This document shows, piece by piece, positions 1 through 41,350 of a stretch of DNA of 41,350 nt (its first letter is position 1; each line of letters opens with the position of its first letter). Source of the stretch: a virus. The stretch is from the IMG/VR virus record IMGVR_UViG_3300025305_001987, positions 1 through 41,350 of that record. One strand, given 5' to 3'. The notes beneath the pieces are model-generated. The model had not been told where the DNA came from. It did no database searches and was given only the letters and a program-made list of their open reading frames with translations. Both the position numbers and the translations under genes were made by a program.

Positions 1-3000
1 CATATATATCAAAAACTGATTTATTAGAACGGACTAATCCTGAGATATTTGAGTTACTAGAAATATTAAATCAAGCTGATTCATTGGACTCTTTGCATAG
101 ACCGTTTACTGAAGAAGAGTTTGATAAATACGATTTAAAAAATATGTTTTCTCTTGCTTCTAAAGAATTTAAGCTTGCTTTTGAGCGATTTGAATATCAT
201 CTTGGTAGAGATTCTAGAAATACAGGAGAAGAAGACATTGAAAAACGAAGAAAGCAAGTTGTAATAAACCTTTCTAACAATGTTCGTAACTCTATTGGTA
301 TGGGCCTTACTAAAGAAGATTTGATGGGACACTTACAAAGTCGAATAGAGTCTCAAGAACAAGTTAATCAAAGCATGAAAGGAATGCAAGAAAGAATAGA
401 TACGCTACCAGAATCAATGAGGGAAGTGGTTGAGTCATGGGAATTTAAAACTTATGACGAATTTTATCCGAATGTTAGACCAGTATATGAAGAAATAATT
501 GATTCGGTTATTTCTACGTATTATCCAGATTATGGAAATGTAGAGCCGTGGATTTCTATGTATGGACGAAAAGATGTAGATATTAAGAAACAGTCTTCCC
601 ATACATTTAAACCAATGGAAAGAAAAGACCTAAGTAAAATTGATGACCCAATAGAGATTGGTAATCCTGTTGATGAAGAATCTATACGTGAAGCATCCGA
701 ATTTATTAGGGAGCAAAAAGAGAAACAACTTTCGGATGATGAGTCTCTAGAAAAAGCTGTTTCTACTGAATCCATTGCTTCTGCAAAACGTAGGGGTCTT
801 ATACCGCAGTCTGGTGACTGGATGCGTCCCAGACGGTGGGTACGTCCAGAAGATGCTGATGTTGTTGATGAGGATGAGGCTTCTCTTGCTACTCAAAATG
901 TTTATACGGCTGATGATATAGAGAAAAAACTTGAGCCTACTATTGAAGTAAAGGGTTTTCCCGGTATAGGTAGAGGTAGACCAAAAACCGGGATGTCTCA
1001 ACATGAAAAAGATAGGGCTACAGAGACTCTATCTAAAGGAAAAAGTGTTCTGTTTAAAGCGTTGGATGGTCTTGGAAAACCTAATCCATTTGAAAATGGG
1101 GAACGCACCCTTCCTAAATGGCAAATAGATAAACTTAATGAGATTGACTTCAATTGGGATGTTGTGGATTCAGAGGCTGCTGATGGATATACTGGTGAGG
1201 TTTTCGGGTCTGTTCATGTTGGTACTAAGAAGATGTCCTTAAATGGACTAACTGATAGATTTCCAAAATATACTTCGGCTACTAACTGGGTCAGGAATCC
1301 TGAAACTTTGGAAATGGAGGACATTCCCTTCGATTGGTCATACCTAGCTAAAGAAGATGAGGATGCATTCATGAATACTATTATTCATGAACTTGCTCAT
1401 TGTGTTGCTACCGAAGTTACTGATGATATACCGTATTGGTTTTGGTCACAGGTAGAGGGTCATTATAGAGATGCACTAGATACACATCAGGGTATTAAAG
1501 CTGATTTGGCATCTCATGAGGGTGTGGACGAAAAATTTCCATCCGATTATTCTCGACGTAATGTTTCAGAGTTCTTTGCTGAATGTTTTAAGACGTACAT
1601 GACGAACACAGAATTGCTTAGAGATATAAATCCTGAGATGTTTGAGTTGATGGAGATACTTAATTCAACTTCACCAGATAAGATGGAAGTTAGACCTTTA
1701 AATGAAGAAGAAATCAAAGGGGATTTAAATCTCAGGGAACGTCCAGTTTATGTTGGTCAAGGATTTCAAAAGTATGTTCGGTCAGAAATACTTGCGGGGG
1801 CAATGCAAAAGATTGTTAAAGACCTTGAAGATGAGTTAGCAGAGTGGAAAGAGAAACACGGGACTTATGCGAGTGCAAAAAATTCTTCTACTACTATGTA
1901 TTATTTAAATGAGATAAGGAAAGAGAAAAAGGAATTAGAAGAATGGAAAGTTGTAACTTTAACAAATAGACGAATTGTTATAGGGAACATAAAAAAAGCT
2001 ATTGCTAGTGGCTTTACTAAGGAGGATATTCAGCAAGGTTTAGAGCAATCTAAGAGACAGAAGAGCTATTTAGAACCAGCCCCAGACCATTTTGAAGACT
2101 TTAATCTTTGGATTGATGAAGAAATTAAGAAATATCCTACATATGGAAAGGATTATCCTTGGACTTCTATATCACCAAGTATTGTGTCAGAGTTCGTTAA
2201 GATAGATAAGCAAGATTCTGATTTAACTGAAGAGGATTATGAGACTTATGTAGAAATTTATGAGACTCCTACAGTCATTAGAGATGGTGAGGAAGTTTCT
2301 GATTCTATAACAAAAGAATCTGTTAGGGAGGTTGGTAAGAATATAGAAAAGGCTACTGACAGTAAACTTCATCGTAAGACAGAGTTTGTTATAGAAGATA
2401 CTGGTTATGAACCTCTTGCTGGAACGTGGAAGAAGGTTCTTGTGGGTGGCGAGCCTAGATGGATTAATGAGATGGGGGAGTATAAAGATTTTTCTGATTT
2501 TAAAGGATTGGACATTAAGAAACAGGATATACTTCCTGAGTCTAGACAAAAGTTTTTTTCTTCACAACCGAATACTAAAGAGTTAGCAGAAGGAATTACA
2601 CATCTTGATAAATCTACTCATTGCTCTCAGTGTGATGATGATTGTGCTTGTGTAACAGATTTAGATTGTGAGTGTCCTCATGATTGTATTTGTCCTGATA
2701 TAGTTGCTCTTGGTCAAGATAATGATAATCTTGTATCATCTATGGTTATTCAGAAAGCGGTAACTGCTGAATCTGTATCCGATGCTCGTAGGAAAGGTCT
2801 TATTCCTCAATCTGGAGATTGGATGAAACCCCGTAGGTGGATTCGTCCTGTATCCGATGTTCCAGAAAAGACTGATGAGCCTGTAACAGAAAAATCTGTA
2901 CCACCAAATCGACAAAATGTAGATTTGCATAATGAATTAGTTTCTTTTGCTGAAGAGCAGGGATTGAATTATAGTATTGAATCGGATTATGTGTCGGTAG

Positions 3001-6000
3001 ATATTAGTCGGGCTAAAAATATAGCTGATGCATATGAGTCTATGGAACACGCTCCGAATGACCCTGAAGTAAAAGCCTCTTATAATGCTATGGCTAACGA
3101 AACCAAATCTCAGTGGGATTATTTAGAGTCTATTGGTTATGTTATGGAACCGTGGTCGGGCGATGGTCAACCCTATAAAGATTCTAAAGAGATGGTAAAC
3201 GATATTATTGATAATAAGCATATTTACTTCTTCACTACAGAGGGTGGTTTTGGGAGTTCTGATGATATTGAGGAAGACCATCCATTATTGCAAGATTCTG
3301 GGGTAGAGGTTAATGATACTCCGTTAGTTTATAACGATTTGTTTAGGGCTGTTCATGATGTTATTGGACATTCTCGTGGTAATCAATTTGGGGCTAGAGG
3401 GGAAGAGAATGCGTGGACGGAACATAGACAATTGTATTCTCCCCTTGCTCGTAAAGCTATGACTACTGAAACTCGTGGTCAAAATTCTTGGGTTAACTTT
3501 GGGCCTCATTTACGTAATGATTCTGGTAATATGTTAAAGCCCGGTGATGAAAATTATATTTCTCCACGAGACAGGCAATTTGCAGACCAGAAAGCTGGGC
3601 TTCTTCCCGAAGAATTTTTGCAGAAGATGCTTCTGAAATTATTAAAGAAACAAGTTTCTATTTTTCATTGTGCTCAGTGCAGTAGCGGTTGTGATTGTGT
3701 CTTGGAAAATCATACGTGCGAGTGTTATCACGATTGTACCTGTCCTGATAATTCATTGAGTAACGGTTCAGTAGATATTATCATTGATGTTGATTCATTG
3801 TCTTCTTTTTTGAATCTTCAAAAAGCCGTTGTATCTACTCCGATGAGTGGGGAAGGGAAATTCAACGCTAAAGGTGTTGAAACAGGGGATTCAGTTTGGA
3901 TAACAGTAAATGACCCTGAGAGTCCATTGCGTGGGAGACATATTCTTATTACTAAACGCCCCGATGGATTATTCGCTTTAACAGGTGGTGGTGGTCAATC
4001 TGAAGATGTTGAGGCAAGAAAACATATTATTCTCACTGGGACTCCAAAGGAATCCAAACGGGATAAAGAACTTAAACAAACTATTGAAGAAGCGGAAGAA
4101 GTTAATTCTGAAGTTATTGCAGAGAAAAGGGGTTTAGAGCAAGAGGCTAGAGATAGATTAAAGAGTGCCGCTGATTCTATGACTGAAGCACTAGGAATTA
4201 AGAAAACTGACACTAAAGCATTATTAGATAAGAAAGATGAAGTTCAACTTCATGTTGAAAGTGTTCTAGGTGAGGATTCTTCTGTTGAGGCAAAACGTAT
4301 TACTGATACTATAATGAGACAAGCAACTCAAGCCAATCGAAAAATATCAACTGGTGTTCAACGAGAACGTCAGGCTATTTTGATTAAGGTCGGTAGAAAA
4401 TTGCGTGAGGTTCAAGAGGCAGGGGGTGAAAAAGAAGTTGATACTTCAATTATACCAGATACTATAATTCCTCAAGGCACTACTATAGAGGAAGTAGTTG
4501 AATCTGACGCTATAAATGTGGATGTTCTGGATGAGATTAATGAGGCACTTCCGAAGTTTGAACCTGTTTCTATACCATTACCTGATATTGCTGAAATAGC
4601 CGAAATGACACCATCAAAACAAGAGTCTGCTATCGCTACTCATTTTGATAAAGAAGTTGAGAAATTCTTTGGGGGGAAGGATGATGAACTTGATGGGGTA
4701 GCTGAAGAGGATAAAGTTCCTGAAAAACCTGAAGAAGAAACTGTCACTGTTGATTTAGGTACAGCAGTTTCTGAACCATTGAAATTGACATCTCAAGAAC
4801 AATTGGAAGAAGCCATTGAAAAAACTCGTGCTTATTTTGAAACGAGAAAAGAGGTTCAATTACAGTCAGAAAAAATAAAGAAAGTTCCTCTTAATGTTGT
4901 TACTCCTTCTACACTATCTGATTTGAGGGATTCTATTTCTGCTATAGATGTGAATATAGATGATGATGAATTAGAGAAATTAACCAAGGATAATTTTGAT
5001 AGTTGGACTAGAAATAATCAGGCATTAGCTTTCTATGATGCTGTCGGAGAATTTTGGAATGATGATATATCATTAACTGAAGAGATTTCAGGTGCTGGTA
5101 GTAAAATTCAGTCTACGATGAAATTCCATATGGATTCTGGAGCCGCAACAGCATTAGCTGTTTTGGCTAAAGAACATCTTGGATTGAAGATTGATACTCG
5201 TATATTGATGGAGAAAGGAAATATAGAACTTGCTGCTTCATCGGTAGCGTGGGCTATACGTGATAAATACAAAGCTGATTCGGCTAAATTGGATGAAACA
5301 ATAGATTCCATCCGTACTGCTAATGCTTCAAATCTGGAGGAGACTGAAAGAAAATCCTTAATTAGACATTCCACTCTCTCTAAACAGATGGAAGAAATAC
5401 AGAAACAGAAAGAATCTGGTGAGTTGCTAGATAAAGTTAAGGTTTCGGAATTAGAGAGAAATAATTTGATTGAACAACGAATAAATCTAGGTGTTTCTTT
5501 AGGCTCCATGCAAGCATCAGCAACTTTGTTTGACCAACTGGTGAAAGTTCGTACTGCGAAAGATAACGTCTTGACTTTGAATGCTGGAGAACATAGAAGG
5601 GATGCTGAAACTGTAGCATCTAATTTACGATTGAAAGAGGGTTCTTATGATATTCAACCTACAGAAGAAGGTACGTGGAATGTTATCCTTTCATCTGATG
5701 GGTTAGATAAACATATTTCTCAAGAGAAAGATTTGCAAGCAAAACACGATAAATACGATAAGATAAAGACTGATGATACTGGTTTGAGTGAGGATGATGA
5801 TGGTAACGTCATCGTTGAAGATTTTGATGTTCCATTCTGGAATGATAGATTTGTTCCAGAGGGTGAAGAAGATACTTCTAAGACCATTGATTATAAATGG
5901 AGAGCGGAACAACGAAATGATATTAACTGGTTGTTAGCTACTACTGAAAAGTCTGCGGATAATCCCACAGGAGAGGGTGGTGGATTAATCACTCGTACTG

Positions 6001-7412
6001 TTGGTGCTGGTAAGACCAATACAGCACTTGGATTTTTTGCTCATAAGATGCAAGAAAACTCAGACTATAAATCTATAGTTGCTGTACCTAAAGGCAGAGC
6101 GCAACAATGGTTTGATGAGGCGAATAGGTTTATGACTTTGCCTGAAGGTATGAATATTCAATTGATTCCTGAAGGTGCAAGCAAATCTGATGTTGATGAT
6201 ATTCTTCTGAGTTCTGCCAAGGGTACTTTATTTATAACGGGTCATCGAGAACTTTCTCGTTCTCATGAAATGTTGGGGAAGATTCAAACGAATGCTGAAT
6301 TAGGGGAGAAGATAGGAAAATTTGGTGGTATTTGTATCGATGAACCACAGGAATTACAGGCTAGGGGTCAGAGCGGTAATATGGGTGCATTAGGAAGATG
6401 CTTGATGAAATTGCCGATTGACCATCGTGTTGGATTAACTGCTACCCCGGCCCGACGTTCTCCTCTAGAAGTTTATGACTTGATTAAATGGTCATCTGGA
6501 GCAACGGATATAGGAGCCAAAACTACATTCCAACACACGTTTGGTGGATTTGGTTCTGGTACTAATGCTCAAGATACGGCTATACGAAAAGTATTTTACG
6601 AGACTATTGCACCATATATTTCAGGTGACAGAATAACTCAACCTACCTTTAAAGTGAATTCCGATACTATTGATATAACCAGAACTGATTCTCAGATTGC
6701 GAGACAAAAAGAGATTGAATCTACTAGAGATAAAACTATCTCTGAGCATCAGAAGACATTAATGGATGAAGCTAGAGAGAATCCAAATCATAGATTACGT
6801 AGGGGCGCAAATTGGGAAACAACTTTACCACGTAGGGCCAAGGCAGAGGCCCGAAAGGAAGTTGAAAAGCAACATCAAGAAAATATGGATGGTGGAGATT
6901 GGCAGAATAATGGTCGGTTAGTAGCTTTGAGAGAACAACTTGAGGGTGCTTCTGATAAAAAGCATGTGGTTTATATTGATAGTGGAACGCAACGAAATGC
7001 ATTAACTGAAATGTTAAAGGATATGGGCTATAACCAGAATCAGATAAAGAGTATTGCTTCTACTACATATTCTAGTGGTCTTTCAGGAAGGGAAATGTCT
7101 GATAGAGTTAAAAAATTCCGAAAGGGAGATATTCCTTTTATCTTGATTGATAGCAAATCATCGAGTGGATATAATCTACAGAATGGTGACCAACTCCATG
7201 TGATAGGAACTCCACCTGAAGCCGCTAACTATGTTCAGGCGCAAGGAAGAATCGCCAGAATGCCACGTAAGGGAGATGTAGATATAAAGACTTATCGGTA
7301 CGGTGATTCTCCTACTGAACAGTCACATTGGAATGATTTGGATGCTCAGATTAAATTACTCAGGGCAACTGCGCCGGGATTGTTCAGGGGCCAATATGAA
7401 GAGGAATTATAA
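1..7412 (+). CDS. Giant polyvalent protein: zincin metalloprotease + HDxxGH domain + SF2 helicase (5' partial)
   Basis: The frame is open to the left edge, so the gene starts upstream; the TTG at 84 is not a real start. Positions here count from codon 84. The first residues (about 1-15 and the codons before 84) match the end of the protease domain at about 505-530, so an upstream protease copy exists. Order: helical region 1-220; type A module (about 230-257); zincin protease with HELAH at 435-439 and downstream Glu near 496-500 (SEFFAE); a second helical region partly similar to the first; Cys-rich cluster 846-872; type A module about 897-922; domain with HDVIGH at 1091-1096; Cys-rich cluster from 1195; small beta-rich region; coiled coil about 1330-1900; helicase from about 1930, with Walker A-like VGAGKT near 1975, DEPQ box near 2085, TATP near 2119 and a QGRIAR motif VI near 2387. 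A DarB-like head-borne role is inferred. The domain family of the HDxxGH region is uncertain. Confidence 0.9.
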   Translation, partial: YISKTDLLERTNPEIFELLEILNQADSLDSLHRPFTEEEFDKYDLKNMFSLASKEFKLAFERFEYHLGRDSRNTGEEDIEKRRKQVVINLSNNVRNSIGMGLTKEDLMGHLQSRIESQEQVNQSMKGMQERIDTLPESMREVVESWEFKTYDEFYPNVRPVYEEIIDSVISTYYPDYGNVEPWISMYGRKDVDIKKQSSHTFKPMERKDLSKIDDPIEIGNPVDEESIREASEFIREQKEKQLSDDESLEKAVSTESIASAKRRGLIPQSGDWMRPRRWVRPEDADVVDEDEASLATQNVYTADDIEKKLEPTIEVKGFPGIGRGRPKTGMSQHEKDRATETLSKGKSVLFKALDGLGKPNPFENGERTLPKWQIDKLNEIDFNWDVVDSEAADGYTGEVFGSVHVGTKKMSLNGLTDRFPKYTSATNWVRNPETLEMEDIPFDWSYLAKEDEDAFMNTIIHELAHCVATEVTDDIPYWFWSQVEGHYRDALDTHQGIKADLASHEGVDEKFPSDYSRRNVSEFFAECFKTYMTNTELLRDINPEMFELMEILNSTSPDKMEVRPLNEEEIKGDLNLRERPVYVGQGFQKYVRSEILAGAMQKIVKDLEDELAEWKEKHGTYASAKNSSTTMYYLNEIRKEKKELEEWKVVTLTNRRIVIGNIKKAIASGFTKEDIQQGLEQSKRQKSYLEPAPDHFEDFNLWIDEEIKKYPTYGKDYPWTSISPSIVSEFVKIDKQDSDLTEEDYETYVEIYETPTVIRDGEEVSDSITKESVREVGKNIEKATDSKLHRKTEFVIEDTGYEPLAGTWKKVLVGGEPRWINEMGEYKDFSDFKGLDIKKQDILPESRQKFFSSQPNTKELAEGITHLDKSTHCSQCDDDCACVTDLDCECPHDCICPDIVALGQDNDNLVSSMVIQKAVTAESVSDARRKGLIPQSGDWMKPRRWIRPVSDVPEKTDEPVTEKSVPPNRQNVDLHNELVSFAEEQGLNYSIESDYVSVDISRAKNIADAYESMEHAPNDPEVKASYNAMANETKSQWDYLESIGYVMEPWSGDGQPYKDSKEMVNDIIDNKHIYFFTTEGGFGSSDDIEEDHPLLQDSGVEVNDTPLVYNDLFRAVHDVIGHSRGNQFGARGEENAWTEHRQLYSPLARKAMTTETRGQNSWVNFGPHLRNDSGNMLKPGDENYISPRDRQFADQKAGLLPEEFLQKMLLKLLKKQVSIFHCAQCSSGCDCVLENHTCECYHDCTCPDNSLSNGSVDIIIDVDSLSSFLNLQKAVVSTPMSGEGKFNAKGVETGDSVWITVNDPESPLRGRHILITKRPDGLFALTGGGGQSEDVEARKHIILTGTPKESKRDKELKQTIEEAEEVNSEVIAEKRGLEQEARDRLKSAADSMTEALGIKKTDTKALLDKKDEVQLHVESVLGEDSSVEAKRITDTIMRQATQANRKISTGVQRERQAILIKVGRKLREVQEAGGEKEVDTSIIPDTIIPQGTTIEEVVESDAINVDVLDEINEALPKFEPVSIPLPDIAEIAEMTPSKQESAIATHFDKEVEKFFGGKDDELDGVAEEDKVPEKPEEETVTVDLGTAVSEPLKLTSQEQLEEAIEKTRAYFETRKEVQLQSEKIKKVPLNVVTPSTLSDLRDSISAIDVNIDDDELEKLTKDNFDSWTRNNQALAFYDAVGEFWNDDISLTEEISGAGSKIQSTMKFHMDSGAATALAVLAKEHLGLKIDTRILMEKGNIELAASSVAWAIRDKYKADSAKLDETIDSIRTANASNLEETERKSLIRHSTLSKQMEEIQKQKESGELLDKVKVSELERNNLIEQRINLGVSLGSMQASATLFDQLVKVRTAKDNVLTLNAGEHRRDAETVASNLRLKEGSYDIQPTEEGTWNVILSSDGLDKHISQEKDLQAKHDKYDKIKTDDTGLSEDDDGNVIVEDFDVPFWNDRFVPEGEEDTSKTIDYKWRAEQRNDINWLLATTEKSADNPTGEGGGLITRTVGAGKTNTALGFFAHKMQENSDYKSIVAVPKGRAQQWFDEANRFMTLPEGMNIQLIPEGASKSDVDDILLSSAKGTLFITGHRELSRSHEMLGKIQTNAELGEKIGKFGGICIDEPQELQARGQSGNMGALGRCLMKLPIDHRVGLTATPARRSPLEVYDLIKWSSGATDIGAKTTFQHTFGGFGSGTNAQDTAIRKVFYETIAPYISGDRITQPTFKVNSDTIDITRTDSQIARQKEIESTRDKTISEHQKTLMDEARENPNHRLRRGANWETTLPRRAKAEARKEVEKQHQENMDGGDWQNNGRLVALREQLEGASDKKHVVYIDSGTQRNALTEMLKDMGYNQNQIKSIASTTYSSGLSGREMSDRVKKFRKGDIPFILIDSKSSSGYNLQNGDQLHVIGTPPEAANYVQAQGRIARMPRKGDVDIKTYRYGDSPTEQSHWNDLDAQIKLLRATAPGLFRGQYEEEL
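771..854 (+). repeat. Type A module, copy 1
   Basis: Encodes SIASAKRRGLIPQSGDW followed by MRPRRWVRPED. It separates the N-terminal helical region from the metalloprotease domain and is preceded by a short EKAVST stretch that also precedes the copy at 10717. Confidence 0.9.
2619..2700 (+). repeat. Cys-rich cluster, copy 1
   Basis: Encodes HCSQCDDDCACV then DCECPHDCICPD, eight closely spaced cysteines plus histidines. A diverged copy lies at 3666-3750. It may bind metal or form a disulfide-rich knob; there is no match I can name. Confidence 0.75.
2772..2849 (+). repeat. Type A module, copy 2
   Basis: Encodes SVSDARRKGLIPQSGDW followed by MKPRRWIRP. It follows the first Cys-rich cluster and precedes the HDxxGH domain. 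Confidence 0.9.
3666..3750 (+). repeat. Cys-rich cluster, copy 2
   Basis: Encodes HCAQCSSGCDCV then TCECYHDCTCPD. The cysteine spacing follows the first copy (2619-2700) closely while the surrounding residues differ, so cysteine positions appear to be under selection. Confidence 0.75.
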
Positions 7413-7627
7413 TGCCACTAGCTGATATGTCCGAAATGGAAGCCCAGATAGCTATCACAGATTTCAAGCTACGAAAGTTCTTGAAAGAACAGATGGGCTA
7501 TCTAAAAGAGATTGAGGAAGAACTTGAATCTGAGGATTTAGAAGTTCAGAGAGAGATGGACTTGACTAATGCTAAGTCTATGGTAGAGCAGTCTATTCAA
7601 AAAGTTAGGTTCTCTGGAATCCTTTAA
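7412..7627 (+). CDS. Small charged helical protein, unknown
   Basis: A 71-residue protein starting in a TAATG overlap with the helicase polyprotein and ending in another TAATG overlap with the following ART gene, so it is probably translated by coupling. It is mostly predicted helix, with a run of Glu/Lys/Leu around residues 25-60. No family is recognised. Its position inside the effector operon suggests a small accessory or chaperone role, but the sequence does not show this. Confidence 0.7.
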   Translation: MPLADMSEMEAQIAITDFKLRKFLKEQMGYLKEIEEELESEDLEVQREMDLTNAKSMVEQSIQKVRFSGIL

Positions 7628-8838
7628 TGACTCTTACCTTATTAAATGAATGGGTGGAACTACAAGAGATGGAGTGTCCACCACATTTACACCCTAAACG
7701 TATCATTGATAGGCTAGGGCGTAGAACATATCGTTGTGTGACTCCCGATGATACCGTGGCTACTGTAACAATTGAGGGGCTTCCTGAAGATGATAAAGAG
7801 AGGCATGTTCTTGGGGGAAAGCCTATTAATGCCAGACATATTTTTGAATGGTCACCCATTGTTAATAGGTCAAGTGCCGTAGCATTTTTACGGCTTTTGG
7901 ATGATGAAAAACTCAACTCTGATTATTCCGAATTGATAGAAACATATTTAAACTATCCTGATTGGGATGTGATGGGAATTCCTGATAATCCAGAAGCTAC
8001 TGATAAGATGAATTTATTACGTAATAAACTGAATTATCATATCTCCCAGATTGGATATGACAAGATAATGAAAGATGTTGTTGAGTTGGAATCTTCTATT
8101 GATTTTGAGGATTTGGATGGGGAAGAGCCTAATGAAGTTCCCGGTTTTAGAGATTTTCGTGTAGAGAATATGATAGATAGTTGGAAAGGGAACTCTATTA
8201 TGGGTAAGCCAGCACAGGTATTACAAGAAGTAGTGAGTTATCTATTTAGTGGTTTAGAAGTTAGGTTTGCAGATGATTACAATAGTATTCATCGACCAGA
8301 ACTTGGCTCTCCAGCCGATTATTGGGTGGAAGACTTTCCAGCGATATTAGAAGAACGGGGTCAAGCTGTTTCTAAACTCATTGAGAATGAACGAAAATTA
8401 TGGAAATCTTTGATTGGGGATAAATCCATTAGGGTATACCGGGGTATTCGTATATATGATTCTGAGGCTGTTCCTGAATTGGGTAAGAATACAGTAGCTG
8501 ATTTTCCTGTATCTTCATGGAGTCTTTCTCCACAGATGGCTAATGGTTTTGGAAATGTAGTTTTGGCTAAAACTATTACTGCTGATGATATTATTTTTTC
8601 TCCTTTTAGTCTTGGGTCAAGACATTTTGCAGAGGGTGAGTCTGGTAGATGGAAAAAAGATTCTATTTGGAGGAGAGAGAATACACCTACAGATGACCAA
8701 TTACAGAATATGAGCAAGGGTCAATTAGCATTACTTGAAGGAGAGATTGTTCTATACACTCCAGAGGAAGGGTCAGATGTAGATGTTGTCTCCCGTTGGG
8801 AATATCCTGAGAAGGTATCCTTTCAAGATAAATTATGA
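7627..8838 (+). CDS. Arginine-type ADP-ribosyltransferase (R-S-E class), type C module at N terminus
   Basis: A 403-aa protein. The N terminus carries the LNEWV helix (MTLTLLNEWVELQ) and a type C module (CPPHL..KRIIDR, then YRCVTP). The C-terminal half is an ART domain of the R-S-E class: VYRG with Arg272, SSWSLS near 296-301, and an E-G-E (ExE) motif at 371-373, which in this family marks arginine-directed mono-ADP-ribosylation using NAD. T4 Alt is a known head-borne example. The start is fixed by the TAATG junction with the upstream gene and the paralogous start at 8835. It ends in an ATGA overlap with the next gene, a diverged paralogue. Target protein unknown; injection with the DNA is inferred. 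Confidence 0.85.
   Translation: MTLTLLNEWVELQEMECPPHLHPKRIIDRLGRRTYRCVTPDDTVATVTIEGLPEDDKERHVLGGKPINARHIFEWSPIVNRSSAVAFLRLLDDEKLNSDYSELIETYLNYPDWDVMGIPDNPEATDKMNLLRNKLNYHISQIGYDKIMKDVVELESSIDFEDLDGEEPNEVPGFRDFRVENMIDSWKGNSIMGKPAQVLQEVVSYLFSGLEVRFADDYNSIHRPELGSPADYWVEDFPAILEERGQAVSKLIENERKLWKSLIGDKSIRVYRGIRIYDSEAVPELGKNTVADFPVSSWSLSPQMANGFGNVVLAKTITADDIIFSPFSLGSRHFAEGESGRWKKDSIWRRENTPTDDQLQNMSKGQLALLEGEIVLYTPEEGSDVDVVSRWEYPEKVSFQDKL
7672..7755 (+). repeat. Type C module, copy 1
   Basis: Encodes ECPPHLHPKRIIDRLG then TYRCVTPDD, directly after the LNEWV helix. It occupies the place taken by type A in other proteins. Paired cysteines about 20 residues apart are kept in the copy at 8880. Confidence 0.75.
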
Positions 8839-9812
8839 CACTTACTTTATTAAATACTTGGGTGGAATTACAGGACATTGATTGTCCACCACATTTGCGC
8901 TCTAAAAGGATTATTGATAGAAGGGGTATTGAAACACATCGTTGTATAACTCCCCCTGATTCTGATGTTGAGGTTTATTCTGTTCCATCAATAATGTATC
9001 AGAACAAGGAAGATTCATTTACAGCAGAATTTCGGAACCCTAATCTTAATTATGAGGAAGATAGCGTTAATAATTCGGTATTTAACAAAACAAGAGATTT
9101 ATTAGAGACTAGTAATTTGCCTGATATTATTAAGGAAAGACTTTCTAGCTTATGGGATAGATACCCTGATTCTTATGAGCTTGATAGACCTATTGAGAAT
9201 CGTGAACTTATAGAGTGGCACTCACATTTACAGAATAAAGAAAAAGATTTAGATGGTATGCTTTTTGAGATAGCCAATTCTGTGGAATTACGAAAAGTAT
9301 TAATGGGTTCTTCTGCTATAGGGTTTGTGAATAGTTGGCAGAGTTCTTCTATTAATTCTCGTTCCCAAAAATTTAATGATATAGTTTTTTATCTAAAAAA
9401 TGGTGAGTTTAGCAATCCAGCCTATAGTAACTCGTCAAAAAATGAAATTATTGAGAAGAGTAAAGATATTCAAAACATGATGGATGCAGAGCAGAAAATA
9501 TGGAGGGATATTATCGGAGATGGAACAATACGAGTTTATCGGGGGGTTAACATATCAAAGGAGAAGCTTCCAGATATAGGTAAAACTGAGGCTATCGATA
9601 ATACATTAAGTTCATGGTCTATTTCTCCTAATCTAGCAGGAAGTTTTGGGAACATTGTGTTGGCTAGAACAATTTCAGTAGATGATATTGTGGCTTCATT
9701 TTTTTCTCTGAATTTTATTGGTGAGGGGGGAAATGAGGGTGAACTTATTTTGCATACTTCTGAAGAGGGTGTAGACGTAGATGTTATTTCTAGGGAGCAT
9801 CCCATCCGATGA
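8835..9812 (+). CDS. Arginine-type ADP-ribosyltransferase, paralogue of the 7627 gene
   Basis: A 325-aa protein with the same layout as its upstream neighbour: MTLTLLNTWVELQ helix, type C module (CPPHL..KRIIDR, HRCITP), then a helical linker and an R-S-E ART domain with VYRG (Arg236), SSWSIS near 260-265, and ExE (E-G-E) at 301-303. The domain lacks the longer insertion seen before ExE in the 7627 protein. Start is set by the ATGA overlap with the upstream stop and by alignment of the two N termini; the gene ends in another ATGA overlap. Predicted NAD-dependent mono-ADP-ribosyltransferase acting on host protein arginine; the substrate cannot be told from sequence. Confidence 0.85.
   Translation: MTLTLLNTWVELQDIDCPPHLRSKRIIDRRGIETHRCITPPDSDVEVYSVPSIMYQNKEDSFTAEFRNPNLNYEEDSVNNSVFNKTRDLLETSNLPDIIKERLSSLWDRYPDSYELDRPIENRELIEWHSHLQNKEKDLDGMLFEIANSVELRKVLMGSSAIGFVNSWQSSSINSRSQKFNDIVFYLKNGEFSNPAYSNSSKNEIIEKSKDIQNMMDAEQKIWRDIIGDGTIRVYRGVNISKEKLPDIGKTEAIDNTLSSWSISPNLAGSFGNIVLARTISVDDIVASFFSLNFIGEGGNEGELILHTSEEGVDVDVISREHPIR
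8880..8964 (+). repeat. Type C module, copy 2
   Basis: Encodes DCPPHLRSKRIIDRRG then THRCITPPD, very close to the copy at 7672 although the rest of the two proteins has diverged. Confidence 0.75.
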
Positions 9813-9895
9813 CACTTGCTTTACTAAATACTTGGATGGAGTTGCTGATGTGTATGATGATGAGTATGAAGATTACTAAGGAATATAATATATGA
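9809..9895 (+). CDS. 28-residue tag-only mini-ORF or remnant
   Basis: Starts in an ATGA overlap with the upstream ART and ends in an ATGA overlap with the next gene. It begins MTLALLNTWMEL, a third copy of the shared N-terminal helix, then runs into Met-rich sequence and a stop. After a one-base shift the DNA would instead encode an acidic tail (DVYDDEYEDY) ending at a TAA near 9880. It is either a decayed paralogue of the upstream ART genes or a real tag-only peptide that keeps the translational relay intact. Whether it is expressed is unknown. Confidence 0.45.
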   Translation: MTLALLNTWMELLMCMMMSMKITKEYNI

Positions 9896-12800
9896 CATTA
9901 ACACTATTAAATGAGTGGTTAGCTAAACAATCTCAAGCTATGATTGAAGCAAAACGTAAAGGTTTGGTTCCGCAGTCTGGGGATTGGGAGCATCCGTATC
10001 GTTGGATTCGCCCCGAAGATGCAAAAGAAATAGAGGTTCCTGAAGTACCAAAATCCCTTATAGAAATTGCACGAGATAACCAAGGTAAGCAAGCGGCTGA
10101 AATAGAGGCTATGAACCTTGTTAGTCCACAAGATATTACCGATGGTGGTTATAGTAATGTTATTAAAAGGTCTGATGCAAATGATTTAGTTGAGCCTGAT
10201 TTTTTGAACGAGAATGGGGCTAATGACGAAAATTTATATGAGAGAGCTATAAAATTAGGTTTAGATAGAGTTACGGTTTGGCATGGTACAACTGGTAAAG
10301 GGGCCACTGGTATATTAACTGATGGGGCAATACACGCAGCTAAAACTGGTGGAGGATTTGGTGCTGGTTTTAATATGTCTCCTGTGGCCGCTAGTCATTG
10401 GTCTGGCGGTAGACAGGTTGGGTCAGAAAAAAAACATTTATATGATAAATTGTCGGTGATTATTCAATTTGAGATACCAGTGGAATCATTAAAAGATATT
10501 ACACTTGACCAATCTTCTGATTCTTATACATTAAAGGCAATGGAGAGTACTTTTTCGTTGGATTTAGGCACTACTAAAATTCTTTATAGTGATGACCCGG
10601 ACAATCCAGCTCCTAGTGCATATTTTAATCTGTTAGGTAACAAAGAGTTGTCTGGTGTCCCTAAAAATCTTTTGAAGGAATCAGCCCCGGCTATAGAAAA
10701 AGCTGTTTCTACTGAAGATATTTCTAATGCTAAACGCCGTGGTCTTATACCGCAGTCTGGTGACTGGATGCGTCCCAAACGCTGGATTAAACCCGAAGAT
10801 GTAAAAGAAATAGCGATTTCTGACACCGAATATCAAATGCCTACGTATGATATGAGTTGGGATGCTTTAGTAGAGACAGAACTCAAAGATGTAGACCTTG
10901 TGTTTCATCCTATTAAAGATTCTGACCGTACTTCAAGTATGTTCTCTGACCATATTAAAGATACTGATAATTTTGCTCTTTCTTTCCTAAGATATGGTCA
11001 GAAAATTTTTTTTGGGGAGTCGGAAGAAGATATAAAAGAACAGATACTTAATGAATTCATTTCTCCCGAAGGTAGGTATTTTAAGTCATATTATCCACCT
11101 AGATTAACTCCTAAACCTGATTGGGCAACTGATGAGAATGACCCATTTCCTGAGATACCGTCCGATATTAAAGAGATTCATTATGATGACATACCTGAAT
11201 TTTATAAGAAAAATAAGTATGGGGATGCCTTACAACAGTTTGGTTCCTTGAAAGGAATTTCTAGAAAAATATTTGAGGTAGCTGGACTTCATTCTGAGCC
11301 ATTTTATCAGGCTCTTAAATGTGTTGATGGGGAACTTGATTATGAACACGCTGCCGATGTTTTTTCACAAGAGTTAGGGGAAAATGTTACTGAGAAACAG
11401 GCTAAATTGGCCCTTAATAGATTGAGGGATATGACTCAGAAATCCTTGGAGAATAGGGGATTACCTGAAAAGTTTTATGTGTTTCGGGGTGGCAAGATTC
11501 ATAATGAAGATAGCCCCATGCCGACATCTTTGAGTGCTGCTACGGCTGCTGGTAGTTATTTTTCTCAGAAAGGGGTGTCATCTCCGCATGTAGCGATGTA
11601 TGAGGTAAGTAGAAATGATGTATTTTTAGATATGAATTCTATGAAATCTGAGGGACAAGGGGAAGAAGAACTTATTATTTTAGGTCGGAATTTAAAGAAC
11701 CCACGTATGATTAGACTTCCTAATCAAATGGTTGATAATCCAAAGTTTCATAAATCCAAGTCTCTAGATAAACAAGCTGTTGAATTTAGAGACTTTACAT
11801 CTGCTCCACCTGATGAAACTGTTGCAGCAAGAATGAAGGCCCGTGGTCTAGAGTGGAAGAAAGAGACACATAGATGGGTTCGCCCCGAAGATGCAGAGGA
11901 AGAAGAACAAAAGATACATGAATTGAGCGGAAATAGAGATGAATTCTTTGATGCTCTTATGAAAAGATTTCTTGATAAACGAATGTCTACTGAGGAATTA
12001 ACGGATGCTGAGAAAGACTTTATCTCTCATATTAAGAAAGCATTCGATGAAGATATAGACACAACTTTAGGGATGTTGAAAGAGCTTGATATAGATACAC
12101 TTCAGGGAGCTTCAAGTATAGTATCCTTGTTACGTGAGAGGTTACGTGAGAGCTTTCCTGTTCGTAAATATTATGCACAACTACAAGTCAATGCGTTGCA
12201 AGATATTGGAGATGAAGTTTTACTAGATAGGAACTCTATTAATAATCTGGTGATTCGTCCGTATCTTTTAAGTCAAATGGATGAGTTTGGCAATAATGTA
12301 GAAGAGATAGTTTCTAATAAGGAAAATTTTTCAGGAGATATGGAGTATGTTCTTGGCCCCATTAATGGGTTTGTCCGATACGCAAGTGCTGCTGTAGATG
12401 GTTCTCAACCTCAAGATTTAGTTGATTTATATATAGATGGAGTTTTGGATATTAGTGGAAGGTACGATAGAGAAATTTTAAATGCTAGTCTCATTAATTC
12501 GATAGAGAACTTTATAGATAGAGAAGAATTGGATAAGACTCTTCAATTTTCTAGAGATAACCTATTCAAGTTCATTACTTCCACTGACCGAATAGGAGTA
12601 GATAGTTTAATATCAAAAGTTTATGATGCTTCTTCTCCGAAAGATAAAGCGTTTATGCGTGATTCTTTATTGAACTCTCTTAAAGATGAAGATTTGCTTT
12701 CGCATATTCATATGAATTTTGTTTCAGGTGGTCGTGAGGGTTCTAATGAAACTAAGGATGTGCTTGCTGGTATAAATCACTTAACGCTTGCTATCTATGA

Positions 12801-14856
12801 AGATATGTTAAAGAACGGGGATATAGATGACTTAGCGAAGTTTTTCTCCGATGAGAATATTCCTACTGGACTTTTAGGTTTATCGGAATATTCATCATTA
12901 CCCTTTCATTTCCTATCGGAACATATGAGTGTTGATGAATTTGATTCTCATATAGATACGTTTTTAACTGGTGGAGAGATTTTACGTCAAACTGGTATTG
13001 ATGCATTATCCTATATTGACCCAAATCATCCTTCTCTACTGGCAATGGTTGATACGGAAGAAAATCCTTATGTTATTAGTAAGTTAGCATCATCTATTCC
13101 TGTTACAAACCTAGAGGCTGTTCGTACTCAAGCTAATAAGATATTGAATACGATTGATTTAGAAAAACTCCAATCTGATGCTTGGAAAGAGTATGCGGAA
13201 AAGCATGGTATTGATGATGAATTTTTAATTGGCCCTGATAGTGAGGGATATGAGGAATATAGGGAGCAGAGGGGAAAACAAATAGCACATGGAGAAAAGG
13301 CTATTGCGCTTCTAAGGCATTCTAAAGCAGACCTTGAGAAGACCACTTTTGCGGTCAGAGATAGATTAGCTATATTTGGAGAAGTGGATTTTGATATGGA
13401 GTCTGTAGAGGCTTTTCAGTCACTTCTTAAAACTGGGTCTAAGATTGATACTACTGAACAAGCATATCTTCCCGGTATGGAGCCGGGAGAGGGCGAAGGA
13501 AGTCTAGACTTGAGTAAGGTTTCTTTTGATGGATGGTCTAGTAACTTTTCTGATGACTTTGTTAATTTATTAGAGCAGGATTTTAGTAGTGACTATGATT
13601 CCAATCCCGGTTTACCTAAACTTTTTGATGAACTATATTATGGGACTTTGTTTGGTAGAATTCATGAGTTATCAAAAGGGGATTGGGAGGGGTCATCTTC
13701 TTCTGAATGGGGTGGTATTTTAAAGGAAAGTGTGGGAAGACAGTTTGATGATAAGGTCATTTTTCATGGTGATAGAAGAACTAGACCTAGTATTGATGAG
13801 TTATTAGAGCGAGAGAGGGATAGGATGTTTGTCCCAGATAAAATTAAATCTGCTCATTTCAATCAGGAGAATCTAGATACGTATGTTGCTATTCATAAGA
13901 ATCTTACCAGAGCATTATTAGATGTAGCTGTTCCTAATAGCGATACGATTGAAGTTTATCGTGGAACTAGTGCTAATGAATTAGATGAAACAGATTATAG
14001 TTCTCTGTATAACGATTCTTATGAACCAGCATCGATAGAATCAAATTCTTTAAGTAGTTATTCCATGAATGAAGATACCGCTACATCGGGTTTTGCAGAA
14101 AGTAAAGATGAAGGGGTTGTGATTCATATTCCCAAATTGCATAAGGATAATATATGGTCAACTTTTTTATCTCATTCATATAATGGGAATGAGAGGGAGA
14201 TTCTTGTTATTAAGCATCCTGATATGGATGCTTATGCAAGGTCAACTGAAGAGCCGTTTGATACAGACCAATTTAATCCAGATTTTATAAGTTTGGGTTC
14301 GATACACGATATATTTGGGACAGGCCATTCTGCTAATGAATACGTAGATGGATTTGGTAATGCCAGTGCTTTAGCTGATGAAATAATGAGCAATATTGAG
14401 CAGGGTTATGGTTCATCAGCTATTGATGAATACGTGGCCTCTTCTAAATATGATTCTTATGAGTTGCAAGATTGGGCCAATAATGCTGCTCAACAAATAA
14501 TGGAAGATGCTAAAGATGAGTATGAGTACACTTACGATATTCCTAGTGAACAAGAAGAGGCTATTGAGATTGTAGAGAATCTTGGGTTCCTTCAGGGGAT
14601 TCTAGATACGTCTTACCCTGTCAAAATTTATGCTCCCAAAGATATTTTAGATAATTATCCAGCATCTGAAGGCTATAAAAAACTATCTAAAAATATATTT
14701 GATAAACAGAAACAACTTTGGGAAGAAGGAGGGGAAACCCTTCTTCCTGTGATGGATGAAGGTGATGAAGAGGAATTGGAAAACGAAGCAGATAGGGTTG
14801 CTATAAATCTTATGGAATGGGCTGAACAGGGGGAAGAGAAAGTTTCTGGTATCTAA
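9892..14856 (+). CDS. Polyvalent protein with three ADP-ribosyltransferase-fold domains
   Basis: A 1654-aa protein. N terminus MTLTLLNEWLAKQ, then a type A module (17-43). ART-like domain 1 (about 110-240) has VWHGT with His131 and a GFGAGFNMSP stretch, resembling the H-type PARP/RNA 2'-phosphotransferase branch. A second type A module (276-303) precedes ART 2: VFRG Arg532, TSLSAA near 545-550, EEE at 591-593. A degenerate module ending THRWVRPED (about 646-668) leads into a long helical region (about 680-1240), perhaps HEAT-like. ART 3 has the SSSSEWGG approach region, VYRG Arg1357, SLSSYS 1386-1391, NEREI with ExE at 1434-1436, and is paralogous to the two ARTs of the 18655 gene. The last 200 residues are acidic and helical. 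Domain 1 is the least certain. Start fixed by ATGA overlap. Confidence 0.88.
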   Translation: MTLTLLNEWLAKQSQAMIEAKRKGLVPQSGDWEHPYRWIRPEDAKEIEVPEVPKSLIEIARDNQGKQAAEIEAMNLVSPQDITDGGYSNVIKRSDANDLVEPDFLNENGANDENLYERAIKLGLDRVTVWHGTTGKGATGILTDGAIHAAKTGGGFGAGFNMSPVAASHWSGGRQVGSEKKHLYDKLSVIIQFEIPVESLKDITLDQSSDSYTLKAMESTFSLDLGTTKILYSDDPDNPAPSAYFNLLGNKELSGVPKNLLKESAPAIEKAVSTEDISNAKRRGLIPQSGDWMRPKRWIKPEDVKEIAISDTEYQMPTYDMSWDALVETELKDVDLVFHPIKDSDRTSSMFSDHIKDTDNFALSFLRYGQKIFFGESEEDIKEQILNEFISPEGRYFKSYYPPRLTPKPDWATDENDPFPEIPSDIKEIHYDDIPEFYKKNKYGDALQQFGSLKGISRKIFEVAGLHSEPFYQALKCVDGELDYEHAADVFSQELGENVTEKQAKLALNRLRDMTQKSLENRGLPEKFYVFRGGKIHNEDSPMPTSLSAATAAGSYFSQKGVSSPHVAMYEVSRNDVFLDMNSMKSEGQGEEELIILGRNLKNPRMIRLPNQMVDNPKFHKSKSLDKQAVEFRDFTSAPPDETVAARMKARGLEWKKETHRWVRPEDAEEEEQKIHELSGNRDEFFDALMKRFLDKRMSTEELTDAEKDFISHIKKAFDEDIDTTLGMLKELDIDTLQGASSIVSLLRERLRESFPVRKYYAQLQVNALQDIGDEVLLDRNSINNLVIRPYLLSQMDEFGNNVEEIVSNKENFSGDMEYVLGPINGFVRYASAAVDGSQPQDLVDLYIDGVLDISGRYDREILNASLINSIENFIDREELDKTLQFSRDNLFKFITSTDRIGVDSLISKVYDASSPKDKAFMRDSLLNSLKDEDLLSHIHMNFVSGGREGSNETKDVLAGINHLTLAIYEDMLKNGDIDDLAKFFSDENIPTGLLGLSEYSSLPFHFLSEHMSVDEFDSHIDTFLTGGEILRQTGIDALSYIDPNHPSLLAMVDTEENPYVISKLASSIPVTNLEAVRTQANKILNTIDLEKLQSDAWKEYAEKHGIDDEFLIGPDSEGYEEYREQRGKQIAHGEKAIALLRHSKADLEKTTFAVRDRLAIFGEVDFDMESVEAFQSLLKTGSKIDTTEQAYLPGMEPGEGEGSLDLSKVSFDGWSSNFSDDFVNLLEQDFSSDYDSNPGLPKLFDELYYGTLFGRIHELSKGDWEGSSSSEWGGILKESVGRQFDDKVIFHGDRRTRPSIDELLERERDRMFVPDKIKSAHFNQENLDTYVAIHKNLTRALLDVAVPNSDTIEVYRGTSANELDETDYSSLYNDSYEPASIESNSLSSYSMNEDTATSGFAESKDEGVVIHIPKLHKDNIWSTFLSHSYNGNEREILVIKHPDMDAYARSTEEPFDTDQFNPDFISLGSIHDIFGTGHSANEYVDGFGNASALADEIMSNIEQGYGSSAIDEYVASSKYDSYELQDWANNAAQQIMEDAKDEYEYTYDIPSEQEEAIEIVENLGFLQGILDTSYPVKIYAPKDILDNYPASEGYKKLSKNIFDKQKQLWEEGGETLLPVMDEGDEEELENEADRVAINLMEWAEQGEEKVSGI
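9940..10020 (+). repeat. Type A module, copy 3
   Basis: Encodes MIEAKRKGLVPQSGDW then EHPYRWIRPED, 16 residues after the start codon. Its DNA from the Ala codon to the Trp codon is nearly identical to the copy at 16562. Confidence 0.9.
10717..10800 (+). repeat. Type A module, copy 4
   Basis: Encodes DISNAKRRGLIPQSGDW then MRPKRWIKPED, between ART-like domains 1 and 2. The central DNA is identical over more than 25 bases to the copies at 771 and 26638. Confidence 0.9.
11827..11895 (+). repeat. Type A module, degenerate copy 5
   Basis: Encodes ARMKARGLEWKKETHRWVRP followed by EDA. The PQSGDW core is replaced by EWKKETH, but the leading A.MKARGL and trailing RWVRPEDA remain, and the copy again sits at a domain boundary. 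Confidence 0.7.
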
Positions 14857-14876
14857 CTTAATAAAGAGGTATACTA

Positions 14877-15086
14877 ATGGCAGATAAAAAAATTACTATC
14901 AATGTAGATAATTCTGATGATAATGCTGATTGGATTAAGCGTGTCAGAGATGAAAATGATAAGAAACGCAAAGAGGAAGAGTCCAAAAAGATGGATAAAA
15001 GTGAAGAAATAGAAGAGGAAGAAGTTGATGAGGATGAAGACCCTATGGAACGATTGAATAAATGGATAAGTAATCAGAGGGACTAA
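14877..15086 (+). CDS. 69-residue acidic tag-only protein
   Basis: A short, highly charged protein with a good ribosome-binding site (AAAGAGG, about 8 bases before ATG). It contains ADWIKRV near residues 18-24, a Lys/Glu-rich centre, and ends DPMERLNKWISNQRD, a copy of the LNEWLxKQ helix. The next gene starts with the same plan in diverged form (NWIKNV ... SLQEWLDK), so this looks like the N-terminal tag region of the downstream protein existing as its own gene. No enzymatic domain is present. A scaffold-competitor or adaptor role is possible but unproven. Confidence 0.75.
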   Translation: MADKKITINVDNSDDNADWIKRVRDENDKKRKEEESKKMDKSEEIEEEEVDEDEDPMERLNKWISNQRD

Positions 15087-15088
15087 AC

Positions 15089-18000
15089 ATGCTTGATTTA
15101 CGGGATTCTAAAAATTCTAATTGGATAAAAAATGTAACTCAACAAGACGAAGGTGAAGATATTGAGAAGTCTTCACCTTTGTTGAGCTTACAAGAGTGGC
15201 TTGATAAAGCCACGAGTAAACAAGACTTAGCAATGGAAGCTAGACGTAAAGGACTAATACCACAAAGTGGGGATTGGCTGAAGCCCCGTAAGTGGCTAGT
15301 AGACCCTAAACTACATGCTTTGGTATATGACAAACCCGATGATTCTAAAGGTTGGGATTGGGGTGCTGGGGATACAAGAGGTAAAAATAGGGGAACAAGA
15401 GGTCTTGAGGAATCGCCATCTTCTAGAAAGAGATTAGATGAAGGTGAATTTCCTTATTCTAAACCATCTAAATCAGAGAGAAGATTAAGAGAAAAACTAG
15501 TAGGTGAGATTTTTTCTGAAAAAGACATGTACCATGGGTATGGGTCGGAAGGGTGGAATGAGGAAGGTTCTCTCACTGTTTCAGAGAAAAAAGCATTCTT
15601 AGAGGAAGTGACTAATACACTTTTAAAGTTCGTTCCTTCTACTCACTTACGGGCCGTTAAATCTATTAGTATAAAAGAAAAGTTATCTTTACCATTATTG
15701 GCTTCTGACCATGACCAGAATGCATTAGCTATGTTTCGGAGTGGTAGAATCTCTATAAGAGGTACGAAAAAGTGGGCAGACCCAAAGGAAGAGGACTACA
15801 GCCAGATGGGTCAAGTTGTACTTCATGAAATAGGACATGCTATTCATTATGCATGGTCTGTTAAGTTTAAAGAGAGATTAATAGAAGAGATAGATATTCT
15901 AAGGGAAGACCCTAACACTGACAGATTTGATGCTACGGTACGACAATTGGAAGAGTTATTATTTGATTTAACACGTTTGGGGCCACCTAAACATAAAATG
16001 ACGGAATTTTATCTTGGTGAGTATCATAATGAATTTGTGAAGGAATTTAACAGAGCGAAACGTATGGAGGCTGGATTTACTTCTGAGTATTCCAAAACGA
16101 GTCTCCCTGAATTCTTTGCTGAAACTTATGCGGTATATTTACTATCGCCAGAGTCTTTAAAACAACGTAATCCAGCTATATATAAATTGATGAATTTTAT
16201 TCTATCATCCTTTGATAATGATGCACCTATTACTCAGGATAATGTTTGGGAACATCGTGACCTTAAAAAACACTTAGAAGAGGATGAGCAATATCTCACT
16301 ATATTTGACCCAGCAGGGGTAGGAGATTTTGAAGAAGGTTTACCCGATTTGCCAGAAGAAGAAGGAGAAGAAGAATCTATAGCCATGCTTAATGAGTGGC
16401 TGGATAAACAGTCACATAATAATTTGCGTCCTATGAATCCTCCAAGCAGACCACCTAATAAGGGGGCAGTTTGGAATTCACATACTCATCGATGGTCTAA
16501 ATCTGGAGAAGCAGACCTTGGTAAACAAACTGCATTCGGGGATGCAGGTGGTGTTTCATCAATAGCAGAAGCAAAACGTAAAGGTTTGGTTCCGCAGTCT
16601 GGGGATTGGGACGCACCCGATAGGTGGGTAAAACCTAAAGATGATGTCGAAGAATCTGATGAAGATAAAGAAAAGGGTGATGTCGAAGAATCTGCTGAAG
16701 ATGGAGATAAGAAAGCAAAGGAGATGACTCAACCCAAGGGGGCAATCGCTCAAACACTCAAGAAATTTAATGATACGGTAGAGAAGATTCTAAAAACAGT
16801 GGATGACCTTGTTAGTGGTCGTGTAGATAATCCTAAACAAACATTTGAGGATATAGAAAAACTAAAGGGTCAGGTAGACGAAGAGATAGAGGGCGCAAAA
16901 AATAAGATTGAAGAGAATGGAGATAAAGTTAAAGAGTTAACTGAATTAGACAAAATTGATGCTGAAACTGCGGAACGAGCCGATAAAGAATTAGAATCCT
17001 TACGCAAACATTATGAAACTCAAGAAAAGGAGATTAATGAAAAATGGGATGAAAACTATGAGGACTTAAAGAAAAAGTTATCCTTAGAGGAATCTGGTGA
17101 CTATGAACCTGATGATGAACAACCTAAACCAGAGGAAGAAGAAACTGAAGAAGAACAACCTGTAGATGAGGAAGAAACTGAAGAAACTGAAGAAACTGAA
17201 GAAACTGAAGAAACTGAAGAAGATGATGAAGATGATGAAGAGGAAACCGAAGAGGAAAAACAACAATCAAGAATTGAAGGTGGTGAGTCTCAGTTGGCAC
17301 GTTCTAGAAAAGCTTTACAGGAACATCAAACAGAATATGATGAGAGTCAGAGTACCAACGATACACATCGAGAGGCTTTGAAGAAAAATGTTTCTGCTGG
17401 GAAGGCTCTTTCGGAAGAACGCAAAGGACTAAAAGCTGACTATGATTCTGGAATAAAGAATTTTACAATGTTGAAGAAACTGGAGGATGCTGGAACCTTG
17501 ACCGATGAGGGCCAAGAGAATCTTCATAAAGTACGTTCAGAATTGACTACTATTAGTAATAAAATAAAATCCATTGATATACAGGGTGGGGAACTGAAAC
17601 ATAAGTCTACTGGCCTAAAAAATCAGATAAAAGATGGTGAACAGAAACAAAAGAGGCTTGATAGTATCATGAACACCCATAAAACTCATATTGAGAGGGC
17701 TACTAAACAAATAACAGATGCTGGAGGAACTCCATCTGAATCAGAGGGTGTCGAAGAGGATGATGATATATTCGCTCAAGCTAGAGCTTTAGAGGCCGAA
17801 GAAGATGACTATGACATAGATGCTGATTGGGATGAGGAAGCGGCTGGTATGCCACAGGCTCAATGGGCTGCTCAAGCGCAAGCCGATGCTGAAAATTCTT
17901 GGGCTAAAGATACAGGGTGGGGTTCAGATGTTGATTCAGAGGCCGATGATTTTCATGAGAATTTTTCTCCTGAAGGTGAACAGAAAAATTCTCTGGGTCT

Positions 18001-18646
18001 TGCTCATGAAGTAAGAGAGTATGCAAAAACGCATCAGACTGAAGATACCCCTCTCATTAATGAGCGAGGAGAACCACATGATGATATTTATGACCATCAT
18101 GGATTGGGTGATGAGGAACCAGTAACGTTACAACATATTAAAGATTATATGGAATCTAAGGGAACTTCACCCCCCAATGCGGATTGGGAAGGTGGGGAAG
18201 AATCTCCAGAATCTGACGAAGACGAACCAACAGTTACATCTAACGCTCAAAATTTACTAGACAGAGCTACTGATTCAACAACGGAACTCAAATCTAGTAG
18301 AAAAGAAATTGAAGATAGGCAAAAATCATTAGAACAAGAATTACAGGATGTCGGGGATGATGAGGAATCAAGAAAAGGGATTACTGACCAATTAACTAAT
18401 GTTAAAAACAGGCTAGATAGTATCAATACTAGCATTGCATCACAAACACGAAAGACTGAGATGGCTAATGTACTTTTGAATAAAAAACCATCTCTGAATG
18501 GGGAAGAAAAACCTGCGTCTGAGTCTGATAGTTCCTCAAGCAAAAATCGTAATCGTTTAAAAATGATGAATGAAAAAGGCATGGTTTCTGATGAGGACTA
18601 TCAGGAGATGGTTGATTTGCTTGATATTAAAGACATCAATGGGTAA
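15089..18646 (+). CDS. Tagged zincin metalloprotease with acidic coiled-coil C-terminal region
   Basis: An 1185-aa protein. Order: NWIK/SLQEWLDK tag (1-45), type A module (49-73), zincin metalloprotease with HEIGH at 246-250 and downstream Glu in PEFFAE near 342-347, giving an HExxH plus distal-Glu zinc site like the one in the 1-7412 protein. Then a second helix tag (AMLNEWLDKQ, about 432-441), a W-x5-HRW module and a type A module (about 492-518). The remaining 660 residues are acidic coiled coil with an EET repeat and a C-terminal SHOCT-like helix pair (NRLKMMNEKGMVSDEDYQEM). No transmembrane segment. The protease could act on host proteins after injection or on cargo inside the head; the sequence does not decide. 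ATG at 15089 follows the preceding stop by two bases. Confidence 0.85.
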   Translation: MLDLRDSKNSNWIKNVTQQDEGEDIEKSSPLLSLQEWLDKATSKQDLAMEARRKGLIPQSGDWLKPRKWLVDPKLHALVYDKPDDSKGWDWGAGDTRGKNRGTRGLEESPSSRKRLDEGEFPYSKPSKSERRLREKLVGEIFSEKDMYHGYGSEGWNEEGSLTVSEKKAFLEEVTNTLLKFVPSTHLRAVKSISIKEKLSLPLLASDHDQNALAMFRSGRISIRGTKKWADPKEEDYSQMGQVVLHEIGHAIHYAWSVKFKERLIEEIDILREDPNTDRFDATVRQLEELLFDLTRLGPPKHKMTEFYLGEYHNEFVKEFNRAKRMEAGFTSEYSKTSLPEFFAETYAVYLLSPESLKQRNPAIYKLMNFILSSFDNDAPITQDNVWEHRDLKKHLEEDEQYLTIFDPAGVGDFEEGLPDLPEEEGEEESIAMLNEWLDKQSHNNLRPMNPPSRPPNKGAVWNSHTHRWSKSGEADLGKQTAFGDAGGVSSIAEAKRKGLVPQSGDWDAPDRWVKPKDDVEESDEDKEKGDVEESAEDGDKKAKEMTQPKGAIAQTLKKFNDTVEKILKTVDDLVSGRVDNPKQTFEDIEKLKGQVDEEIEGAKNKIEENGDKVKELTELDKIDAETAERADKELESLRKHYETQEKEINEKWDENYEDLKKKLSLEESGDYEPDDEQPKPEEEETEEEQPVDEEETEETEETEETEETEEDDEDDEEETEEEKQQSRIEGGESQLARSRKALQEHQTEYDESQSTNDTHREALKKNVSAGKALSEERKGLKADYDSGIKNFTMLKKLEDAGTLTDEGQENLHKVRSELTTISNKIKSIDIQGGELKHKSTGLKNQIKDGEQKQKRLDSIMNTHKTHIERATKQITDAGGTPSESEGVEEDDDIFAQARALEAEEDDYDIDADWDEEAAGMPQAQWAAQAQADAENSWAKDTGWGSDVDSEADDFHENFSPEGEQKNSLGLAHEVREYAKTHQTEDTPLINERGEPHDDIYDHHGLGDEEPVTLQHIKDYMESKGTSPPNADWEGGEESPESDEDEPTVTSNAQNLLDRATDSTTELKSSRKEIEDRQKSLEQELQDVGDDEESRKGITDQLTNVKNRLDSINTSIASQTRKTEMANVLLNKKPSLNGEEKPASESDSSSSKNRNRLKMMNEKGMVSDEDYQEMVDLLDIKDING
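15233..15307 (+). repeat. Type A module, copy 6
   Basis: Encodes MEARRKGLIPQSGDW then LKPRKWLVDP, between the SLQEWLDK helix and the metalloprotease domain. The third-position bases differ from other copies, so the peptide rather than the DNA is conserved here. Confidence 0.88.
16376..16510 (+). repeat. LNEWLDKQ helix plus W/HRW module (copy 7)
   Basis: Encodes IAMLNEWLDKQS, then a Pro-rich stretch and KGAVWNSHTHRWSKSG. The W-x5-HRW ending resembles the end of the type A copies (W-x4-RW) and the degenerate copy at 11827, so it is probably a variant of the same structural module. Confidence 0.65.
16562..16642 (+). repeat. Type A module, copy 8
   Basis: Encodes IAEAKRKGLVPQSGDW then DAPDRWVKPKD and leads into the acidic coiled coil. 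The central DNA block is almost identical to the copy at 9940 in a different gene. Confidence 0.9.
17171..17215 (+). repeat. Five tandem copies of a 9-base repeat (gaagaaact)
   Basis: Perfect in-frame tandem repeat giving EET five times within an acidic low-complexity stretch. It is likely to vary in copy number by slippage. It also creates a meaningless overlapping Lys/Leu-rich ORF in another frame. Confidence 0.95.
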
Positions 18647-18654
18647 TAATAATT

Positions 18655-21600
18655 ATGACTAGTATTTTAGAATTAACAGATTGGCTAGATAAACAACGCA
18701 GAGCCTATCATAAACATGATGGATTTCCAGAGCATCCTGTCAGGGTACTTCATCATCAAGAATATTTTGCTGGTGACCACGAAACTCCAGAAAGTAAACC
18801 TCAACCAGCAAAAGATATTTCCTTGTCGAATCTTTCAACATGGAAGGAAAAACCCACTAATTCTTCAGTGGCTTTTGGTGGTGTAATTTTTAATGCTAAT
18901 GGAGAGATTTTATTAAGGAAACCTACTGGTAATTTTGGTGGGTATTCTTGGACATATGCCAAAGGAAGACCAAATGAAAAAGAAACTCCAGAACAGACTG
19001 CCTTACGGGAAGTAGTGGAAGAAACAGGTATTCAAGGTAAAATACTTAGGGAGATTCCCGGTTATTTCACTGGAACTACTACAGATAATAAGTTTTTTAT
19101 TATGGCTGTTGAGAATGATACTGGAGAATATCATTGGGAAACTGAAGAAGTTGGTTGGTTTAGTCCTGATGAAGCACGAGAAAGAATTGGCGAAACTATT
19201 GATGATTTGGGAAGGCAACGTGATTTGGACATTCTTGATTCTCTAGTTTCTACTGAACTAACCTCCCCTAATTGGGATAGCGTATTAGAACGGTCTGGGC
19301 CACAATTAGGCTCTAACCCCGGTGGCATTTTTAGTGACAAGAATACTGGTAAGAGATTTTATTTAAAGTATGGGAATGATGAACAAAATTCTGTAGAGCA
19401 TTTAGCGAATACTCTTTATAGGGAGTTAGGTGTAACTGTCCCTAATATGGAGATTATTGATTTTCAGGGGGATAGGGCATTAAAATCTGAGTGGCTAGAG
19501 GGGGCGAAGGCCGATTCTTCTGGAAAGTCCCACATGGAATCTGATGAGGTACGAGATAATTTTGCTATAGATGCGTGGCTGGCAAATTGGGATGTAGCTG
19601 GGATGGGCCACGATAATATAGTTGAGCATGATGGGAAGATGTATCGAATCGATACAGGTGGCGCACTATATAAGAGAGCAAGAGGGGGAGATAAACAGTC
19701 CTTCTATAACTCTGAAGTTAGTGAAATAGATACTCTACGAGACTCTCAGATGAATCCTTCATCAGCTAGAGTTTTCTCTAGGGTGACTGATGAGGATATT
19801 CGGTACGGGGTTGGTCTTTTAGCTGAAATAGATAACGATAGAATTAATGAACTTGTACAGCAATCTCATCTCCCTGATGAGGAAAAAGATAGGGTTGCTA
19901 ATGCCTTGATAGCCCGAAAGCAAAATTTATTGGCTAGGTTCGGGGTAATACCTATCGATAAGAGTTGGCTAGGTAAGCAAAGAAGGGCATATCATAAACA
20001 TGATGGGTTCCCTGAACATCCTGTTCGGGTAAAACACCACCAAGAATACTTTGCTAGTCATGTGGGAGAGACAAACCAACCTTCTTCTGATGTACCTAAA
20101 CAAGACTTTAGTACTATTTATTCCGATTTAGAAACATTGATTTTAAATACTAGGATGGAAGACCCTTTTAGTATTGAAGAACCTCTTTTTTCACATTATG
20201 CAGAAGATATTCAACGGTACTTGAATAGTTATCCAAGAATGTCTAGAGAGGGACTTCAACTTTTTAAAGAACGTATAAGGATAATATTAGATGAATCTCT
20301 TTCTGATGATGACTTTGTTAGGTTATTACAGAGATTATCAAATAGTCATACTCCAAACCTTGACTTACTTGAAGAGGAATTGAATAGGTATCGTAGTCTT
20401 ATAGTTCCTATGAGTGAGGAGGAAGTAACTGAGTATCTAAATAGTCTTGAATATGATGAAAAAAGAGATGATGGTAAATTAACTGAACGTGATAAAATTC
20501 TTAGAAAATTTGAGTCCTTAAAATATGCAGTAAATTCTATCGCTACACAGGAACAATTTTTCGCTGAAGTTGTTATTGCAACTCGACCTGTTTCATTATT
20601 ACAAGATAACATTGATACATTGATTAATTCTGATAAATGGTTTGTAAAAGATACGGTTCCCTCACTCCTAAGAGTAGACCCTACCGCAGATTTCTTGATG
20701 GATATAGCTAATAATAAAGATGTATCTTTTGAAATACGAACTGAGGCAATTTTATCTCTAGATGCTAAACGTTTTGATGAGTTTATGACAGAAGGTCTTG
20801 GTGACCAATGGATGACTTCTGGAGATGAAAAATCTATTGATGCTATGGGAGAGGGATTTTATGAGTTCTTCTTAACAAGCAGATTTCAAAGTAAGCTGAA
20901 TACAATACGAGTATTACATGAGGCTTTTGGTGGTAGAGAGGTAGTTAATTATTTCATAGATAATTTAGAATTTCCTGAAGATGTAAATTTTAATTTAGAG
21001 GATACCTTTAGTGTACAGAAGGTAAATCCCGGTTTTGCTGCTAGACAGGCTTTTACCTCTTTATATAAACAGACTAAATTTAAATATATTCATGAATCTT
21101 CAATGGAAGATTGGGAAACTTCTAGTTCCTCTGATTGGGGTGGTTTATTAAAAGAATCTGTTGGACGATTAATGGATGGATATACTGTTTATCATCAAGG
21201 TGGGATTCACAAAATACCACTTGTCCAAAATATTAAATTTTCTACCGATAGACGAACTATAATTGAAGATTACAAACCTGATGTGGTTGCACGAAAAGGT
21301 CATACGTTTACTTCAGACCTTTATCCAAATTATACAACTTCTCAAGACTTTTTAGATGAGTATGTTTTAACTCATAAAAAGGCTATTAGAAAAGTTTTGG
21401 ATGCTGTATACAAAGACCAAGACTATATTCCAATTTATCGTGGAACTTCAGGTGGTGCTGAAATTATTGAAATTGAAGGGGAGAGTACTGGCTATGTTCC
21501 ACCATCTCAATATAGGCATCCCGACATAGGTGATGATTGGATTGACGTAGGAATTAATGCAAATCCTTTGAGTAGTTATACTATAAATACTCAAACAGCC

Positions 21601-24600
21601 GCACAATTTGCAGATGACAATAGTGGTTGGCTAATTTCTTCTTTAGTTCACAAAGATGATGTTTGGTCAAATTTTTGGGCGCATTCCTATAATGGAAACG
21701 AAAGAGAATTTTTAATTGTAAATAAAGAACGTGAAACTGTAGGTATACCTGCCAATAAGTGGAAACGTCTTACTTTAGAGAATCGTAGAAGTCCTATATC
21801 AAAAAATTATTCTAGTTTTGGGTTTTTAGGTGAGGAAGATAGTATAGATTTTATTAGTCCTACACAACAGAAGAAAGTAGATAAACTTTTTGCAGATTTA
21901 AAATCTCCTAATATACCCGGTTCAGATACTCCGTGGATTGTTGAGGGTCATCTGACGAATCTTCATAAAGTTTATATTCAATTAAATGACTTTATATCAG
22001 AAGAGAATATGCCTTGGAAAACGGTTTTTGATATTTGGAATGAGGGTTTAGAAGACGCTGGGTGGAAAAAGAATCCAGATATGGAAAATAATGAACATAT
22101 TAAAAGGCGAGTTGCTGTTCTTACACAAAAACTTAAGAGAAGTGCTGGTATATATCAGGTCAAAAAAGATAACGTACAGAAATCAGAGTGGCTAGGTAAA
22201 CAACGCAGAGCATATCATAAACATGATGGATTTCCTGAACATCCGGTTAGGGTAAAACATCATCAAGAGTATTTTGCGAGTCATGTGGGAGAGCCAAACC
22301 AAGTTTCTGATGATGTACCTAAACAAGACATATCAGATATTCATTCTGATATAACTACTTTATTGATTGATTTTTTCCACGAAAAGGAAAAATTGGGGGC
22401 AATACCTTACGGAGACTCAAAATATATAGAGAATTGGATAGAGGGAGACTTCAGGTCGTTAACAGAGAACGACTATATTAGTGAAAAGTATCTTGGTACT
22501 GTAGCAGATAAGTTAGATGAACTATTTTCTGATGAAGATTTTGTTCAATTATTACAAGGTTTAGAGAACTCACATTCTCCAGAGCGTGAGTCTCTTGAAG
22601 TAGAACGAGATAAACTTAGAGAGATTTTAGATAAACATAGTCGAGACTTTCAAGACCCTGAAATTCGTCAACGTCATGATGATATTGTAAATAGGATTAG
22701 AGATATATCGGAACAAGAACATTTTATTAAGGATGTTGTCCTTGGCACTCGCCCTATACCATTATTGATGGATAATATTGATACTCTGGTCAATTCTGAT
22801 AAATGGTATATGCAAGAAATAGCTTCTGACCTTATGAATGTTGACCCAACCGCAGACTTTTTAATGGACATATTTAATAATGAATCTATAAATTTTGATA
22901 TACGTACTGAAGCACTTCTGGCTTTAGATGCTAAACGTTTTGATGAGGTTATGAGTGAACGTTATGGTAGAGATTGGAAAGATATAGACGATTGGTCTGA
23001 AGATATGCAGTTTATTGATTATCTTAGGATGTTTAATCAAAAGCATAATGAATTGAAACGGTTACACAATGCTTTTGGTAGGGATGCGGTTAATCATTTC
23101 ATAGAGCATTTAGAGTTCCCAGATGATGTGCAGTTTGATTTAGAAGACACTTTTAATGTTATGAAGAAAGACCCCGGTAAGAAAGCTAGAGATTTATTCA
23201 TTGAGTTGTATAGGAATACTAAGTTTGGGCATCTTCATGAAACTTCAATGGAACAATGGGAAGCATCCAGTTCTTCTGATTGGGGTGGATTATTAAAGGA
23301 ATCTATTGGAAGACAATTGGATGGAGATATTGTTCATCATAGTGGCCTTAATATATCTCGACTTCAAGAGATGTATTTTCCATCTAGACCACAACGACTA
23401 ATTGATTTTGTTGGTTGGGTTAGTCCTGATAGTGGCCCTAATATATATGGAGATATTGTTCATCATGATGATGCAGACTCTAGCAAATATATAACTTCTC
23501 AAGAACTTCTAGATAAATATGTTCTTACTCATAAAAAAGCTATTCGTAAAATTTTAGACTCTGTATATAAAGACCAAGACTATATTCCTGTTTATCGTGG
23601 TACTGGTATAGGGGGAGAGGTTGAGGAAACAACGGAACTAAAAGATTTCAAACTGGATGAGTGGAATCCTATAGCGGTTACGGCAAATCCCCTAAGTAGT
23701 TATTCTTTAGATGCTAGTGTTGCTCATAAATTTGCTAGAAGAGAGAGTGGTTGGATTATTTCTTCTCTGGTTCATAAAGATGATGTCTGGTCAAATTTTT
23801 GGGCGCATTCCTATGCTGGAAATGAAAGAGAATTCCTTCTTATCAATAAAGAACGTGAGTCTATGGGTATACTGGCTGGCACTTGGACGGAAGTTGGAAA
23901 GCGTATAAGTCCATTAACATCTGATTATAATAATTATGGGTTTCAAGAAATAGGACATAATCAATATTTCCTTGATGATGAGCAAAAAAATACTGTATTG
24001 GATGCATCTTTAAATATAAAATCTACCTATAATCTTGATACACCACAGGTTAAATTATCAGTTAATGAACATATTGATAATTTGAGTGAGATGTCCTCTT
24101 ATTTGGAAGAGTGGATGAATGATAATGGTATGCCAGCTTCTATGGCTTTAGAGATTTGGAATGATGCTATAAAAGATGCTGGATGGAAAAAGAATTCTGA
24201 GTTACAAAATGACCCAGAATTTCTTTCTTTGCCTAACTATATGAAAGATTTAACAGAAGCCCTTGAAAAGAAAGCTGCTAAAGAGATAAGTTCTTCAAAA
24301 GAATCACAAACAATACCTGAAGCTAATGCTTCTCAGAAGATAGAGGGTAAAGATTATTCGATAAAGGACGCAATTGATGATTTTCTTATAGCTGATATTC
24401 CCGGTGCTAAAGAGAATTCTCTTAACCCTAATTGGTATGCAGAAAATTTTGTTGATGAATATGACTTTGCTAAAAAATGGACTGATAAACTTATAGAAGA
24501 CGGAGAAATGTTCCTATATACTTCAGAAGAACAACAAAAAACAGGTTTGGTAGATGAAGATGGTAACCCAATTATGGGAACTATAGAAGACCAACTTAAT

Positions 24601-27600
24601 GAACATGTTGATGCAACTGTAGAAAGCTATGGAAAACCTATTTGGGCTTGGGTTCAACAGAATCTTACTAATGAAGAGTGGGCGAAGGCAGATAAAATAC
24701 TAGAGGGTTTAGAAAAATCTCAATTGATTTCTAAACAAGCTAGTACTGCTTCCACCGCTCGTACTATGCTAGTGCCATATAGAACTATGGTTCATAGACC
24801 TGCTAAGACTCCATATTTTGCGACTCGATGGAAAAGAGTAACTGTTCCTCAACGTACTGGAACAGCATATAATGTTATTCCTGTTGGGGAATATAAAGGT
24901 AATATTCAAGATATTTATTCGTCATGGAAAGGTTATGTTGGTGATAGGGAGGAAGGTAGGCACGATTTATATCTCCCTATAATTGCGTTGCAAGAAATCA
25001 TCTATAAGGGGTTTGATGGACTTTTAGCTACATTTAATAATCGAATTGTTGGGGTTGTTAGTTTATCCATTAATCAGGTCAAAGAAGCCCGTTTATCTAT
25101 TTTATCAGCTTCACCATTCGATATTATTCAGGGAACCGAAAACAGAATCGAAGATATGCTCCGTCGTGGAGTAGAGATTTATGTTAAGAATAAGGGTTGG
25201 GACTATATAGGGATTGATGGAGATGCTGGAGATGATGGAGAAGATATTGACCTTGAGAAAGCCCGTGGGCAATTGATTCCTGTGAAAGTTCCGATAACTC
25301 TTCCAAGCGGTAAGAAAACTGAAGCAATACGTTGGAAGAAAGGTAAATCAGACCCGAAAGCGTTTGCAGACTTTGATGATGTATTTGAAGCCTTGGGAGA
25401 TAATCCCAAGATGAAGACTTACTTGGAGTCAGTGGTCAATAAAATACCAGCTACATGGAACCGTAATACTCTTGAACTTGATATGTCTTCTGACTCTAAT
25501 GTTATTGCAAGAGCTATAAATTCTTTTGGGAAATGGAGTTATATTCGGTCTACCGAAAAAGATGGTGAGATAGAAAAGGCCAAACATAGTAAAGTTGAGA
25601 AGTTTTCTAAGGCCATTACTCAAATACGGAAAGGTATTGCACGAGGATTAAAGAAAGGTGATGAAGAAGCTATTATTCTGCACTTGATTGATGTTGCTGG
25701 ATTGCGAATTGGAGATGAACCAGATAGTGGTGAGGCAGATGACCATACTCAACCTAAAGATGAGGATGGTAAGTTTAAACGAGTTCCTACATATGCAGCA
25801 AGGCAACTACTAGGGAAACATGTCTCTGTTGATGGGGATAAAGTTAGGTTGCAATATCCAGCTAAAGATAATGTACCCCTTGATAAGACAATTGATAATG
25901 CTGTATTAGCTAAATTCTTTTCTAATAAGAAAAAGAAAGCGGGGGATGACGATAAATTATTTGAATCCAGTGCTTCAAAAGTTCGTGGTTATTTCAAAAA
26001 ATTAAGTGGGGGAAATGATTTCCACGTTCATTTCTTTAGACACTATCATGCTACTAGATTAATTATTGATAGGTTAAAAGATTATCCGATGCCTACTGTT
26101 GATAGTGAGGAGATTTCTAAAGCAATTCGTCGTGCAGAAATTAAACAATTTAAATCGGGTGGTAGGAAGAAATTATCTCAATCTGGTAGAAAGGTAATTG
26201 TTGCAGATTATGTAGCGAAACAATTTCGAAAGCACCAGTTGGAGGTAGCTAAAACTTCTGCTGAATTTTTGATTCATACTCCTGAAGTTTCTATCAAAGA
26301 TTATATTATGCCAGCCGTTTGGTCTGAGTGGGACAAAGAGCAAGGGAAAATTGTACGAGAGCATTTGAGTAATCCAGAGCCAGAGCCGAAGAAGGTTCGG
26401 ACGATTAAACGAACACCTGTTACGAAACAAGATGATTACAATCCCGATGAGTATCAACCGTGGGAAGACATAGACGATTTCTTTGAGCGCACTATGTATG
26501 ATGAAGGGAGTATTATTGACGATGATTCTGATATATTTCCCGAAGATAAAGAAGAACGAGAGGCACAAGAAAAAGAGGACTTAGAATCTGATGAGGGTTG
26601 GCAATATCCGATTGAATTATCTAAATCAACTGCATCCATAACAGAAGCCAAACGCCGTGGTCTTATACCGCAGTCTGGTGACTGGCTGAAACCTAAACGG
26701 TGGGTAAAACCTAAAGATGCTGATGCTCCAGTAGAAGAAAAGACTGAACTTATTAAACTTCCTGAAGACACTTGGAAGTATTTTAATAAAGTACCAAATA
26801 CTATTCTAGTAGATGTTTCTAAGTTAAGCCCTTCAAAAGATATAAATGACCAAATTAATCGTAAACCTATTGAGAATGCAAATAGGTTTATGGAATTAGC
26901 ATATCGTGGGGAAAATGATAAACGTAATCCTATTGATTTAAAGGACAATGGGGATGGTACATATACTATTCTAGATGGTAACTCTACCTATGCCAATGCT
27001 GTAGATAGCGAATGGAAGAAACTTCCCGGCGTAGTTGTGGAGAAACCTAGAAAGAAAGCAACTATAAGGTCATCGAAAAGGATGACAGTAATTGATGGAG
27101 ATGTTGAAGAAACTTTAAAAGATATCTTTCATGAAGACTTTAAACCTAGTGATTTTCAAGATATGTATTCTACTGGATTAGAGGAGTTTTCAACTGAAAT
27201 TATAGCTATACGTACTCATACTACTCCAAACCCTAGAAATACTCGTAAGGGAATTTCAATACATATTGCCATACATCTGAAGGAGCGTAAGGATGGGCCT
27301 CTCAAAGAAGTTGGAAAGATGTTTAGAACTTTTAGTAAGAATGATAAGGGAAGAATTATTGCTACCCATCAGTCATTTGTATTAAATCCTATTGCTCAAA
27401 ATCAAGGCGTAGCTTCTGATTTGCTTGAAAATGTTGAGGAAGAGTACAAAAAGCATGGTGTTTGGGGTATTGGTTTAACTGCTAATGCGGATATTGGTGG
27501 GTATGCATGGGCTAGACAAGGCTATGATTTTACGAATGATAAGGATAGAGAGAATATAAGGAATCATTTTAAAAAATTTGTTACTACGATGCTCAAGAAT

Positions 27601-27837
27601 GGGAAGATTTGGAATAAAGACATAACACCATTTTTAGAAGCTATAGATTCTTTTGAGCATTCTTGGGAATTTGCTTCATGGAATCCTTTAAATGAACCAC
27701 ATGGAAAACATCTTGGTAAGACAATAATGTTGGGACGTTCATGGGGTGCTGGTAAAAGACTTCATATGGACTCTCAGGGTTATCAAAGAGGGAAAATATA
27801 CTTTGCCTTGAAGAGAAAACATAATGAACAAGGATAA
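18655..27837 (+). CDS. 3060-aa polyvalent protein: Nudix, kinase-like, two ART units, GNAT, topoisomerase IB, ParB-like, GNAT
   Basis: Order by residue: helix tag and type B module (1-39); Nudix hydrolase 70-180 with a full Nudix box at 104-126 (G.....E.......REVVEETGI); HipA/PI3K-like kinase fold about 200-425 (YLKYGND, NWDVAGMGHDN, RIDTGGAL); type B module 437-472; helical unit with ART (Arg929, SSY 973-975, ExE 1016-1018); type B module 1178-1213; a second such unit (Arg1648, SSY near 1681, ExE 1724-1726); GNAT-like about 2070-2185; topoisomerase IB about 2225-2560 with Arg2351 (LRIGDE), Lys2404, Arg2462 (FRHYH) and candidate nucleophile Tyr2550 (KDYIMP); type A module 2662-2688; ParB-like 2706-2796 (LDGNSTYANA); GNAT-like 2806-3060 (QNQGVASDLL). 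It overlaps the MuF gene by 14 bases. Nudix, ART and TopIB are strong calls; GNAT1, ParB and the kinase are moderate. Confidence 0.9.
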   Translation: MTSILELTDWLDKQRRAYHKHDGFPEHPVRVLHHQEYFAGDHETPESKPQPAKDISLSNLSTWKEKPTNSSVAFGGVIFNANGEILLRKPTGNFGGYSWTYAKGRPNEKETPEQTALREVVEETGIQGKILREIPGYFTGTTTDNKFFIMAVENDTGEYHWETEEVGWFSPDEARERIGETIDDLGRQRDLDILDSLVSTELTSPNWDSVLERSGPQLGSNPGGIFSDKNTGKRFYLKYGNDEQNSVEHLANTLYRELGVTVPNMEIIDFQGDRALKSEWLEGAKADSSGKSHMESDEVRDNFAIDAWLANWDVAGMGHDNIVEHDGKMYRIDTGGALYKRARGGDKQSFYNSEVSEIDTLRDSQMNPSSARVFSRVTDEDIRYGVGLLAEIDNDRINELVQQSHLPDEEKDRVANALIARKQNLLARFGVIPIDKSWLGKQRRAYHKHDGFPEHPVRVKHHQEYFASHVGETNQPSSDVPKQDFSTIYSDLETLILNTRMEDPFSIEEPLFSHYAEDIQRYLNSYPRMSREGLQLFKERIRIILDESLSDDDFVRLLQRLSNSHTPNLDLLEEELNRYRSLIVPMSEEEVTEYLNSLEYDEKRDDGKLTERDKILRKFESLKYAVNSIATQEQFFAEVVIATRPVSLLQDNIDTLINSDKWFVKDTVPSLLRVDPTADFLMDIANNKDVSFEIRTEAILSLDAKRFDEFMTEGLGDQWMTSGDEKSIDAMGEGFYEFFLTSRFQSKLNTIRVLHEAFGGREVVNYFIDNLEFPEDVNFNLEDTFSVQKVNPGFAARQAFTSLYKQTKFKYIHESSMEDWETSSSSDWGGLLKESVGRLMDGYTVYHQGGIHKIPLVQNIKFSTDRRTIIEDYKPDVVARKGHTFTSDLYPNYTTSQDFLDEYVLTHKKAIRKVLDAVYKDQDYIPIYRGTSGGAEIIEIEGESTGYVPPSQYRHPDIGDDWIDVGINANPLSSYTINTQTAAQFADDNSGWLISSLVHKDDVWSNFWAHSYNGNEREFLIVNKERETVGIPANKWKRLTLENRRSPISKNYSSFGFLGEEDSIDFISPTQQKKVDKLFADLKSPNIPGSDTPWIVEGHLTNLHKVYIQLNDFISEENMPWKTVFDIWNEGLEDAGWKKNPDMENNEHIKRRVAVLTQKLKRSAGIYQVKKDNVQKSEWLGKQRRAYHKHDGFPEHPVRVKHHQEYFASHVGEPNQVSDDVPKQDISDIHSDITTLLIDFFHEKEKLGAIPYGDSKYIENWIEGDFRSLTENDYISEKYLGTVADKLDELFSDEDFVQLLQGLENSHSPERESLEVERDKLREILDKHSRDFQDPEIRQRHDDIVNRIRDISEQEHFIKDVVLGTRPIPLLMDNIDTLVNSDKWYMQEIASDLMNVDPTADFLMDIFNNESINFDIRTEALLALDAKRFDEVMSERYGRDWKDIDDWSEDMQFIDYLRMFNQKHNELKRLHNAFGRDAVNHFIEHLEFPDDVQFDLEDTFNVMKKDPGKKARDLFIELYRNTKFGHLHETSMEQWEASSSSDWGGLLKESIGRQLDGDIVHHSGLNISRLQEMYFPSRPQRLIDFVGWVSPDSGPNIYGDIVHHDDADSSKYITSQELLDKYVLTHKKAIRKILDSVYKDQDYIPVYRGTGIGGEVEETTELKDFKLDEWNPIAVTANPLSSYSLDASVAHKFARRESGWIISSLVHKDDVWSNFWAHSYAGNEREFLLINKERESMGILAGTWTEVGKRISPLTSDYNNYGFQEIGHNQYFLDDEQKNTVLDASLNIKSTYNLDTPQVKLSVNEHIDNLSEMSSYLEEWMNDNGMPASMALEIWNDAIKDAGWKKNSELQNDPEFLSLPNYMKDLTEALEKKAAKEISSSKESQTIPEANASQKIEGKDYSIKDAIDDFLIADIPGAKENSLNPNWYAENFVDEYDFAKKWTDKLIEDGEMFLYTSEEQQKTGLVDEDGNPIMGTIEDQLNEHVDATVESYGKPIWAWVQQNLTNEEWAKADKILEGLEKSQLISKQASTASTARTMLVPYRTMVHRPAKTPYFATRWKRVTVPQRTGTAYNVIPVGEYKGNIQDIYSSWKGYVGDREEGRHDLYLPIIALQEIIYKGFDGLLATFNNRIVGVVSLSINQVKEARLSILSASPFDIIQGTENRIEDMLRRGVEIYVKNKGWDYIGIDGDAGDDGEDIDLEKARGQLIPVKVPITLPSGKKTEAIRWKKGKSDPKAFADFDDVFEALGDNPKMKTYLESVVNKIPATWNRNTLELDMSSDSNVIARAINSFGKWSYIRSTEKDGEIEKAKHSKVEKFSKAITQIRKGIARGLKKGDEEAIILHLIDVAGLRIGDEPDSGEADDHTQPKDEDGKFKRVPTYAARQLLGKHVSVDGDKVRLQYPAKDNVPLDKTIDNAVLAKFFSNKKKKAGDDDKLFESSASKVRGYFKKLSGGNDFHVHFFRHYHATRLIIDRLKDYPMPTVDSEEISKAIRRAEIKQFKSGGRKKLSQSGRKVIVADYVAKQFRKHQLEVAKTSAEFLIHTPEVSIKDYIMPAVWSEWDKEQGKIVREHLSNPEPEPKKVRTIKRTPVTKQDDYNPDEYQPWEDIDDFFERTMYDEGSIIDDDSDIFPEDKEEREAQEKEDLESDEGWQYPIELSKSTASITEAKRRGLIPQSGDWLKPKRWVKPKDADAPVEEKTELIKLPEDTWKYFNKVPNTILVDVSKLSPSKDINDQINRKPIENANRFMELAYRGENDKRNPIDLKDNGDGTYTILDGNSTYANAVDSEWKKLPGVVVEKPRKKATIRSSKRMTVIDGDVEETLKDIFHEDFKPSDFQDMYSTGLEEFSTEIIAIRTHTTPNPRNTRKGISIHIAIHLKERKDGPLKEVGKMFRTFSKNDKGRIIATHQSFVLNPIAQNQGVASDLLENVEEEYKKHGVWGIGLTANADIGGYAWARQGYDFTNDKDRENIRNHFKKFVTTMLKNGKIWNKDITPFLEAIDSFEHSWEFASWNPLNEPHGKHLGKTIMLGRSWGAGKRLHMDSQGYQRGKIYFALKRKHNEQG
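18679..18771 (+). repeat. Type B module, copy 1
   Basis: Encodes DWLDKQRRAYHKHDGFPEHP then VRVLHHQEYFA at the N terminus of the 3060-aa protein. The leading WLDKQ is the end of the shared helix tag fused to a His-rich motif. Confidence 0.9.
19963..20070 (+). repeat. Type B module, copy 2
   Basis: Encodes SWLGKQRRAYHKHDGFPEHP then VRVKHHQEYFASHVGE and opens the first ART unit. It is almost identical to copy 3 at the peptide level, with many synonymous differences. Confidence 0.9.
22186..22293 (+). repeat. Type B module, copy 3
   Basis: Encodes EWLGKQRRAYHKHDGFPEHP then VRVKHHQEYFASHVGEPNQ and opens the second ART unit. Confidence 0.9.
26638..26718 (+). repeat. Type A module, copy 9
   Basis: Encodes ITEAKRRGLIPQSGDW then LKPKRWVKPKD, between topoisomerase IB and the ParB-like domain. 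Its central DNA block is shared with the copies at 771 and 10717. Confidence 0.9.
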
Positions 27838-28906
27838 AGAAGAAATTGGGGAAAATGCTGACTATCTATTTCCTGAAATAGACAATTTAGATTTTGAAGC
27901 TGACCTTGATAAAGCATTTGAGGAAATAGAGGCTTTACATCGTGATAAGAATGGTGATGAATCTTTAGAAAAATCCACCGTTCCGCTTCAACTTGGATTT
28001 CCACCGATACCAGATATAGCTACTCTTGAATATTATGATTGGGTTGATGAGGTCATCTCTAAAGCAGGGCTTGTGTTTGGGGGAAATCAACCACCGGGAA
28101 CAAAAACTATTGGACGTTCTGCTGAGTTGCGTTTATACAGCACTCTTCAGGATGCTGTTCAGTCATTTTTAGAAACACTTGATGGAACAGAGCATCAGCA
28201 AGAAGTTGTGGATGCGGTTCGGGAAGTAATTTCTCGATGGGCTGATGTAAATATTCCTCTGATGAACAGGACGTTTGAAGAACTATTTAAGCGTGGTCTG
28301 GAAGCTGGCTTGGTAGCGGTTGGTCAGAGGCTTGATGTGGGTGACCAGAAAGTACTGGAACTTCTCAGAGAGTCTGAATTAAAAATGGGTAGTAGGATAG
28401 TTCTATTTTCTGAGGATGTAGCGAATCAATATGAGAAGGTAATTCATAGAAATTTTGAACCAACTGAAGTATTTAATCTTCCAGCATTGGTGCGTCAGAT
28501 GGGTGATGTGGCCCCGGCTAGACGATTTGAGTTAGAGCGAATAGCGAGAACTGAAGTTGGTCAAACTAGCGGTATAGGTAGATTTTGGGGATGGGCTAAA
28601 AATCCAGAGGATTTATATTATTTCCAATACTATTGGAACTCTACTCCTGATACCCGGCGCAGAAAGATGAAAGAAATTAGACAAGCGTGGAATCCTTTGA
28701 CTTGGGATGAGGCGTGGTTTTTGTGGAGTCATAACAAACAGATGGTAGATGGGAAATGGCAGGTTGGAAATATTAATTGTCGATGTACGGTTGCTCGTAG
28801 TCCTTCTGAGAGTGGGGAGGAATTTAGGGGGAATAGATTTATTGGTAGAGAAGATATGTTTGAGCGAACACTTGATGTAATAATGCCTTGGGAAGAAGAA
28901 GCGTAA
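27824..28906 (+). CDS. MuF/SPP1 gp7-like head morphogenesis protein
   Basis: A 360-aa protein. The C-terminal half carries the Phage_Mu_F pattern: ERIARTEVGQTSG near residue 240, a Trp/Arg-rich middle (RRRKMKEIRQAWNP) and a terminal NCRC near 317-321. The N terminus is acidic and overlaps the end of the polyvalent gene. In known phages MuF-family proteins bind the portal or enter the procapsid in few copies and are often fused to toxins; here the effector genes sit just upstream as separate ORFs. That adjacency supports a head-packaging role for the upstream proteins. No toxin domain is fused to this copy, and no type A or B module is present. Confidence 0.85.
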   Translation: MNKDKEEIGENADYLFPEIDNLDFEADLDKAFEEIEALHRDKNGDESLEKSTVPLQLGFPPIPDIATLEYYDWVDEVISKAGLVFGGNQPPGTKTIGRSAELRLYSTLQDAVQSFLETLDGTEHQQEVVDAVREVISRWADVNIPLMNRTFEELFKRGLEAGLVAVGQRLDVGDQKVLELLRESELKMGSRIVLFSEDVANQYEKVIHRNFEPTEVFNLPALVRQMGDVAPARRFELERIARTEVGQTSGIGRFWGWAKNPEDLYYFQYYWNSTPDTRRRKMKEIRQAWNPLTWDEAWFLWSHNKQMVDGKWQVGNINCRCTVARSPSESGEEFRGNRFIGREDMFERTLDVIMPWEEEA

Positions 28907-29899
28907 ATGCTTTTCCAAGAATTTGCTTGCAATGGTTTATGGGTAGCTTCTTCTAATGGAGATTATAATGATAGGGTTTGGATTAGGGATTCTGTATTCA
29001 TTATCCTCACTCATATGGAGATGGGTGAGACACAAATAGTGCAAGATGCTTTGAATACCATAGGGGATTTATGGGATGTATCTTCTGAAAATAATGATTA
29101 TGCTAGACCAGCCGTGTGTTATTCTTGTGATTTAAAATCTGTAAGTGTTCCAAATTATCTTACTGGGGAATCAGCAGACATACAAAATGATACATTAGGA
29201 GAGGTTTTATGGATTTATTGTGAGGCGTATGAAAGGGGGTATGCTTTTACGCCGAATTGGGATAGAGTCATAGCAAATATTCTCGCTACTCTTTTCAAGG
29301 AGCGATATTGGGAGCAATCAGATTCTGGTTTTTGGGAGATGGAGACAGCATTACGAGCATCTAGTGTAGGAATATGTGTCGCTGGTCTGAGAAGATTGCT
29401 ATCCATAGATTCTAGGGAATGGAGTTCTAGTTGGGATGCTGAGAAAGTTAGAACTTTATTGGAAAAGGGTTATGAAACTTTATACAAATTATTGCCGAAT
29501 GAAACATCTAATAGAGCATATGATTCATCCTTATTGTATCTTATTTGGCCCTTTACTGTTGTGGATGGGGTTATGGCTCTACAAATTATTGGCAGGGTAT
29601 TAGGGAATTTAAGAGGTTGGGTAGGTTTTAGGAGATTTGTAAATGACCCGTATTATTTACAGGGGGGAGAAGTTGCTGAGTGGGGAATGACTTCCCCCCA
29701 TATGTTACTCTGTATGAATCAGATTGGTCTATACCCTGTTGAGGAAGACCCAAAGGATTGGCGAACTATTAAATTATTGGAAGAGAAAAATTACCCTGAA
29801 AGTTTTGTTGGTGTAGAGAAAGAACCAAATGTGAATACCCCATTAGCGTGGACAAAAGCAATGTGTTTATTAGCTAAATTGAAGTTGAGTCCAAATTGA
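28907..29899 (+). CDS. GH15/phosphorylase-kinase-alpha-like (alpha/alpha)6-barrel protein
   Basis: A 330-aa protein starting directly after the MuF stop codon. Several stretches follow the GH15 glucoamylase/phosphorylase b kinase alpha family: RVWIRDSVF (23-31), QNDTLGEVLW (93-102), GFWEMETALRASSVG (141-155), SSLLYLIWPF around 206-215, GFRRFVNDPYY, and a C-terminal E...EKEPNVNTPLAW (298-315). Glu144 and the Glu cluster 298-306 sit where this family has its acid/base carboxylates. It lacks a signal peptide and extra domains and is shorter than bacterial glucoamylases. A virion-associated glycan hydrolase or an inactive structural barrel are both possible. The match was made by eye. Confidence 0.65.
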   Translation: MLFQEFACNGLWVASSNGDYNDRVWIRDSVFIILTHMEMGETQIVQDALNTIGDLWDVSSENNDYARPAVCYSCDLKSVSVPNYLTGESADIQNDTLGEVLWIYCEAYERGYAFTPNWDRVIANILATLFKERYWEQSDSGFWEMETALRASSVGICVAGLRRLLSIDSREWSSSWDAEKVRTLLEKGYETLYKLLPNETSNRAYDSSLLYLIWPFTVVDGVMALQIIGRVLGNLRGWVGFRRFVNDPYYLQGGEVAEWGMTSPHMLLCMNQIGLYPVEEDPKDWRTIKLLEEKNYPESFVGVEKEPNVNTPLAWTKAMCLLAKLKLSPN

Positions 29900-29910
29900 T
29901 TTGTTTTATT

Positions 29911-29925
29911 AGTATTACAAATACT
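29911..29925 (+). promoter_or_regulatory. Palindrome, probable operator of the XRE regulator
   Basis: Perfect inverted repeat with 6-base arms (agtatt/aatact) around a 3-base centre. It covers the -35 zone of the promoter whose -10 is at 29936, immediately before the XRE gene, so autorepression is likely. Confidence 0.55.
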
Positions 29926-29941
29926 ATTTATATGATATAAT
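29913..29941 (+). promoter_or_regulatory. Extended -10 sigma70-type promoter
   Basis: Consensus TATAAT at 29936-29941 preceded by TG one base upstream (TGaTATAAT). The -35 region is poor (tattac at 17-base spacing), as is typical of extended -10 promoters. It would drive the XRE gene and the abutting gp10-like gene. Confidence 0.65.
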
Positions 29942-29964
29942 GCAAGTTATATTTGGATTGTTAT

Positions 29965-30240
29965 ATGTATAATGCAAGAGTTGTGGTTGGTAAGACAATC
30001 TCAGATGCTAGAAAAACTAGAAATTTGAATCAGTGGCAACTAGCAAAATTGTTGGGTGTCACACAGCCATATATATCTAGTTTAGAAAATGGAAAGGGAA
30101 ATATCACGATTGACCAAGTATCAGATATTTTGGAATTGTTGGATTTTAGGATTGATATACAGTTGAAACCATTTAGGTTGACCGATGAAGAATCTCAAAA
30201 GTTGGATAAAGTTAATCAATTATTGCTAGGAACTTTGTAG
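29965..30240 (+). CDS. XRE/HipB-type helix-turn-helix regulator
   Basis: A 91-aa protein. The HTH region is clear: VGKTISDARKTRNLNQWQLA then LLGVTQPYISSLENG, the usual Cro/C1-type pattern with recognition helix TQPYISSLE. A TTG 12 bases upstream is in frame, but the ATG at 29965 fits the length of small HipB/HigA-type proteins. No toxin partner is adjacent: the flanking genes are the GH15-like protein and an HK97 gp10-like protein, so a plain phage regulator is more likely than an antitoxin. The stop codon abuts the next ATG. The palindrome upstream suggests autoregulation. Confidence 0.85.
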   Translation: MYNARVVVGKTISDARKTRNLNQWQLAKLLGVTQPYISSLENGKGNITIDQVSDILELLDFRIDIQLKPFRLTDEESQKLDKVNQLLLGTL

Positions 30241-30765
30241 ATGGCAGATTTAAATTCACTTATAATGGACGCTATCGTAAAGGGAATTCAGGCAAACGCT
30301 GACCGTATTTTTCAAATTTCCCAAAATACAGAAGGGTGTTTCGTTCCAGTTAACACTGGTTTTTTGAAGCAGTCTGGTGGGGTAGAGTCTTTACCAGATG
30401 GGGCTTCTATACGATATAGGGCTGACTATGCGGCAGATATTGAATTTGGTACTCAGGGGGAGTCGTGGTCTGGTAGTCAAGATGTTCGTGTAAGAAGCCA
30501 TAAACGTACTGGCTATACACGAAAAGATGGGACTTATGTGAGTTCTCATAATGTAAGTGGGCATACTAAACACTACGAAACTTCTAGATTGATTGGATTT
30601 AGACCCAAAGATGGGAAAGGTCGAAGCCAAAATAAAATTTATCGGGTTATGTCTGCTAAAAATGCTACTGAGGGTCAATTCTTTCTTACTAGGGCTATAC
30701 AGGAAGGAATTCACTTTCTTCCTACAGATATGGAAGTATATCTCAAAAGATTAGAACAACTTTAA
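30241..30765 (+). CDS. HK97 gp10-like tail/head-completion protein
   Basis: A 174-aa protein with the gp10-family layout: an N-terminal helix, FVPVNTGFLKQSG near residues 36-48, ASIRYRADYAADIEFGTQG (about 58-76), and a C-terminal helix beginning GQFFLTRAIQEG. Members sit at the head-tail connection or in early tail assembly. An insertion carries RKDGTYVSSHNVSGHTKHY with several histidines, a motif also seen in some phage gp10 variants. It begins at the base after the XRE stop, so the two are cotranscribed. Isolated from other connector genes in this window. Confidence 0.75.
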   Translation: MADLNSLIMDAIVKGIQANADRIFQISQNTEGCFVPVNTGFLKQSGGVESLPDGASIRYRADYAADIEFGTQGESWSGSQDVRVRSHKRTGYTRKDGTYVSSHNVSGHTKHYETSRLIGFRPKDGKGRSQNKIYRVMSAKNATEGQFFLTRAIQEGIHFLPTDMEVYLKRLEQL

Positions 30766-30777
30766 AGGGGATTTTAT

Positions 30778-31005
30778 ATGCAACAACAGAGAAATTCAGA
30801 CAAGGATATTAGTCAGAGTGCGAATCCTGCACAGCTTCATATTATGGAATCTTATGGTAATATGGCTGGAGATTTATATAATCTTCTGGAGATTGCTTTC
30901 CCGGTAGAGGCGCAATATACAGCGGTGAAAAAGCGATTGAACGATATTATTTATGGGAAACGCAATGAATTGCTATTTTATTTTAAGGATTACAGTGCAG
31001 AGTAA
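30778..31005 (+). CDS. Small protein of unknown function
   Basis: 75 residues, with an AAAGGGG ribosome-binding site before ATG and 12 bases after the gp10-like gene. The N terminus is polar (MQQQRNSDKD); the rest is predicted helix with AGDLYNLLEIAFPVEAQY and KKRLNDIIYGKR. No family recognised. It may be a small head or connector component. Confidence 0.65.
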   Translation: MQQQRNSDKDISQSANPAQLHIMESYGNMAGDLYNLLEIAFPVEAQYTAVKKRLNDIIYGKRNELLFYFKDYSAE

Positions 31006-31117
31006 TTTTTTAGATGGTGTTAGTTAAGAGTTACTGGGTATGATAGTTTAGTATCTCAAGCGTAGCATTAGAGAGGTATACTATTTTAATTTCGGATAGT
31101 TATTATGTTGGTGCTGA
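31006..31117 (+). other. Intergenic leader before the protease gene
   Basis: 112 bases with no convincing ORF. It includes gagaggtatacta (31073-31085), which resembles the sequence just before the ATG at 14877 (gaggtatactaatg) but here has no start codon. A TATACT at 31077 could be a -10, but no good -35 is present. No terminator hairpin is visible. Confidence 0.4.
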
Positions 31118-33277
31118 ATGTCAAATCCATATTTTTTTCTTAAAACCTATCGTAATATTGTCAAAAAGATTTCCAATCAAGATGAGATAGGAAAACTTTA
31201 TTATGATTTAATGTTTCGTTTGCCAGAGAAACATTATCTTCAGAAATGGTTTGATGATACTAGACCCAATTTAGTAAAACAATCTATAGCTATTGACGCT
31301 GTTGCCAATGAAATTCATCAAAATGGTGATTCTACATTGCAAGAGATTTATCCCGGCGCACAATGGAGTATTTTTAAAGAAAATTTAGACACTCTTTCAG
31401 GGCTTGAGAAAGAGAGTGATGTTAGAAAGGCAAATCGTGGGTACTATTCTCCCATAGTCAATGAATCTAAATTTGTGTTTTTGCGTAAAGCCGTTAATAT
31501 TGAGGATATTCCTCAAGTTGGGCGAACAACTAAAGACGATATATCAGAGGCGATTGCAACATATGAAAAACTTGATAAGGTCGATTTAACTTCTCCAGCC
31601 GAATTGCTTACATTGGCTCGATATTATGGGGAGGATAGTACATACTATCGAAAAGCCGAAATTAAAGGTTTATTTGATGCTGAAGAAGACCCACTTGTGG
31701 TTGGTGGGCCAGCTTCTGTTGAAATGGTAGATTCTGAAGGTCATTTAATTACCAGTGAGGCACTATCTGAGGCATTCTCTCGATTTATGGAAAATATTAG
31801 GCTTCAAAACATTCAATTATTTCACTCTGATGTGCAAATTGGTTGGCCTTTAAAAGCGTATATCTCTCCGAATGGAGAAGTTTTTAAATCCGGTGTTGAT
31901 GATAAGGGATTATGGCTTATCTCTGAATTGAGAGATGATATTAGCATTGCGAAACGAACTGCTGATGAAATCCATAAGGGTAACATTCAATCTTATTCAA
32001 TAGCTGGAAATGCTACGGACACCAAACAAGTCACTAAGGGTGTCCAAACTTTTATGCAAGTCGATAAGATGGATTTGGTTGAAGTTACTCTGTGTGAAAA
32101 AGGGGTAAATCAGGGAGCATTTTTCAATATTTTGAAGAGTGAAAATGCAGCAACCAAATCTTGTGCAGATGGAAGTTGTATTCCTGTCTTTAAAGAAAAT
32201 TTGCCTTCACATACCCGAATTGATACACATGAATGGGGCGCATTAATTACTGATGATAAAAGCAGAGTTATTATCTGTGCTGATAGGTCAAATTCGATAA
32301 CAGATGCTTTATCGCTAGAGCTACGAAAATTTGTTAGCGATGAAATACCTATAGTTGTCGAACCCGGCCCGTATTTCAATTGTGTGCCTTTATTGAAGGC
32401 TGATTTTACTACTGTTGAGAAACAAGGACTGAATCTCCAAGATATTAATACATCTATTTTAGAAGATGTTTCAGACCATATTGAAGCGATTTCTGAGGAT
32501 GAGTTATCTACTACTGAGCAACTAGATTGTTACGGATACCATACTCAGAATTTTGATATATGTCCGAAGTCTGTTGAAGCATTTTCTAAATTATGCCAGT
32601 ATGAAGATATGGAAATACAAGAGAAGGTCATTGAGGCCGTAAAGCTCACTGATTCCTTCTTAGGATTAGAAAAAGAGGTCATAGAATTAGAGAATTCTAC
32701 TGAAGACGATATTGAGAATATGTCTAAAATGATTAGCGATTCTCACTATCTTATAGGTGAGATTAGTGTCTTAATAGAGAAAGATTTAGAGGATGAGTTT
32801 GATTACAGTATAAACCACTTTATGAACGTCTTAGATAAATTCAATGCGTCTGATATAGACTCCTCTGAGGATAATTTGATTTTACTGGAGGAATCTAATT
32901 ATCGACCATCAGAAAAAGAAGCGGCTGAATGTCATACCTGTGAATTTTTTGCTGATGGTGGATGGTGTACAAAACTTCACATGATTGTAGACCCCGAATA
33001 TGTGTGTGATTATTTTAATGCCATGCCGGGTGCGTCTGAAGCCGAAGAGTGGGCCGAAGTTTCCCGACAGGGCTACGAGTTAGAGGAATTGTTTACTAAA
33101 AAAGGAGATATTATGGAAACATCGCTGGGACATCTAAATGAATGGCTGGAAAAATCTGATGATGATGATTGGGACGTTTCTGACAATGAAAAGGAACGTC
33201 AAGACATTATGAAACAATTTTATACAGACATTCTTATGATGGTTGATGAGGATGGCAATCCTGTGGATGAGAAATAA
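31118..33277 (+). CDS. XkdF-like prohead protease fused to an acidic scaffold-like region
   Basis: A 719-aa protein. The protease core lies about 225-345: FHSDVQIG with His236, GLWLISELRDD, and IQSYSIAG with Ser294 (or Ser292) as likely nucleophile, then MDLVEVTLCEKGVNQGA. This matches the XkdF-type phage serine protease fold related to herpesvirus assemblins. The N-terminal 220 residues include another beta-rich region. The C-terminal half is acidic with an ECHTCEFF...GGWC...VCDYF cluster (Cys605, 608, 617, 630), like a small Fe-S or zinc site, and ends with HLNEWLEK near 672-679, the same helix tag as the cargo proteins. It probably directs procapsid maturation; the tag suggests shared sorting. 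Only ATG 31118 works: TGA precedes it directly. Confidence 0.82.
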   Translation: MSNPYFFLKTYRNIVKKISNQDEIGKLYYDLMFRLPEKHYLQKWFDDTRPNLVKQSIAIDAVANEIHQNGDSTLQEIYPGAQWSIFKENLDTLSGLEKESDVRKANRGYYSPIVNESKFVFLRKAVNIEDIPQVGRTTKDDISEAIATYEKLDKVDLTSPAELLTLARYYGEDSTYYRKAEIKGLFDAEEDPLVVGGPASVEMVDSEGHLITSEALSEAFSRFMENIRLQNIQLFHSDVQIGWPLKAYISPNGEVFKSGVDDKGLWLISELRDDISIAKRTADEIHKGNIQSYSIAGNATDTKQVTKGVQTFMQVDKMDLVEVTLCEKGVNQGAFFNILKSENAATKSCADGSCIPVFKENLPSHTRIDTHEWGALITDDKSRVIICADRSNSITDALSLELRKFVSDEIPIVVEPGPYFNCVPLLKADFTTVEKQGLNLQDINTSILEDVSDHIEAISEDELSTTEQLDCYGYHTQNFDICPKSVEAFSKLCQYEDMEIQEKVIEAVKLTDSFLGLEKEVIELENSTEDDIENMSKMISDSHYLIGEISVLIEKDLEDEFDYSINHFMNVLDKFNASDIDSSEDNLILLEESNYRPSEKEAAECHTCEFFADGGWCTKLHMIVDPEYVCDYFNAMPGASEAEEWAEVSRQGYELEELFTKKGDIMETSLGHLNEWLEKSDDDDWDVSDNEKERQDIMKQFYTDILMMVDEDGNPVDEK
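33125..33166 (+). repeat. LNEWLxK helix tag within the protease protein
   Basis: Encodes SLGHLNEWLEKSDD near the protease C terminus, followed by an acidic tail. The same short helix begins or ends cargo proteins at 7627, 8835, 9809, 9892, 15041 and 16376. Confidence 0.75.
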
Positions 33278-33419
33278 GCTACGTCCACAAATCTTTTTGG
33301 GAATGGTGCTTTTAGGTGGTATCTCCTTTTATTCTATTTCTAATGGGATGACTGATATTGCAACAGGTTGTATTACTCTATTAGGCGCACTTAGTATGAA
33401 AATTTTAGAGTCGGAGTAG
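33267..33419 (+). CDS. 50-residue membrane protein
   Basis: Overlaps the last 11 bases of the protease gene in another frame and ends 16 bases before the next ATG. The product begins MRNKLRPQ, then two hydrophobic stretches (IFLGMVLLGGISFYSI and IATGCITLLGALSM) separated by a short SNGMTD loop, with a charged end. This is the shape of a two-pass small membrane protein of the type common in phages. A holin or antiholin is possible, but no endolysin is nearby. It fills the only coding gap in this stretch. Confidence 0.65.
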   Translation: MRNKLRPQIFLGMVLLGGISFYSISNGMTDIATGCITLLGALSMKILESE

Positions 33420-33435
33420 GTTAGGGGATATTTTC

Positions 33436-33777
33436 ATGGAAACGGTAGACCAACTCAGATGGAAATTGGCAGAAAAGTTTATTGGTTTTAGGGAAGAATG
33501 TTCTACTCATGAACCTTCAGTGTGTTCTACCTGTTGTGATTTGGGGTATGTTCCTAAATTAGTTTTTGAATTGTTGAATGTGATAGATACATTGAGAGTA
33601 TCTATTTCTCATAATATCAAAGGCATGAGAAATGTCACAGTTTACACGTATTGGGGTGGTGAATATTATGCAGAGGGTGAATCTATAGATTTGGCATTGT
33701 GTAGAGCTATAGCCAATTCTATATTTAATCCAGATGATGGGATTGAGCTTGATTCGGATGATTCAGATGATGTTTAG
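33436..33777 (+). CDS. Unknown 113-aa protein
   Basis: Preceded by AGGGGAT eight bases before ATG. It has a cysteine set CSTHEPSVCSTCCDLG (residues 22-37) and a C-terminal half resembling the DUF-type TVYTYWGGEYYAEG, with ESIDLALCRAIA, a pattern common in small phage proteins that process an incoming ligand or describe sample values. It ends in an Asp-rich tail. No certain function. The end overlaps the start of the following gene. Confidence 0.7.
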   Translation: METVDQLRWKLAEKFIGFREECSTHEPSVCSTCCDLGYVPKLVFELLNVIDTLRVSISHNIKGMRNVTVYTYWGGEYYAEGESIDLALCRAIANSIFNPDDGIELDSDDSDDV

Positions 33778-34333
33778 AATACCTTGTACTAGAGAAATGA
33801 TTGATTCAGCTATAAGGAAAGCAGAAAAATTAGGTAAGTTAAATAATTCTATTACAGGTGGTGTGGGTAATATTGCTGGATATTTAGGGGAAGAGTCGGT
33901 AGCCTCTTGGTTGGGGTCTGAAATTATTTCTGATAGTTTTAATCATGACCAAATATTGAAAAATACTTCAGTGCGTCATCTTATACGAGATTCAAAGAAA
34001 GAGAAAACTATAGAGATAAAAACTAAACGAAGAACTGTTGTTCCTCTCCCTAATTATGATGCGTCTGTAGCCGAAACAAGTACCCATCAACATCCTGATG
34101 CATATATATTTGTAAGTTTACAATTTGATTTTAGTTTTCCAGACCGTAATGAGGTTTTAAGGTATAAGAATTTACGCAATATTTGGGTGGTGGGGCAAAA
34201 GGAACGAGAAAGCTATTTTAAGATAGCAAAATTTTATAGAATGGGGGATATAGACCCTAGCAATCGATTCAGAGTTAAAGCCAATATGTATAATGTAGCT
34301 ATCAAAGATTTAGATTCTATTGAGGATTTATGA
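33767..34333 (+). CDS. Putative PD-(D/E)XK nuclease-like protein
   Basis: About 188 aa from ATGATG at 33767/33770, which overlaps the upstream stop; a more upstream ATG at 33734 would only add residues encoded by the previous gene's Asp-rich tail in another frame. It has NIAGYLGEESVASWLG, then EIKTKRR (an E-x-K segment of the nuclease core) and SLQFDF/NIWVVGQKERE, GDIDPSNRF. The layout resembles phage conserved proteins of the restriction-endonuclease-like fold. The first acidic ligand is not certain. DNA processing is the likely role. Confidence 0.6.
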   Translation: MMFRIPCTREMIDSAIRKAEKLGKLNNSITGGVGNIAGYLGEESVASWLGSEIISDSFNHDQILKNTSVRHLIRDSKKEKTIEIKTKRRTVVPLPNYDASVAETSTHQHPDAYIFVSLQFDFSFPDRNEVLRYKNLRNIWVVGQKERESYFKIAKFYRMGDIDPSNRFRVKANMYNVAIKDLDSIEDL

Positions 34334-34388
34334 CTACCTAAAGATTTATTGATTAATTAACCTCTCAAAATTTTTTTGCTTATTGCTA

Positions 34389-34417
34389 TTGACAATAGAC
34401 GTTTATGGTGATACAAT
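34389..34417 (+). promoter_or_regulatory. Strong sigma70-type promoter
   Basis: TTGACA at 34389-34394, exactly 17 bases, then TACAAT at 34412-34417 with a TG extension one base before it. It sits in a 129-base gap before the helicase gene and is the best promoter in the window. Confidence 0.8.
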
Positions 34418-34462
34418 TACTTTGGAGTCAGAGACTAGGGCTAAAAGAGAGAGGGTAATTCA

Positions 34463-36427
34463 ATGACCATTACTTCTACCGGAATCATCGACCTTTCCAA
34501 GTGGAGAGTCCTTCATGATGCTGTAAGCGCACTCGCTGGAGTATGTGATTACGCTAGTACCACTGATGGTACAGGGTTCAATGGTGTTGACGCTGGTTTT
34601 GGTCACTCACTGGCTGACAAGCCGTTTGACCGTTGGACTCCTAAAATGGTCAAGGCCACCTACAAAATGGTTCGGAAATATAAGGGCCAACTGGCTGGAT
34701 TTGGAATCGATTTTGCTTCCATTCCCACCCCCGATTTCACTGATGGTGAGATTGAGGTTCACAAGACTGCCAGAATTTCTGTTGGTCGGAAGACTGCGGT
34801 TCGGACGGTGGTAATAGATGGTGGTGATTTCATCTTGCGGTTCCCGTATGACCCGGCGGTGGTTGTGGCGGTCAAGACCATTCCCGGTGCAAGGTGGAAT
34901 CCATCTGACAAATTCTGGTATTTTGACAAGACTCGCAAGGATTCAATTCTTAGATTTATTGAGGTTGCAAGGGAATTTCCCTTTGAGGCAACCGATGCGG
35001 TTCGGGATGCTTCCAAGTCTGCTCTTTCAGTAAAGGCAGTAAAAAAAGCTGATTCCCCATCTTTGAATGAATATGGGGTAGGTTTGGATTTGTACCCCTT
35101 TCAGAAAATTGGGGCAAAATGGTTGGTTGAGAAAGAGAAGGCCATGCTAGGGTGGGACATGGGAACCGGGAAAACTCCTACTTCCCTAGTGGCGATTCAT
35201 TCTGCTGATGCGTATCCAGCATTGATAGTGACCACCGCTTCCATGAAATACACTTGGGCCGAAGAAATTGAGAAGTGGTTGCCAAACAAGACTTTCAAGG
35301 TTTTGAATGGTGGCAAGGCACTTGGAAAATACGGTGACACTGATTTCACCATTATAAACTATGATATTCTGACCAAACACCTTGCCCCAATTGAACACGC
35401 TGGTTTCAAAGGTGCAATTCTTGATGAGTCTCACAAAATCAAGACTCGTAATGCGAAGCGCACATCTAGCTCACTAAAGATTGTTAGAGAGATTCCCTAC
35501 GTGTTCTTACTGTCAGGAACCCCGGTCATGAACAAGCCTGTTGAGTTGGTAACTCAGCTACAGGCCATGAATGGAATCAAGCATTTCGGTGGAATCAAAA
35601 AATTCATCGGTAGGTACTGTGACCCGAAAGTTTCCCGGTGGGGAACTGATTATAGCGGTGCGAGTAACCTAGAGGAATTACACGCTAAACTGACCTCTAC
35701 GGTTTACAACCGTATTACTAAAGCAGAGGCTCTACCTGATTTGCCAGACCGCACGATTTCAGTGGTTCCAAGCAATATCGATAACCGTCCTGAGTACAAT
35801 CGAATTGAGGCAAATTTGATTGAGTGGCTGTTGGAGAATAAAGGAATGGCGAGTGCAGAACGTGCTTCTCGTGCAGAACATCTAGTACGCATCAACGTTC
35901 TGAAAGACGCATGTGTTCGGGGAAAGATGAACAACATCAAACTTTGGATTGCAGATTTCCTAGAGTCTGATGAAAAATTGGTGGTGTTCTCCGATAGCAG
36001 GGCTGTTCAGAATATGCTGATTGAAGAATATCCTGATGCGCTTACGATTCTAGGTTCGGATAATGCTCAGAAGAAAAATGAGGCTAAGAACAAATTCCAG
36101 AATGACCCGAATGAAAAGCTGGTCATATGCTCTCTCAAGGGGGCATCGGAAGGATTAACTCTAACGGCTGGTTCAAATGCCTTGTTTGTAGACTTGGGTT
36201 GGAATCCTGCCACGCATGACCAAGCAGAGTCTCGACTCCATCGGAACACTCAGAAGAATGCGGTCAACTGCTACTACATTCTTGGAAAGAACACCATCGA
36301 CAATTTCATCTGGAGTTTGATTGAGAAAAAGCGGAAAGTCGTGGGTGCTATACTTGATGGAAAAGAGGGTGATTTGGATGTGAACATGCTTGACGATGTA
36401 ATCGATTACTTGACCAGCAAGAATTAA
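34463..36427 (+). CDS. SNF2-family helicase with HARP-like N-terminal region
   Basis: A 654-aa protein. Around residues 130-170 it has FPYDPAVVVAVKTIPGARW then a KFWYF strand, the pattern of the HARP domain found in SMARCAL1 and phage relatives. The helicase begins LYPFQKIGAKWL; Walker A DMGTGKT (K237), DESH box 321-324, SGTP motif III, and motif VI QAESRLHR near 588-596. Such proteins anneal or remodel DNA at forks. Base composition is clearly different from the neighbours: more G/C at third positions, fewer AT-rich codons. Alone behind a near-consensus promoter, it is likely expressed early. Start ATG has AGAGAGGG upstream. It could be a recent acquisition. Confidence 0.88.
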   Translation: MTITSTGIIDLSKWRVLHDAVSALAGVCDYASTTDGTGFNGVDAGFGHSLADKPFDRWTPKMVKATYKMVRKYKGQLAGFGIDFASIPTPDFTDGEIEVHKTARISVGRKTAVRTVVIDGGDFILRFPYDPAVVVAVKTIPGARWNPSDKFWYFDKTRKDSILRFIEVAREFPFEATDAVRDASKSALSVKAVKKADSPSLNEYGVGLDLYPFQKIGAKWLVEKEKAMLGWDMGTGKTPTSLVAIHSADAYPALIVTTASMKYTWAEEIEKWLPNKTFKVLNGGKALGKYGDTDFTIINYDILTKHLAPIEHAGFKGAILDESHKIKTRNAKRTSSSLKIVREIPYVFLLSGTPVMNKPVELVTQLQAMNGIKHFGGIKKFIGRYCDPKVSRWGTDYSGASNLEELHAKLTSTVYNRITKAEALPDLPDRTISVVPSNIDNRPEYNRIEANLIEWLLENKGMASAERASRAEHLVRINVLKDACVRGKMNNIKLWIADFLESDEKLVVFSDSRAVQNMLIEEYPDALTILGSDNAQKKNEAKNKFQNDPNEKLVICSLKGASEGLTLTAGSNALFVDLGWNPATHDQAESRLHRNTQKNAVNCYYILGKNTIDNFIWSLIEKKRKVVGAILDGKEGDLDVNMLDDVIDYLTSKN

Positions 36428-36439
36428 GGAGTAAGACTA

Positions 36440-36682
36440 ATGAATGCAAAAGAGCGAGAAAATCTGAGTGACGATGAAGTAAACAATATGAAAGAATACC
36501 AGCTCGTTACAATGAATGGTGAAACTGGGGATTGGGAACCACCATTCGATACAGTATACGCCGATAGCGATGAGAAGGCCAATGCCTATGCTGAAGAGCA
36601 TTACCCCGACACAGACTCCACAGATTGGCTGTTGCGTGAATGGTATATACTTGACGAAGATGGAGATAATATAAATGGCTAG
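36440..36682 (+). CDS. Small acidic protein, unknown
   Basis: 80 residues following the helicase by 12 bases with AAGGAG before the ATG, so probably cotranscribed with it. It contains YQLVTMNGETGDWEPPFDTV and ADSDEKANAYAEEHYPD, a pattern of small phage proteins with one alpha/beta fold. No function can be assigned. Confidence 0.65.
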   Translation: MNAKERENLSDDEVNNMKEYQLVTMNGETGDWEPPFDTVYADSDEKANAYAEEHYPDTDSTDWLLREWYILDEDGDNING

Positions 36683-36711
36683 ATTAAACTAGAGTTTGTA
36701 GGAACGAGTAT

Positions 36712-36737
36712 ATCGGACATTCCTTGTTAATTCCGAT
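36712..36737 (+). promoter_or_regulatory. Inverted repeat overlapping a promoter -35
   Basis: Arms atcgga/tccgat separated by 14 bases, surrounding the TTGTTA -35 element. It is not followed by a T run, so a regulatory site is more likely than a terminator. Confidence 0.4.
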
Positions 36738-36752
36738 AAATAGTAGTATAAT
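36724..36752 (+). promoter_or_regulatory. Sigma70-type promoter for the HTH/zinc-finger gene
   Basis: TTGTTA at 36724-36729, 17 bases, TATAAT at 36747-36752, in the 163-base gap before 36846. Confidence 0.65.
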
Positions 36753-36845
36753 TTTATCACTTCATGGGGGAGCAACTGGGGGTCTTTTCTAGATTGTGAG
36801 AATATCCTATCTCCTGTATTTATAAGTAGAGGATAAAAATTACTA

Positions 36846-37256
36846 TTGAAAGTTAACTCTCTTCACATAGTTGAATTTAAGGAAAGTAATCCAAAAATGG
36901 CTCTCCGAAAAATCGGAGAGATTTTTGGTATTAGTGGGGAGAGAGTTAGACAAATTTGTTCTGTTTATCACGTAGAAACTAAACGAATTGTTTCATCTCA
37001 TCCATGTAAGAGTTGTGGATTATCTATTGTTGGTCAACTTTCAAAAAAGTTTTGTTCAGAGGATTGTTGGTTTCATTATTTGTATATGTCATTGATGTGT
37101 GATACGTGTTATCAAGTTTTTTTTAGGAGAAGAACTGTTGTATTAAAACAAGTTGATGATGTTAGATACAAAGGTCGAAATTATTGTTCCAGAGAATGTT
37201 CAGCTAAAGGCATGTCCAAAACTATGGTAGCTATATTTAAAGGGAGAGAGTTATAA
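36846..37256 (+). CDS. HTH plus double zinc-finger regulator, paralogue 1
   Basis: A 136-aa protein from TTG, with AGAGGA upstream at about 11 bases. The HTH has KMALRKIGEIFGISGERVRQ, like sigma region 4/MerR-type helices. It is followed by two Cys pairs: CKSCGLSI..KKFCSEDC and CDTCYQ...NYCSRECS, each a treble-clef-like zinc site. The gene at 38482 has the same layout. Probably a DNA-binding regulator or a homing-type DNA-recognition protein; no nuclease motif is visible. Flanks the metallophosphoesterase. Confidence 0.7.
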   Translation: MKVNSLHIVEFKESNPKMALRKIGEIFGISGERVRQICSVYHVETKRIVSSHPCKSCGLSIVGQLSKKFCSEDCWFHYLYMSLMCDTCYQVFFRRRTVVLKQVDDVRYKGRNYCSRECSAKGMSKTMVAIFKGREL

Positions 37257-37284
37257 CTATGGTATTTTTTGGAGAGTATTTATT

Positions 37285-38394
37285 TTGGAAACACCAAGAT
37301 TGTTCACCGCAGAGGAAAAATCTCAAATAGCGTATCTTATTGTGAAAGAGGTGTTGACTGGGAAGAGTATTTCCCAAGTCGCTGACCAGATTGGGGTTAA
37401 TAAAGCCACAATTTATTCATGGATAAAACGAAATAGTCCCGAAGGTAGATTAATAAAAAATGCTATATATAACTCTTCATTTAGAGAATTGATACAGTCT
37501 GAGGCTACTGTTGAAGAAACAATGGAGGAAAAAATTCAACGACTTCTGGTTCCATCATCTCGAATTTCCGCACCAAAATTAGATAGTAATTTTGGTGTTG
37601 AAGAACGTGTTTGTTTAATTCTTTCAGACTTGCATATTGGCAGAAGGACACCTACGTTTGATTCTCATGTATATACCGATAGAATGTTTCAACTATATGA
37701 ATCTGTTAATAATATTGTTCGTTTGCATCGTAATGATTCAGCACTGAGGATTATTCATGTGTTTGATGCTGGTGATAATGTTCATGGGGAACGTGTGGGC
37801 CAGCAAGGAAGAATGAATGATTTTGAGTTTGGTATTCCAGAGCAATTAGCTATATCAACTAATGTCATGGGAGAATTGATAGATAAACTATTAGGTATAT
37901 TTGATGAAGTCCATTGGCATGATGCTCCCGGTAATCATGGTAATTTAGATAAACTTTACAGTGCTGGTTCAAATTGGGATTTAGTTCGTGTTAATTTGAT
38001 GGAGAATTTGAAGAGTAATCAAGAGAGAATATTTTTCCATAGGCCACCACATATAAATCGGGTAGCGTTTTCCATAGCCGATGTAATGAACCATAAATTT
38101 TTGGTGACTCATGGGGATACCATTAAAAGTTATGGTGGATTTCCATTTGGAAGTGTTATAAAAAAGATGGAGCATTGGAAATTTATAGAGAATTTTGATG
38201 CTGCTGTTTTAGGACATTTTCATACCGCTAATGTTCTAAATTTTAATGGTATGCCAATTATCATGAATGGAACGTTGGTTAGTCACGATGAATATGCCTT
38301 ACAACTAGGTTATGATTCTCCACCATCCCAAACAATTTTTGGTACATCCGAAGAAGAGCTTGTTACATGGCTGTATCAGATACCCTTTAAGTAG
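37285..38394 (+). CDS. HTH-fused metallophosphoesterase
   Basis: A 369-aa protein beginning with TTG after GGAGAG. Residues 1-60 form a transposase-like HTH (ISQVADQIGVNKATIYSWIK). From about 105 a calcineurin-like phosphoesterase shows all motifs in order: LSDLHIG, DAGDNVHG, PGNHGN, VTHGD and LGHFHTA, so the dinuclear metal site looks complete. Phage members of this family act on nucleic acids or nucleotides, as with SbcD/Mre11-like exonucleases. The HTH suggests sequence-directed use. It lies between two paralogous zinc-finger regulators. The exact substrate is unknown. Confidence 0.82.
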   Translation: METPRLFTAEEKSQIAYLIVKEVLTGKSISQVADQIGVNKATIYSWIKRNSPEGRLIKNAIYNSSFRELIQSEATVEETMEEKIQRLLVPSSRISAPKLDSNFGVEERVCLILSDLHIGRRTPTFDSHVYTDRMFQLYESVNNIVRLHRNDSALRIIHVFDAGDNVHGERVGQQGRMNDFEFGIPEQLAISTNVMGELIDKLLGIFDEVHWHDAPGNHGNLDKLYSAGSNWDLVRVNLMENLKSNQERIFFHRPPHINRVAFSIADVMNHKFLVTHGDTIKSYGGFPFGSVIKKMEHWKFIENFDAAVLGHFHTANVLNFNGMPIIMNGTLVSHDEYALQLGYDSPPSQTIFGTSEEELVTWLYQIPFK

Positions 38395-38396
38395 TA

Positions 38397-38425
38397 TTGA
38401 CAGCCTATTCTATTTTTGGTAGTAT
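38397..38425 (+). promoter_or_regulatory. Extended -10 sigma70-type promoter
   Basis: TTGACA at 38397-38402, 17 bases, TAGTAT at 38420-38425 with TG one base upstream. It begins just after the phosphoesterase stop and serves the gene at 38482. Confidence 0.65.
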
Positions 38426-38481
38426 TTAAGGAACATCTTGATAAAGGGGTGGTGTCTTCTAGGACATAAGGAAAAGAATTC

Positions 38482-38901
38482 ATGGATAAGGTTGTAAACA
38501 AGCAAAAAATTTTTACCTTTCGGGAGGAACATCCTGAGTGGACTCTGGATGCTATCGGTAAAGAGGTCGGGGTTACAAGAGAGCGTGTTAGACAAATTCT
38601 CAAAAAGCGTGGGTTACCTACAAAGGCGAGAAAGACATCAAAATTATGTGCTGTTTGTAGTATCCGTGTAGCGTACTCTCGTAAATTTTGTTCCCCAGAA
38701 TGTCGGAGAAAAAATTCCAGCATAACTTTTAAGTGTAGTTTTTGTAATGTGGATGTAACATGGTCTAAAGCTATATTTAATGCTCAGAAACGTAGAGGAT
38801 ATAAAAACATACATTGTTCACGAGAGTGCAGTATCCGACATATTTGGAAAATTAGACATGAGAAAATGGCATCTGTAGATGTATTGAATAAAGAGGAATA
38901 A
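38482..38901 (+). CDS. HTH plus double zinc-finger regulator, paralogue 2
   Basis: A 139-aa protein with AAGGA before ATG. It has TLDAIGKEVGVTRERVRQIL, a clear HTH of sigma region 4 type, then CAVCSIRV..RKFCSPEC and CSFCNVDV...IHCSRECS zinc sites, in the same order and spacing as the 36846 protein. The two are paralogues with low identity outside these motifs. Its own promoter and leader make it a separate transcription unit. Role inferred as phage gene control. Confidence 0.72.
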   Translation: MDKVVNKQKIFTFREEHPEWTLDAIGKEVGVTRERVRQILKKRGLPTKARKTSKLCAVCSIRVAYSRKFCSPECRRKNSSITFKCSFCNVDVTWSKAIFNAQKRRGYKNIHCSRECSIRHIWKIRHEKMASVDVLNKEE

Positions 38902-38907
38902 TGAATC

Positions 38908-38936
38908 TTGCTATGCTAATGAAGTATTGATATTCT
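38908..38936 (+). promoter_or_regulatory. Weak candidate promoter before the methyltransferase
   Basis: TTGCTA at 38908, 17 bases, TATTCT at 38931. Each hexamer matches four of six positions. Offered only because of spacing and location. Confidence 0.3.
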
Positions 38937-38968
38937 AATAAATAAATATTGAGTAATTGAGGTGAGAG

Positions 38969-39520
38969 ATGGAAGTAATTTATAAAGATGATTTCACAGC
39001 TATTTTATGTGGTGATTGTAAGGATTTGAAATATTCTAAAGGTGTTGATGCTGTAGTAACAGACCCTCCATATGGACTCTCATTTATGGGAAAAGATTGG
39101 GATTATGGTGTTCCGGGAGTTAGTTACTGGACTAGTATTAAAGATGTTATGAAACCGGGAGCGCATTTATTAGCGTTTGGTGGTACTCGTACTCATCATA
39201 GGTTAATGGTAGCTATTGAAGATGCAGGATTTGAAATCAGAGATACTTTAATGTGGGTGTATGGTACTGGGTTTCCAAAGAGCTTGGATGTAAGTAAGGC
39301 TATAGATAAGATAGCGGGAGCGAAGCGGGAAGTTATTGGTCAATATCAAACTCCAGAAGGTGGGCAAATTTTATCTACTTATAATAATTGGCAAGATACA
39401 TCTATTCAAACAGGTATGCAAGGTAGACGTATTCCAACTATAACTGTCTCAGCCACTGAAGAAGCAAAACAATGGGAAGGTTGGGGAACTGCACTCAAAA
39501 ACCAGCATGGGAACCTATAA
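38969..39520 (+). CDS. DNA methyltransferase, N-terminal part (motif IV), frameshifted
   Basis: The first 183 residues of a beta-class methyltransferase. TDPPYGLSFMGKDWDYG holds the DPPY catalytic motif of N6-adenine/N4-cytosine enzymes. Residues to about 176 (KQWEGWGTALK) are family-like, then the frame runs out at HGNL. The expected continuation, PAWEPIILARK, is found in the -1 frame, in the ORF at 39472. Ribosome-binding site GAGGTGAGAG precedes the ATG. The two parts presumably form one enzyme, unless a frameshift inactivates it. See the frameshift entry at 39496. Confidence 0.85.
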   Translation: MEVIYKDDFTAILCGDCKDLKYSKGVDAVVTDPPYGLSFMGKDWDYGVPGVSYWTSIKDVMKPGAHLLAFGGTRTHHRLMVAIEDAGFEIRDTLMWVYGTGFPKSLDVSKAIDKIAGAKREVIGQYQTPEGGQILSTYNNWQDTSIQTGMQGRRIPTITVSATEEAKQWEGWGTALKNQHGNL

Positions 39521-40200
39521 TCTTGGCCCGTAAATCATTGTTGGAAAAAACAGTAGCAGCTAATGTATTAAAACATGGAACAGGTGGTTTGAATATAGAT
39601 GCTTGTAGGGTTAGCTATCCAGATGGTGATGATTCATTTGAGAAAGGTATAGCTAGAGCTAAATTACCAAGAGCAGATATTAGAGGTGGAAATTTTCATA
39701 CAGAAGATTGGTCAGAAAAAAAACATATAGTTGAATCTGGTATGAAACAGGAAGGTCGTTTTCCTGCCAACCTAATTCATGATGGTAGTGACGAAGTGGT
39801 GGAGTTGTTTCCTGATAGAAAAGACTCACGAAGTCAAAATCATAATACAGAATTTAACCCCTATGCTGGAAATTCATTCCATAAATCTGAAACTACCAGA
39901 GTAGGTAGACATGAATTTTATAACGATGATGGTTCAGCAGCTAGATTTTTTTACTGTGCTAAAGCATCAAAATCTGAACGTGGCGAAGGGAATAATCACC
40001 CTACAGTGAAACCACTAGCGTTAATGAGATATTTATGTAGATTGATTACTCCACCCGGTGGTGTGATTCTTGACCCATTTTTAGGTTCTGGTACAACACT
40101 TTTAGCTGCCCGTAACGAAGGATTTAAATCAATTGGCATAGATATAGACCCTCAATATTGTGACATAGCAGTTAGTAGGTGGAAGACAAGTGATTTTTAA
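39472..40200 (+). CDS. DNA methyltransferase, C-terminal part (SAM-binding motif), frameshifted
   Basis: The second half of the enzyme begun at 38969. Reading from about 39505 the protein is PAWEPIILARKSLLEKTVAA, then target recognition region, GEGNNHPTVKPLALM, and motif I ILDPFLGSGTTLLAARNEG. The motif order (DPPY before FxGxG) places it in the beta class, modifying adenine N6 or cytosine N4. The ORF's own ATG at 39472 is inside the first half and has no ribosome-binding site, so independent translation is unlikely. Confidence 0.85.
   Translation: MGRLGNCTQKPAWEPIILARKSLLEKTVAANVLKHGTGGLNIDACRVSYPDGDDSFEKGIARAKLPRADIRGGNFHTEDWSEKKHIVESGMKQEGRFPANLIHDGSDEVVELFPDRKDSRSQNHNTEFNPYAGNSFHKSETTRVGRHEFYNDDGSAARFFYCAKASKSERGEGNNHPTVKPLALMRYLCRLITPPGGVILDPFLGSGTTLLAARNEGFKSIGIDIDPQYCDIAVSRWKTSDF
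39496..39504 (+). other. Frameshift point: A5 run in the methyltransferase gene
   Basis: At ctc-aaa-aac the upstream frame loses the family sequence; a -1 shift here gives LKKPAWEP and restores it. An A6 run would keep one frame. It may be a sequencing or assembly error, a real mutation, or a -1 slip on C AAA AAC. Confidence 0.7.
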
Positions 40201-40236
40201 TCTCTACGCTATAAATAAATTGTGCTAGGTGGTAGT

Positions 40237-41022
40237 ATGTCGCATGAAATTGCCCCAAAAGTGTTTTTGGTTGGGGAATCAAGAGTTAATGTTGCTGGCG
40301 TAGAATCCTTATTATCTCATTTAGGCGTACCCGAATGGGTTACTGACGCACCGACAGATATTGAAGCATTAACCGAAATCTATGGGAGAGCCTGTTATAA
40401 AAGTTTTGGGACTACCTTAAACCCGAATATTACGAGAGTACGTTCTTCTAACGAGTCTTATCTGTCGAATATTATCGCTAAAGGCGATGGGAGCGTTTTA
40501 GAACATGGCGTAGTTAATTTCTTCTTTTGTGATGTTAGCCGGGTATTTACTCATGAATTGGTTAGGCATCGTGTAGGAACGGCTATGTCTCAAGAAAGTT
40601 TGCGGTACGTGCGTTTAACTGATTTGAATTTCTATGCGCCGTTGTGTATTCAAGAGAATGAAGAGGCTATGAGTCTCTTTGTAAAAACCTTTGAGGAATT
40701 GTCTGAGCTACAGAAAGAGATGGCAGATATTTTTGATTTAGACCATTTGGATTCATTTCAAGAGAAGAAAGAAATTACATCGGCTATGCGTAGACTTGCT
40801 CCAATTGGGTTATCTACTAATATTGGATGGACTACTAATATGAGAACGTTACGTCATGTTATTGAGATGCGTACAGACCCATCCGCTGAAGAGGAACTTA
40901 GGCTTGTATTTTCTCAAGTAGCTGACATAGCGATTAAGAGTTGGCCTAATCTTTTTAAGGATTACACATCAGAGATAGTTGATGGGTTCCCTGTATACTC
41001 CACTGAGAATAAGAAGGTTTGA
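40237..41022 (+). CDS. thyX: Flavin-dependent thymidylate synthase ThyX
   Basis: About 261 aa from ATG 40237, preceded by AGGTGG; the GTG 15 bases earlier is a less likely start. ThyX makes dTMP from dUMP using FAD, NADPH and methylene-tetrahydrofolate. The signature segment is RHRVGTAMSQESLRY, one residue longer than the textbook RHRxxSxxxxSxR form, and is followed by the usual helical C-terminal region with NMRTLRHVIEMRTDPSAEEE. VLEHGVVNFFFCDVSR matches the conserved upstream part. Its presence fits a phage that raises thymidylate supply. The gene ends four bases before the next ATG. Confidence 0.93.
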   Translation: MSHEIAPKVFLVGESRVNVAGVESLLSHLGVPEWVTDAPTDIEALTEIYGRACYKSFGTTLNPNITRVRSSNESYLSNIIAKGDGSVLEHGVVNFFFCDVSRVFTHELVRHRVGTAMSQESLRYVRLTDLNFYAPLCIQENEEAMSLFVKTFEELSELQKEMADIFDLDHLDSFQEKKEITSAMRRLAPIGLSTNIGWTTNMRTLRHVIEMRTDPSAEEELRLVFSQVADIAIKSWPNLFKDYTSEIVDGFPVYSTENKKV

Positions 41023-41026
41023 TTTT

Positions 41027-41332
41027 ATGGATTCATCTAGCGAAGTTAAGAAAATTGATAAGACATTATTTGAACGAGCCTGTGATTATATACATTCATT
41101 AGAAGATTTAGAGAAGGATTTATCATTGCAAACTTTTATGCAAACTGATGAGATAAGGCACTTATCAGTTTCCTATTATGGTTTTGCTAGAGATGCTATG
41201 CCACAGGAAATTGTTGAAGTTATCCTTGGAAATATGCACGTTGGATACATAATGGGGCGTATGGCCTGTGGAGATAATCCTAATCTGGGTATTCAAATTG
41301 ACACAAATTTTATAGATTGGTCTGGAGAGTAA
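41027..41332 (+). CDS. Unknown 101-aa protein
   Basis: Begins at ATG 41027 with AAGAAGG about nine bases upstream, inside the end of the ThyX operon. Upstream codons in the same frame overlap thyX and are not part of it. The sequence is polar and helical (FERACDYIHSLEDLEKDLSL), then YYGFARDAMPQEIVEVILG and GYIMGRM. No family recognised. Confidence 0.65.
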   Translation: MDSSSEVKKIDKTLFERACDYIHSLEDLEKDLSLQTFMQTDEIRHLSVSYYGFARDAMPQEIVEVILGNMHVGYIMGRMACGDNPNLGIQIDTNFIDWSGE

Positions 41333-41350
41333 ATGTTGTTATTTAATCAA
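41333..41350 (+). CDS. Start of a further gene (3' end outside the window)
   Basis: ATG at 41333 overlaps the preceding stop (TAAATG), with GGAGAG a few bases before. Only MLLFNQ is visible. Confidence 0.4.

Follow-up and report, generated by a model that had tools for sequence, protein, structure and literature searches.

The window analyzed here is a 41-kb linear virus record (41,350 nucleotides in full). On its plus strand, at 28907..29899, lies a GH15 (glucoamylase/phosphorylase kinase-like) gene encoding a single-domain protein of 330 aa, an assignment based on the Pfam family PF00723, an independent profile, and an AlphaFold2 model that Foldseek matches to the structure 5z3c. The reading frame has 330 codons with no internal stop, and its ATG directly abuts the TAA of the upstream gene, which is read in the same frame. 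We set aside a read-through fusion with this gene via the TAA, since one in three neighbors share a frame by chance and the ATG follows immediately.

The upstream gene (27824..28906, plus strand) is Mu-F/head-morphogenesis-like, with weak family matches only (E 0.02-0.09, below all cut-offs), and its protein is 82% identical in a sister phage (contig L006). On the other side, a promoter-like element with an extended -10-like sequence (TGATATAAT; 29910..29945, plus strand) is followed by a helix-turn-helix regulator gene (HTH_3, PF01381, E 3.3e-12; 29953..30240, plus strand) and, further downstream, by genes for neck/tail completion (phrog_5, E 2.7e-7) and for a prohead protease (PF04586, E 1.2e-6). 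With these genes on either side, the description ‘among head genes’ in the initial annotation is a fair one. The prohead protease (31118-33277) is 719 aa long with a long C-terminal extension; among phages, it is most similar to proteins of haloarchaeal tailed viruses (~31% identity in the protease part), followed by Streptomyces phages. In a host-assignment search, the Mu-F-like gene had no match and the protease found remote kin only.

The GH15 gene is present in contigs L001, L002, and L003 and absent between the same flanks in the sister phage L006. Two metagenome contigs besides the window, nearly identical to it, encode a 100% identical GH15 protein, and L003, which comes from another sample, contains the 3' end of the gene followed by the downstream genes seen in the window. 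In L006, the regulator gene directly follows the upstream gene with a 62-bp spacer, and no trace of GH15 was found in the whole 32-kb contig. The promoter-like element is common to this empty site (91.7% match to L006 9049-9084) and marks the right border of the GH15 insertion. The gene is thus an optional one that is nonetheless conserved in the phages that carry it, and the pattern may reflect a gain by the window lineage or a loss by L006. GH15 homologues occur in cellular genomes and the protein has no PHROG match, which makes it a homologue of a cellular metabolic gene and of no core phage gene. The sister phage without the gene at this site agrees with the initial annotation, which knew of no standard morphogenesis role for such a protein. 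Over the 82 C-terminal codons that can be compared between the window and L003, which include the codon for Glu298 (see below), protein identity is 91% and synonymous sites are near saturation. The dN/dS of this part is 0.029, compared with 0.17 for the neck gene; the high dS makes the ratio rough, but its direction is clear. The C-terminal quarter of the protein is under strong purifying selection.

The GC content of the GH15 gene (0.381, third-position GC 0.296) is like that of its neighbors, so composition is no mark of recent arrival. An SNF2-type helicase gene at 34463-36427 has a GC content of 0.454 (third-position GC 0.466), well above the other measured genes (0.33-0.41), which points to another origin or constraint for this gene. 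The window also encodes several large proteins. One is a 3060-aa open reading frame (18655-27837) with a NUDIX domain (PF00293, E 1.6e-14), a eukaryote-type topoisomerase I core (PF01028, E 2.5e-11), and probably further modules, and it resembles the ‘polyvalent proteins’ of phages and conjugative elements (PMC5512222). The proteins encoded at 84-7412 and 15089-18646 each contain an HExxH metallopeptidase-like stretch (HELAH and HEIGH); their matches to Peptidase_M90 and related models of zinc peptidases are weak and fall below the cut-offs. The 84-7412 protein also contains an SNF2/helicase C-terminal part. A short repeat, A.(R/K)RKGL(I/V)PQSGDW.(K/R)P.RW(I/V)(R/K)P, runs across the large proteins (window 84-7412, 9892-14856, 15089-18646, and 18655-27837; L006 6962-7993) and often immediately precedes a new module. 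The motif KQRRAYHKHDGFPEHPVRV.HHQEYFA likewise recurs inside the 3060-aa protein. Such repeats are perhaps linker, processing or packaging tags.

In a Pfam search, the 330-aa protein matched one family, GH15 (PF00723), over residues 9-154 (E 2.3e-8), with 33.8 bits against a curated cut-off of 22 bits, and the same match is present in the annotation of the virus record. Searches of PHROGs and NCBIfam with the protein returned no match, and neither did a phmmer search of the PDB with its C-terminal 85 residues; by sequence, its top PDB hit is the beta subunit of phosphorylase kinase (PhK; E 3.6e-6). An independent GH15 profile, built from 31 other bacterial and archaeal GH15 proteins with the window protein left out, aligned to residues 19-236 with an E-value of 9e-16; against the same profile, 1000 shuffles of the window protein reached 0.84 at best. 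The segments that had been lined up with the GH15/PhK alpha family in the initial annotation (W25-I-R27-D28-S, Q93-NDTLGE, F142-W-E144, R150-ASSVG, and N310-TPLAW) were all found, in that order, and we confirm the observation of a GH15 gene at 28907-29899.

The protein was modeled with AlphaFold2 on alignment A4 (32 rows; the E. coli protein L010, described below, was left out), which gave a model of moderate confidence (mean pLDDT 61.5, pTM 0.69). The model consists of 12 helices (residues 2-9, 26-38, 42-61, 94-109, 117-131, 151-166, 178-198, 207-219, 221-235, 264-274, 285-293, and 314-327), the count required by an (alpha/alpha)6 barrel, with a short first helix. The best solved match found by Foldseek is 5z3c (TM 0.63 on the query, probability 1.00, E 1.8e-3), the E178A mutant of the single-domain GH15 isomaltose glucohydrolase of Kribbella flavida (KfGH15; 5z3a-5z3f, 7c24-7c27). 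Less significant matches include further glycosidases with an (alpha/alpha)6 fold, such as GH125 mannosidases, amid chance helical matches. The phage protein and KfGH15 share 18% identity in the fold alignment. Among viral models (BFVD), a single GH15-like fold match was found, a Megaviridae glucan 1,4-alpha-glucosidase (A0A5J6VJQ0, TM 0.54); its E-value is only 0.019 and, unlike the window, it belongs to a giant virus of eukaryotes. The predicted fold is toroid-like, in line with the check proposed in the initial annotation, and has a GH15 enzyme as its best solved match.

GH15 enzymes have their general acid in the loop between helices 5 and 6 and their general base in the loop between helices 11 and 12 (PMC12446779). 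In the model, the predicted acid Glu144 (codon 29336..29338, plus strand; DSGFWE) is located between helices 117-131 and 151-166, and the predicted base Glu298 (codon 29798..29800, plus strand; YPESF) between helices 285-293 and 314-327; both loops have a pLDDT below 50. Both columns are invariant in A4 as well as in A6, which aligns the phage protein with its nearest relatives, and Glu298 is located in a segment conserved in L003. Glu144 is aligned with Glu178 of KfGH15, which is mutated to Ala in 5z3c. The codons for W25-I26-R27-D28 (28979..28990, plus strand) correspond to the GH15 glucose-binding motif (subsite -1), and Asp28 is equivalent by alignment to Asp56 of KfGH15, the role of which is described in PMC12446779. 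Trp25, Arg27, Asp28, and Arg243 are likewise invariant in A4 and A6, and across the phage protein and its nearest relatives (A6) the whole set of GH15 glucose-binding residues is invariant. The base assignment rests on A4, A6, and the common pattern P-E-(S/A/L)-(F/Y) ... L-(A)-W. Alignments A1-A3 and A7 put the tail elsewhere, so that E278/E279 or a gap falls in the base column; in A1, E298 is paired as well, although its partners differ. These alignments were rejected, because A4, A5, and A6 together with the closest-relative alignment agree on a single set of columns for PE(S/A/L)(F/Y) and L(A)W. Because A2, A3, and A7 place the tail differently, Glu298 is less certain than Glu144. By these alignments, the acidic pair expected in the initial annotation is found as Glu144/Glu298 in conserved GH15 columns and loops.

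The residue following the predicted base is Ser299, where canonical inverting enzymes, including KfGH15, have Gln (PMC12446779). Dextran dextrinase, a retaining transglucosidase, has a Ser after its base (PMC12446779), so the inverting stereochemistry of the phage protein is only putative.

A scan of genome contigs with the single GH15 protein as query returned no relative, and the same scan with A2 returned 35 distant GH15s with 22-30% identity over the matched part. These are mostly from Actinomycetota, with some from haloarchaea, and most are full-length proteins of about 600-700 aa in which the N-terminal part is long. Closer kin were found in whole-genome searches, phylum by phylum, as single-domain proteins of 415-435 aa from Chloroflexota (L098, L099) and a second phylum (L095-L097), with an alignment-dependent identity of 25-36%. 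They share with the phage protein the one GH15 domain, identical catalytic and glucose-binding columns, and the motifs SSVG-AG(L/I), D..-L(I/V).P, (F/V)xRY/F, PE(S/A/L)(F/Y), and (P)L(A)W, but they are cellular. In a maximum-likelihood tree, the phage protein groups with five single-domain GH15s (support 100/100), although it sits on a long branch and its exact position in the clade is unsure. It is 85-105 residues shorter than these kin, with a short first helix, no insert before residue 251, and a short stretch near helix 11. We found no named family for the nearest single-domain PhK-like GH15s. In both Chloroflexota genomes, the kin gene adjoins a GH13 amylase gene and is near a trehalose-phosphate synthase gene. 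In the second phylum (L095 3117-6464, L096 3241-6212, and L097 3447-6581), it is flanked by genes for a YegS-like lipid kinase and a cation-efflux transporter, an arrangement conserved in the three genomes that has no obvious link to sugar metabolism. We should note that these neighbor families were tested in one genome per type and assigned by sequence likeness in the remainder.

The PhK kinship proposed initially was borne out by these relatives. The N-terminal D1 domains of PhK alpha and beta also have the GH15 fold, and the alpha subunit retains Glu185 and Glu371. Both subunits have more than 1000 aa and reside in a 1.3-MDa kinase, whereas the phage protein, with 330 aa and one domain, is like the D1 domain only and is no PhK subunit. 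A further PhK-like GH15 is the E. coli glucoamylase-like protein (EC042-3075-like; L010), with 24% identity and similar LPES and PLxW tail motifs, but it has 550 aa and an apparent N-terminal export signal; its gene sits at the ETT2 cluster and others have tentatively proposed the product as an ETT2 effector. Judged by sequence, the phage gene is best described as a shortened copy from the PhK-like single-domain clade, in a setting that is rare for the well-known GH15 family.

Cellular organisms commonly have GH15; GH15 genes in phages are almost unknown. Against 50,697 phage records (INPHARED), tblastn with the phage protein gave no match up to an E-value of 10, two GH15s of the PhK-like clade gave no match either, and an ordinary GH15 gave one match, a 4.1-kb fecal fragment. 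Three protein scans and two DNA-pattern scans of IMG/VR returned only this lineage, with patterns so selective that the absence of other viral GH15s is not implied. The IMG/VR pattern TPLAW(S/T)(K/H)A gave 31 new loci, of which one (L053) encodes GH15 and is the L003 contig again. One paper lists a GH15 gene among viral genes from mangrove soil (PMC6460857).

We consider it fairly probable that the gene is accessory to the phage (a moron or auxiliary metabolic gene) and encodes a shortened single-domain GH15 of the PhK-like clade, made with the head genes and probably working as an inverting alpha-glucosidase on host alpha-glucan. The terminal glucose would be held by Trp25, Arg27, Asp28, and Arg243, Glu144 would protonate the glycosidic oxygen, and Glu298 would activate water, by which glucose would be freed from an alpha-glucan (glycogen, maltodextrin or a related oligosaccharide). 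As the gene starts right behind a head gene and inspection of the protein revealed no evident signal peptide, its production probably falls late in infection and within the host cell. We infer catalysis, substrate, timing, and benefit to the phage from family and fold, the catalytic columns and loops, the glucose-binding residues, the clade (with the kin genes of two Chloroflexota genomes beside a GH13 amylase gene), the optional presence of the gene, and the selection on it. Counted against an enzyme are the inactivity of PhK alpha, the shortening by 85-105 residues, Ser299, and a moderate model with a pLDDT below 50 at both glutamates. PhK alpha keeps both glutamates in an apparently intact site with no detectable glucoamylase activity (PMC10978961), and because of this precedent we only infer GH15 activity for the phage protein. 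The action on host glycogen or glycans put forward in the initial annotation is putative; the structural barrel that it named as the alternative, or any other non-catalytic role, is less likely.

The main rival, which we hold to be unlikely, is a non-catalytic GH15 barrel as in PhK, which would bind a glucan or a protein partner as a scaffold, regulator or anti-defense part without cutting. The phage copy is shortened and its nearest clade is PhK-like, and we know of no tested enzyme in that clade, all in keeping with such a barrel and with the PhK alpha precedent. It fits poorly with the retention of both glutamates and the glucose-binding residues, and with the strong purifying selection on the base region. 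It is rather doubtful, too, that the protein is a transglucosidase of the retaining type or acts on another alpha-glucoside (trehalose, isomaltose or an alpha-glucosylated cell-surface or nucleic-acid sugar) instead of being a glycogen/maltodextrin hydrolase. Ser299, the isomaltose enzyme as top fold match, the Chloroflexota kin near trehalose-phosphate synthase, and the occurrence of trehalases in GH15 (PMC12446779) point in this direction. Against retention, Ala314 in PLAW is, if the alignment holds, the residue conserved by inverting enzymes, although sequence alone does not tell inverting from retaining GH15 members, as PMC12446779 warns.

We see little probability in a use other than feeding, in which a minimal barrel of the PhK-like GH15 type, made late or packaged with the head, would strip or sense host alpha-glucosyl groups (in glycogen-based signaling, glucosylated DNA or a glucosylated defense component). 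Highly improbable is a protein carried in the virion, as a glycan-cutting enzyme or as cargo, that would be packaged along with the head or tail and act when the phage enters its host. The gene is inside the head-gene block, directly behind the Mu-F-like gene, in a genome rich in large multidomain proteins of a kind described as polyvalent cargo. However, the sister phage makes its head without GH15, the protein has no signal, tail-binding or fused domain, and exo-acting single-domain GH15s are poor depolymerases. A decaying or chance reading frame, suggested by a product shorter than its kin, is contradicted by a frame open in three contigs, by the low dN/dS in the comparable part, and by the profile match against shuffles, and its probability is negligible.

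For the accessory alpha-glucosidase that we favor, the strong selection under which this lineage keeps GH15 suggests that a phage can profit from access to the storage glucan of its host while it infects. The phage protein is also a small single-domain PhK-like GH15 in which catalysis may be tested for a clade whose animal members have no detectable activity.
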